A stretch of 64,000 bases of DNA, from positions 1,253,117 to 1,317,116 of the forward strand of contig NW_022985559.1 of NCBI RefSeq assembly GCF_010093815.1, in the 5' to 3' direction. Positions 1 through 64,000 of this stretch are shown in pieces. A program made the translations under genes and the position numbers. This stretch comes from Pseudovirgaria hyperparasitica. Lineage: Eukaryota > Ascomycota > Dothideomycetes > Acrospermales > Acrospermaceae. The notes below the pieces were generated by a model that saw only the letters and a program-made list of their open reading frames with translations, ran no database searches and was not told where the DNA came from. Position 1 is the stretch's first letter. Each line of letters begins with the position of its first letter.

Positions 1-2209
1 AGTGAGCGATTATCTAGGTTGGTGTGATGAATGGCCTGGTATGTCACACCACACCCCAGTCAGAGAGAGGGGTTTCGTGCAGCCTGTGATAATGAATGAG
101 CTCTTGAGCAAGACATGGAAGTATTCAGACAGGGAGTCTGATCTCTGGCTTCCACTCTGTCGCGTCGATTACTAATGTCGCAAGACTGCAGGTGCTTGGC
201 ATCAGGAAGTCGTTATAAGGAGCGACTATCGTCCCCAATTTTATGCACGGCGAAGGTCATCTCAGCAAAACAATTTAATTTTTTGGTTATTTCGTGGGAT
301 TGGAATTATGGGGAAGCCTGGATGCATGCGAGTGCTGGGCCAATGAAGGAGGCAGAGAGTGTGTCTGTTACAGAATGACATTCTGATGGGTACACTGGGG
401 CGGAAGTGCATCCTACGTGCTGACTTGTTTCACAAAAGTTGTTGACATGCCGACGACATACATATCATCTAGTGCAGCTTCTTGGCCGTTTCTGATATAC
501 ACATCCACCTCAACCTAAGCAGCAGCACTGTTTGTAAGACACACAGAAAGAGAATATGCGTTCGCGCTCCTAGGTTCGCTATATTTCGCGGCAACAGAGC
601 TGGCATTTTGGTTCTGTAACTGGCTGTATTGTGCCCAGTGCTGAGTCTCATCATCATCCTCTCCTCGTAGTGACGCTTCGGATGCAGATATTCAACTGCT
701 GGTGAAAATCTCATGATGAAGATCATCATCACTCACTGTGCAACTCGTCGGCCACGGACCGCATTTTGTGATCGTGTGGCAGAAGCACGACACCAGTCAT
801 GGCACCAGAGATGCACCAGAGCATGGAACTAGAGCTTTGGTGGATATCATCACTAATGTTACGCCATTTGTAGCAAAGAGCAGAAAGAAAGAAATATGCA
901 ATGAAAGTAAGAAGAAGTATCAGAGGCGCTCAATACTTATACCCTAAGCACACGTATCCACATGCCACTCACCGACCTCAAGAATCACCTGTAACTACCC
1001 AGACAACTGTCTCCTCCCTCTTACCCGGCACATCTGCTGTTCGCCTACCTGTCCTTTAAATATCCACCTTCCCTGCAGCCAGTTCGTTCGCCTTCACCAC
1101 AGAACACAACACTGTGTACTCTGGAGGCCAGGGACAAATTTAATGTGCGTGTGTTCGACGTATCTCACAACAAACAGGAAAATAATGGTCTGTCTGGCGT
1201 CGCTCTGTGCTCTAGACGTGGTCTGTCATATCCACTCGACGGAAACCGGCGATGGAGAATATGTTGTATGGTGGTGATGTAGTGCATCACGGACGTGCGG
1301 TGGTGGTGGTGATGATTGTGTGCTGTGTAGGTCGGCAGATGCGAAGGGTTTGTCTGTATGGCTTGAAGGTAGGAGGTGCAGTATGTGCAGACGTGGTATA
1401 GATGTATGGACTTTGATATCTCGTTACCTGATACCGTTCCATCTCTACACAGACTCACCATCTAGCATGTCCATCCACGCACTCAACACCCATCCAACGC
1501 AATCAACATAGCACACGGGACCATACACTCAGCTCATCCAAGGTCCATCCATACACACCCATCCCATCCCAACCAGCACCCACTCCCTAAACACACGCAT
1601 AACACCTCCGTGGCGTCAAACCCAAGCCAATCGAAAAGAAGCCCCTACACAAACCACGCCACATGTCGTCAGTCCAGTCGGCAACAGCCACAAGTGTCAC
1701 GCACGCACGCACGCACGCACATACTGTATGCATCCGCCGGAGATGGGTGGTGTGGGGAGTATGTACAAGTACAGTACTGTACAGTACTAAGCCGTACTAA
1801 GCCGTACCAACGCACAGCGTAGCGCTAATCGTTCGTGCGAACGGCATAACGGTCCACGGTCAGCGATGGATATGTAGATGAATGAATGAATGGACGGATG
1901 GTTCGAGGACAATGAATACGGCTGTGCAGGAGATGTTGGCAGTGCGTGCGTGGTATTTCGTATACGATTCCCGTCTATCTAGACCAGAACGACACATTAC
2001 TGTGTGTACGCCGTCATGCTGGAATATACCCACCCCCACATACACATCCCCACATCCCACACCCCTCCCTCTCCCAAGTCCAGACCGCGGATGAGCCCCT
2101 CCTAACTAAACCCACACATAGAAGTATCCATATCCACAACCCGCGGCCGCTGCAAAAGCCCGCGATCGGCGTCTGTAGTGCGTGCTTGCATGCATTACTG
2201 TACGTAGGT

Positions 2210-2264
2210 ATGGATGGATGGATGGATGGATGGATGGATGGATGGATGGATGGATGGATGGATG
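2210..2264. repeat. (GGAT)n tetranucleotide microsatellite
   Basis: About 13 perfect tandem copies of a GGAT/ATGG unit. Shorter tracts of the same unit recur near 4149-4179 and, in the complementary CATC form, near 44870-44904, so this motif is a favoured simple repeat in this genome. Confidence 0.95.
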
Positions 2265-3963
2265 CAATATGCGCCCACCCAGCTTCCCTAAGGAACCGCG
2301 ACTACTTGGGGATTTACCTACCTGTAGGTTGCTTGGTTGATTGATGGAGTGAGTGAGTGAGTGAGTAACACCAAGACTGAGCTCGAGCGTAGATTACAGG
2401 ATTGGAGATGGGGCTGGGGCTGGGATGGCGAGGTTTGGCGAGTAGTTAGAATAGCCACGAGGATTCATTATTAAAGCTGGAAGTAGGAGTAGGGGTAAGA
2501 GTAGGAGGAGTATATTGATATGAACCATGTCTCATACACGAGCGGGTATGCATGTATGGATATGCTGCTGTATGTGTATGTGTGTACTATATATCGGAGA
2601 TGCGCACGGAGAGTCGATCGGGGAGTCGGCCGCGTCACACTCCCCGCGGAATGGTAGACTTGTAAGGTAGCGACTTTACAAACAGTGCAAGGGACGCTAA
2701 GGTGTGATTGTCATGTAGTAAGTAAGCTGTTGGATAGGTATGTAGATATATGTAGACATGTAGGCATGCACCAGAACTGCACGTAAGGAAGGGCCATGCA
2801 GTCATTCATTCCAGCAGTCCACAATGAGAAATCAGGGAGTCGAGTATTCATGCGAGTATGCCAGAGCGCGAGTCTAATCAGACAGGAACCGCGAATTCGG
2901 GACACCATGCACAGAGAGCTCAGAGAGAGACGTAATATAGTAACGGGTATGGATGTAGATGGCACGTCAAGACCCTGTATGGAGTGTACGTAGCAGTCAA
3001 GGTAACTAGCAACATCCATACGATCGGCGTTTTTCTTCCGTCCTCGTGCGCATGCAGATGGGACATGTAGATGGATACCTACCTACAGACGCAGACGCAG
3101 GTGCGTGGTATGAGTGCTGAGCTTAAGCATATAAAAGTCCGTCCCGACGCAGACGTTAGTAGCTGGATGCAGCCGTGTCATGCCAACAGACAAACAGCCC
3201 AAGCTATGACTCGAACAAGCCTTTTGACTCCCGCAATCAACGAGTTTTAGAGTTTCACATCTCCAAGAGCCCCATCCCATCACACAACTCACCCCATCCC
3301 AGCACCCGCTCGCCAGGGCTAGCTGGCTGGCTAGCTAGGCCACGCCGAACCAGCGTTTGGCAAGTCTGTCTGTCTGTCTGTCTGTCCAATGGATGTATCC
3401 ATACCATAAACCCCCCTTTCGGAGCAGCCGCACGCACTCCTTTCCTCCCTGCTCCGAGGTCGACATCACCGGCACCAGGCACCGGGAGTTCCAGCACCCT
3501 TCCCACGGTCGCACCTCCGCGGCATCGTAGGAAGCTGCCAGTAGCGGAGGATGTCATATAGCTTCCTGAATTAAGCGGACTGAACTGGACTGAACTGGAC
3601 TGAACTGAACCGAACTGAACTGAACTCCAACCCCCCGTTTATCTCTCCGAAGCGGAGTTCTCTCGGGGCGGGAAACACGGGCAGAGACAGAGCAGCGAGG
3701 AAACCAGGGTCAGGGTCAGGGTCCTCCCTTATACCGTGCCGTGCCGCGCTGTGTTATGCTGTGATGGATAGTGGTGCCATGGATGGGAATGAATGAATGA
3801 ATGGATCATAGCTAGCCAGCGGGCTAGCCATGAGGTCTGCGCGTGGGCATGGCGCGCGGACGCCGATGCAGTGCCTGGATGTGGATGGATCCATAGTACA
3901 GACATACATACATGACTGTACGAGCAGGATGGAGTGTACGCATGGGTAGCTAGGTGGTGCTCC

Positions 3964-4004
3964 TACATACATATATACATACATACATACATACATACAT
4001 ACAT
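3964..4004. repeat. (TACA)n tetranucleotide microsatellite
   Basis: Roughly nine tandem copies of TACA/ATAC with one short ATATAT interruption. It reads as repetitive Tyr-Val-Cys-Met on the minus strand, which creates false ORFs. Confidence 0.95.
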
Positions 4005-5170
4005 AGACACGATGCGATGCGATGACATAGACACGATGACATATAACCTATAATTGATGAAACGAAACGAAACAAAACAAAACACCGGGCGGCTCGGAGG
4101 GATTTTAGAGAGCGGGTTGGAGGAGGGGTTTTCCTTGAACGAACGAAAGGATGGATGGATGGATGGATGGATGGATGGACGATTCCCGGTGCAGTCAATT
4201 CGATTCAGTTCAGTCCAGTCACTCCAGTCAGGCCTGATGAAATCTTAAGATGTGCTAATTATGTGCCGTGTGTGATAGTCAAAACATGACGCTGTACTGT
4301 GTCGTCTTGCGCAGCAGTGTATATCTGTCTGTATGCTACTACGCATTGCCTCCATCTGTCCATTCTCTTTCCCCTTTCAGTCCAAGACCAAACAGGGATC
4401 TAAAATGAAAGACAGACAGACAGACAGAGATTGCAAGATTGCAAAGATTGCAAGATTACAAAGATGTGATTGAGATACATATACCCAGCTAATCAATCAC
4501 CCCGGTTAATTAATTACTAGACCCGGCCCCGTCTACAGAAAACAAGCATCAGGCATCAGGCCAGCATTAGACATCAGGCAGGCATCAGGCAGGCATCAGG
4601 CATCAAAGCATTAGGCGACACATTGAGAGACTACAAGCACTAATAGATTACACCTACATAGCACACCCCAACCCACAATTTCAAATCTTACATCAGCAGT
4701 AATCACACAATCTACCTACCCCCCCCCTAACCCCAAGAGAAATCCCACCTCCAAGCACTTAACCCCCCCTCCCCCCCTCTCTCAAACCTTCCCGCCAGGA
4801 TTCCACGAAATCCTCAGCCACAAAACGTGGTACGGCCGTAAAACCATGCACTTTTGCCCAAAAAATGTCATCGAGCGACATGTACAGTGTGTGTATGTGT
4901 GTATGTGCTGCTGACTGTACATGTTGTGTGTCAGTGTGGTAGGCAGCCTTGGTGCCTTGTCGTCAGCGAGTTGAGATCCTGCGCAGAGGACAGACGGGAG
5001 TAGAGATCGAAGAGCAACCGACCAACCAAACCAAACCAAATCGATACCTACTAATTAGTGTTAGGTATTGATTGTACTACGACCTAAAGCCAGCGATGTC
5101 GTCAACGCCGAAGCGAGCCGGGGGCTTGTCGGTTAGTTAGTTAGGGTAGGTAGGTAGGTACACGCCCCAC

Positions 5171-5214
5171 CCTGGGAGCCTGGGAGCCTGGGAGCCTGGG
5201 AGCCTGGGAGCCTG
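5171..5214. repeat. 8-bp tandem repeat, CCTGGGAG unit
   Basis: Five perfect copies of CCTGGGAG followed by a partial copy, in a non-coding stretch. Confidence 0.9.
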
Positions 5215-6340
5215 TGAGGTATGTACACTAGGTAGACCAGACCAAGACAGACAGGACAAGACCAAGACCAAGAGAGAAAGAGAGACAACGAACAGCTATC
5301 ATACTGTCTCTTCTTCCTCCCAGCATGAAATCACGGAAAGTATTATTTCAAAAGATTGAGATATGCAAGGGAACGTTTTTAAGGAGGAAAGTCAAAATTC
5401 TTTTGTTAATTAATTAATTACTGTACAGTCAGTCAGTGTAATTAGCTCGCTCTCAATCCATAGCCACGTTGTTGGCACGCGTGCGTGTAGCTTGGCTACC
5501 ATTACTCTACTTTCTACTGTACTGTATTGTACCGTACTGTGCTGTGCTGTACTGTACCGTGCGTAGGTCTAGGCTAGTAGGTCCAGGCTAGGTCCAGTAG
5601 TTCCCGGGCGGCTAAGAGTGACTGCCCGCACCTGAGCCTCCCCTTGGCTCCACATCTCAGGTAGGTGACTGACTCTTCAGTAGGCCTTGGCGCCCACCTC
5701 GTCACATTTCTGCAAAAAGTTTGCACACCAAAAAGTCAAAACATCTTTGTGTAATTGGAATTCCTTGCGAACCATCTATCTCCGGGCTCTGAGCTCAATC
5801 GCTACAGCTGCCCATGCCAAGGTACTACTTCTTAGCAACCCCGACTTTTGAAAAGCCCGCAAAAACATATGTACCGCCATCTGACCCATCCAGCTCGTGG
5901 TATCTTTGCACACATTCATCCATGTGTCTAGTCCCGAACCAGGGCCCAGTAGTAGTTATATAACTCAAGGAAAATGATTGACTCTCGAAATCGGTCGTCC
6001 CTGCAAGGCTGCTCCAGTGGCCGTGAGCTCCGATCCATCGCAATGAAAACAAACAAACGATGCGCCGTTCGCAATGGACGTTGCCATTGTCAATGTCGTG
6101 GTTTTTACTCCTACTTCCCGGTCATGCTCATCAGCCCTAGAAGATGCCCAGCCTCATGTCCTCAAGTTCCATGGCTCAAGAGTGACTCGTAGAGACCGGT
6201 TGTGAGAATATGGTCGCAGAATATAAAAGGTAACAAACTATGCCCCAAAAAGTGGTCGATAAAAATGCAGAGGCTGCGAAGATCGAAGCTGCAGTACCAA
6301 TACTATACAAAAAGGATACGAGAGGAAACTGATTCCACTC

Positions 6341-7896
6341 CTACCGGTGCTCGTAGGCGCGGCTGTTTGCAAACTCTACGCCTTGCATCGCGCTTGGTGG
6401 TGGTGGACCCCAGTGTGCATTAGCATGAGCTTGAGGCGGTGCTGCTATCGGCGGTAGCGCTCCACCAGCTGGACCATGCGACTGCTGCTGTGCGAGCGCA
6501 CTCGTCATTTGTCCATAGATGTGAGGGTTATTTGGATCTGCTCGGCGGACGGCTTGCCACAGCGTCGCTAGTTCGCTTTTCAGCGCTTCGTTCTCTGACC
6601 GCATCTGATGAGCATACTCTGCATCAGGCCGCAGCCGAGCATTTTGCTCGCGTATCAGGTCTTGTGATCGCTGGAGACTTCTGATGTATTCGATTGATTT
6701 GGTCAGGATTTCCCATTTGCTTGATTTGCTTCCCGGAGAGTTTGGGAGAATGCCGTTGAGCTCATCGAACAGTCCTTTCATCTCACTCCTGCGTTTTCTT
6801 TCCGCCATCTTGTGGCTGACACGCAATTCGGGGGTGCGTGAGTAGTTACCGCTCTGGGGGCTTGCACCATGGTCGGGCTGTAGACTGATCACGGATCGAT
6901 GTTGCATGGAATGATGGTGAGTCGTGCCAATATCGTCGTCAAACCGCTTCTGTCCGACGGGCATGCTTGAGTCATGCGTGTAGACACTGCTGTTTACGGA
7001 TGCGGCAAAGCTATTTTGACGTGATAGTCTGTGTTCGCTAGAGCTACTCGAGGCCCGTCGTTCGTCAATGTCGGCGACATCTGGAAAGGCCCAGGCGAAA
7101 CCTTTGGTCGGTGCCTGCGCTGTTGGATCGGGTGCGCCAGAGACGCCACGAGGTATTGGGCCGATGACAGGAGCACGACGTGGTGCGGCATTGCTACGAG
7201 GTGTGCCGTTGGCTCGAGGTCCTAGGGGTGATAGTGGCGACATTACATTCTGGCGCGGATCTTGAGGAACACCACGCTGTTGCTGCAGGTTCGAGACCAA
7301 AGAGACCCGTGAAGCGTTCTGGCTTTCGTATGGCGACGAAGGACTGATTGCGAGGTGGTTCATTCCATGATTGACGCGACTATCTACACTGCTACGGCGA
7401 GATTCCAGGTGAGAAGACGGTATCTCATTGGAGATGGTACTGTTGCGATTTTCGAATCCTTGACTGAGAAGAGGCAATCCATTGGGAGGACCAGAAGGGT
7501 AACGTGCAGACGATGGCGTCTCTGGCATCGAGTTACGAGCAGGCGAGTCCTCAGCATTCAGAATGGTCTGGATATTGAGTCCCGCACTCGTTGAAACGAC
7601 TGATGAGTCTAGCGGCATCGTTAGCAAGATTGAGGAAAGACTTTTCATCACCGACAAGATGTTGGTGACAGTGGTGTGAAGATAGTGAGGCGAATGGAGA
7701 TGGAGAACTTACGCTTGCTAGCGCCTTGCGATAAAGACCAATTGCCGGAGTCTCGTACCTCGGAGACATTGCGATGATGGAGAGCCGCATTGTTTTGATC
7801 ATTTGGTGGTAGTCCACTTGTCAGAGCCGAGATGGAAGGAAGCGATTGTTGCGGATGCTGCAACTGGGCCGCTGTCTGGTGGCGTCCGTTGTCCAT
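6341..7896 (-). CDS. bHLH transcription factor
   Basis: This is a sequence-specific nuclear regulator of about 483 residues. Exon 1 is 7896-7713 and exon 2 is 7608-6341. The 104-bp intron has a GTAAGT donor and a CTAACGATGCCGCTAG branch-acceptor, and the phases match (1 then 2). The N-terminal half is Ser/Pro/Asn-rich and low in complexity. The basic segment (HKMAERKRRSEMKGLFDEL) is followed by a loop rich in Ser/Lys and helix 2 (KWEILTKSIEYIRSLQ), then a heptad-like helix that could extend the dimer. The basic region contains the H-E-R pattern expected for E-box (CANNTG) binding. The short N-terminal motif ending LPSISALTSGLP resembles that of an Aspergillus bHLH annotated PalcA; this is recalled from the family and unverified. 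Targets are unknown. The gene sits alone in a gene-poor 15-kb stretch, which suggests long regulatory flanks. Confidence 0.9.
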
Positions 7897-10644
7897 GGTG
7901 CGGAGGTGTTGTGGTAGATGCGAAGAAGGTTGTAGATGACTGTATATAGCAGTGGTGTACGTGTGTGGGTAGGTGGAAGAGGTGCAGTATGTGTTGCAAC
8001 TGGAAGAATAAGAAGAAGAAGAATAGGAAGCAAGAATAGTACTAGGACATGGTCAGTATGAAAGAAGAGTACATGGCAGCGGGAGCCAAAATGTTGAGGA
8101 AAGTGATCAATCGGCGACCAGACACGGGGAGAGAGAGATGTTTTGGCGGGCGTGAACGATGAAGCGAAAGAGGACGGGCAAGTGGAGGAGGATGAAAGCT
8201 TAGGTAAAGGCTCAAAGCTCAAAAGCTCAAAGCTTCAACCTTAAGCTCCAGGCTCAAAGCAAGCTCGTGGGGAAGAAAAACAGCCAAGGAAGGAAGGAGC
8301 AGCAGTAGCTTACCTGTCAAGTATGTGTGTCTGTGTGTGTGTCTGTGTATGGTGCCCGTCGTCCGTGGGAGGCACAAGACACAAGGTACACAAAGGCACA
8401 AAGGCGTTAACCGTCTAGGGAGGTAGAAAGCTCCAACACACTTCCCTTGCACTCAGTCACTAATTACTACCCAAAAACCAAACACTCTTCTCACTCCACT
8501 CTGCCCAAAAGGCCCTAAAAGGACTAGGATCAGTCAGGTAGAGTAAGTAGTAGTAGGGTAGGGATGCGTGTTGGCGCGAACACTGCAAATAATAATGCAA
8601 TGCGACGGTGCGCACCTGTACCTGTACCCGTACCCGTGCCTAGGTGTGAGTGTGTGTGCGTGTGTGTCCTGTGCACGATAACAATAAGGGCCCCTCCCTT
8701 CCTGTGCGGTTTACGGTATAGACTCAGCTAGGTTGCTGTCGCTCTGCCAAGCCTCCGCAGATCCGTGCGATCGAAGCCCAAGAACGCTCGTGCCACTGCA
8801 AATCACGCTGCTTCTGGCCGCAATCGAGTCTGGCGTGTTACGTGACCTGAGCTTGGCTCTTCTGCCTCTTGTTACTTGTACGATGTCGTTGGAAAGTCCA
8901 CTTCCACCGCTATGGATACAGTTGTATTGCGTGCGATGCTTCCGAGAGCCTGGGCTACCTACCGGTCGGCGATCTGATTGGTGGCTGCGGCTACTGTATC
9001 CGATTCCCGCTGTCTAATTCCAAGTGGGATCGCGTGCTGCGCTGGGAAAGCGTGAGATTGGAACAAGATGTAGCCGGAAAGGGAACTCGAGAAACGTTGA
9101 GATGTGCGGCTCTTCTGACAAAGCAGGAAGGTACTCGCTCGTGTTGAGGAAGGAACAGAGAGTTGTCGTGTGGAAGTCGTGATTTTTTTTTATGTGAGAC
9201 GCGTTATTGCCAAGGTTCCAGAGTCTAGAGTCGTCCGTCAGGCGGGGAGATGTCGGCTCTTAAAAGGACCAGCAATGACTGTCAGGTTGGGACCGATCAG
9301 CGTGAACGCACGCACGAAAGCCAAAAGGTGCGTCTACTTCAAATCATCCAACGCGTGGAATTAAAGTGGAGGCTGACGTTGCGCAACGGATTCGGATCCA
9401 GAGGTCAGGCTGCTAATTAATTACCCACGGTCGACGAGCGTAGGCTAGAGACCTAGGCAACGTGGACCCGAGACAAATCAGAATGAGCGGGCGTCGATAG
9501 ACAACGAGCGACACAGGCAGGTAAGCCGCAGGGTGTTCGAGGGACCTTGCAGAACGGATCCGGAGCTCCACGGTTGCGTGCGATACAAGGACGACGAATG
9601 CGCGCAGGCTCGCAGCTTTGAACCAAAAAAAAAAAAGAATTGTTTCCAGCGACGGAAACAGTCGGCGGGTGCAATGTATGAGATGAAAGGACGAGCGCCG
9701 AATCAGTGGAGACTGGCGACGAACGATTGGATGACACAACGATGAGTGTAACTGTGCGAGAAGCAGTTCTGGTCCAGCAGGAGAAGGAAGGATAGTGGAG
9801 ATGGGAGATGTCACAGAGCTGGCTGCAGAGCGAAGCGTGTATGAGAGTGATAAGTGTGAGGAAGTAGTAATAGAAAGACAGAGTCGACAGCGAGAGGAAG
9901 AAGATGAAGCTGGGATGATCAAATGAGGTTCAGGTTCAGGTATTAGAGGAATTGTAGTGAGTTAGAGGCAAGTTAGGAAAAGGCAGCGAAGGAGAATAAC
10001 GAGCGTGCGTCTCGGCGGGTGCGCGTGCGAGCCAGGAGAGAGAGACAGCTGCAGCCAGCCCTTGGTGATCAAAGAGCCCCCTCCCCCTCTCCGCCTAGGC
10101 TAGCTGAATGAACCGTGGAAGGTCAGGCTTGTAAGGTAGTTGTGTGTAGAGAGTATATTAAGCGGTATTCATGAATGATGTGAAAAGGCACTGATTAGAG
10201 ACGTTCGCTACCTGATCCTTGAGGGAGGTAGAGAGGGGGGAGGGGGGGGAGGGGGGTTTCTGTCCAGTCATAAAGCAGGCAGAGTGAGGCACAAACCCAT
10301 CTCCCGCAGTTTTTGCACGTGGGAGTGTGATCGATGCTCATGTTTCCTTTCAAGAGAGACAAACGAGGTCCAGGTAGTTCAGCCAATCATTAGATGTCTG
10401 TGTTTTGTTGGTGTGTTATCTATCCCAAACAGTATATAGTTTACACCGGGCTATGCAGCTTTGGACCGCATGGACGCCCCAATCTTTTTCATATCCACCT
10501 ACGCTCACAGCCACGGCGGCCACGCTTCTCGTCAACAAGCTACAAGCTATCACAACAACCGCAGCAGTAGCAGCATCAGTCGTCATTTGGGCTAATCTAA
10601 TCAATCGCTAATTAGACTTCTACCGTTCAATTCCGTCTTCGTCC
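7897..10644. other. Gene-free flank upstream of the bHLH gene
   Basis: No convincing coding region. The minus strand is pyrimidine-rich just upstream of the bHLH start (TCTTCTTCTT-like tracts near 8010-8035), as in many fungal promoters. A good minus-strand donor (ACAG|GTAAGC, near 8310-8320) could belong to a 5'-UTR intron of the bHLH gene. The 169-codon minus frame at 9413-9922 is Ser/Leu-rich and looks like chance. Confidence 0.5.
10222..10256 (+). repeat. G-run tract, possible G-quadruplex
   Basis: Three runs of six or more G (10235-10240, 10242-10249, 10251-10256) are separated by single A residues, with a further GGG at 10222. Four G-runs close together satisfy the usual intramolecular quadruplex pattern. 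No gene lies directly next to it. Confidence 0.55.
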
Positions 10645-10963
10645 TTACAACGCTGTCGGAATGGCCTCCATGATATCTCCCGCTGTCGTGGCGCTCGCCG
10701 GCCTGAGGTCTCTTGAGCGCTGCAGAGACTGGTACAGACCGTTTCGGGCCTTCTGGCTGAGCCTCCTCCGTAAGTGGACGAAGAGCCGTGGTCCGCTCGC
10801 CTGAGATGAGGTCGTTTTGCTTGCTAAAACCAAAAACGATCCTGCTATTACAAGGCCATAAGGAGCATTTACCATCTATGCTCCGAATCTTGCGCATGTG
10901 GGAAACGCTCCGCAACGTTTCCTTGTCAGCTTGAAAAGACGACGCTTGTCTCTCCTCTTCCAT
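10645..10963 (-). CDS. Small spliced hypothetical protein (tentative)
   Basis: I do not recognise this protein. Two exons join in phase: 10963-10873 (ATG start) and 10823-10645 (TAA stop), with a 49-bp intron that has a GTAAAT donor and a GGTTTTAG acceptor. The product would be 89 residues, basic, with an Arg/Lys-rich centre (LFVHLRRRLSQKARNGLYQS) and no predicted membrane span. The case for a gene is the matched phases and the typical intron length. Against it are the lack of a known family and the gene-poor surroundings. A chance combination cannot be ruled out. Confidence 0.35.
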
Positions 10964-13900
10964 CGATAGCGCCTCGCGCCCTCCCTACCGAGTTACGAAA
11001 ACTACAATATCGTACCAACTGACATCTTGCCCATCCTTGGCAGCGCGACAACCCCCATCAATGACAAACCGACCCGTGGCCACACCGTGGCCGTGACAGG
11101 CGTCACTAGGCGGCGAACGGCTTGCCTGTACACCATCCCGTCGATAAGTAAGACAAAAAGAGAAGAGGTGGAGGAGCAAGATTTGATGGTTCTGACCCCT
11201 CACGTAGCTCGTACGTACGGGTGTCGCCGTGGAAGGCATCCATCGCGCAACCCTTCCACGCTTGGTGGCGGATGACGGATGGCGGATGGCGGACAAGCCT
11301 TTCATGCAAAGCCTCGTGGCTCCCGCCCGCACTGCGCACGAGATGGATGTGGACGAGGATGTGTCCCAAACCAGAGCTGACTCGTACGTATGGCGAGGCC
11401 CGAACAGTGCTGCGATCTCATTCAAGACTCATCCGCTGATTCGTTCGCTAACTGTCATCTCCAGGCCCGCTCCGTACCCCCCCAAACCCCCCCTGCTGCC
11501 TCCCAAGTGCAAAGCCACTTCACGTTCTTTGACTCCACCGATCTACCAATCTGTCACACGCTCTACATATCAGTCATTGGTCATGTCAACGCGCATCCCA
11601 GTCGGCCCGTATAATAATGACATTCTCCGTGTCTTGACACCACCGGATGCACCGATGTGACTGAGAAACATTACCATGTACACTATGCACATGCTGTTTA
11701 CATCTGCCTTTTCTAGTCCTCTAGCCACTAGGCTAACCAGAACACCGGATCACTTGGAGGAAGAACGATATATCGAGCACAAGTAGCCACTAAGTAGTTA
11801 GCTGAAACTGACGTAAGCCTGGACAGAGTCGCCGACACGATTCATTGGCTGCGGACGTTGAGCCCGTGCTAGGTACAAAGGTACCATGAAGAAGGGCAAC
11901 CATCATCACATCCCTAGCAAAGTGCCCAGCTAATGGATTATTGTTGATGCTGTCGGCTTACTTCTACTATCGAGCCCTGGAGCACATGCGCGTATCAAGC
12001 ACAGTCCTTCCTCTACTCCTCCGATCTTCCCGGATTGCGCAGTGCGTACAAGGCTGCGGGTCGAGCTAAGGGCTGTAGCTCCTGCCCAAAATACAGGCGA
12101 CATCCGCCAATCACATGCGATCCTCACAACTAATGTGTTGGTGGTGTGAGTGCTTTGTCTTTGTTGCTTCGCTGCTCTACAGCGTGTAACAACGTCGACC
12201 CACGAAATGCAGCATTCGTTTTACGCCTTGCTGCAATGGCAAAGCTGCACATAATTGCTTCATCACACTCAACATGGCACTACAGATCGTCAAAGCATAC
12301 CCTGTCTACTGCCATCTCATTTCAAATCGTTTAATCGCGCGACTACTCATCATCATACAAGTTGCTAACACAGCATACAGTAATGTCTCGGAAGCTTTTC
12401 CCGAATGCGCACAACATCCATTGTCGTATATATCCGTCTCTTCCTGCCCGTATCTGTCCATGGTCAATCTTTTGAGCAACATGGGTTGCAACAGTGGGAC
12501 AGCCCTATCTTGAGCTTGCAATGGATGGGCTTGGTAGGATTAGACACGGTTGGCATCTGCTGTCCTTCTGTAAATGGACTTGACCATCTGACTGAACATA
12601 CAACTTGATTCGAACAGCTACTTCGTCCCTGATCTCAAGCTTGCTGGACTCCATTTTGAGTCCTAGAGATTCGACTCCAGCAATTGGAATCAGTTCTCTA
12701 CAAGTAATTCAGCTCAACATCCACTGTTGTGCAGCACTGGTGGACCGGATGTCCTGTCAGGAGCCGCTGTGGTAAATTAGTCACACAGCGAGCCACAAAC
12801 CATGCATGCACCCGCCGACGGTGGGTGTTTCCAGAATTCTCTCTCCCAGCCATGGATGTGTATGCATATATTTTGACGGGTTGACGCCTTCCCATATATC
12901 TGCACTTACACCATCGTCCCAGTCTAAGTCTCGTTAACAGTACGACACGTTCGTAGCCCCAGCTTCCAACAAATCAAACCACGATGAGGAGCGAATATTC
13001 TCGTTCACGCTCGCTAGATGTTACAGGTCAGACGCCACGATTGTTGTACGAACTGCTATAGCTGTTGCAGTGGCTTCGAAGGTACCATCGCCGAAAGCCT
13101 CTGCTCGCCGATACCATATCGAATCCGTCGAGCGTTTCTTTGATGAAGTAAGGTTCGCCGATCAAGCTCATGCAGGTGGATTCATTAGCAGTCGTATCTT
13201 TAGGACAGCGTCACTCCAACAGGTCCGTATAGATTTTTCGCGTGATGTCCGCATTGACCGTTGATCGCCGGAGTGAATGGAAAGGGAAAATGCGACCTAT
13301 GGCTCTCAGTAGTGGAGCACAGGTGTCTATCTGATGGTGCTAGCTATAATGGCAGATTTCTGCTCTATCTTGCCCTGAGGTCATGAAAAAATGGCGCCAT
13401 CTAAAAGATGGGCGACCAATCAACTCAGCCTGCGACTAAACCGCGGATCTACCTGCCATATATATCGAACCAGGGCAGAATGGAAAATGATTTCAGAAAA
13501 GTACAGACATCATGCACTGGCAATCTACGCTGCATCCTAAGGAGGTCTCACGGCAGCCGTATCACAATGTACCACGGCTGGACCGCTTCCCCGACTCTCG
13601 GATCCAGAGCGAGATGATAGCCTCGAGGGCACGTAGCTTCGAGCCACCGTGTCACGCAAGAGTATACTCGCCTTGCACCAGCCAGGAGAATCGACCGGCG
13701 ACGGTACTTGGAGTCTATCGTTGCTCATCCAGGCACTAGTTACCCCGGATCGAGGACCTTCGCACAAGTCTCAGCGTCTGTACATGCATGCGCCGTCGAA
13801 ACTGACACATGTGTATCTGTCCAACACACGAAGCAGTCTCCATGCTACACTGCCGCGTCTGTACGATCTCTCAACGATCTCACGCCCGTGGAACAAGAAC

Positions 13901-14992
13901 GCCTATTAGCACATTCATGATGATCGCCCTGAACGTCCCGTCAGCAAATATAACCTACACCGTTCCTATGTCTAAGATGAACCGCTAGTCATCTAGGGAT
14001 ATAGAGGTCAGTCATATGTGCTCCGTGTATCAGAATACCTCCTGCAAGCATATTTCACACAAGTAAACCACTCCACAGCCAGAGAGACAGCTAATCTGCA
14101 CTGAGAGAGCCCTAGCAACGAATTCTCACCAGTCCACCCACCCGAGCATGTCCAGTTGCTTCAGCTGACAGCGGTACTTTACATGGCAGACATAACCTCT
14201 GAATTACGTTTCTGCTGCTCTAACGTGCGAAGATCTGTCGCTGGGTACAAACTTTATCTCAATACGTAGGAAGTAGAGGGACTTTAACTGTAAAGAGGCT
14301 ACATAGTGGCCTACCAGAATGATTGCATGTTACCATGATCCAGTTTCAGGCTTCAATGGCGTCGTTCAGAAGCCTCGAGCCTCCGACATGAATCTCTTTG
14401 ACTCCTCAGATGCGCGGAGCAAGAAGAGAACAATACAGGTAGGTGTGGTGATTGTCCTATGATAGAGTCATGGTCTCTTACCAGTGGTGGGCTCAAAGGC
14501 AGCCCAAAAGGAACGATAGCTGTTATTGATTCATCATTCATTGAGAAGACGACTTTGGTGGTCTATAAAGCAGTCCGACGTATATGCTCGCGAAGTGGCC
14601 TCGTTCTCCAAGCAGAGGACAACGCTGTGCTCTAGTAGACGTGATCGACGCGCGAGGTTGATGTAAGAACTACGGGATGAGTTGAATAGGCGTGGATGTA
14701 TTCAGGTCTGCATCAGAGTGTTTGATACATCATTAAGTTTTAGAAACATATGTAATGTTATGGAAATTTAGCAATGGTCCATTGACGTGAAAGTCTTGGC
14801 ATGAACGCAAGCTCCACCACCGTCATATGTGGGGTGGTGCCTGGTGTCCCGCGCAACAGCTACCACGCCGCGCGACACGTTTTTACGACAAAAAGAAAAC
14901 TTTCACACTCGAAGCAAGCTGAACAAAGGAACTTCTCGGCCCACTCGAGCGTGTAGCTCACGCCACAAGACGACTGCGTCTGCTTCAGAGCA
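10964..14992. other. Gene-free stretch of about 4 kb
   Basis: Several frames of 60-145 codons occur on both strands, but none has a recognisable domain or a coherent splice partner. Base composition is near neutral and there are few simple repeats, unlike 1-6340. The frames may include decayed sequence; I see no transposon hallmark. Confidence 0.5.
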
Positions 14993-16411
14993 ATGCATCC
15001 CGAATGTCCATCAACACTGTCCAGTCCCTCAAAGAACGAGCCACCGCCCTCCAAATCACCCACAACTCCACACCTTCGCACATCCTTCCTATCCCTCCCC
15101 CTCGAACTCCGCGAACAAGTCTACGCCCACCTCTTCTCCGACTCCCCCGGCTGGGCCGGCGAAACCAAAATCGAGCTCAGCGACGAGCAAGGCAGCAGCG
15201 GCGACCCCGTCGACATCTGCCTCAAGCTCCACTGGTACTGGTTCCTAGCCAACAGACAGATCGCAAGAGAAGGCGTCGAATACGGCTTCCGATGGACAAA
15301 AGTGCGCTTCGTCGGCGGCCCATGGGTCCTGAGAGCCCTCTTCGAGAAGATCAAAACGCCGTGGCTCCGCCGTCCTCTCACGCCCGAACAGCGCATCGCC
15401 TGGGCGCAATGCTCGCCTCTCCCCTCCTCCCTGGACAAAATAGTCGGAGACGGCGCGTACGCGCTCTGTTCAAACCCCAATCCACCTCCCAGTCTCGAAC
15501 CTAACCGTCTAGCCCTCCTCCGCCATCTCGAGCTCGCATGGACGACCATCCCACACGACATCGGCAGCGCAAGCGTCCTAGCACGCATCTCCTCCTTCGA
15601 GCTCCGCCCGCTCTTCACCCTGATCGCGCACGACATGCCCAGTCTGGAGTGCATCACCACATCCCTGCGCTTCCGCTCCCGAAGGGATACCCGCGACGGC
15701 GGCCTGACGCGCGCAGAATGGTTCAACGTCGAACTGGCAAGCTACGCGCTCGCACTGCTGCTCTGCGCGCACTCGCCGCACTCGCCTACAACTCCACACT
15801 TCAGAACCCTCCGCATCCGCTACATGGCCCGCAACCCCTGGGCCGCCATGGAACCGCCCCTCGCCCTACCCCTCGTCACCTCCTCCCCGCTCTTCACTCA
15901 CCTTCGCGCGGAAAGACTGCCCGAGCTCGCCGCCGTGCTGACGGGTGTGCGCGCATGGGGCTTCTGCGTCTCTGAGGATACGCTTGCTGTCGCGTCCTCT
16001 GTCGTGCCCTGGGATCCTATGCGCGACACGCATATGGTTGGGGAGGAAGTGGAGTTTGTGGTGCGGGTGAGGGAGGGGTGTGAGGTGCGGGATTTGTGTG
16101 TTCCGGATGGGGGGATGGGGGCGTTGGGACGGCGGAAGGGGTGGGGTGTTGGTGTGGGGGTGTATGGTGGTGGTGGTGGTGAGGAGGAGGTGGGTGAGGG
16201 TGAGGGTGAGGCGTGGTGGGAGGATGAGGTTGATTGGACGGGGCTGGAGGATAGGGAGGCGTATGGGCGGTTCTTGAGGGATGGGTATTGTCGCGAGTAT
16301 AGGCCTTGGGAGGGATTGAGTGATGATAGTGATTATGGGCTAGGATATGGGGACAATGATGATTATGGGGCAGCCATGGATGACGAGACCGACGTCCGGT
16401 GGGGATCGTGA
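14993..16411 (+). CDS. Hypothetical protein with F-box/2EXR-like N-terminus
   Basis: An uninterrupted frame of 472 residues. Near residue 30 it carries FLSLPLELREQVYAHLF, the pattern (short Ser stretch, LPxELRxxVYxxLF) that starts many fungal F-box-like and 2EXR proteins. Beyond that it is unrecognised: a Trp- and Arg-rich middle, then a Gly/Glu-rich tail ending in acidic Asp/Tyr repeats (DDSDYGLGYGDNDDYG). If the N-terminus is a true F-box it would recruit substrates to an SCF ubiquitin ligase, but this is inference. Base composition is odd: codons end mainly in C up to about 15,960 and mainly in G or T after about 16,030, so the sense strand flips from C-rich to G-rich. The first ATG at 14993 is used; ATGs in other frames nearby are not. 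Confidence 0.75.
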   Translation: MHPECPSTLSSPSKNEPPPSKSPTTPHLRTSFLSLPLELREQVYAHLFSDSPGWAGETKIELSDEQGSSGDPVDICLKLHWYWFLANRQIAREGVEYGFRWTKVRFVGGPWVLRALFEKIKTPWLRRPLTPEQRIAWAQCSPLPSSLDKIVGDGAYALCSNPNPPPSLEPNRLALLRHLELAWTTIPHDIGSASVLARISSFELRPLFTLIAHDMPSLECITTSLRFRSRRDTRDGGLTRAEWFNVELASYALALLLCAHSPHSPTTPHFRTLRIRYMARNPWAAMEPPLALPLVTSSPLFTHLRAERLPELAAVLTGVRAWGFCVSEDTLAVASSVVPWDPMRDTHMVGEEVEFVVRVREGCEVRDLCVPDGGMGALGRRKGWGVGVGVYGGGGGEEEVGEGEGEAWWEDEVDWTGLEDREAYGRFLRDGYCREYRPWEGLSDDSDYGLGYGDNDDYGAAMDDETDVRWGS

Positions 16412-16780
16412 AGCAGTGTGTGGAGAGGTTGTATCGCAGAAACGTTACAAACTCAATTCAAAAGGCAGCATCACGTGTGAATAGGAGAAGCATCATTAAA
16501 GAAACTTGTATTCATACGTAGGAAAGCAAAGGAATATATATGAAATACACCAGTACCGTAGTAGAAGGAACTGTGTGTATCCCGAAAAGAAACTTTTTAC
16601 CAGCCTGATCCTGAACACCGAAGGACATGCAGTACAGATCTTCGGAGCTACAAAACCTGGCTTCTTCTTCATCGTACAGATCCGAGCATAGATTCGACAA
16701 TGATCACATCATTATACTTACCTTCGATTGACTCATGGCTATTTATGATCGCAGGACGGCATGTAGTGGGTGGGTGTTGC
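16412..16780. other. Convergent 3' intergenic region
   Basis: Lies between the 3' ends of the hypothetical gene (+) and NSR1 (-). It is moderately AT-rich and should contain both 3' UTRs; no gene is visible. Confidence 0.6.
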
Positions 16781-18250
16781 TTAGTCGAAGGACATCTTCT
16801 TGCCTTTGAAGTCGCCGAAACCACCACGGTTGGTAGTGAAGTTTCCTCGTCCTCCACGGCCACCACGGTCTCCGCCACGACCACGGCCACCGCCACGTCC
16901 TCCACGGCCACCACGGTCGCTGAATCCACCACGTCCGCCTCCACGGCCACCTCCACGACCTCCGAAGCCACCACCGCCGCCACGATCGGCGCGGGGTTGA
17001 GAATAGTCAAGACGGCAAGCACGGCCAAGAATCTCAACGCCCTGGCATTCTTCAAGGGCAGCCTTGGCCTCGTCGACGGAGCTGAAACCGACATATCCAA
17101 AGCCCTTGACGCGGCCACTCTCCTGGTCAGTGGGGATGGAGACGCGAGTGATAGTGCCGTACTGGGCAAAACCCTCCTGGAGAACGTCGTTGGTGATATC
17201 AAAAGAAAGATTACCCACGAACAAAGTGTCGGAGGGAGCACCGATCTGGTCACCGAATGACTTTTGGCGGGATGAGTCGCCATCACGGGCAGGCTTGGGG
17301 GTAGCAAAGTCGAGATTGCAAGGACGGCCATCAATCTCGATGCCTTGGGCCTCCTCGAGGGCCTTCTTGGCGGAAGCGTGCTCGGCGAAGTCAACGTAAC
17401 CCATGCCCTTGGATCTGCCAGTGGCTCTGTCCATCATGACGCGAGCACCAGTGATCTCACCGAACTGCTCAAATTCTCGGCGAAGCCAGTCGTCGTCAAC
17501 GCTCCAGCTGAGGCGGCCGACAAATAGTGTCTTGGGACCATCGTCAGAGGACTCTTCCGTTTTGGTCTTCTTTGCGACTGGCTCGTCATCGTCCTCAGCC
17601 TTACGCTTCTTTGAGGGTACCTCCTCCTCATCAGAATCGCTCGAGTCAGAGTCATCGTCTTTCTCATCGTCATTAGAATCGGAGGAGTCAGAGTCGGAGG
17701 TAGTTTCAGCCTGATGAGATTCATTAGCTATGCACAATGAGGGATCTGAGGTGGGCGGGTGTACCTTCTTGGTGGAGCCATTCAACTTGGCAGCGCCGTT
17801 GGTCTTAGCGGGTGCCTCGCTGTCGGAGCTGTCGTCACTCTCATCCGAAGTGTCTTCGTCCTTGGAAGCAGCAGCCTGCTTGGGTTCAGGAGCGTCAGAT
17901 TCGTCGGATGAGGAGTCATCTGAATCACTAGGCGTGGCGGCCTTCTTAGAAGCACCGTTAGCCTTTGGTGCGGGCACCTCAACTTCAGACTCGGAATCCG
18001 AGTCAGAGTCGCTCGCGGAGTCCTCCTCTTCAGCAGAGCTTTCGCTCTCAGAGGATGATGGCTCGGGAGTGGGCTCCTTCACCTTCTTAGACTTCTTCTT
18101 GTCGGCCTTGCCAGCAACGTCCTTGGCAACGGACTTCGACTTGACCTGGGGAGTGGCGGCAGACTTGGAGGACTTGGTATCTTTGACCTTGGAGGATACA
18201 TCCTTGCTGGTCTTTTTCGAAGATACCTTCGCGTCCTTTGATTTGCCCAT
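16781..18250 (-). CDS. NSR1: Nucleolin-like RNA-binding protein (NSR1/Gar2 type)
   Basis: A nucleolar protein expected to act in pre-rRNA processing and small-subunit assembly. The domain order is diagnostic: a Lys-rich start, long acidic Ser/Asp/Glu blocks with basic spacers, a KKRKAEDDDEPVAKKTK-type nuclear signal, two RRMs (RNP2 LFVGRL and LFVGNL; RNP1 KGMGYVDF and KGFGYVGF) and a Gly-Arg RGG tail ending KGKKMSFD. The open frame is 489 residues, but 17711-17764 has all the marks of an intron (GTACACC donor, GCTAATGA branch, CATCAG acceptor). It is 54 nt long, so removal keeps the frame and gives 471 residues. The insert reads as an unusual hydrophobic stretch within an otherwise acidic block, which supports splicing. 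It is divergent from ALG6, with 792 bp between the starts. Confidence 0.93.
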   Translation of the reverse strand: MGKSKDAKVSSKKTSKDVSSKVKDTKSSKSAATPQVKSKSVAKDVAGKADKKKSKKVKEPTPEPSSSESESSAEEEDSASDSDSDSESEVEVPAPKANGASKKAATPSDSDDSSSDESDAPEPKQAAASKDEDTSDESDDSSDSEAPAKTNGAAKLNGSTKKVHPPTSDPSLCIANESHQAETTSDSDSSDSNDDEKDDDSDSSDSDEEEVPSKKRKAEDDDEPVAKKTKTEESSDDGPKTLFVGRLSWSVDDDWLRREFEQFGEITGARVMMDRATGRSKGMGYVDFAEHASAKKALEEAQGIEIDGRPCNLDFATPKPARDGDSSRQKSFGDQIGAPSDTLFVGNLSFDITNDVLQEGFAQYGTITRVSIPTDQESGRVKGFGYVGFSSVDEAKAALEECQGVEILGRACRLDYSQPRADRGGGGGFGGRGGGRGGGRGGFSDRGGRGGRGGGRGRGGDRGGRGGRGNFTTNRGGFGDFKGKKMSFD

Positions 18251-19042
18251 CTTGATAAAGTTTTATGATCTAAAAATGAGTAGTCAGTAAGCTGTCTCAG
18301 CAGCAACGTATTTGCGATTGTGGACATGACGCCGAAGCGACCCCTCGTAGAAAAGCGTTCTGTATGTATCTGAGAGACGAGGACGAAAGGAATTGTCATT
18401 CCAGACGCCACAAGTACACTCTGTTGCGACGACCCAAGTATACTGCGTGAAGCAGTAAAAGCCCACAAGCCCACGAAGACTGCTTTCAGGGCGAACGTGT
18501 TCCCACAAAAGCCGAGCAAGCAGTCTTTGAATGCCCCAAAGCCCACTGGTATGACAGCCCAACTGAAATATGCCTTTGCACCATCTTGCGATTGTGCGAC
18601 AGGACGAACGGACGAGTACAACTGATAAGGACGGAGATCTCTGATGCCCACTGACTTGTTCTGTTTGTATGTATGCGTCTGACCCAATGTGTTGGATTAC
18701 GTCAAGTAAAGATTCTTGAGTAACCAGTGCCAACCCTCGTCGAAAATGTGTGTGTGTGCAGAAATGTGATTACAGGCGAGCGCGAGAAAAAAAAGTTCTA
18801 CGAGAGTATTTGTAGTGGCGGGCAGAAAGGCCCGAGCTTTTGCACACTAAGACACTCTGAACGAGATTTTTTTCCACACCGCCTGGATTTCCGCCCTTCT
18901 ATACCTAATGTAGTCTAGCGCTGCCGTGAAAGCTCCAGCTCCAGCTCCATAGCTTTAGCGAGCGTGTTGCTGTGATGCAGCCAAAGACGAGAAAAGCACA
19001 AGTCAGTGTTCTTTAGACCTCTGGATCGTTTCTTGGACCACC
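18251..19042. promoter_or_regulatory. Divergent intergenic region NSR1 / ALG6
   Basis: This 792-bp gap separates two divergent ATGs and must hold both promoters and 5' UTRs. A 202-codon minus frame (18079-18687) runs through it and overlaps NSR1 out of frame; it has no known domain and is treated as chance. Confidence 0.6.
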
Positions 19043-20862
19043 ATGTCCGCACATAAGCCTCGACGGCGGAGGAGGTTGGAGGATCCATCTGCTTACGCAA
19101 ATCACGGAACGATACATGTCGATGCGCAAACCAAGAAGCAAAGTCCGGCTTTCCCTCTCGTCGCCTTTTTGTGGCCTGTCAAAGGTCCTATCTCGCAATG
19201 GGTCCTCTTGCCTCTCATCCTTATGGTGGTAGGCTTGTTCAGATGGACGACAGGACTTTGGGGATACTCAGGCTTCCAATCGCCGCCGATGCATGGTGAT
19301 TTTGAGGCCCAGAGACACTGGATGGAGATCACAACACATCTTCCAGCTTCTCAATGGTACTTCCATGACCTAGACTGGTGGGGTCTTGATTATCCGCCTT
19401 TGACAGCTTACCACAGTTGGGTATTGGGGAAGTTGTAAGCCATTTAACCCGAATCACCACCTCAAAGATTGCCTTGAGGCTAACACAATCCAGGGGAAAT
19501 TACATCAATCCCACCTGGTTTGCCATTATGGACTCTCGGGCTCTAGATGATCCAGACCTCAAGATATACATGCGAGCGACCGCCCTTGTTTCTGAATACC
19601 TCGTATACGTACCGGCCGTCATCATATGCCTCCGTCATCTGTCACATCTACAACACATTAATACGTGGGAATCATACATAGCTCTTGTGGCTATCCTTAT
19701 GCAACCAGGCGCAATATTGATTGATCATGGACATTTCCAGTTCAATACTGTCATGCTTGGACTCTTCGTTGCAAGTGTGTCAAGCATGTTGGCTGGGAGG
19801 CATCTTTGGGGCTGCGTCTTTTTCGTGGGCTCCCTTGGCTTCAAGCAGATGGCTCTCTTCTGGTCCCCAGCAGTATTTGCATATTTGTGTGGAATCTGTG
19901 TGTTCCCTCGTGTGCGCCCCCTCAAATTCGTCGGCATTGCGCTGATAACAATTTTATCTTTTGCAATCGTATGGGCGCCATTTTTATTCGGCGTCGTCTA
20001 TGAGCAGTATCGCAACATTCCTATCAAGCATCTACCAATGCCACCAATTTTAGCAGCGCTTCCTTTTCGACTGGACAGAGATGCGTTATACTACCCAGCA
20101 TTACTGCAATTCGCCCAGTCACTTCACCGGATATTTCCCTTTGCAAGGGGCCTCTTTGAAGACAAAGTTGCCAATTTCTGGTGTGCGCTCCATACGTTCC
20201 ACAAGCTCAACAGATACTCATCCGTGTTCGTGCAACGCGCCGCACTGCTAGCAACGCTCTTCGCCATTGCTCCACCATGCATCATCATATTTGTAAGACC
20301 AAAGCGGGTCTTACTTCCTTTGGCATTGGCAGCTACATCATGGGGCTTTTTCCTATGCTCATATCAAGTCCATGAGAAGAATGTACTATTACCTCTGCTA
20401 CCAATGACACTCCTCCTTAGCGGGCAAGACGGCCTGCTTCCATCGGTGAGAGCTTGGGTTGGTTTTGCAAACATGCTAGGCATCTGGACGATGTTTCCTC
20501 TCTTGAAGCGTGATGAGCTTCGGGTTCCATACTTTGCGCTCGGCTTCCTATGGGCATATCTGATGGGCCTCCCTCCAACATCTCTTTCGGCATATCGATC
20601 AGGCATTCCTGGTGGGTTGAATACCTTGACAAAGCTGATTCATTTGAGCTTTTACGTTGGTATGATTGTTTGGCATGTCGCGGAAGGCTTTGTGGAGCCT
20701 CCTGAAAACAAGCCTGACTTATGGGTCGTTGCCAACGTTCTAGGAGGGGCACCAGGGTTTGGTATTTGTTATATCTGGTGCGTTTGGACGCTTCTGAAAG
20801 AAAGTCACCTTGTAGCCTGGGCATCGCCGAAAGCTGAGCCCATGGAAAAGAAGTCGCAATGA
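19043..20862 (+). CDS. ALG6: ALG6 dolichyl-P-Glc:Man9GlcNAc2-PP-dolichol glucosyltransferase
   Basis: Adds the first glucose, alpha-1,3-linked, to the lipid-linked oligosaccharide in the ER lumen during N-glycosylation. Exon 1 is 19043-19434 and exon 2 is 19494-20862; the 59-bp intron has a GTAAGC donor, a CTAAC branch and a CAG acceptor, and the phase is exact (TT|G). The product is 586 residues, close to the yeast enzyme. After a basic cytosolic N-terminus and a first membrane span it shows the ALG6/ALG8 luminal motifs HGDFEAQRHWMEIT and WWGLDYPPLTAYHSW, followed by about ten further hydrophobic segments. HGDFEAQRHWMEIT favours ALG6 over ALG8. Later conserved parts include GHFQFN and VHEKNVLLPLLP. 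It ends in a short polar tail (EPMEKKSQ) without a clear ER-retention signal. Confidence 0.95.
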
Positions 20863-21136
20863 TGCTCGCACTCGTCGAGCCTATGCTAAAATACCAGATA
20901 CCCAAGTTTTGTACAATAAAAGTAAGAGTATTTACAGAATCATACCTTATTATCCAATGGACCGTATGGCAATGTTCGAAGATATTAAAGTTGCGAGACC
21001 CTAAGGCGCGTTGTCTATCATATACATCCCAACCATGTGTGCATGCACTATTTCCCATCCACTCTACTACCGACTGTATTCGACGCCTCGCAATGCTGTT
21101 CCATACTCGTACACTATTCTCTACCACAACATTCTT

Positions 21137-21472
21137 CTAAATCTTGAATCCGTAGCCTGCCATACAGGTCTTGTACTTTGATACCAGATCCTTGCAGTGT
21201 TCTTGAGGTTCGGAGGCGGTCGAGAAGAGCATGCATTCGTCTCGTTGCGCTTTTTCGTTTGTGCATACACAGCAGGGCTATCCACATTAGCCCAAGACTC
21301 GCGATCGCATTCTTTGCGGACACGGAGAGCTCACCTTGACTTTTTGCTGTGCTGCGCCTGTGGCCTTCAGCTCCGAGCCCATATTGCCGGAGGTCGCTGT
21401 CGGTGTTGCTAAGGATATTAGCGGCATCGCATACTTTGCTTGAAGAGACTCACAAGTTGATATAGCGCTCAT
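21137..21472 (-). CDS. COX17: COX17 copper chaperone
   Basis: Delivers Cu(I) in the mitochondrial intermembrane space to Sco1 and Cox11 for cytochrome c oxidase assembly. Three exons, each too short to stand out alone: 21472-21454 (19 nt), 21408-21335 and 21277-21137. The introns are 45 and 57 bp, with GTGAGT and GTGAGC donors and TTAG and GATAG acceptors, and all phases match. The 77-residue product has the family signature KPCCVC, twin CX9C motifs (C-TNEKAQRDE-C and C-KDLVSKYKT-C) and the near-invariant ending CMAGYGFKI. The N-terminal 30 residues are variable and Thr/Ala/Ser-rich, as in other fungal homologues. The start is the only ATG that keeps phase across both introns. It is divergent from RNA1, with 327 bp between the ATGs. 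Confidence 0.95.
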
Positions 21473-21799
21473 GGCTGAAATGGAGCTATACGAAGTTGTA
21501 TTGGACGAATTGTTCAGAGCTTGCAGGATAATTGATGGGCACGTTCTCGTTCATGCGCTCATAATCATCGAAAATGACAAATCCATTACTGCAACGAATT
21601 TACGGGTACGCCAGACCAGATCCATCGATTCATGTTGTGTAAGGAGCAAGGGTCCACCTTACCAGGATCGGCAGACTTAGACCTCCCCGCCAGATTGCGA
21701 ATGAAAACACCCCACGTAAACAATTGACAAACCTCACCGCCCACACGCACATTCTTTCGACTTCCTTACTTTATTTTTGGTACCTTGATCTACAACGCA
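21473..21799. promoter_or_regulatory. Bidirectional promoter region COX17 / RNA1
   Basis: The two ATGs are 327 bp apart and point outward, so both promoters must lie within this stretch. A pyrimidine-rich tract sits just upstream of the RNA1 ATG (near 21748-21780), typical of strong fungal genes. No specific factor site is claimed. Confidence 0.6.
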
Positions 21800-23118
21800 A
21801 TGGCTGCACTAGATCTGAAGACTTTCTCCTTGAAGGGAAAGCAGTTGAAGCTCACCTCTGAGGAAGACATTGCTCCGCACATCAAGCAGTTGGTGGACGA
21901 CGACGACGTTGAACAAGTTATCTTTGAGGGCAATACGCTTGGGATAGGAGCTTCGAAGGCCCTTGCAGATGTTCTGAAAGAGAAGAAGAAGCTACAGGTA
22001 GGCTACAACTCTTCTATATTAGAGAAAATCACCTCCATTAACAGTGAGCCTAGGTCGCGAATTTCGCTGACATCTTCACCGGTCGGCTTCTATCTGAGAT
22101 TCCTGCTGCTATTGACTTCATCCTCCAATCGCTACTTCTACTACCGAATCTTCACACAATCAATCTGAATGATAATGCATTCGGCTTGAACACGGTCACT
22201 CCGCTCGTCTCCTTCTTATCTCGCCATGCCCCGCTTCGCCACCTATATCTCAATAACAATGGTCTCGGGCCTGCTGCCGGTGTTCTCGTTGCTGATGCAC
22301 TTTCGGCTCTGGCTGTGAAGAAAGATGAGGCTCGCAAGGAGGGCAAGGAAGCTCCAAACCTCGAAACCATTATCTGTGGTAGGAATCGATTAGAAAACGG
22401 AAGTATGGCTGCTTGGGCGAAAGCGTATGCGGCACACAACGGCGTTCAGACCGTTCGCATGGTTCAGAACGGTATCCGGCCAGACGGAACCTCTCTTTTG
22501 GTTCTGGAGGGCTTTTCACACACGAAGACGATCAAAGTGCTTGATCTCCAGGACAATACCTTTGAAAAGAAGGGATCAGATGCATTGGCCAAGGTCGTCA
22601 ATACTTGGACAGATATCGTAGAACTCGGTCTCGGTGACTGTTATCTCACGAGCACGGGTGGGGTCAAACTAGGCAAGGCCCTCTCGAGCGGCCGTCTCCA
22701 GAAATTGGAAATCATGAAGCTCAGCGGAAACGAGCTCAAGTCGAAAGGTCTCAAAGCAATTACTCAAGCTCAGCCCAAACTCCCTGCATTGACGACACTT
22801 GAGATCATCCATGATAATGAACTACTAAAAGACAGTGACGATCTGGTAGCGCTCAGAGCGGTGGTCAAGCTAGACGAACCTACCGAAGATGAAGATGACG
22901 ACGAGATCTACGTCGACGAGGATGATGATGAAGATGAAGAAGAGGACGATGATGTTGATGACACCAAAGATGAGGAGGAAGAGAGTGTGGAGGTTGAAGA
23001 GAAGGCCGCACGCGAACTGGCAAATGCAGACCAAGCGGAGGAGCTCAACGTGGCTCAGGAAAAAGACAGCAAGGTCGACGAACTGGCGGACCTGCTTGGC
23101 AAGACCGAGATCAAGTGA
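21800..23118 (+). CDS. RNA1: Ran GTPase-activating protein (RanGAP)
   Basis: Cytosolic activator of GTP hydrolysis by Ran, maintaining the Ran gradient for nuclear transport. Exon 1 is 21800-21997 and exon 2 is 22054-23118, with a 56-bp intron (GTAGGC donor, TTAAC branch, CCTAG acceptor). The product is 420 residues. A ribonuclease-inhibitor-type leucine-rich repeat array includes FEGNTLGIGASKALADVL, the RanGAP motif VANFADIFTGRLLSEIP just after the intron, LYLNNNGLGPAAG, CGRNRLENGS and LKLSGNEL-like repeats. It is followed by an acidic tail of Asp/Glu (about residues 350-400). An in-frame TTG lies five codons upstream (21785), but ATG at 21800 is the natural start. Length and layout match Schizosaccharomyces Rna1. 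Confidence 0.96.
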
Positions 23119-23368
23119 GGATCCCGTGTACCCCTTTGTATCCAATTCGACGCCTTGATGTGTACGCATTGTTCAGCTGGAGTCAGAAAATGCACCGACC
23201 CCTCAGATATTGCATTCCTGTAGGACCCGTTCGTTTATACCCCATTTCCACGAATACACAGCATAACTAGTTAATTCCACAATGCAACAAGTGAACCATC
23301 TAAACAAATCTAATACAGTCAACGCCAAACACGCAGACGCCAGGCGCTCAGCACGACATGCGTGTGAG

Positions 23369-26300
23369 TCAACCGAGGTCAGCAACCATTTCGAAATCAT
23401 CAGACTCGTAATCCGACTCATACGCATACATCACAATCTCCTCACCCGCATAATATCCATCATGACACTGGCTCATATGCCCATAAATATTCCCATCCTC
23501 CGGCGCCTCCCCACAATGCCAGCACCAATGTGCTCCACACATCCTCACCGGACACGCCATATGATCACACCCATACGTCTTCGCCGTAGCCGTCCCACAC
23601 CCAGGACACTTCTTGACCGTCACCGTCCGCATCCCCTTCCGCCGCTTCTCCACGCACTGCTGACACTTGAAATCCGTAATCTCAGCAGGCGCCCCGTTAG
23701 CACACACCCTTTCCATATGCTTCTTCGCCGTACCACACGACCCGCACCAAGCATATATCCACGTGCCCCGATCCCGCACCGCGCTGCCCAGCCCCGCCAA
23801 CGCCCTGATCCCCATGCCGCACTTCGCAAGCGTCTTGGGCGCCGGCGCACGACGACAGAACGGGCAGTGCAGGGCCGCGGTGTTGATGATCCGCCCGGTG
23901 CCGTTCAGGCCGTACCAGCCTGACAGACAGGGCGTGCAGACGCGCTGTGTACACCCCGAGCGGCCACAGGCAGGGCGGAGGAGAGGCTTGCGCAGGGTGG
24001 TGAAGCAGAGACTGCAGGAGGCGGACTCGGAGCGGCGGCGGAGGACCCAGGATTGGAGGGAGGCGAGGAGGGCGGGGGTGTTGAAGAGGGGTTTGCCGGC
24101 GAGGACGAGCTGGGGGGTTGGGAGGGGGAAGAGAGTGATTTTGGAGGCGAAGTCGCGTGTGCCGGTGGTGGAGATGGTGTGGAAGAGGGTGCGGTTGGGG
24201 AAGGGTGGGTGCGTGGTGTCGTTGCGGATGAGCCAGGAGGTGCCGTTTTCGGCTGTGAGTTGTTCGGCGGTGGTGGTGCGCTCGATGATGGTGTCGCGGT
24301 TTTCGGTGCAGGCGATGCAGGTGAAGTAGTCGATGAGGGTGCTGGTGCGGTATTCCTTGGGCCAGATGACGCGGCTTAAGCACTTGTGGCATTCGATCCA
24401 GGGGGCGGGATCTGTCTCGCCTTCGGCTTGAGCGCGGCAGTAGTGGCAGCGGGGACGGATGTTGAGTTGTTTGGGATTGTAGACGACATATTGTGCTCTG
24501 CATGTTGAAGTGTTGCACTCGACCCAGATTGCGGAAGTGTTTTCATTGTCATCCTTGGATACCCGGCTTGCGATCATTTCGCCCCTGACTTGGGCAGAGG
24601 TCCAACCAGACTGCGGAACGGCGCAGAGTCCACAACGTCCGCCAGTGCTCATTATTGTGACTGATCGAGGGAATTTGCAGCCCCGACAGACGATTACTTT
24701 CCCAATTGGCATGCTCGTCTTGTCTGGTGTCCAAGTGATTTTCGCTGGCAGATCTGTCTTGAGATTCAGCTCCAGCATCTTATACGATACAAGCTTATCG
24801 AAGAGCGCACGATCCTCGTTGAGTAGGAGTCCGGAATTTGCGCCAACCCTTTGCTTGTCCTCGGTCGACTCGTGGCTAATCTTGTTTCTATCCAGTTGTA
24901 TGTCATGTATATCTTTAGGGACCGTTTTCTTGTCTGCAGAACTCCGATAAGACCTGTCGGCATCAAGGAGTAGGCCCAAACAACCAACATTCCACGTTTC
25001 CGGAATCTCAAGATTATTCCAACGTGTTCTCCATGGCATCATCTCTTCAATGGCCGGCCTAGTAAGGGGTTTGATACCAAGCCTAATCGACAGTGCTGCG
25101 AGTAAGGCTGCGGGACGCGCAGCAAGCATCGTTCCAGGTACGACTAGATGAAGTAAGACTTTCCAGAACTTGCGTTCATATCTCTTGTCTGCGAGGGCCA
25201 TGGGAAGCTTTGTTACTTTCTCATGACTTGCATCGGCAAGATGAGCAGGAAGATCGCTGGCGGAGTCGACAAATGTCAGACGCGTGAGGACTTTCCCAAG
25301 TCGCTTGAGAATTCGATAGTCACAGGACCGTCCGATCTCAAGAAGCTCATCACGACGGAAACCAGTGATGGCACGATTGATGTCTGCGTCGTCGGCTTGG
25401 TCGTCATTGTCTCTGGTGAATGCAAGAGTTGGATCGAGCAGCACACAGGGAAATCGTTCGGCTTCCGGGACACGTTCGATGGCATCGAGTACCTCTGCCG
25501 TGTAGTCGTACGACTCTTCGAGCCACTGCTTCATCCGGGCCTTCTCCTCTGCGTCCGACAGTCGCTCAACAGCTGCCCCGAAAGCTGTGATGATAGTGTC
25601 TCTGCTCGCGTTCCCCCTGTCATTGCAAACTGCGCGCCAAAGGCTACCGAAGACAGGGTTCAGCGAAATGGCAGAAACATCCCTCTGAATGATTGCTGTG
25701 AGCTCTCGTATCACTATGTCCTTGTAGACACTGTCTTGTGTATATCTCTTTGCGAAGTCTAGGACAGCTTGATCCTTCTTCGGCAGATGTTTCTTGAGCA
25801 CGTCTGAGGTAAAATCGACTTCGGCAGTATTTTCAGCGCATGTCTGCTTGTCGAATAGCCCAGCGTTGACAGCATCCTTCTCATTCTTCAGATTCCTGAT
25901 CCCCTTCACCCGAACAAACCTGGCTAGACTAGCATGTACTTTCCGCTCCTCACTAGGGCCAGCCTTGCTCACACTCATCCAAGCAAGCAAAGTCTCTACG
26001 GTGGCCTGTGATATATCGATTGGCTTCGGATTACTGAGGTATACGCACATACCACGAGTGACGAGTGATAGATACTGGTAGTACCCCGCCAATTCGGCAA
26101 TTCCCCATCTCTCGATGAAGCAGAAGACCGTGGCCTTCTTTTTGCCCTCATATAGGATGTTACAAGCAGATATCCAATCCTGGAATAACGGGCCGTATCC
26201 CCCATAAGAGTCAGGCTTAGAAAGCGCCTTTTGTTCAGGGTAGTAATTACTGGAACGGTCCTTCTCGCCATTCATGGACGAATGTGGAGCAGCATCTGTG

Positions 26301-26665
26301 TAGAGCAGAATCAGGGTCGAGGCATCCTCCCGCATGACTTCATACGCCTTTGCCAGCGCAGTCTTCAAAGCCTCCGGAAAATCTCCTCCCCCCGTCGCGT
26401 CGAGATTTTCTGCAAGATTCAGGAGTTTAGAAGGTTCGATTTCTGATGGTCCGCCGGTTTGATCCAGCCATCCAGACCATTCGATTAGTTTTGTATCGCA
26501 ATAGTCCCGATAGGCCAGTAACCCAATCCGCGCGAAGCAGTTGGTCAGGGACGACACCGAGATGATCTTTGGGAGGGCATCTTGGAGTGCTTCGAGGTAG
26601 TTGCTCATGGAGTATGTTGCGTCAGTGATGATCAGTAGATCATGAGACTGTGCAGATCCAGCCAT
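23369..26665 (-). CDS. vWA domain plus RBR (RING-IBR-RING) protein, putative E3 ubiquitin ligase
   Basis: One frame of 1098 residues. The N-terminal von Willebrand A domain (about 8-210) has a MIDAS start DATYS (D15, T17, S19), then ATGGGDFPEAL and LYTDAAPHS, a pattern seen in alpha-kinase-linked vWA proteins. A helical middle follows, then several Cys-pair zinc ribbons (CRGC, CGLC, CHYC, CHKC, CIAC). The C-terminus holds an RBR: RING1 (CSLC to CPFC), an IBR-like Cys array (WCGSCG to CQQC) and an Rcat (KKCPGCGTATAKTYGCDHMA, then CGAHWCWHCGE). In RBR ligases the Cys of the GC-x-HM motif accepts ubiquitin; here that is about C1033. The expected activity is HEXT/RBR-type ubiquitin transfer; the substrate is unknown, and the vWA domain probably binds partners through a metal. 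Codons shift from C-ending to G-ending at about 23,985. A chance fusion of two genes is unlikely because the frame is continuous. Confidence 0.85.
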   Translation of the reverse strand: MAGSAQSHDLLIITDATYSMSNYLEALQDALPKIISVSSLTNCFARIGLLAYRDYCDTKLIEWSGWLDQTGGPSEIEPSKLLNLAENLDATGGGDFPEALKTALAKAYEVMREDASTLILLYTDAAPHSSMNGEKDRSSNYYPEQKALSKPDSYGGYGPLFQDWISACNILYEGKKKATVFCFIERWGIAELAGYYQYLSLVTRGMCVYLSNPKPIDISQATVETLLAWMSVSKAGPSEERKVHASLARFVRVKGIRNLKNEKDAVNAGLFDKQTCAENTAEVDFTSDVLKKHLPKKDQAVLDFAKRYTQDSVYKDIVIRELTAIIQRDVSAISLNPVFGSLWRAVCNDRGNASRDTIITAFGAAVERLSDAEEKARMKQWLEESYDYTAEVLDAIERVPEAERFPCVLLDPTLAFTRDNDDQADDADINRAITGFRRDELLEIGRSCDYRILKRLGKVLTRLTFVDSASDLPAHLADASHEKVTKLPMALADKRYERKFWKVLLHLVVPGTMLAARPAALLAALSIRLGIKPLTRPAIEEMMPWRTRWNNLEIPETWNVGCLGLLLDADRSYRSSADKKTVPKDIHDIQLDRNKISHESTEDKQRVGANSGLLLNEDRALFDKLVSYKMLELNLKTDLPAKITWTPDKTSMPIGKVIVCRGCKFPRSVTIMSTGGRCGLCAVPQSGWTSAQVRGEMIASRVSKDDNENTSAIWVECNTSTCRAQYVVYNPKQLNIRPRCHYCRAQAEGETDPAPWIECHKCLSRVIWPKEYRTSTLIDYFTCIACTENRDTIIERTTTAEQLTAENGTSWLIRNDTTHPPFPNRTLFHTISTTGTRDFASKITLFPLPTPQLVLAGKPLFNTPALLASLQSWVLRRRSESASCSLCFTTLRKPLLRPACGRSGCTQRVCTPCLSGWYGLNGTGRIINTAALHCPFCRRAPAPKTLAKCGMGIRALAGLGSAVRDRGTWIYAWCGSCGTAKKHMERVCANGAPAEITDFKCQQCVEKRRKGMRTVTVKKCPGCGTATAKTYGCDHMACPVRMCGAHWCWHCGEAPEDGNIYGHMSQCHDGYYAGEEIVMYAYESDYESDDFEMVADLG

Positions 26666-28049
26666 GATAGGCTACAGGCCCGTTGTGAGCAGGCAGTCAA
26701 CCTTGTTCCTTGTATACGAGGCCTCAACGAGATAGGCTTTCCACGAATACCACATTCAGGGTTGTACCACTGAGGCTCTGTTGATGATCAATTGGGGCGA
26801 GATAGGAAATCCACGAGCATGAATGCATATACATATAGCATCTTCGAATGAACCAGTCATCGACTCATCCGTGTATGACCCATACGACCTCTTGTGAGAT
26901 CACCGCTCTCTGTTTCGAACGGTGTCCAAAAACGACATGTCGAGTCTTGGGAGCAAAAGGCAGAAGCGATAGTGACTGTAGACATTGTGACTCAATTGGC
27001 GTGATTGTGTTTGCGGGGAGAAGGATTCACGTCAGTCTCAATCGGGTAGTACTAAGTGCCTACTAAATGCCTAAGGCAACAATAATAACGTCATATTGGT
27101 CTATCTTGACATGAAAGATTCTGGTATACATGTTATACTTTAAAATTATAAGCTTATTATAGTAGGTTAGATATAGAGATAAAGATTACTTGGTTAATGA
27201 GACCTATTAGTGATATTATAAGATAATAATATTGCATTCTAGACTAACTATTAATCAACTCTATGATAGATTACTAAGTTGATTGAAGCAAAAGTGATCA
27301 TAGTCAGTATTAAGTAGCAACGTTTTCTTATTTTCTAAAGTCTCAAGTCTGCTGGTTGACTACTATCCCCTCGTGGATTTCCACGTGAAGCCATCGGCTC
27401 ATCTTCGTTGATGACGAGTATTGCTAAGAGCTTACATCGATGCTCATCATTAATCACAAATAATGACGGGCATTGTTCCTGTACTAAGATAGACAGTAGC
27501 ATCCAAAGCCTTACTCCCATACAGTATCAGCCCCACCAATCAATCACCAGCCATCCATCCTTCACACACCCAGAACACCCAACCAGCAGGTAAGACACCC
27601 AGCAGAACAAGCCCATATACAATCAAGCCCGTCGGGTAGGATCCATACCCTCCATCTACAATAGCCTACCTTCATATTACTATATAAATCCTTCTTGCCC
27701 ACCAGACAGATCTTCCTTCTCTTCCTCACACGATCTTCTCGTAACAGAAGGCATGCCTTGGAGTTTATGCTCGTTGCTGTGCTGCCAGGTTACGATTGGT
27801 GTTTTATGCTTCCTACATTGTGTGTCCCCGCATGCGCATATCGTATGATGTGGTGATGAGCTTCATTATTAGCGGCTCGTGGTGGTGACGTGCAGCGCTG
27901 GATCTTGTGAGTATATGGATTGGGCTGTGAAAGACTATCTGAGAGCACTGGTATGGAGCTTCGAGTTATACTTATAGAGTACTATAATACCAGTACTGGT
28001 CTATCTCTATATATCTATAAGTCTAGTTTATCAGCATGAGTCAACAAAT
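26666..28049. other. Intergenic region with an AT-rich island
   Basis: No coding region found. About 27060-27330 is strongly AT-rich, with frequent TA steps and no repeats at its ends. The rest has ordinary composition and includes the promoter of the vWA-RBR gene. Confidence 0.55.
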
Positions 28050-30610
28050 CTAGCTATAGCCCTGATCTAGAGCGATCCTGTGCCCGTAATCATGAACACC
28101 CCTATCCGTGATGACCAACTCCACCTTCCGCTGACCATCAGACCCCTCACCTCTCTGCATACTAACTTCTCTGACCTGCGCGACCTTGTTCAGCGTCGAC
28201 AAATTCGTGATTCCAGCACCAGCATTCGAGATCCCCTCGTCATTATCTCCTCTGCCTGAATTATACGCCAGAGTGATCAGCTCTGCAATCGAGTCCCACG
28301 CATCACTCGACTCGGCTCGCCATAGCATGAACCCGGCGTGAAGCACTGCGAGCAGCAGAGTAAAGAGCAAGACGGCAGCAGACACGTACTGCGGATAATC
28401 GTGCAGCATCCAAGCTTGGCCATAGCGATACCAATTGTGGTGCAGGACTGTGTAGTTGAAGCCGGCTGGCGGTCTGGCGAAGGTGGGTCCACCGAACAAG
28501 ATGCGATCTGGGGGATCGCCCGCAATGGGCAAACGTAGCGTAGGGTCTATGATACTGCTGAGCGGATTACCAGTGGCTGGATCATGGGAATACTGGAGGT
28601 TGAGGCCAATGCGCGAAATGGCGTCGACGAAGTATAGATCGGTGATGAATCTTCAAAGAACTAGGTTAGTTGTGATATCTGAGACAGCATCTTGATGTGG
28701 CAAGACTTACTCAAGCAATATCCGGGGAAAGTCCGCGTTGATACTGGCTTCTGATTCAGTGCCAAAGCTAGGATTGTTCAACACTGTTACGTTGAGAAGT
28801 GTATCGAATGTCGACATTGTGTAACTGTCATTTCCTTGGCTAGCTGCGGATGGAGGCGCTAGGGCATCTAGCCACGTCTGGTCTGCTTTCAGAGTTGGTG
28901 AATGAAGATCTTTGAGCTCTGGGCCGAACAAGTCGAGTTGAGCAGGCAGTTGGATTGTAGCATCAGAGTCTGGCGCCGCAAGAGGACCAAGAAAAGGCTG
29001 CCAGGCGAACAAATTAGCCTGACGACCCTGTATGTATTGACCTGGCGTCCACCGAGCGTCTATGGAACAGCCACGGACTATTGTAGTGGATGCATTATGG
29101 CTTGTGAACACAAGTCCTGCCGTGGCGCCAAAATCGTCGGGCAGAGTAATCCAAGTAGCCTGCGCCTGGAGGAACTCGATGGGACCTTTGGTGGGAATTG
29201 ATTTAAGATCAATCGCTTTGATGGGTCCATCAGCAAGACTCGCTACCGTAGTCTTGGTCCGCCAGTTTGCATCCAGGGGCAGCACCGGAAATTCAACACT
29301 CTTGGTATCATTATGAACGACCTGCGGAGCTGAGCAGACAGTCCGAGCTAATGCGACCGGTCCTTCACCTTTGGATAATCGCCCATCGACGAAATCACGT
29401 AACTTACGCGTCTTGTGGGCTTTTACGACCTGGAATGCAATTTCATTGGCATGTCCAAGATCCTCTGTGTGGAGAAGCTGGGCTGCTTTCAAAGCGTATA
29501 TCCAGGTCTCCTTGGAGCCAGTCGTGTAGTTCTGCTCCGTCGCAGGACGATGGCCTTGAATGATACGAGGAGGCAAGTTGCCCTTAGCAAAGTAGTCCCA
29601 TCCTCCGACATTAGGCCCAGTCGTCTCAGGGAGATTGCCTAACATACTGCGCCACCCTCCAGTAAGGCACCATTCACGCGGAGGTGGAGGAACTGCATGA
29701 CATTCCTGGGGACCTATGTGGTCTGCAGTAAGCCGTTGTGGCCATAGTTGATCTTGCGTTCCCGCAATATAGTATTCCGTGCTCCCAGACGGCTGCCATA
29801 ACTGAATAGGAAGGAATAGCAATGCAGAAAACGGACCGACAAAGCTTGCAAGAAGGCAAAAAACCACTAAGAGGACTAGTACTCGAACTTTTGCCCTCGC
29901 GGCGGCCTCTTTCGAGAAATGACTCCATAGCTCTGACGACCAAAGGAAGTTTAGGCCAGCAAACTGGAATGAAGATGTTAACAGACCAAGTCCAATACCG
30001 TCCTTAGTAATACGATGGATCACGATGTCGCTGACAATGACCGTAAGACTACCTGGTGCACTTTAGCTGAGATACATTACTTTATATATCGCTAGTGACT
30101 AACCTGTAATCGCCAGTTCCTGTTTGTTATTAGCATGCTGGCTCTGAAACATACGTTCACACTTACATGGAATTTTGATGCAACTTGTAACGCAAAGTTG
30201 CCACCAGTGGATATCACGGGGCCATTGTAAACACCAATGACATTCATCAACAGCACAAGAAGCGTGAAGACAGCGGGCAGTAAATGTACACCCAATCTCT
30301 GAAATGCTATCCAACGAGAACCACTGACAACGGTTTTCGGATCTTCACGCTTATATGCCCAGGATGCCGCAATCTTAAGACCGACAGCGCGGAGAAAGGT
30401 GTGACGAGGACTCCATTCTGCTTTACGTTGCCGAAAAGCTCGCTGGTGCTGTGTACTTGCGGATGATGCAGGTCTTGTGGTTGCCAATAAGGTTTTATGC
30501 TGCTGATCTAGTTGTGGTGCGTCGTGCGGATCATACTCGTCCTGCGGCTCAAATTCAGACATATGGTGGGACTCGTGCAGCTCGTAGCCACCACCATGAT
30601 GACTAGACAT
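28050..30610 (-). CDS. Polytopic membrane protein, unknown function, four exons with a 16-nt microexon
   Basis: Family of large fungal membrane proteins without an assigned role. Exons: 30610-30167, 30104-30119 (16 nt), 30052-28711 and 28650-28050. Introns of 47, 51 and 60 bp have GTAAGT, GTTAGT and GTAAGT donors; all phases close, giving 800 residues. The microexon encodes ELAIT and, with its neighbours, yields VASKFHELAITGSLTVIVSD, an uninterrupted hydrophobic helix; skipping it would break the frame. Visible spans are near LLPAVFTLLVLLMNVIGVY, the microexon helix, GLLTSSFQFAGLNFLW, VLVLLVVFCLLASFVGPFS and, near the C-terminus, VSAAVLLFTLLLAVLHAGFM. About 450 residues between the last two spans carry N-glycosylation sequons and are probably extracytosolic. 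The N-terminus is His/Glu-rich and cytosolic by inference. Confidence 0.85.
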
Positions 30611-31231
30611 CGTTTATTAGTGTTCGTAAGAGCATCACATCTGTCCCTGGGGGCCTCGTAGGCTTTAAAGGTGAGAATCAGACCGCGAGTGGGACCTCAC
30701 ACATTGGAGGCTTTAACTAGTCATGCTCTGGCGTTGTAAAGCCAATTACCACAAGAGTCTGAAGCGATACGATTTGGGGGCCAGAGATATTTATAGGCCA
30801 GGCAGCTTACACCCAGGATAAAGGACCGAGAAACGATATCGATGCTGAACCATTGTGGGAACGTCAACGTGTTCCAGCCGGCAATTACTAAACTGCATTC
30901 TCAGATATGCCGACCTCAACAATGCCAGCGTGAAGAAGTTGAGACATCGTTTAAGGCGCCAAGAAGAGTAGAGACCAAGAAACGTGACCGCGCGCAACTG
31001 TTCTCATATGTAATTCTAGTACCGACGCGCATTTCTCAGTCCAATACAAGTCCGACCCGAGCCGCAATCCTCCCTTTGCCGTGTCTAAACAGTATATCTC
31101 ACTCTGTCTCCCCTATTCCCCTCTTAACTCCCAGCTCAAGTATATCTCCTCGCGCCATACCCACCACTCCCTCCCTCCACGCACCCTCCCAATCTCACGA
31201 CTTTTCCCGCCTCGCAACTTCCACCACCACA
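30611..31231. promoter_or_regulatory. Divergent intergenic region
   Basis: Lies between the starts of the membrane-protein gene (-) and the small membrane-protein gene (+). An open frame continues upstream of the latter from 30842, but it is Ser/Pro-rich and probably 5' UTR; CT-rich tracts precede the ATG at 31232. Confidence 0.5.
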
Positions 31232-31579
31232 ATGCCCACAATCCGCATCCTCGACCCCAACACCGCCCTCCCCCCCTCAACCCTCCCCGAAGTACTCTTC
31301 CTCCCACGCATCCTGCGCGCACTCCCAGGCGATATCCGCACAACAACCACAAGACATCCCACGTCCACAAAGATCCTTCTATATACTACCGGGTTCATAT
31401 GCCTGGCGTTCTTCGGCTACTGGTTCTGGATATACCTCGCGTTTGGCGGCTCGGGCAGCTGGTGGGATCTAGTGCTTCTTGGGGTGTATCTGGCGTTGCT
31501 GGGGAGGTGGGCGTGGGGACTATGTTGTGCGGTCAGGAATGAGTCGGTGGATAGAGGGGTTGTGCTGGGGGACGTTTGA
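31232..31579 (+). CDS. Small membrane protein, unknown
   Basis: A frame of 115 residues from ATG 31232, preceded by a CCACCAC-rich leader. The frame stays open upstream to 30842, so a longer protein is possible, but the upstream part lacks conserved-looking sequence. Two hydrophobic spans are clear: ILLYTTGFICLAFFGYWFWI and WWDLVLLGVYLALLGRWAW, separated by a GGSGS turn. The N-terminal 50 residues are polar and Pro/Thr-rich. No family recognised. As in three other genes here, the sense strand is C-rich in the first half and G-rich after about 31,430. Confidence 0.55.
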   Translation: MPTIRILDPNTALPPSTLPEVLFLPRILRALPGDIRTTTTRHPTSTKILLYTTGFICLAFFGYWFWIYLAFGGSGSWWDLVLLGVYLALLGRWAWGLCCAVRNESVDRGVVLGDV

Positions 31580-32221
31580 GGGGTGGGGCGTGCTTATCCA
31601 TTGCGAAAGACATTGAGTGGGTGTGCGTGGACGGAGAGCCGCTGACGCGGCTGCGAGGGTTGAAGAGTAAGCCCGGCTCTTAGTCATTACTGGATGCTGT
31701 GGGAGTCGGCGCTCCACGTACGCATTGACGGTTTTTGGATGCTGGAGGTGCTTTTGATGACGGCTGGTATCGATCAAAGTACCTGCTGAGGCTAAGAGGG
31801 AGATGACGGCTTTTAGCTTGATCACGCTGCTAAATCGATTGTTCGACGAGGATGAGCCGCAATTGAAACACGGGAAGATGTAAGAGGCGTTGTGTTCACA
31901 GCATGGGTGTCCGTACATATGTAGGAGGCCACTCTCTGCACAAAACACCATGGCGATGTCATTTATTAATTGTGCTATTTGTGTCGTGTCTAATTGACCA
32001 GACAAAGTTTCTGACAACTGCGCGTACACAGTGCGTCTGCCCGATCTATGCCCAAGCATGAGGTTTGCGTTTCGTATTATCATACAAAAAGAGAACGGTT
32101 GTAACCGAAATACCTTCTGAAAGACGCCTTGGTAACTTGTGCACCCAAAAGACTGCTTGCTACGCCGTATGCGTAACCTGCAGCCGTGGGGATGGGTGCG
32201 ACGAGAAGCCTGGCTTTTTGC
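31580..32221. other. Intergenic region, no clear gene
   Basis: Minus-strand frames (31520-32083; 32080-32274) are open but unrecognised. The second contains GYAYGVASSLLGAQVTKASF, faintly like the start of a sugar-transporter helix, but it is too short to support a call and overlaps the kinase gene's end. Confidence 0.45.
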
Positions 32222-35200
32222 TCAGAATGTCCTCTGAATAAAGAATTCGCGTCGATTGGTTCTGACCTTCGCACCCTCGCCCTTGAAAAGTTCCACCTTG
32301 AACTGCAGTTTCATCTTGGTCTCAGGATTCTTGAACACAGTGATAATGTCACCCGTGTGAATGCGCCCGAAGTTGGTTCGACCATTCTTATCAAGTTTGG
32401 TCAGATGGACACCATTGATCCAGATGCCCTGCGAGCTCCACGTTGTGATTCCTGTGTGTAGACCCTCTAGCTGTGTGAAATCTTGTCCGTTCTCCAGATA
32501 CTCTTTTATTTCTGGGTGATGAAACCATATTTCGAACGCCTTCTTAGGCACACGACTATCGTCGACCGGACGATATTGCACTGAGCATTCTGGCCAGCGG
32601 CCAAAGGAGGTATAGGGGCTATCTAGGTTAATTGTAATATTGGCGATGGAGTCAATACTAGTGAGGCGTCCAAGACGAGTATTCGGGCGGACGAATTGCG
32701 ATGATGATTCTGCTGAGTCCGTCCCTGGAGCACTCTGTGATGAGGGGAGATCTTTTGGCGTGATAGGGTTCTCAGACCCCATTTCCATGGTGGTTTGCGT
32801 GATAAAATCAAGGCCCATATCCCGGGCCGCTTGATCTATGACGTCAGTCTCGTCCCCAGAAGCCATAGGATTGCCTTGAATATGTGCATTCGAGACGGCG
32901 GGGAGAGCTGGATACGTGATAGGTATATTGTTGTTAGGCACAGCCTCACCTACGACGTTCGCTAGGGCTATTGCTGCGTTTCGGGATGTCACGTAGGCGT
33001 GTGGTTGCTGAGAGAAATCAATTCCACTAACCCTTGAAGCGTATTCAACGTTGTGAGTCGAAGGATCGTGAGGATCAAAAAAGGATGAGGCACTGATCGG
33101 AATCTCAGCTCGACGATTGAAGGGTTGCGCTGTTGCCTTGGGAGTCTCTTCCTCTTTTCCGCTGCTACCACTCAAATTAGTTACAGTTGAGGGAGGAACA
33201 TTGGGTGTATGCGGTGAATGGACTCCATTGGTGCCTTCCGAAAATGTATGAAGTGATGGTGCAGCCTGGTCCTGTATCAACTCCATATCGCGGAAGCGTG
33301 AGTCAGTGCCCTCCAAGCTAAGTCCTGTTGGGGAGGCCAGGTCATAGCTTCTTGACATGTTGAGATCAACAAACTCAGAATCGTCTGTGGATGTTGAAGC
33401 ATCTCGTAGGTCTAAGGCTTGGTGGGTTCTGGCATTCAAGACTCCAGAGCTATGTAAAGCAGAGCCACCTATTTCGCCAAACAAGCGAGGATTACGGTCG
33501 ACTTGTCGTGCTTGTGGATCCGGTAGAGTCTGACTATCGCCAGCCGTAGGACCATGTATCGAATCTGAAGAGTCGTCTCTCATGTCCTCCATATCGAGAT
33601 CGCGAGTCTGATTTCGTGGAAATAGAGGATCAGACTTAAATCTTTTAGACGGATACGGCCTAGTGACCATCGCTTTGAACTCTGGTGAGTCCAATGGATT
33701 CGGCTCATATTCATCGTCGAAACCTTGATGTTGCGCACCTAGACTCATCTGAGAGAATTCTTGCTCTGCGCCTGCGCTTGCTGGGTCCCACGTGTGCTCA
33801 AGTCCTTCTTCAACGTCCGAATCCACCTCTTCTTCTTGAATGACACCAAGACTAGAATTGTCTAATATGACGCTGCCATCATTTAACCACGGGTGTTTGA
33901 GACAATCCACCTCTGTGAGTCGTCTCGATGGGTCAGTATCCAACATTCGATGTAGCAGATCAATAGCGTCATCAGAAACCACTTCTTGTCGTAGAGGAGT
34001 ATCGTCCAGGTCAGTTGTCGTAATCTGGTTGAACATTCCTTTGCCATTGGTGTCAGTGATACCCTTAAAAGGAGGCTGTCCGCATAAAGCGAACCAGAGA
34101 ACGGCTGCGAAGGACCAAATATCTACGGATTGACTGTAGGAGTGGAATGGCTTCCGGCCATGCCCTCCAGGTCGACGTCTTTTGGAGCTTTGCGTATCCT
34201 TGAAGAATGGAAAAACTTCCGGAGCGCAGTATAGCAAGGTGCCACAGAATGTCTTCAGGAAGGTTGTGTCGTCCTTCACGACCTTGGACAGACCAAAATC
34301 CGTGAGTTTGACCTCGAATGGATCAAAACTAGCAATGAGAATATTGTCCGGTTTTATGTCGCGATGTGTGATGTCTCTCTGATGTAGATAGTGAAGAGCT
34401 TGGAGAATCTGGCGCGCCATCTGCTTTGCCCGATATTCTGGTAAGACCTTGTGCTCAGCCAAATAGCCTTGGAGATCTCCATGAGGTACGTATTCCATGA
34501 TGATATATAGGTATTTGTCGAAGTCGTGATAGTCAATATATTGCACTATGTTCGGATGGCGAAGGTCTTGCATGATGCGCATTTCATTATCAAGCCGTTG
34601 ATCAATCTGCCCATTTTTGATAAATCTTCGCTTCTCGAGTTCCTTAGCAGCTACCAGATTGCCGTCAAGCGCGGTTGCCAATAGATATACAGTCGCAAAA
34701 GCACCTTTACCAAGCTGGCCTACCACATTGTACTTCTTGTCGCCGTTCCAGTGCATTCCGAAGGTTTCCCTGTTGGAGGATAAGACTGATCCAACAGCAG
34801 TCTGATTGTTGTGGTTATGAACCTTCTGACTGTACGGCGCCTCGTCAACACCTTCTGGTAGTGGGGTGCCCAGATGCTTCACCTCAGCAAGACGACATGC
34901 TTGTCTGTAATTTCGAAGATTCTGTTCAAACTCCGCTTTGTAACCTTCTCTTGAAGGAAGTCGCACGATGAACTTAATATATTCATCTGGCTTAGTTGAA
35001 ACAATGTGAATGATGGCACCTGGCGTCAACATGCGCGTCGCTGTACCCCTAGACGATTTTGATTTGCCTTTCAGGTGGATATCGTCAATCATGGTCCCAT
35101 TGGTTGACGTATCCTCTAACATAACAATCCCAGTGTCTTTGACGAAAATGCGGAAGTGTCTGTTGCTAACACGTTTGACAGAGTCAACGCTCATGACTAC

Positions 35201-35566
35201 ATCACAAAAATGGGCGTTCCTTCCAAAGACGAAGCCCGACCATGGCTCCTTAGTCTTAGTCGAGAAACGTAGTGCCAAGTCGAGCCCGAAATGCGAAGTA
35301 TCCCCTGGGTTCTCAAGCTTGAACGTTTCTTGCTCTTCTAACGGCACTGGAGATCCATCTTTGGAAATAAGTGATTGGTTCTGTAGCACATGTTCCGGCG
35401 CATGTTGAGCTGTAGAAGCAACAATCCTATAGGCAGCCATAGAGGCAGGATGGAGAATGCAGATTACATCAGAAATGTCTCCCTCCACCAGGCCTGAGTT
35501 GTTTCGTCCAAACCGTCGAGGGTCATCCTTCCTTTGTGTTGACACTTGCGTTTGTGAGCCGTCCAT
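32222..35566 (-). CDS. FHA-domain Ser/Thr protein kinase (Rad53/Chk2-like)
   Basis: A checkpoint-type kinase of 1114 residues. FHA1 (about 100-200) shows FGRNAHFCDVVM, SNRHFRIFV and LEDTSTNGTMIDD, the phosphothreonine-binding pattern. The kinase domain (about 275-590) has the Gly loop GQLGKGAFATVYLL, the catalytic Lys in VAAKELEKR, HRDIKPDN, DFGLS, and APE, so it should be active; an insert rich in Arg/Lys/Gly follows APE. A long disordered Ser/Asp/Pro region comes next. A second FHA-like fold at the C-terminus (SFGRWPECSV, GITTWSSQGIWINGVHL, GRIHTGDIITVFK) lacks the usual S-R-x-H core. FHA-kinase-FHA is the Rad53 layout; Neurospora PRD-4 and MUS-59 are possible relatives, but which one is the orthologue is not settled here. 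The longer frame begins with GTG at 35590; the first ATG is 35566. Confidence 0.92.
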   Translation of the reverse strand: MDGSQTQVSTQRKDDPRRFGRNNSGLVEGDISDVICILHPASMAAYRIVASTAQHAPEHVLQNQSLISKDGSPVPLEEQETFKLENPGDTSHFGLDLALRFSTKTKEPWSGFVFGRNAHFCDVVMSVDSVKRVSNRHFRIFVKDTGIVMLEDTSTNGTMIDDIHLKGKSKSSRGTATRMLTPGAIIHIVSTKPDEYIKFIVRLPSREGYKAEFEQNLRNYRQACRLAEVKHLGTPLPEGVDEAPYSQKVHNHNNQTAVGSVLSSNRETFGMHWNGDKKYNVVGQLGKGAFATVYLLATALDGNLVAAKELEKRRFIKNGQIDQRLDNEMRIMQDLRHPNIVQYIDYHDFDKYLYIIMEYVPHGDLQGYLAEHKVLPEYRAKQMARQILQALHYLHQRDITHRDIKPDNILIASFDPFEVKLTDFGLSKVVKDDTTFLKTFCGTLLYCAPEVFPFFKDTQSSKRRRPGGHGRKPFHSYSQSVDIWSFAAVLWFALCGQPPFKGITDTNGKGMFNQITTTDLDDTPLRQEVVSDDAIDLLHRMLDTDPSRRLTEVDCLKHPWLNDGSVILDNSSLGVIQEEEVDSDVEEGLEHTWDPASAGAEQEFSQMSLGAQHQGFDDEYEPNPLDSPEFKAMVTRPYPSKRFKSDPLFPRNQTRDLDMEDMRDDSSDSIHGPTAGDSQTLPDPQARQVDRNPRLFGEIGGSALHSSGVLNARTHQALDLRDASTSTDDSEFVDLNMSRSYDLASPTGLSLEGTDSRFRDMELIQDQAAPSLHTFSEGTNGVHSPHTPNVPPSTVTNLSGSSGKEEETPKATAQPFNRRAEIPISASSFFDPHDPSTHNVEYASRVSGIDFSQQPHAYVTSRNAAIALANVVGEAVPNNNIPITYPALPAVSNAHIQGNPMASGDETDVIDQAARDMGLDFITQTTMEMGSENPITPKDLPSSQSAPGTDSAESSSQFVRPNTRLGRLTSIDSIANITINLDSPYTSFGRWPECSVQYRPVDDSRVPKKAFEIWFHHPEIKEYLENGQDFTQLEGLHTGITTWSSQGIWINGVHLTKLDKNGRTNFGRIHTGDIITVFKNPETKMKLQFKVELFKGEGAKVRTNRREFFIQRTF

Positions 35567-37916
35567 CTGGTATGATGATCGGCTATCCACCTAACCTCCA
35601 CGAGCCGCAGGAGAGATATAAGGGCACTACTGCTGGCGCCTAAAGAAGACCTTGGATAGACGAGCAAGTCTCTGGCCGTTGTGGATGTGTTATGTGAATT
35701 CGAGGACGAAAAAGACTTGTGACTGCGTCGAAGGTAAGAGCAGAAATGGAGGACAGACAAATGTGTAACTAATGTCGAGGCCGACTGCACAGTTGGAGCA
35801 GTGGTTTTGAGATATACTGAGACGTCCCACCTTGTTCAATTCGTCTCGTACAGCTCAAGCGCCAGTCCTGTATCTTCCCGGGCGTCACCGTCTACGACTC
35901 TCCGGGAGGGTCGACGTTCCACCCCCCGGGGCAATATGAACACGTCAATGGCTGTGGCTTTTGTATTGGTTCAAGCACAAGAGTTCCAGCTCTTCTCTGC
36001 GACGGGCTAAATAGTATGAGGCGGAGGGCTGAGCAGTAGGATCAGGGTCGATGACACTCGAACTCGTCAATAAGGGCTGGGTAATTGCTATAGAGCATAG
36101 CATTCATTTCATGACCGAGATGACGCGTGGCGAACTCAGCAGCTACGTCGGCGAACACGACGGTGGTAATGTGGCAGGTCTTGCGTTTGCTCAAGTACGG
36201 AGATGTGAAGCGGACAGAGTAGATGTGCGGCGATGTGGGGTGTGAGATTTGGGTATTTGAGGTTATGACTCATAAATAGGAGTTATCTAGAAACATAAAG
36301 AAAGCATTGCAGAGTGAAGGACGCGACCTTAGAGGAGCGGGGAGCGGAATCTGTAGGCAGAGTCCGTAACTTTTGAGATGGTTGTTGCTTTGGTGATAAT
36401 TAAGCTTTCTGGTTGCCTGGCGCGCAAGCCTTCAGAAACCTGAGGCATACATAATCGATAGTGACTAGAAAGCCTATATACAGCTGAAGGGATGCTTCAG
36501 GTGTTTTGTTTGCGTATCTCGGATCCCAATGCGTGTATTTGGATACCCATATGCAATAGTTCTCATGATTAGAATCATCATGCGCGTTCGTTAGATCGTG
36601 AGTGCCCATAGCCCTTACACTGTTCCCTTTCCGGTGAATCCCTTCAACTCGCCCGCGGAGGTGACAGCTGATTCCAAGACAGGAACATCTTCACAACTTT
36701 TTGGCATGATCACCACGCCAGCACGGCCCTCTTCGCCTTCGGCCACAGTCTTCGAGATGATCTCTTTCACCCAAGACCGGCCATCTGATTCAAACATATG
36801 AGCCAATTCAGTGTCGAGGTGCTCATAACCTTCGCTGATCTTGTGTATACCACGCGATCCAGCGGAGGAGCCGACGACTACGGACCAAGATCTTCTTCTC
36901 CACAGATTCGCATGGCCATGGATTACGGGCGGGGCATACCATATTCATTGCATGCGGGCCTCGCGATCCTTAGATGCTTGCTGACTCCCGTCTCGAGTAA
37001 TGTGACCCCCAGTATTGTTTGCCTTACCTGTGGAACATTCGCCGCCGAGTTCGGGGCTACTTGCTCACTGGGGTGTGTCTTTGCACGACTGATGTTATCA
37101 TTGTAGTGCGTTTCTTCTTGATTGGCTTCTTGGTGTCAAAATCCAATTTTTCACGCGTGGCAAGGCTAGAGAAAGGGTGTATTATCCCAACTCCTCTGCT
37201 TGGTGAGCGAAATGGATAGCCGCGTCAACCCTTTTTGTTCGAGGTTCATTGCCTTTCAATGCACATGGCATGTCGCGCAAGGAACACACCATCATATAAA
37301 AGACCTGTCCAGATTGCACACTCGACACAAGTATGTACAAGTAGGCATACTATGAGGCATGTAAGGTAATCAGCGATAGTCAACGATGAGATGCATGTTC
37401 GGATATGCATGAACGTTGTAGTCAAAATTTTAGCGGATGGATTGGGCACAATAATTAGCATCTATCATGCATGAGTAGTTGGGTTGAGTGGATATCCATA
37501 ATGATATAATCTCAAAGGCCAATTGGCGAGAGTGTGCACTGCCTAGTGTTGCGGCCTCAGGATAGCCTAAATACCTCGGGAGCTACTAATTAACCTTAAG
37601 AAGCTACCTATACACCCTTCAGCTCTGCGTAGATTCTGGAGCTTGTATTCACTACTACCTCAGAGCTTGCTTATCCGACAGGCTTGTACATTGCGCCCAC
37701 CCTCACTGTTGACTTACTATACTCACTTGAAGCGTGGTCGCGCGTTGATACCTGAATCGTTCCACTGCGCAAGCTTCGCTTGTACCGAGGCCCATCGGCT
37801 TAGGAGGACTCACGGCGCGGTATCGCGAGACTTTGACAGAGTCGAGCATATCAGCACTCCCTCACCAACGCCGACTTACCATCGCCTCCAAAAGCATATG
37901 CCACTCCTATAACGTC
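35567..37916. promoter_or_regulatory. Divergent intergenic region FHA kinase / PEX6
   Basis: 2.35 kb between two outward-facing genes. It contains one minus-strand frame of interest (listed separately, 36615-36930) and otherwise no coding signal. AT-rich segments occur around 37360-37620. Confidence 0.5.
36615..36930 (-). other. Unassigned open frame, possible gene relic or terminal exon
   Basis: The minus strand is open for about 105 codons without a good start, ending in TAA at 36615. Its composition is protein-like: it includes WSVVVGSSAGSRGIHKISEG, then YEHLDTELAHMFESDG and ends GELKGFTGKGTV. I do not recognise the family. There is no clear upstream exon, so it may be a remnant or the last exon of an unresolved gene. 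Confidence 0.25.
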
Positions 37917-40900
37917 ATGGATCTTCAGAATGGCTCCAAAGGAGTGAAAAGAAGGAGGCGGCGAAGGCTTGATCGGCCTGCCATATCTGCTCATCTGCTC
38001 CTAGATGACCGTGCGAAGGGCGAGATTGGTACCCTCTCAGAGGATCTGTTTTCTGATCTCTTCCCAGGCTATGAGCCGCTTGCTGGTAGGACTATTATTC
38101 TACGAACGACCCAGATTATGCAGACTAGTACTGACATTTACAGGGCGAGTACACTATGTCGCCATTTGTCCATGGCTTCCACAGCCTCTCAGCTCTCCGA
38201 ACGAAGCAGCTTGGACAATTCTTCCTGTAAAGCAGTCCGAAAAGTCAAGCTCGCAAGACGTAAAGCCTCACTCCACAGTTCAGTTCCCAGCTAGCTCGTT
38301 TGCTCTGCAAGCATTCATACACAATCTCAGCTCCCAATCCCCGCATAGAACCGTTAAGAGAGATGCCCCAATTGAAATACGAATACTAGATGTCGTACCT
38401 TTGGGCCTAGATACAATATATGTCAGTTTAGATACTGATGCGCTGTGCAGGCTGGACGATGTGCACGCAAAGTTTGGAGGTGGCTTTGGCACATCGCGGC
38501 CGAATGGAGCCATCAGCGGGCCTCGCCAGAAGCATTTAAGCAATGAGAAGGGCCCAAGGAAGAGGTCACTAGAGGAAGTCTCACAGCAAGAGAAAAATTG
38601 GAAAATAGCTGTTCGAGAAGCTCTCCAGATCCCGAGGGTTGTTCATACAGGAATCCTTCTCCCTCTGCCGTTACCAGCCCATCCAATCACACACGTCCCG
38701 CCGCCACCCGCAAAGATTACCGCCTGTGAGCCAGTTTCCCAAGGCCTCATACTTCCTTCGACAAAGATAGTAGTCTTGCAGTCCCATGGGTCTTCGAGAT
38801 CTAGAGCGCTTGTTCCGACCAGTCCAGTTTTGAATGGTCCAGTCGAAGAAGATGAGGACACATCTAATGAACAGTTCTACTCTGCCGTCGAAGAGCGTGG
38901 CTCTTCCAATGGATCATCGCCTCCCGACGAAGCTGCCTCCTCGACAGATCAATTTGACTCTGAAATGTCTGGTACCGATGCAGGTGATCTCTCGGACGAT
39001 CCCGAAGACATGATATCTCTAAGTGCGCCTACACTACCACCGCAATCCTCAGGAGTTCTCTCTGCCTTCACGTCGGCCACACCTAGACCCTTCGGTCTGC
39101 ATACGACCGGCATACAGAGTCCAGGATCGGTCTTTTCTAGCTTTACCGCAACTACTGCTCGAGGGCCAAGCGCAAATGGGAAAGTGTTCAAGACGCAAGG
39201 TCTATTGGAACGAATTCCAGACGAGTCTTTGCATCCCAAGCCTGGTACTGAAGACGACGAAGAAGCTCGAGTTTTTGTAGATACCAACACCTTGGTCCGT
39301 CTTGGCTGTTTCTCAGGTGATTGGGTTAAACTCGAAGTTAGTGCTGAGCCTCAAAGCTTCAGCCTTGGGTCTTGGGGTCTAGGCTCATTTGGTAACGACG
39401 AAGATGAAGAAGAAGATACACTCTGGAGAGTCGCCAGAATCTACGGCTTGCCAGATATACTTGCGAAGAAGACTCAGCGATACAATCTTAAAGAGGCCGC
39501 GGATCGTCGTTCAAGTATCATCAACTTTCTACAACCAACCAGCCCTTCTCCCGTATATCTTCCTCCTACGCTCCTGACGAATCTCGGCGAGCCTAGCCAT
39601 CTAAAAATTGCGTCGTTAGCGCTCAATCAGCAACAGCATGGCTTTGCTCGTGCCTCGGTGCAAAAACCGCGCCTGGGAACATCAACATTGCCACCATTTG
39701 CAAAGGAGGTCACGCTTCTGAAGCTGTTTACACCCTTGTCGAGTGAGAGACAGCTTCAACCAAGTCTCTTTGCGGCTCTGAAGCACCACTTCGAGCAAAA
39801 GCGCCGCTTGATCAAAAGCGGGGATCTAATTGGGATCGCTATTGATGAGAATCTAGGAAAAGCTATATTTCAGGGTAACAACCCTGAGGATGATGTAGAG
39901 AATGAGGAACTTCTTTCCAGACCGAAGGCAGATACGATATTGTCGGCTGACCCGGGTACGTGGTGCTCTAAGTCGGTCGCATGGTTCAAAGTTGGCGCTA
40001 TATCCAGATATCAATCAGAGTCTGTCGACAATCAAGACGAAAACTGGGGTGGAGTCTTCTCGGTGGATTCAGCCAGCACGAAAATGATTCAAGCCGGAAC
40101 CGAACAGGGTAAAGTACCCTCTACATTGACCGTACCATGGCAGTACTATTTCGGTGTAAGAAGACTGCCTGCATCGCAAGGCGGACCCAAGAATAAGGGT
40201 AGAGAATTGAAGGATGCACCAAAGTCATATGTCTCAAATCTACAGCGCCGATTACGGGAGCTTATTTCTGCTGCGACGAGCTCGAGGGCTATTCATCTAG
40301 GACTGCCACCGATCGCAATTTTGATTACATCAACTCAACGGCATATCGGCAAAGCTACAGTTGTCTCTCAAGCCTGTGACGACCTTGGACTGCACACATT
40401 TGCAATCGATGCATTTGATATCTTGACGGAAGGTGGGGCTGGAGGAGGTGGTGATTACAAGACGGACACATTCCTCAAAACCCGTGCAGAACGGGGGCTC
40501 GCTTGCGGAGCGGAATACACAGCCTTACTAATAAAGCATGTCGAAGCCTTGAACGCCGATCGGATGGTGTCATCGTTGAAGGAGATACTGAACGAATCAC
40601 GAGTGCTGGTTGCAACAACGACCGAAGTCGACAAAGTACCAGACGGTATCCGGAGCATTTTCACACATGAGCTGGAGATGACTGCGCCGGACGAGAATGA
40701 ACGAGAGGGTATTCTGCGGAACATAGTCATGAATTCTGGTGTCCCGCTGTCCCCCGAAGTCGAACTCTCGACGATCGCTATGAAGACTGCTGCCTTGGTC
40801 GCTGGAGATCTTGTCGACGTCGTCGACCGTGCGATTGTCGCGAAACAAAACAGAATCGAGGATCTGGCACGAACAGCATCGACGGCCCTTCCTCCAAATT

Positions 40901-42453
40901 CTCAGACTGTGCTTCCTCGTGACATTGAGCTTTCCGGTGGCATTGCGAGTGTATCCCTTACTGCTGCAGACTTTGTGAAAGCAGTGGATGCCGCTCGTAA
41001 GAATTTTGCAGACGCGATTGGTGCTCCGAAAATTCCCAATGTGGGCTGGTCTGATGTTGGCGGTCTGACCCATGTGAAGGACGCTCTTATGGAGACGATA
41101 CAGCTACCCCTAGCGCGACCGGAACTATTTGCAAAAGGAATGAAGAAGAGAAGTGGCATTCTCTTTTATGGCCCTCCAGGTACCGGCAAGACACTCCTCG
41201 CTAAAGCTATCGCAACCGAGTTTAGTCTCAATTTCTTCTCTGTTAAAGGCCCGGAGCTGTTGAACATGTACATTGGTGAGTCTGAGGCCAATGTTCGGAG
41301 AGTGTTCCAGCGTGCGCGAGACGCCAGGCCTTGCGTCGTATTCTTTGACGAGCTCGACTCTGTTGCACCCAAACGAGGTAATCAAGGCGACAGTGGCGGT
41401 GTCATGGATCGCATTGTCAGCCAGCTTCTCGCAGAGTTGGATGGCATGAGCAATGGAGAAGAAGGCGGCGGTGGCGTCTTCGTCATTGGCGCAACCAACA
41501 GGCCTGATTTGCTTGACCAGGCACTGCTGCGGCCAGGTCGATTCGATAAAATGCTTTACCTGGGCGTCTCTGATGACCATGACAAACAGCTCACAATTCT
41601 GGAAGCACTCACGAGAAAGTAAGTACAAAGAAAAGCCTGACTGACGCAATAATGTGCTGACATGATCTCCAGGTTCACACTGTCTCCGCAATTATCGCTT
41701 CGGAATATTGCCAACACTCTCCCGTTTACCTACACAGGAGCGGATCTGTACGCACTATGCTCCGATGCAATGCTCAAAGCGATCACTCGTCGCGCGCTCT
41801 CGGTTGATGCCAAGGTGAAGGCCCATAACTCAAAGTTAGCGCCAGGTGCATTACCCATTTCAGTCGCTTACTTCTTCGATCATCTCGCCACGGCCGAAGA
41901 TACGGAAGTAATGGTAGAAGAAGTCGATTTCATGGACGCGCAAAGGGAACTAGTACCCAGTGTCAGTCAAGAGGAACTTAACCACTATGACCGTGTCCGA
42001 AAGACTTTCGAGGGTGCAGCAACGAAGAAAGACGAAGGCTCGAATCTCCGTTTACGCGAAGCTGGAAACCCTGATGATGATACAGCTAAACAGATGACCC
42101 CAGAGCAAGCAGCCGAGCAGCAGGCGCTTTCAAGGATAATGGGCCATATTGATGGCCTCGTAGACACAGGCAAAGACGCTGGACTCTGGAAGGTGGACAA
42201 GAGTAAAATCAGAGGCAAAGGCCCGGTCATGAATCACACTGTATCTGACGGGAAACGCCTTCCTTCTCAAGGAAGCGACAAGAGTGCGAAGCCGCAATTC
42301 GATTCCACAGACGACGAGGATGAGTACATCATTCGCACAGATCATCTCAAGCGGAATGGTTCTATCAGAGGTAAGGGGAAAGGAAAGGGAAAGATCCCCG
42401 ATGCAGAGGCCTCCGGTGATGGTGGTGATGATGAAGGGCTGTACGATGACTGA
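37917..42453 (+). CDS. PEX6: Peroxin-6, AAA+ ATPase
   Basis: With Pex1 it forms the hexamer that extracts ubiquitinated Pex5 from the peroxisomal membrane. Exons: 37917-38085, 38144-41618 and 41673-42453; introns of 58 and 54 bp (GTAGGA and GTAAGT donors, ACAG and CCAG acceptors) in matching phase. The product is 1474 residues, normal for filamentous fungi. It starts with a basic cluster (KRRRRRRL), then LSEDLFSDLFP. The D1 ATPase is degenerate (ITSTQRHIGKA in place of a Walker A), as known for Pex6. D2 is complete: Walker A GPPGTGKT (about residue 1065), Walker B VVFFDELDS (about 1120) and the second region of homology IGATNRPDLLDQALLRPGRF. The C-terminus carries an acidic/Lys-Gly-rich tail. 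An in-frame TTG lies upstream, but 37917 is the first ATG. Confidence 0.96.
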
Positions 42454-43395
42454 TTGATGCCATGATGGGGACTGTAACATATTTGTATGGAGGTAACATT
42501 TCAAATGCCACGTTGCATAGCGAGGAGCAGATGTCGAATGGCAGACTCTACGGCCGTGTACCAATTATCGCATCTATCAGGAGTTCCCTGACCGACGATG
42601 TGGGAGATGGGTGTCCGTGCAGCAATCAGCATACATTCAAGAACAAGCTGAATCATAATGATACTGCATATATGGATGAAGCGCCAAGACTGGGCGACCC
42701 TGGCATTGAAAGAAGCGTAGAAGTATACTATGCATATCCGTCACTTACACTAGAACCTAACTGTTAATCTTGGCACTCGTATACGCGTGCCCTCTTCTCC
42801 CCATGTTTAGTAACTTAAGCTTTTTATACCCTTGTACTTATAAGTATATAGGAATTTAATGGCTAGATGGAATAGTTATATGAGTATGGATGAATACATC
42901 TATGAGACTAATTTATCGATTGTAAGCGTCTATTGAAAGCTAGAGAGATAAACGTCCTTGGAAGAGGAGAGGGGTAATCTATGGAAAGCTATGCTAGGTT
43001 ATCTCTATTTCTCTTCTCTCCTAAGTGTTAACTTTCTTTCTTATAGCTCAATCAAAAGATCTAAAGACTAGAATCGTAAGTGCCAAGAGTGAAAGGTTCT
43101 AGGCAAATGACTGATAAGAGAGGAAAGAGTTCTAGGCCAGTTGATGAGTGACGCCAACGTAGTCAACGCCGTTCAAGCATCTCCGTGGACCTCTCTGCCG
43201 TTGCTTTCTCCGCTATCTGGAATCACCATTCCACCTATTACCATGGCTCCGACATTTCGCATCATACAGATTTCAGTTCAATCTATCATAAACTGCTACT
43301 TATCTGCCGTTCATATCCCGCCTGTTACATCCTGACCAGCCCTAAGAGCTTACTCACTCTCACGTTCGACCAGATCCTCTTTGATCTCCTTCATA
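42454..43395. other. Intergenic region with AT-rich island
   Basis: About 42780-43140 is AT-rich and TA-rich, with no coding signal. The remaining part contains two overlapping short frames without recognisable domains. It holds the PEX6 3' UTR and the SDR promoter. Confidence 0.5.
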
Positions 43396-44616
43396 ATGAG
43401 GTATGGGTATGGCTGTATAGATATATTATAACGAATACTAACTCGATTGGCCTTGGAGTGGCTCAGGAGTAGACTTCCAATCTGAGAATTTCTCGCCTTA
43501 CAGAAGCGATGGCAAGCTGGTATATGCCTCGGAATGCCTCTCGATCGTTTCTTTTTTCGCTCAGTACAGCTGACAAGTCTTCCCTCTACTCTAGCTAGGC
43601 TTCGTCTGTGTCGTCACTGGCGCCACACAAGCGATTGGAAAAGCAATTGTACGGGAGTTGGCAGGTATGCGACTCTCCACACAGCTCAACGGACATTGTC
43701 ATGGCTGGGAGTACGAACTAACACTGATTGATATAAGCACATGGCGCAGCATGTATCTACGCGTGCTTCTCACCCGAATCAGGCGACTCTGCTGCTGCGA
43801 CTGCGTCGTCGAATGCCAAGGAGTTTCCCAATACCCGCATCATTGGATATCCGCATCACGTCACCTCCGAAGAATCGACGCTCGGTCTTATAGACGACGT
43901 GCTCAACAGCTGGGGCCGGCTAGATGTTTGGGTAAGTCCCCCCAAAAAAGGCCGAATGCGCAGCAGCTTCGGCTTTTGACTACTGACGTTTGACAGGTCA
44001 CCTCCTCCGGCATCCTGGGTCCGCCTAGCATCACCGAGACCAGTCCGGCGGATGTGATGAGGTGCTTTGAGACGAATAGCCTCGCTCCGTTTTATGCTCT
44101 GAAATGGGCTCCTGCTGCCATGTCCAAGACTACGCCTAAGGGGAGCTACGCGAATGCTGCGCCCAAGGATACGAAGTATGGTTCTATCATCGTGGTCTCC
44201 TCGGTTGCTAGCACATATGGAGGGTGCTGGGGTCCCGCGTTGTAAGTCCTTGGTTTCTTGTCGGGTGATCTGTGAGAAAGTGAATCTCATGTGTTCTCAG
44301 GACGATGTCTTCGCATGCGGCACTGGGTGTCGTGCGGTCCGGCGTCGCGGTGCTTAAGGGAACTGGTGTGCGCATAAACGCTATCAGTCCGGGCCAGATG
44401 GACGTGGGTGTTGATCTGAAGGACTTTGATCGCCGTGGCATGGCGCACCAGTTACCGCCAAGTCGACTGCAGAATGAGGAGATTAGCAAGAATACGATCG
44501 GGCTCGAACGACCAGGTTTGCCAGAGGAGGTTGCGAGAGTCGCTGGGTTTCTGGCAAGTGGGTTTAGCAGCTATATCACCGGAGCCAATATGGTGGTTGA
44601 TGGCGGCGCATCGTAA
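43396..44616 (+). CDS. Atypical short-chain dehydrogenase/reductase-like protein
   Basis: Rossmann-fold SDR family. Exons I can join: 43396-43400 (ATGAG), 43459-43519, 43595-43664, 43738-43931, 43997-44241 and 44301-44616, with introns of 58, 75, 73, 65 and 59 bp; phases agree and the product is 296 residues. The first 5-nt exon is the least certain part. The nucleotide site reads VTGATQAIG (usual TGxxxGIG); the NNAG motif reads TSSGI. The active-site Ser is present (IVVSSVAS), but at the position 13 residues later, where the catalytic Tyr belongs, there is Leu, and Lys is replaced by Ser (LTMSS for YxxxK). The C-terminal VARVAGFLASGFSSYITGAN and VVDGGAS are normal. The fold is probably intact but classical catalysis is doubtful; function unknown. 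Confidence 0.8.
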
Positions 44617-45905
44617 GCACTCACCATTTCGGTGTTTCGGGAGCCAGCTGACAATTGTGAATAACCGAGTGATGAATCCGCTGACGGTTCCGGTCTGATA
44701 CTTTACTCTAGGCCTAGCATATATATCTCCGACAAAAGACTAGAACGAGATGTGCTTATTGTCAGAAGACTCGTGCATGCTTACTAGAGTAATTCCGTTG
44801 ACCTAACCAGAATGGATGCACCGGAGTTAACACCTTCTCCGAGGAATATGTATCACATCCGGCGCTGACCCATCCATCCATCCATCCATCCATCCATCCA
44901 TCCCTAGGGGGAATCCAGACAGGTATGTCAGCACACATGTACGACGAATACGCACACCCGGGGGTCGAAACAATCCCCCACCACGCATACATTAACCCGA
45001 TCCAGCCCACTGAGCATGGCCGGGGAGCCCCCCAGTCCCCAATGCAAGGGACGCCCGTCGTTTATCCCCGTCGATATCCCTGCCCGCACCAGGGATAAAT
45101 ATGTATCAAGCACTCTCAAACACGAAGAACTACCCTCTTCCCAAAGTCCATCCCGGTCTATCCGCGGAGAGCATGACGCTCCGAGGGAATTGTCCAGAAG
45201 AACGACAGAATACAGGCTCGATTGAAATTGTCTGTTTTGACTGCTGTGGAGCCAATGAGAATGCGAAATGATTGAAGGGCTGGGTGATGCAGGTTTTTAT
45301 GGCTGGTAGGAGGAGTCATACCAGGGCCGAAGACTGCTGCGGGCTTTGGGCTGGATGCGCGCAATATCGCTTGGCATTACGAGTGCATTTTGTTCGGAGT
45401 TGGTCCGAAGGTTTGTGTGGAACGGTTGAGATGTGATGGGGTAATAGTGTCGGCTTTTGCTTTTGCTGATGCGTGGTGTATAGCGGGTAGCCTGCCCTGC
45501 GCATCATGTCGGTAGATGATATTGCTAACATTGTAGAAGCGGGCGCATGTGCCACTTTTGGCGTAGGTGGTGCAAAATGGGGCAGGGGGTGTTGTCTGTT
45601 CTCTCTAGAGACTTGACTGGAACCTGGTGATGATGAGGAGGAGGAGCATTATTTGTTCCCTCTCCTCCCTCCCTCCGCCCAATTGAGGTGAGTTGGTGAC
45701 TGTCCGCATGTCTTAGCGAGGTGTATAAGGATGATAACATCTACTGGCACTTAGGAGCGTAGTTGGCTGGTCAAAGTGAGAGCGGTGACTGGAGATCTCA
45801 TTGACGCTTTGTTAGTAGAGTCCCGATTCTCGTTATAAAGATTTTCTCTGCCCTTCTGCGGTCCGTGAACGGTGTGGACATACTCGTTTCTGTATCATGG
45901 CGTGT

Positions 45906-46337
45906 TCATACTTTGGCTACTATACTGATTACTGCAGATGTCATTAGCGTACCTATATAGCATATGCAAAGGTGAGTGTGACAGAGGGAAACCCAGAAAG
46001 CACAACCGGGAACCTTAATATACAACCACGCGAGCAGGTATTCGATGCCCACTTGAAGTCTTAAGGGGTTGTTGCTGATAATCGAATAGCTTACGAAACA
46101 CCCGCTAACCATTATAGCAGAACTGGTATAATAGAAGACCACAGGACCAGAAACCCCGAGAGAACAAGACTGAGTGAAGAAAATCAGTGCCTGGAGACTA
46201 TATATCCCATTGCACATCAGCAGATCACCATCACTGTATCCTTGTTCAATAAGTAGCAATACCAACGCGAGCTTATACGCGATTCTTGCCAACCACAATG
46301 CTCCTCGTATCGACCACACACGCTCTCTCGTACACAC
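45906..46337 (-). CDS. Possible hydrophobic membrane protein fragment (tentative)
   Basis: A minus frame of about 143 codons, starting at a non-ATG codon, whose translation is membrane-like: IAYKLALVLLLIEQG, then YSLQALIFFTQSC, VSGPVVFYYTSSAIMVSGCF and a further span. Regular spacing of aromatic and aliphatic residues argues for protein coding, but no complete exon structure or start was found and the region around it is repeat-rich. It could be an internal exon or a decayed gene. Confidence 0.3.
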   Translation of the reverse strand: MCTRERVWSIRGALWLARIAYKLALVLLLIEQGYSDGDLLMCNGIYSLQALIFFTQSCSLGVSGPVVFYYTSSAIMVSGCFVSYSIISNNPLRLQVGIEYLLAWLYIKVPGCAFWVSLCHTHLCICYIGTLMTSAVISIVAKV

Positions 46338-46951
46338 CGTAAGCTCGTATCACGCCAAACAAAAAACGTGATGCATTCTTCTAGCTCGGGAGAACCCAAA
46401 GTCTGCACGAGGACGCACCTAAAGAGTATAAATGAACAGAAACCCACTTCAAAAATTCCATACCGATAACATCCATCCCACCCAATCTCGCCACAGCAAA
46501 AACATCAAGATTCCACCAATGCACAATCCCATCACAAACACAATCTCTCTATCCAATTCCAAGCCTATAGACCAGAAATCCCATAGTAGGCTATAACCCA
46601 AGTTTGCCTGACTTTTTATGTCCATGCACGCTTACATGAGATATCCAAAAACAACCCCTCTGATATCTTTTAACACCTATTCTATTTGATCTAGATAGAC
46701 TGTGTAGTTTGAGGGATCAACTTTCGGAAGGGGTTCTCAAAGTTCGTCTAGTGGATAGTACTGTGAATATCGCCGTAAGATTGAATTACCTGCCCTTCTG
46801 ATCTTCTGAACGTACTACCCATCTCACCCATCCAGCCCACCGTACCCGACCGTGAAACCAGAAACAAAAGGTGTAAGGAAGGGTAAGCACGTCACAAGAA
46901 CACAAACGTGGCAAAGCCACCATCTACCCATTCACCCCTCTATTACTATAC

Positions 46952-47047
46952 CTACCCTCCATATCTACCCTCCATACCTACCCTCCATACCTACCCTCCA
47001 TACCTATCCTCCATATCTACCCTCCATACCTACCCTCCATACCTATA
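46952..47047. repeat. 13-bp tandem repeat
   Basis: About seven near-identical copies of CTACCCTCCATAC, differing at one or two positions (ATAT for ATAC, CTAT for CTAC). Confidence 0.9.
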
Positions 47048-47424
47048 CCTACTTTTCCTCCCCACCCCCTTCCTCCCTCCCTCCCCTCCCCCCATTCTCA
47101 TATCTATCCACTTATACATACCCACGTATACCACATCCACCCATCTCCATTGGCAAACAAGACATAAGTGACAAATCCCCATCATGGGTCTTGTCGTCGA
47201 CTCTCTTGGCGCTCATGTTTTTTCTGTACCAGGTCATGGGGTACTTCATGTTCATGACAAAAGATTGGAACGAGGTGTTAGGTGTGGCTGGCGCTGCACG
47301 TGTCGTGTTTGTGGTACGGCATGATATTGGTTTGGATCTTGGTTCGGTGCGTGGAGGGGTTGGTGATGATGGGGATTGTTATTGTAATGGGTGTGGTGAT
47401 TGTGATTGTTGTGGTGACGGCGGA

Positions 47425-47625
47425 TATGATGGTGATGATGGTGATGATGGTGATGATGGTGATGATGGTGATGATGGTGATGATGGTGATGATGGTGATG
47501 ATGGTGATGATGGTGATGATNNNNNNNNNNATGATGGTGATGATGGTGATGATGGTGATGATGGTGATGATGGTGATGATGGTGATGATGGTGATGATGG
47601 TGATGATGGTGATGATGGTGATGAT
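47425..47625. repeat. 9-bp microsatellite GATGATGGT with assembly gap
   Basis: More than 20 visible copies of GATGATGGT flank ten Ns (47521-47530). The true copy number is unknown because the gap lies inside the array. One plus frame reads as Asp-Gly repeats and the minus strand as poly-His; neither has supporting coding context. Confidence 0.95.
47521..47530. other. Assembly gap (10 Ns)
   Basis: Ten ambiguous bases within the 9-bp microsatellite; the size is probably a placeholder. Confidence 0.98.
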
Positions 47626-47857
47626 AAGCAGTAAGCACTATTTCAATTCTCCGATGCTTTCAAACTATCATGCAACGCACTTCAACAGCGAGCGAAACAA
47701 AACTACAGTAAACAATAGAGGTATCTCAAGCCTGATCAAGTCAAGAATAATGACGAACCTACGACAACAGACATCCATCCCAGTCCATCATCTCCGCACC
47801 TATCCACTCCAATCCATATCCCGTTCTATCCCTTGCGATGTCATTACACCCCTTTTA

Positions 47858-50800
47858 TTATTCCTCATCCTCGAAGAAGTTTAGAATGGCCTTCACGGCC
47901 ATTGGGCCAAGCCCGTGAGGTGGGTAGCACAGATACGACGGATCGCCCTCGGCACCCAGCTTCTCTCTAAACTCCGACTTGTTCGTGAGCTTGAGCTCAG
48001 AAGTGATGGCTTTGTACGCCTTGCTCAGGACCTTGACTCTCGTCTTCTTCAGATTGTGGCCGGGCGTGAACTCGGAGCTGGCACCACTACCGAACGTGAC
48101 ACTTTCGCAGCCCTTGGCTGCAAGAGCCTTAAGCCCGTGCGAGACAATGTACTCGATCGAACCTGAAGGGGCACCAGGGAAATCGAGCGCGTACTTGACT
48201 TGCCAGCCATGGTCAGGGGAGAGCTGGCACAGGACGAGCAAGCAACAAATCTCGCCGTCTTTGTCTTGCGCGTAGTGATATTGACGATGCTCCTGGTCTT
48301 GCCATGGATGAATGTCAGTAAGATGCATTTGCTTGCCTTTGCGACCCTTGAGCCAGTCTTCGACTCGCTTATCAATCCTGTCCTTGATTTCCTGTGGTAT
48401 TTCTGCGCCTAGTAGATAGTCATGGATCTTGACACCTTCCTTCTCTGCGTGTCTGATCTTGCGCTGAAGGTCATTGTCATGCGCGGCAGCATTCTTTGAG
48501 GTATCGAGACGTTGCTCGGCGACTACGGAAAAGGTACGCCAGTTGAATCTGTTTGCGAGAATCTCCTCCATCGGGGCACCCACAAGCAGCCATATGGGTT
48601 TCAAGTGACGCTCTTTTGTGATATATTTTAGGAACGCGGTCGCGATCTTGATGTATTGAGACTGGTGACAGAGTGGGTCGCCGGTGATTATGGCGTAGCT
48701 GTCGATTTGCTGGAAACCGACCGCAGCCCCAGTCTCGTTGTCTCGCCAGATCTCCATTCGAGGCTCCAGCCAGGATGTGTTCGTAGCGTCTCCATAATTT
48801 GCTATCAGCTTCTCAATTGGTTGAAAGTCCAGATGTGCCGTGACTCGATCGGATCCTTCCCACGGAGGGTGCATCGTGCTGGCTTCTGGGTGGCGTAGCT
48901 GCTTGACGATTGGCTTCTCTGGCAGGCTCTTTGGATCACGAGGATACATTGAGGCATGTCGAATGTCACCAAGGTTTAGGATAAGCATCAGAATGCGCTC
49001 TAAACCGATACCGCCGCCACCATGGGGCGGCGCACCCCATTCGAAACCTTGGATATAGTCATCCATGGACCCACGATCGATTTTTAGCTTCTCCATCTTC
49101 TTCAATAGCATGGTTGCGTCATGGATACGCTGACCACCGCTAAGAATCTCCTGCCCGCGCACAAAAATGTCGAAGGAGTTTGTCCAGGTCTCGTCATTAG
49201 GATCTACCATGGCATAAAAAGGCCGTGCAGACGCCGGGAATTTGTCCAGGACGTAATAGTCGGTTCCGTAGGTCTGCTTGATGACCTTACCAAGCTGTAT
49301 CTCGTCTCGAGTACCCAGATCTTCATCAATCGGTAACTCATTCCCTTCTTCGTCTCTCCAACCAGACTCATTCAAGAGCTTGATGGCATCTTTAAAAGGG
49401 ATTATTGGTGTTTTATCTAGCCATACCAAGTCTTCGTGCGGATATTGCTTCTTGACGACATCAATTTCGCGGCGATAGTTCTTGTACAACCCTTCGAAGA
49501 TATGCTTGAAAGTACCATCGAGGACTCTGAGCACCTCATGGTAATGTTCGTCGATGGCCATCTCAATATCGAGACCAGTGTACTCGGTCAAGTGGCGATG
49601 GGTATTACTGTTCTCTGCTCTAAATACAGCGCCGATTTCGTAAACACGACCAAAGTCACCGGCAATCGACATCTGTTTAGCCAGTTGAGGGCTTTGTGCC
49701 AGGAAGGCAGGCCTACCGAAGTAGTCAATCTTGAAGACACTCGCACCAGATTCAGTAGCACCGCCTTGTAGTTTTGGTGTGTGGATTTCGATGAAGCCTT
49801 GAGTATCCAGGTAGCCGCGGAACAGATTGCAAATGCCTGATTGAACGCGGAAGATACTCTGCGAAGTAGTGGTACGGAGATCGATGACCCTGTTTGCCAG
49901 CCTCGTTCTGTCGGACACCTTGACTCGATGGTCTCCATCATGCTGTGTTTCAGGGGTAGGTATCTCTGCTTCATTGACACTGAAGGGTAGGACTTCAGTC
50001 ACTTGGCCCTCGACGTGCAGAGAGTGGACTGAGATCTCAATATTGTGTATGGTCGTACCGGTAACCTGACCCTGACTGACTTTGGGCTCCTGCACGACGC
50101 CCCCAACTAGGACAACGCTCTCGACATCCAAATGCTCGGCCCAGTACACGAAAAACTCGGAAACATGAGCGTGTTCTGTCAGGACTCCCTGAATCGTCGA
50201 GACGCCCTGGCGGAAAACCAAGAAGACCAGCTTGGCGCTCATCTTACGGAGGTGATGGACACGAGCTCTGAAGAAAACAGTCTTGCCCACATCGTTGGGT
50301 GTGAGAGTGGTGACATCGACCCTATCTTCGTGTTTCCATTCGCCTGCATAGATATTGGCACCCTTGACACCATATTTTGCTCTTGCTTCAGCGCTCTCCT
50401 CAGTCTTTGCACGTTCCTCCATGTCTTTCCGTTTCTTTTCTGCTTGCTGTTGGGCTTCTTCTCTGAGCTTTTTCCTCAACTCTTGGTGTTCTTGCTTTTC
50501 GTGCTTCTTTAATTGGTTCTTGCTCATGGGCTCACCATCGCGATTGAGGGGCAATTCGTCGGCGGAGGAGTCGTCGGCGTCGCCAAGGCCAAGCTTCCCT
50601 TTCAAAGCGCGAATCGGACTGTGGGAGCCTAGACTGTTGCGAGAAAATGTGCCACTGCTTCGAGGAAAGACACCACTGTTGCGTGGTGACTGGCCACGGT
50701 TAACGCCTCTGACAGGAGGCGAGGCAACACCTATTGGCGAGGCGCCATTAGGAGTTGCAGCCTCTGGAGACTTGACTTGATCGGTAGAAGAGTGGATGAT

Positions 50801-50923
50801 GCCAGATCTCACTGTTTCGTCGTCGCTGGCAGATTGGCTGTTGCTGCTGCTGCCACCAATCTTGAGCTTGTTGAGGGCCTGCTTGAGCGAGCTCATGCGT
50901 TTCTGAGCCGCTGGTTCAGGCAT
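47858..50923 (-). CDS. erdS: ErdS: AspRS-DUF2156 fusion, ergosteryl-3beta-O-L-aspartate synthase
   Basis: A single frame of 1021 residues. After a Ser-rich N-terminus and a Lys/Glu coiled coil comes a class IIb aspartyl-tRNA synthetase: an OB-fold anticodon-binding domain (VGKTVFFRARVHHLRKM), motif 2 FRAENSNTHRHLTEYTGLDI, and motif 3 GGGIGLERILMLIL followed by LGDIRHASMYPRDP. From about residue 690 to 1015 the protein continues into a DUF2156 aminoacyl-transferase domain (WLLVGAPMEEI, VKYALDFPGAPSGSIEYIVS, CESVTFGSGASSEFTPG) related to the C-terminal domain of bacterial MprF. This fusion is known in fungi as ErdS: it charges tRNA-Asp and passes aspartate to the 3-beta-hydroxyl of ergosterol. 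Membrane association is expected but no span is seen. Start is ATG 50923; a TTG lies five codons earlier. No hydrolase of the ErdH type adjoins it here, and a stand-alone AspRS would be needed elsewhere. Confidence 0.95.
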   Translation of the reverse strand: MPEPAAQKRMSSLKQALNKLKIGGSSSNSQSASDDETVRSGIIHSSTDQVKSPEAATPNGASPIGVASPPVRGVNRGQSPRNSGVFPRSSGTFSRNSLGSHSPIRALKGKLGLGDADDSSADELPLNRDGEPMSKNQLKKHEKQEHQELRKKLREEAQQQAEKKRKDMEERAKTEESAEARAKYGVKGANIYAGEWKHEDRVDVTTLTPNDVGKTVFFRARVHHLRKMSAKLVFLVFRQGVSTIQGVLTEHAHVSEFFVYWAEHLDVESVVLVGGVVQEPKVSQGQVTGTTIHNIEISVHSLHVEGQVTEVLPFSVNEAEIPTPETQHDGDHRVKVSDRTRLANRVIDLRTTTSQSIFRVQSGICNLFRGYLDTQGFIEIHTPKLQGGATESGASVFKIDYFGRPAFLAQSPQLAKQMSIAGDFGRVYEIGAVFRAENSNTHRHLTEYTGLDIEMAIDEHYHEVLRVLDGTFKHIFEGLYKNYRREIDVVKKQYPHEDLVWLDKTPIIPFKDAIKLLNESGWRDEEGNELPIDEDLGTRDEIQLGKVIKQTYGTDYYVLDKFPASARPFYAMVDPNDETWTNSFDIFVRGQEILSGGQRIHDATMLLKKMEKLKIDRGSMDDYIQGFEWGAPPHGGGGIGLERILMLILNLGDIRHASMYPRDPKSLPEKPIVKQLRHPEASTMHPPWEGSDRVTAHLDFQPIEKLIANYGDATNTSWLEPRMEIWRDNETGAAVGFQQIDSYAIITGDPLCHQSQYIKIATAFLKYITKERHLKPIWLLVGAPMEEILANRFNWRTFSVVAEQRLDTSKNAAAHDNDLQRKIRHAEKEGVKIHDYLLGAEIPQEIKDRIDKRVEDWLKGRKGKQMHLTDIHPWQDQEHRQYHYAQDKDGEICCLLVLCQLSPDHGWQVKYALDFPGAPSGSIEYIVSHGLKALAAKGCESVTFGSGASSEFTPGHNLKKTRVKVLSKAYKAITSELKLTNKSEFREKLGAEGDPSYLCYPPHGLGPMAVKAILNFFEDEE

Positions 50924-52505
50924 GGTGAAGTATCCCAAGCTCTAGTGAGGAGTAACAAAGAACGAACAAAGACGGCAGACGCGTAGAGATGTTGGGTCAT
51001 GCACCGATAGTATTGTTTGTGTATCCGGCTGGTGGGGCAAGTCTAAGAGGAAAGAAATGACGAGCGGAAGCTGGCTAGCGACAGAGGCTGGAGCTAGTAA
51101 TGTACGCGATATACGGAATGGATACTAGCTGCAGGTTGAATGGTAAAGGCTGCCGAGTGGTAGCGTGTGTATGTATGTGTATGCGTATGCGTACGTAGGT
51201 GTATGTGTGGTATTATGGCCAATATTGAAGCGATGGAGACAACAGACAAGACGTGTGAAGGATGCTAATAAGCAAGCAAAAGGACAAAACAGAGCGCGCA
51301 GTTTGTGCGTCTCCGTGCCCGAAGGAGGCGTCAAAGGCCGGGATAGCTCGGTGACTCGGTTGTTGACAAGGTTGAGTGGAGCGAGGTCAGATATCGATGG
51401 CAGCTGGGGTTGCTCATTATGACGTAACGTGCGTGTGCGTCTTTCAGCACTGGGCAGCAGCAGGTGAACACAAAGAAAGAATACAGATCTACAGAGTCAC
51501 AGACACGCCCCCAACTCTTTCAATTTACAGTCACCAATTCATCGCATGAACATTATCATTATCGTGTATTGTGCCCTTGCAACCCGTGGCGTTCTCTCGC
51601 TGTTCCGCCAGCCGAGTGCCCAGCCGGTTGCCGGAAAAGCTTGCTGCTGCCCATGATCGCATTCCCTGAATCCCTGCGAAATGCCCGTTGTCAATAACAT
51701 GGCATTCCTCCTGTACACCTCCACCGCCAAGCTAGCTAAGATCTAAATACAAATACTACTGCCTCTGCTGCCAAGGAGTCTTTGACTCAATACTTGTTAT
51801 GCATTCTAAGAAGCCGTCCACATATCCTGGCTGGGATAGATAGATAGGGACGAAGCATCATAAGGTAATACATGTCATCTCCCGAGGTCGATAACCCTTG
51901 CGCTGAGTAAGCAAAGCCTCGTCACGGTTCGCTTCGGCAAGGACGACTCACGAGCGTGCCTTCCTTGACTAATCACCGCTAGCTACTACCAACTACAACT
52001 AACTACCACTGATATCACTACTATCACCGGCCACTATCACCACCACCACCACCGCCACCAACCTCGTCTCGACCGTCCATTTCAATTGCACGTACACAGT
52101 AGACGATATATAGCATTACTCATGCATCCAGACCTTCAGTTGCTCGTCTAGCCTTCTGATAGCCTCAAAGCTTCTTCACAACGATATGCAGGTCATTGGT
52201 CAGCATTGGGCATGATTAAATGTGCAGGTATGTATGCAAGTACGCGAGCAGGCATGCCGCACGTGTCCATGAGCTTGCTTCAATCTCTGACAGTAGCCTA
52301 CTGCTATTACTGACATAAGCCAGTAATCCTCAAAAGTACTGTATCAACAATAAGCTCGGCAGCGACTATTCTTGCCACCCGGGCAAGGAGCAAGTGGCAG
52401 ATGCCCTCACAGTCTAGCCGCATTCGGTCAGTATCAGATACAGGAATTTGATGTAAACAGCAGTCAGCAAATATCACGATGCATATATAGGTACAAACAA
52501 CACTC
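50924..52505. other. Intergenic region, promoter of erdS
   Basis: About 1.6 kb with no recognised gene. A CACCAC/ACC-rich microsatellite-like stretch lies near 52036-52062. Several 60-85-codon frames are low in complexity or overlap on both strands. Confidence 0.55.
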
Positions 52506-54140
52506 CTAATTTATCATCACATCAAACCCACCCCAATCATCAAACTCATCCGCAAACTTCAGAGCGGCCTTGAGATAGAACTGCTCCTCCTCATCACCAC
52601 CCCACGTCTCAGCCGCAACCTTCATCGCTCGCAGTGCTATACAGACGCACAACAAATGTCAGTCCTAACTCTCTCATATAGAACACAAACTTCAAGAAAA
52701 ACAAAGAGAAGACAAAAAGCTCACCTTTGACAAAATGCGCATCCGCACTCCACGCACTCCCTAATGCCTCCTTCTGCACATGGCCCCATCCCCTCCCTGC
52801 AACATCCACCTCCGCGATCCGCTCCATCTCAACCCCAGGCCTCATCTGCGCCACATACACCGCGAGCACAAATAGCCACCATTGCCGCACAAGCACCACA
52901 TGCCACCGCGCCGGTACAACCCCTAGCAACACCCGCACCGCATGGCTGCTCGTCAACAAGTGACACAAGAAGAAATCAAACCTCTGGCCGTGTGTTCGAC
53001 TCGCGACCAGTAACCCCATAGCTGCCCTCTGCGCACGCTCAAACGCCCCCCGCGCACCATCTACATCCGCACCTGCATCAGCATCAGTCGCTGCCGTCCA
53101 CGTCCACGCATTCCAGTGCTCCAACAGCGCCTCTTCCGCCTGCTCGAACACAACATCCACATTCTTTGGCTTACGTGAATCGAAAAGGCCATCGAAGCGC
53201 GCATCTGTGCGCACCCGCGCGAGGATGACAAGGGGGTCGGCGGACGGGTTGGCGGGCGGCTGCGTGTATGCCGGGTCGTCGAGGTACTTGGCGTGCGCAG
53301 GCGTATAGAAACATGTGCCGAGAGCGAGGGCTTCGATGGCGAGGGTGGAGCTGGAGAGTTCGTATGCGTATGCAAGGTGGATTAATGGATGGCCGACTGC
53401 GTGGTAGGTTGCATGTGTCAGTATATGTATATATATCTAGTGTGTCGCGTGTCTTGGTTGCTATGATAGAGAAAAGGAGAGAGGGAGTGCGTACGGCCGC
53501 TGACGAGCATTTCGTGAATTAGTGGCGCGGGCCCGGCGAAGAGGAAGTCAGAGAGCAATTGATGCCAGTCGTAGCCGTTGAGCACAAGTTGGTCCTCGAA
53601 GAAGTCGATGAAGGCGCGCTGATACCTAGTTCGAGTATTGTGAGAATTGCATGTTTCTAAACAGGCTCTTGACAGGTCTGAACTATGCTATCAGTACATA
53701 CTCTCGCTTGCCTAGAAAATCCCGCCAGTCCGACAGCGAAATCTCGCCTGGTGACTCTTGCCATGGCTCGAGATTCTTCGTCTCCTTTTCGTATATCTCA
53801 TGGAGATGCTCGGATGTGCCTCCTAGACAGAACGCCGATCCGAGAATCTAGTGGCCCTTTTTATCAGAAACATTTCGCTCATGCCTAAAATCTAAAACTA
53901 CGTTGCCCAACTCACATGAGGTGTGTGGTTATGGAATCGGAGCTCGTTGTATATTATCGAGTGGTTGGCATGATTGGCTTTGATCAGGTGCTTCAGCGTA
54001 CGCATCCGCTTCTCCGTTCCCGTTTCCGTGTCGAAGATTTGCACACTTGGTATGTCAATGGCCTCTGGCCGTGCTCCCCAGCCGAAGCTGCTGAGCGTCG
54101 GCAACTTATTTGCAAGCTTTGTGAAGTGTGATGAGAACAT
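52506..54140 (-). CDS. Questin-oxidase-like protein (DUF4243 family)
   Basis: Five exons: 54140-53916, 53847-53702, 53625-53495, 53396-52725 and 52636-52506. Introns of 68, 76, 98 and 88 bp with GTGAGT, GTATGT, GTACGC and GTGAGC donors; all phases match and the product is 434 residues. The family includes fungal Baeyer-Villiger-type oxidases such as questin oxidase and AflY. Supporting features are the His-rich N-terminus (LIKANHANHSIIYNELRFHN, NHTPH), the LLSDFLFAGPAPLIHEMLVS segment, and LGHPLIHLAYAYELSSSTLA followed by IEALALGTC. The C-terminus is acidic and ends FDDWGGFDVMIN. No polyketide synthase or other cluster gene is nearby, so a role in secondary metabolism is not implied by context. 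The sense strand turns from C-rich to G-rich near 53,215. Confidence 0.88.
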
Positions 54141-54494
54141 GCTCCATCAACCGGCTTGTGTGTTGAGGTGTTTCGTTTGGTTTGACTGGAAGAATGATGC
54201 TATGGGAGGTGGGGACGCTAAGCTAGACTTCATTTGGTCGTGCAGCCATCCATGCAAGTAACCTCACTGGTCCGTGACAATCATACAGGTTATCATGGCA
54301 CAAAGTACGTCATGGAGAGTATACCATGTTTCTCTACCTAAATCTCGAAAAAGTTTCTGCTACTCCAGACACTCGCTAATCCCGCGTGAGAATAACACAT
54401 TACCCCCTGGTGCATAGACCGAGCTCCAAATCGGCGTCCACACCAGATTTTGCCCGGAAGAGAGACAGCCGGGGTATTTAACAATATCAGGTTA
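54141..54494. other. Short intergenic region
   Basis: Contains the questin-oxidase-like promoter and the alpha-tubulin 3' UTR. Nothing else is seen. Confidence 0.6.
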
Positions 54495-56310
54495 CTAGTA
54501 CTCGCCCTCCTCACCACCTTCCTCAAGGCTGTCAGAGGCCACCTCCTCGTAATCTTTCTCGAGAGCAGCAAGATCCTCACGAGCCTCGGAGAATTCACCT
54601 TCCTCCATACCTTCTCCAACGTACCAGTGAACGAAGGCACGCTTGCTGTACATGAGGTCGAACTTGTGGTCAAGACGAGACCAGGCTTCGGCAATAGCGG
54701 TTGTGTTGCTAAGCATAGACACACTACGGTCGACAGCGGCAAGCTCGCTGCCGGGAACAGCCATTGGCTTACTAGTAAGATGTCAGTACGGAGCATGGAA
54801 ATAATGCCGAACTGCTTACGTGTAATTGATACCGAGCTTGAAACCAGTTGGGCACCACTCAACAAGGTTAAATGAGGCCTTAGCCTTCAGAGCAGCAACA
54901 GCAGCGTTGCAATCACGTGGGACTACATCACCGCGGTACAGTAGAGCGACAGCCATATACTTGCCGTTGCGGGGGTCGCAGACCACCATCTGGTTGTTTG
55001 GCTCGAAACCTTGTGATAGTCAGCTTTCACTATACCCATGAGGATCCTGCCTTTCAATTACGTACATTGGAAGGTAAGATCATGGACCTTAAAGCTCTCG
55101 TGGGTGCTCTTCTGGCTGGAGATGACAGGTGCGTAGCTGATGAGCGGGTAGTGAATACGCGGGTACGGTACCAAATTGGTCTGGAACTCGTTCAAATCAA
55201 CGTTGAGAGCACCATCGAAACGCAGAGATGAAGTAATGGAGCTGACGACCTGAGCAATGAGTCGATTGAGGTGCTCGTAGCTGGGACGGGTAATGTCTAG
55301 GCTGCGACGGCAGATATCGTAGACAGCCTCATTGTCGACGAGGAACGTGCAGTCGGAGTTCTCAATGGTACTGTGGGTGGACAGAACGGCATTGTAAGGC
55401 TCGACTACGGCGGTAGACACACGGGGAGCCGGGTAAACTGCAAACTCAAGCTTGCACTTCTTCCCGTAGTCAGTCGACAGGCGCTCCAGGAGAAGGGCGC
55501 CGAAACCGGAACCGGTACCTCCACCAAACGAGTGAAAGATGAGGAAGCCCTGGAGGGAGGAGCAGTTGTCTGTGTAGACATTAGCTTCATTGACGACTCT
55601 CAGTCGGCTTGGCAGCTTACCAGCAACGCGACGGATGCGGTCGATAACGCTGTCGACAAGCTCCTTTCCAATTGTGTAGTGGCCACGAGCATCTGTACGT
55701 CCCTTAGCATCTTGCCTTTCCAGCCCTTCATTGTAGCATACAGTTGTTTGCAGCATCTTCCTTGCCGCTGATCAAAAGCTCAGGGTGAAACAATTGGCGG
55801 TAGGCGCCGGTGCGAATCTCATCAATAGGCTATCCATGTTCAGTGGTGATCGTTGCTTCGAAGCATTGCAGGACGCAAACGTACCGATGGGTCCAAGTCG
55901 ACGAAGATTGAACGAGGGACGTATTTTCCGCTTCCAGTCTCGGTAAAGAATGTCTCATACGATCCAGGATCGACGGTATCCTTCTTCTCGGGATCTGGGC
56001 GACCATCCTGCTTGAGGCCGTGCTCGAGGAGGTACCTGAGGACTTGGGCATCAGTAATTGTATCTCAGAACGTTCGTAGCGAGGGTTTGAGACGATTGTA
56101 GGTGTATCTTAGGGCGTCTTACAGCTCCCAGGCGCTGTTACCAAGCTGGGTACCAGCCTGGCCGATGTGAAGGTGGCAGATCTAGAATTGAGGAGGATTG
56201 TGTTAGCGATGGGATTCGGAGATTGTAGTCAGGGGCTGTCTGGAAGCTTCGCCATGCATCAAGACGCGTCGATATTGAAGCAATTGGGGGTTACACACCT
56301 CTCCTCTCAT
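54495..56310 (-). CDS. Alpha-tubulin
   Basis: Microtubule subunit; binds GTP at the non-exchangeable site. Eight exons: 56310-56299, 56181-56123, 56035-55885, 55829-55742, 55692-55621, 55569-55066, 55009-54820 and 54771-54495. Introns run from 48 to 117 bp and phases close to give exactly 450 residues, the canonical length. The first coding exon is only 12 nt (MRGE). Clear marks are [39 protein letters not shown], the tubulin signature [22 protein letters not shown], and the C-terminal [20 protein letters not shown] followed by an acidic tail ending in Glu-Tyr, so the tyrosinatable C-terminus is present. Fungi usually carry one or two alpha-tubulin genes; whether this is the main or second isotype cannot be told here. 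Confidence 0.97.
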
Positions 56311-56941
56311 GATGGACAGCCGGTGTGACTTTGGAGCAAGGAATTGGTTCTCGATAGAAGTTCAGGAGTGCAGCTGAGCTGGTCAATGTCGAGGCTGAAG
56401 AGCGGTGTGGATATTGGCGCCGTCCCTAAGATGTGGGGTTGTTGTGTTTTGGTCCCACTAGATCACGTGTCCCCCACAAAACATCCACAAGAAGTTCTCG
56501 AGATAGAGCATCACGACAAGTGTTATTATAACACTACATCATTAACTCACTGAAGTACGTTGTTGAATGCAACGGTACACAACGCAAAATTTGACCATCG
56601 GTACTCGAAGTGGAAGCCTCCGTGATGTACCACCGCCACCACGCTAAAGCTCTCAAAAGAAGCCGATAAAGGTGGATGTGAAAGTAGAAGTGCATAATTC
56701 TCGACGCAAAAGCTAGCAGCCAGCACTTCTCAGATGATGTATCTTCAGTGATACCTGCTGTTTGATGAAGCACGCGTCCATCATACCAATGTTTCCCGCC
56801 CCCTCATCTCGTCTGCGACTTAAAGAATGCTTGATACACACATGTTTCCATTAGGACATACTGTTGACTTCCTCTAGCTGTTTCACAAGCTGGCTCACGG
56901 TCGTGCCGTCATCTTGGTACTCTCCCCATTGATTTTGCTGG
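56311..56941. promoter_or_regulatory. Alpha-tubulin promoter region
   Basis: Lies upstream of the alpha-tubulin ATG and downstream of the SMP-like gene. No gene is visible. Confidence 0.55.
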
Positions 56942-58055
56942 CTAATGAGCCACTGAAGCCGTCTCATTCTTGCGCGCCAAGCTTTGGGCATGTGCTTGTC
57001 AAGTATCAACATCAGCAAGTCTTTCAGAGAGATGCAGGACGTAACATACCAGCAGGACCTCCTGCCTCGAGGGTCCCATGTGCGCGAGCTTCATAGTGGG
57101 CGAGCTTGGCAGCATCACTCTTTGTAACACTGGATGGATCATGCTCCTCCTTTTCCTCGATCTCGTGCTTGACTCTCTCAAAATTTGCCTCTCGATCCTC
57201 GAACGATTTCTCAAATCTGTGACGGGAGTCGACAATTGATTGGAGCTTGGCTGTCTCTCCACCCTTCTCGATATGGCCATGGGCTTGAGTCTCGAGCTTG
57301 GCCAAGATTTTTACATCTTCAAGTGTTACCCTTTCCAAGTCGTGCTGGACCTCACGGACTTTGTCAAAGTAGGGCTCTTCAGCAGATGTAAGAATCGATT
57401 CGACAGGCAAATCTCCCTTCGGAACACACTTCATCTTCTCACACGATGAACAAGGAGCATCGCAAGGGCGTTCACTAATTAGCGCCACATCGACCTTCGA
57501 GACATGCTGCTTATTGCTAGCATCCGCATCGACAGGAGCGTTTGGAACATCATCCACACAAACTGATCTGGCCACCACAGCACCCAGTGCCTTGGCTGTC
57601 TCTTCCAGAATCTCAATTTCCTTGACAGACTCTTTCAACTTCTCTCCGGACTTCATGATACGCAGCGCCAGGTCCGAAACCATTGCAGGAGTCATGACAG
57701 GTCCATTGGCTTCGAGCTCGGCAATGTCATCTGTGCTCCACATGATCTCTCGATCCTTGACAGAGTGGGGTACGGTGTCTTTGAGAGTATTCTTCTTCCA
57801 TGGGCATCCTAGGCCTGGTTTGGAATATACTGGGGGCTTGTACTCAGCATAGGTATCCGGGACAGCACTGTCGACCTCCCGATCAAGCGGGTTGAGATTC
57901 TCCGAAAGATTGGGCTCGACCTGGGTCTCGTTGCCAGAATCATCATCTATCTCGTGCACTACCACTTTGATGCCTTGGGAGACCTTGGGCTCGGCCTTGA
58001 AGTCATGGCCAACATCAACGCTGGTTTCTGATACCAGTGGGAGGAAAGAGCTCAT
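56942..58055 (-). CDS. SMP/LEA-like protein
   Basis: Two exons: 58055-57050 and 56994-56942, with a 55-bp intron (GTATGT donor, CTGATG/TTGAC branch region, ACAAG acceptor) in phase. The product is 352 residues. The C-terminal half carries repeats typical of the seed-maturation-protein (SMP) family: ILAKLETQAHGHIEKGGETA and SDAAKLAHYEARAHGTLEAG, the latter completed across the intron by GPAAHAQSLARKNE. SMP/LEA proteins are linked to desiccation and stress tolerance in plants; in fungi the role is not well defined. A Cys cluster (CDAPCSSCEKMKC) in the middle could bind metal, which is inference. Highly charged, no membrane span. Without the short second exon the protein would lose the end of its last SMP repeat, which supports the splice. 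Confidence 0.75.
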
Positions 58056-59638
58056 GTTTGCTGTAAGGAGAAATCAGAGACTTTGTTTCTTATATTGAAG
58101 AAAATCAACGAGGTTGAATGGAGTAAAACAAAGTTGGAAGCAGACGTGCGCGGTGGTAAGTTGTTGAGGCCGAGAAGAGACTATGGCACGAGTGGACTGT
58201 TTATATGGCTTCGTTCATGGTGACTACCGCAACAGCGCTTCGTCACTGCCGTCCCGGCTCGAAATATACCAGGAGCTGCCTTCCTTCCAAATCGTCTGTT
58301 GAAATGCCCTTCCGATCGATTGACAATAGCAGCGGAGAGGAACAAAACTGCGAGTACAGCAGTATCAAACCCGATACCCATGCTCATCTGTAAACTATGC
58401 ACCAGAGAGGAGTAACGCAAGAGTCAGTCGAACAACGACGTATATAGCACTAGCAGATAAAAATGACTTGGAGGACAAAAGAAACTCTACGGTAAAAGTG
58501 AGTTTCGAAGTTGCCATATAAGGATTGAAAGTGGATCAGGGCCATAAATTGGTGGTATCTGTAGATCTCGTGGCCCAAGTGCCATTTCTCACCTCGCCAG
58601 GAAGACACCTACATCGTCCATTCTAGATTCAGAAGTTTGTCTTCATTACCAAGATTGTAACGGCTGAAAATTCGACCTGCTCCACTACTTTGGTAGGTCC
58701 TTAGTATTCCGTAATATGGTCTCTAGTCCAGGTCCGTTCATAGTCACTCTGACACTGCATTGTGCCTGTTTACGCTTTAGCTATCTACAACTGAGAAGAT
58801 ACAAGCACATTCTATAAGCATGGCCACTCCAACAATAGGAGCAATACAAAGACGTAATGGTGATATGTGGCAAAGATGTCATCTCAGACGGCCTTGAGGA
58901 CACACAGGCAACGTATGATGGGTCAGTTGTCGCCTAAGGGAGGTGAGAAGTGAGAATGTGTGGAAAGCTAAGCTTCTAACCAAAAGAAATGACAGGCTCT
59001 CATCATGTATCTAAATAGAAGAATGCCCGTGCAATGTGGTATCTGAATTTGAAGTCCCGCTCACAAGTTTTGTTCATTCAGATGGTGGCCTGCCATACTT
59101 ATGGCCTTGAAAGTCGTCCAAATCGTCCTCACCAGAGAGAACACTACAATGGAACATTTCGTTCGCATCGAACGAGAGTTTTAAATGATTTGCTTCTGGT
59201 GATTTCATTGATTCAATGGCCTCGGAGCGTTCAGGGTATGTATGGTATGTTCAAGTAGTATTGGGGATCTAAGGTAGGTCCCAACACCCATCATAGCTCC
59301 TGAGGAGTATGATCTTTACGATTACCACAGCAACCGAGAAAGCACCGAACAAACCACTGTATGCTGCGTTATATTCCATAAAGTGAAGGAGGCTATCAAG
59401 GATGATGTGCTGTCAAGCAGGAGTAAGTACAGAGACAGAAAGGGTAGTGGCACCTCCAAGAACCTGGCAATCGAAACTCCATACCTATGCCTCCCAAGGT
59501 AACTCCCATTGTCAACAACTTAGAGCAATGCACACGCCTATTTTGCTCTACGTCCAAATTTCCAAATCGTCGATTTCTCAAGAATTGACTCCTACGTCCA
59601 CTGCTCCAAGGCCAGATCTTAGACCGGGAATACTACTT
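58056..59638. other. Intergenic region
   Basis: About 1.6 kb, with scattered short frames but no coding signal. It contains the promoter of the SMP-like gene and the 3' end of the coiled-coil gene. Confidence 0.55.
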
Positions 59639-60790
59639 TCAACGTGTCTGCAGTCGCTGACACAATCGCACCTTCTCAATGAATTGCTCAATCTTGCTCT
59701 TCAAGTCCTTTGCATTTTCCCGTACCTTGCCATGAAAGCCTCTCAATGCCATGAACGACACCGACTCTGTTCGTTCTGTCCCGAAATGTAGACTGCTTTC
59801 GAGATTGGTCATTGACCACGCAGTCATATTTTGATCATCTCGCAGCTTTTGGAGCAGATCCGTTCCCCTCATGGCCTTTCCAAACTTTCTCGACCACCTA
59901 CCAGACACGCTACCAGAAGCCCCTTTCTTGCCCGATGCCTGCCCGTCTTCGAGCTTCCTCACCACCTCACTGATTTCCTTCTCCAACGAATGAATAATAT
60001 TGTATGTTTCTCCTAGCACCTCGTTTGAGTAATCCACCGTCTGCCTGAGCTTCTGTATCTCGGCGTCGCTGCGGCGCATATATAGGCGCAGCATATCGAT
60101 ATCCGCATGAAGAGATCCGATGAGCGCATTGGCGAGCGTGAGCGTGTGCTCAAGTTCGATACAGCAGCTAGATGTCGAGTCGAGCGAAGATGTCGGTCCA
60201 CGTTCGTGGTATTCAGATGTGGCGTCAGAGAAGGTAATAGTACTGCTTGGTCTACTTAGGATGAGAGGTGAAGCTTGTGACAGGCCGTGGTATATTGCGT
60301 CCGTGCATGGGTCACGCTGGTGTGTCGTATCATCACAGTCGAGCTCGACCTCATCCCTGGATTTATTGTTCGATTCATACTGGCTTGCTGTAGAAGACTC
60401 AAGGGCCGCCGAAGGCGGCATTTCCGACTTTTCTGCGACTTGATCCAACTCCAGGGAGCTCGATGCTGCTTCGGCAGCAATGTCTTGATCGCGGTAGCCA
60501 CCGACTCTCGCAGAGATTCTCCTCAACTTTGGCCTCTCTGTTATGGTCTCGTCTTCCGTGAACGAAACTTTCGTTTTGGGACTGATTTCCCCATTGCTAG
60601 TGAGAGCAAGGTGGTACAGCTCGGCATACCGTCTTGCAGCACCTACGCTCGGATTGCCCAAGCTGTCATCAATAGGACTGTAACGGAATGTTTCAACATG
60701 CCGCAGGTCAGACGAAGTAGATGAGGCCGGGAATGAAAAAGTGGATAAGGCAAGTAGTGGTATTTCGGGAGACCTATCGGGAATCATCAT
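59639..60790 (-). CDS. Coiled-coil hypothetical protein
   Basis: An uninterrupted frame of 383 residues beginning with ATGATGATT. The first half is polar and rich in Ser/Asp/Glu, probably disordered. A helical segment at about residues 210-290 (LEHTLTLANALIGSLHADID, then LRLYMRRSDAEIQKLRQTVD and IIHSLEKEISEVVRKLE) has a heptad pattern of Leu/Ile and is likely a coiled coil. A Gly/Ser/Lys linker (ASGKKGASGSVSGRWSRKFG) follows, then a basic, helical C-terminus. No family recognised; a structural or adaptor role is a guess only. Confidence 0.7.
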   Translation of the reverse strand: MMIPDRSPEIPLLALSTFSFPASSTSSDLRHVETFRYSPIDDSLGNPSVGAARRYAELYHLALTSNGEISPKTKVSFTEDETITERPKLRRISARVGGYRDQDIAAEAASSSLELDQVAEKSEMPPSAALESSTASQYESNNKSRDEVELDCDDTTHQRDPCTDAIYHGLSQASPLILSRPSSTITFSDATSEYHERGPTSSLDSTSSCCIELEHTLTLANALIGSLHADIDMLRLYMRRSDAEIQKLRQTVDYSNEVLGETYNIIHSLEKEISEVVRKLEDGQASGKKGASGSVSGRWSRKFGKAMRGTDLLQKLRDDQNMTAWSMTNLESSLHFGTERTESVSFMALRGFHGKVRENAKDLKSKIEQFIEKVRLCQRLQTR

Positions 60791-61324
60791 CCTAACGATA
60801 AGCCGAAATTTTGCGTACTCGCGCGAGTTGGAGAAGTAAGTTCAGGACATTTGAATGGTACAGTTTTATGGAGACCCATATTGTAGTCAGTTGTGGTGGG
60901 TGCCTATTGTATTAGTGAATAGAAAGAAGAGGTCTTGTCTGTTACAGAGATCAACATTTGCAGTGCGGATGTGTCCTCGGCGCGTGAACGTCGAGTGAAT
61001 AAGTGCGAACATTGTTGTCACGGGTAACGAGGTCGAATTTGGACAACAAGGAAATGCATTTGCAAGATAAATACACGGCCAAAGCCATCGCATCTAGCTA
61101 GTTACTACTGCCAAGCAACATAGAGAGTCGCACGCTCGTACAGTAGAGTGAGATTTAGTCAAGGATCAGGATCTGAAGAAAGATCGTTTCCGCAGGTATC
61201 GGCAGCTCCCTCTAACATGCGCTTTGGAGAGAGGGATGTTCTATATTACATCTAAGGTATTGGTAAGCTTCGGCACAATACATGTCATACACGAAACATA
61301 CTCCTATAGTTTTCTTTCGGAAAT
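60791..61324. other. Intergenic region, coiled-coil gene promoter and ATP1 3' UTR
   Basis: Both neighbours are on the minus strand. Nothing else is visible. Confidence 0.6.
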
Positions 61325-63416
61325 TTACTGGAAGCTCTTGGTGAAGCTTGTGATGAGTTCCTTCAGCTTGCCTTCCAGATCCTTGCTCAAGGCACCCTCC
61401 TTGTCAATCGTGGCCAAAAAGTCAGATTCGTTGCTCTTGAGATGGGCCAAGAAGTCGGACTCCCACTGCAGAATCTTGTTAACGGGTATGTTGTCCAAGT
61501 AACCGTTGATACCAGCATAGATGAGTGGCACCATCTCGTTAACGGCCATAGGAGAATATTGCTTCTGCTTGAGGAGCTCGGTCAAACGCTCACCACGAGA
61601 CAGAGTCTGTTTGGTTGCAGCATCGAGATCAGAACCGAATTGAGCGAAGGCAGCGACTTCACGGTATTGAGCCAAGAAAAGCTTCAAGCTACCAGCGACC
61701 TGCTTCATGGCCTTCAATTGGGCCGAGGAACCGACACGTGAGACAGACAGACCGACGTTGATGGCTGGTCGGATACCCTTGTAGAAGAGCTCAGCCTCCA
61801 AGAAGATTTGACCGTCGGTGATGGAGATGACGTTGGTAGGAATGTAAGCGGACACGTCACCACCCTGAGTCTCAATGATGGGCAGAGCAGTGAGAGATCC
61901 GCCACCGTGCTTGTCATTCATCTTGGCGGCACGCTCCAGCAGACGAGAGTGGAGGTAGAAGACGTCACCGGGGTAGGCCTCACGACCAGGAGGACGACGG
62001 AGCAGAAGCGACATTTGACGGTAGGCGACGGCCTGCTTGGACAAATCATCAAAGATGATGACGGCGTGCTTTCCGTTGTCGCGGAACCCTGGGAAAAGTC
62101 AGTGTCAGAGAGCACATAGGTGTATTTACTGAGCCGTGGAGCGCTTTATGAAAGGGGCGCACTTACACTCTCCCATGGAGGTACCAGTGAATGGCGCGAT
62201 GTATTGCAGAGGAGCGGCTTCAGAGGCAGTGGCGGCAACGACAATGGTGTACTTCATGGCGTCATTCTCCTCAAGAGTCTTGACGAGCTGCGCGACGGTG
62301 GAACGCTTCTGACCAACAGCAACGTACACACAGTACAGCTTCTTGCTCTCGTCGTTGCCATCATTCCATCGCTTCTGGTTCAACATGGCGTCAAGAGCAA
62401 CGGCGGTCTTTCCAGTTTGACGATCACCAATAATCAGTTCACGTTGTCCACGACCAATGGGTACCATGGCGTCGACGGATTTCAATCCAGTCTGCACAGG
62501 CTGGTTCACTGAGCGACGAGGCAGAATACCAGGGGCCTTGACTTGAGCACGGCGGCGCTCAGTGGTCTTGATGGGACCCTTTCCGTCGATGGGGTTACCG
62601 AGAGCATCGACAACGCGGCCAAGAAGCTCTGGACCGACACCAACGTCGACCTGGTTTTGTTTTAGAACTGTCTTTGACAAGCAAAAATGGTCTCAACTTA
62701 CAATCTCACCGGTACGCTTGACCGTCTCGCCTTCCTTGACCAAACGATCAGAACCGAAGAGCACGACACCGACCTGGCCGGCTTCCAAGTTCATACACAT
62801 GCCCTTCACCCCTGAGGCGAACCTGTTGATCGTTATTACGCGCATCCTTGAAACACTATTCTCTCGAGACTACATACTCGACTAGCTCCTCGGCTTGTAC
62901 GTTGGCCATACCATGGACACGAGCGATACCATCACTGTTTATCGACTGTTAGCGAGGCTCTGCCTTCACAAGTAATGTCCATGTTTCTAATTACCCGACT
63001 GAGAGGACACGGCCAGTTTCGGCGAGGGAAGCCTCCTCCTGGACACCACGAATCCGCTGTTCGAGGATAGAGGAGACCTCAGTAGGGGCAGCCTTCGCGT
63101 CGGAGGCATAGGATCGAAGTTGCTTTGATGCGGTGTTGAAAGTTGCCGGTGTTGACCGAGTCTGCGTGGTTGAAAAAATGTTAGCCCTCGGTATGAATAG
63201 GCCTGGTACAACCAGGACGAAGCTCAACAAAGCTCGAAACCTGCATCACCACGACTCTGAAAGCCTTGGAAAGTCTAGAGAGCAGCTTCGGAATGAAGCA
63301 ATTGATGGAATTGATGCTGTGCCGGACTGATTGGGTTGACTGACAGATGCGATTCTGCTGGATGCAGAAATTGCCGCGACCCGGCGGCCGGACTGGCGGA
63401 TGGCTCTTGAGAACAT
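61325..63416 (-). CDS. ATP1: Mitochondrial ATP synthase subunit alpha
   Basis: F1 regulatory/catalytic-interface subunit in the mitochondrial matrix. Six exons: 63416-63345, 63161-62995, 62934-62878, 62822-62702, 62650-62167 and 62088-61325, with introns of 183, 60, 55, 51 and 78 bp; phases match and give 554 residues. The N-terminus is a typical Arg/Ser-rich matrix-targeting signal ([20 protein letters not shown]). Core motifs: [11 protein letters not shown], the P-loop [56 protein letters not shown] across the last splice, and the family signature region [17 protein letters not shown]. The first intron, after residue 24, is the longest and uses a GTCAGT donor, so this junction is the least certain. 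Confidence 0.96.
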
Positions 63417-64000
63417 GGTTCTTATGCTCAAGAGCTTTATGAGATAGCTTTGCTATCAATTGATATCAAAGCTGAAGAGAGGAGGGGAGATTGGTGATTG
63501 ATGCGATGAAAGCTCGGGGAGAGAAGAGGAGTTTGGCAAGTTCGACAGACTTGCACCTCGCCGGTGCTGACTAAACGCCCGTGCACTCAACCCTTTCGAA
63601 TTTAGCTTAGCCCTCACATATGGGTAGATATCATGGTAATTATACCTGCTACCAAACCGCCTCGAAAAGGTGCAGAGATCTCATGTCTAAAGGCAGACTT
63701 TGAGCAATAATGTAAAATATCCTTCGTCGTCATCGCCTCGAACTTTATTGCTTATGTGAATGGCCTGATGCGAACGTGCGAGAATCCCGTCCTTCACGTG
63801 GAGAAGAAGTCTTCGAGTGGAATAAGAGTCCATTGCGATGATACCACTTTATCTTTGGGCCAGTTGTTGACCGGTCATCCTACTGCTTTGGGCTACCTAA
63901 TGTACGTACGCAAATACACTTGGGCCTAACTATGTCGTGTGAATTGTGTGTGAGAGCGATAGATATATTATGAACAGGTCCAATGTAAATCAAAGAACTC
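63417..64000. promoter_or_regulatory. ATP1 upstream region
   Basis: Upstream of the ATP1 ATG to the window edge. It should contain the promoter. No further gene is seen. Confidence 0.55.

Follow-up and report, generated by a model that had tools for sequence, protein, structure and literature searches.

The ergosteryl-3beta-O-L-aspartate synthase ErdS was reportedly described by Yakobov et al. in PNAS in 2020, and the primary papers are said to be Yakobov et al. 2020 and 2022. As summarized in the relevant part of a review, ErdS is a fusion of aspartyl-tRNA synthetase (AspRS) with DUF2156 that produces Erg-Asp (PMC9437257), and both aspartate- and glycine-ergosterol are cited for Aspergillus fumigatus in passages of two further papers (PMC12186260, PMC10449517). 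Ergosteryl-3beta-O-glycine synthase, ErgS, is likewise a sterol-specific aminoacyl-tRNA transferase, according to the portion of PMC10449517 that deals with it. Here we analyzed a window of 64,000 nucleotides from Pseudovirgaria hyperparasitica (C11:1253117-1317116), together with a genome search covering 35.0 Mb in 59 contigs. One gene in the window very probably encodes ErdS, which, judging from the sequence, would charge tRNA-Asp and aspartylate ergosterol.

Gene and domain architecture

The ErdS-type gene is read on the minus strand from an ATG start to a terminal stop (50923 to 47858) with zero internal stops. Because the probability of its 1,027-codon stop-to-stop span (47858..50941) is (61/64)^1027 ~ 4e-22 by hand arithmetic, the frame is not due to chance. 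The protein begins with a variable N-terminal stretch, followed by an OB-fold, a complete AspRS core of class II and, at the C-terminus, DUF2156; the parts have the following coordinates in the window:

47858..50923, minus strand: ErdS-type gene, 1,021 aa, single coding frame without introns or stops (frame reading, Pfam, PDB match)
50461..50923, minus strand: N-terminal stretch, residues ~1-154 (boundary approximate), low-complexity and basic (frame reading, PDB match)
50021..50272, minus strand: OB-fold anticodon-binding domain PF01336, residues 218-301 (Pfam)
48935..49909, minus strand: class II aminoacyl-tRNA synthetase core PF00152, residues 339-663 (Pfam, NCBIfam, motifs)
48008..48769, minus strand: DUF2156 / LPG_synthase_C aminoacyl-transferase domain PF09924, residues 719-972 (Pfam, search of the C-terminal part against PDB)

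The strongest Pfam match is to tRNA-synt_2, the Asp/Lys/Asn group (PF00152), at 246.1 bits against a cut-off of 25, while the tRNA_anti-codon match barely exceeds its threshold (27.3 bits versus 27). LPG_synthase_C, of which we take DUF2156 to be the former name, scores 53.4 bits (cut-off 27.5) in the whole protein and 56.7 bits when the C-terminal 354 residues are scanned separately. Conserved class II motifs are present in the synthetase core: AENSNTHRH begins at residue 436 and GGGGIGLERILML at 635, which we take to be motifs 2 and 3, respectively. The best NCBIfam model is the AspRS equivalog TIGR00458 (414.2 bits versus a cut-off of 368.4), which, as a model of non-discriminating AspRS, does not prove the tRNA choice of the protein. 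The aspartate model NF003483 also exceeds its cut-off, and the AsnRS, LysRS and LysX models all score below theirs.

The initial annotation had placed the gene at the same coordinates and described a complete class II AspRS joined in one frame to a C-terminal DUF2156 domain. Frame reading and profile scans (PF00152, TIGR00458, PF09924) bear out both the coordinates and the domain calls. It had also staked its reading on a DUF2156 match within residues 690-1015 and proposed scanning the C-terminal half by itself against Pfam; PF09924 was recovered in that region in both scans.

Solved relatives and paralogues

A phmmer search against PDB sequences returned 9w9f, 9w9e and 9w9g as the top three matches, at 1139.6, 1117.2 and 1114.7 bits. 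The alignment to 9w9f spans residues 85-1019 with 507 of 935 positions identical (~54%, counted from the printed match line), so that ~46% of aligned residues are unlike, and nothing in the matched chains corresponds to the first 84 residues. All three chains share the domain order of the ErdS-type protein. The depositors' title for them is 'Aspartate--tRNA ligase, cytoplasmic'; by their architecture, we infer that they are ErdS. The fourth match, yeast AspRS (443.7 bits), covers the synthetase part only. When searched alone, the C-terminal part finds the same three chains (178/352 identical to 9w9e), and, beyond them, just two matches at the level of chance (E 0.58 and 0.65).

The acceptor is not readable from sequence. 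Various lipids serve DUF2156 enzymes, as stated in parts of PMC9437257 and, with regard to the glycine-specific ErgS, of PMC10449517. A fusion with this domain architecture could thus work in the manner of ErdS on another lipid or sterol and yield a different product. Given that the transferase part shares 178 of 352 residues with the solved fusion chains, with order unchanged, we consider this quite unlikely and retain the assignment to ErdS.

In a profile search of the contigs, PF09924 occurs at one place in the genome, the ErdS-type gene, and the C-terminal part matches nothing in the genome except itself at E values up to 10. On these two results, no stand-alone ErgS-like gene was detected in a six-frame search of the genome, a type of search that can miss intron-cut genes. 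Scans for relatives elsewhere used short exact peptide patterns from one sequence and gave 81 pattern stretches in prokaryote genomes and one in viral contigs, with none confirmed in either set; since such patterns catch close relatives only, these scans are no evidence against the fusion in other genomes.

The genome has 12 places with PF00152, including the ErdS-type gene itself (L009). Eight of these frames (L010-L017) were typed by NCBIfam, with L018, L019 and L020 left out. Three are lysine-type (L011, L016, L017) and two asparagine-type (L012, L013), while L014 and L015 are exons of a bacterial/mitochondrial-type AspRS, each of which falls short of the whole-protein cut-off, in keeping with a protein split into exons. 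The remaining one (L010) is the stand-alone AspRS that the initial annotation had suggested looking for. It was found by genome protein search as a second AspRS-like frame (G000:C9:808767-810407) with 43% identity to residues 152-696 of the ErdS-type protein. Its main exon of 519 residues contains PF00152 and PF01336 without PF09924, which makes it unfused, and is identical to the ErdS synthetase part at 214 of 526 positions (about 41%). Because the same genome holds this unfused AspRS as well as the bacterial/mitochondrial-type exons, the AspRS-DUF2156 fusion is an extra paralogue. It shares with ErdS the presence of a separate AspRS, and the C9 enzyme is the one predicted to act in translation.

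With its complete synthetase part, the fusion might be mainly a cytosolic AspRS with an accessory tail; we rejected this as very unlikely because the main exon of the C9 AspRS scores higher on TIGR00458, at 479.7 bits, than the fusion does. Two adjacent genes, or an assembly artefact fusing them, were likewise rejected as extremely improbable, since one stop-free frame crosses the domain junction and single PDB chains align across it nearly end to end.

Hydrolase families and neighboring genes

Searches of the genome for alpha/beta-hydrolases gave 42 matches to PF12697, 25 to PF07859, 5 to PF10340 and at least 19 to PF00561 (18 of 65 candidates scored), none of them assignable to the hydrolase ErdH. 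The Say1_Mug180 family (PF10340) was included on our assumption of a possible likeness between ErdH and Say1, a steryl deacetylase. A literature search on the name ErdH returned no title about such an enzyme. Across the families tested, the nearest match on the contig is at C11:1355359-1355841, ~51 kb from the ErdS-type gene. Among the window frames scanned (30 of the 52 with at least 150 codons, namely the ErdS-type frame and 29 others), alpha/beta-hydrolase families are absent. These results agree with the initial annotation, which saw no usual partner hydrolase next to the gene: all matches of the four families (PF00561 with 18 of 65 candidates scored) fall outside the window. ErdH itself is assigned to none of them.

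Upstream of the ErdS-type gene lie a questin-oxidase-like frame (52609-53436, minus strand), a tubulin exon (55058-55771, minus strand) and an ATP synthase alpha/beta subunit in two frames (61325-62692, minus strand). On its downstream side, a 9-base unit GATGATGGT is repeated at 47425-47625, ~230 bases 3' of the stop. The size of this repeat is not fixed because ten N at 47521-47530 probably represent a gap in a simple repeat. A pyrimidine-rich tandem repeat with a unit like CTACCCTCCATAC follows at 46940-47045. Farther along are a peroxisomal AAA ATPase of the PEX6 type, spread over several frames (37749-42453, plus strand), a protein kinase with an FHA domain (32222-35590, minus strand), presumably checkpoint-kinase-like by its build, and a 1,100-codon frame (23369-26671, minus strand) whose IBR and VWA matches are weak and under the Pfam cut-offs. 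Scans of the window for tRNA genes and Rfam families gave no matches.

Proposed activity and comparison with known systems

The earlier interpretation of the gene as ErdS is supported by the domain order, both Pfam domains, the near full-length similarity to the fusion chains and the unfused AspRS, with the activity predicted by analogy. If the enzyme resembles published ErdS in its two reactions, its amino acid and its acceptor sterol, the AspRS part would use aspartate and ATP to form activated Asp and load it on tRNA-Asp, and the C-terminal GNAT-type DUF2156 part would move Asp from Asp-tRNA-Asp into an ester at the 3beta-OH of ergosterol. The product would be Erg-Asp in membranes, and the separate AspRS gene would serve protein synthesis.

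In the simple picture of one DUF2156 gene in the genome, the fungus would be a clean case for studying the function of Erg-Asp where Erg-Gly is missing. A further-reaching reading, in which Erg-Asp would be the sole tRNA-made steryl amino acid, the hydrolase would be unlinked or lost, and aspartylation would be regulated or irreversible, unlike in Aspergillus, seems to us unlikely. The ErdS-type gene alone raises no new question.

LysX of mycobacteria and corynebacteria, as outlined in the review, also combines a class II synthetase with an MprF/DUF2156-type transferase, yet acts with lysine on bacterial glycerolipids (PMC9437257). Its synthetase is C-terminal by NCBIfam match positions, unlike that of the gene here, which scores just 58.4 bits on the whole-protein LysX model (cut-off 742) with the LysRS models also under cut-off. 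ErgS takes Gly-tRNA from an independent glycyl-tRNA synthetase, in the account given by part of PMC10449517, and its DUF2156 domain has no synthetase fusion, whereas the one PF09924 place found in this genome is fused to AspRS. ErdS, as the review passage describes it, has AspRS followed by DUF2156 in a single chain plus a separate AspRS gene (PMC9437257), and the same is found here. Set against this description of ErdS, no decisive difference was seen. The gene is very probably a new orthologue of published ErdS, a sound and useful annotation and no new kind of system, adding one well-formed ErdS, with an unfused AspRS in the same genome, to the published family.
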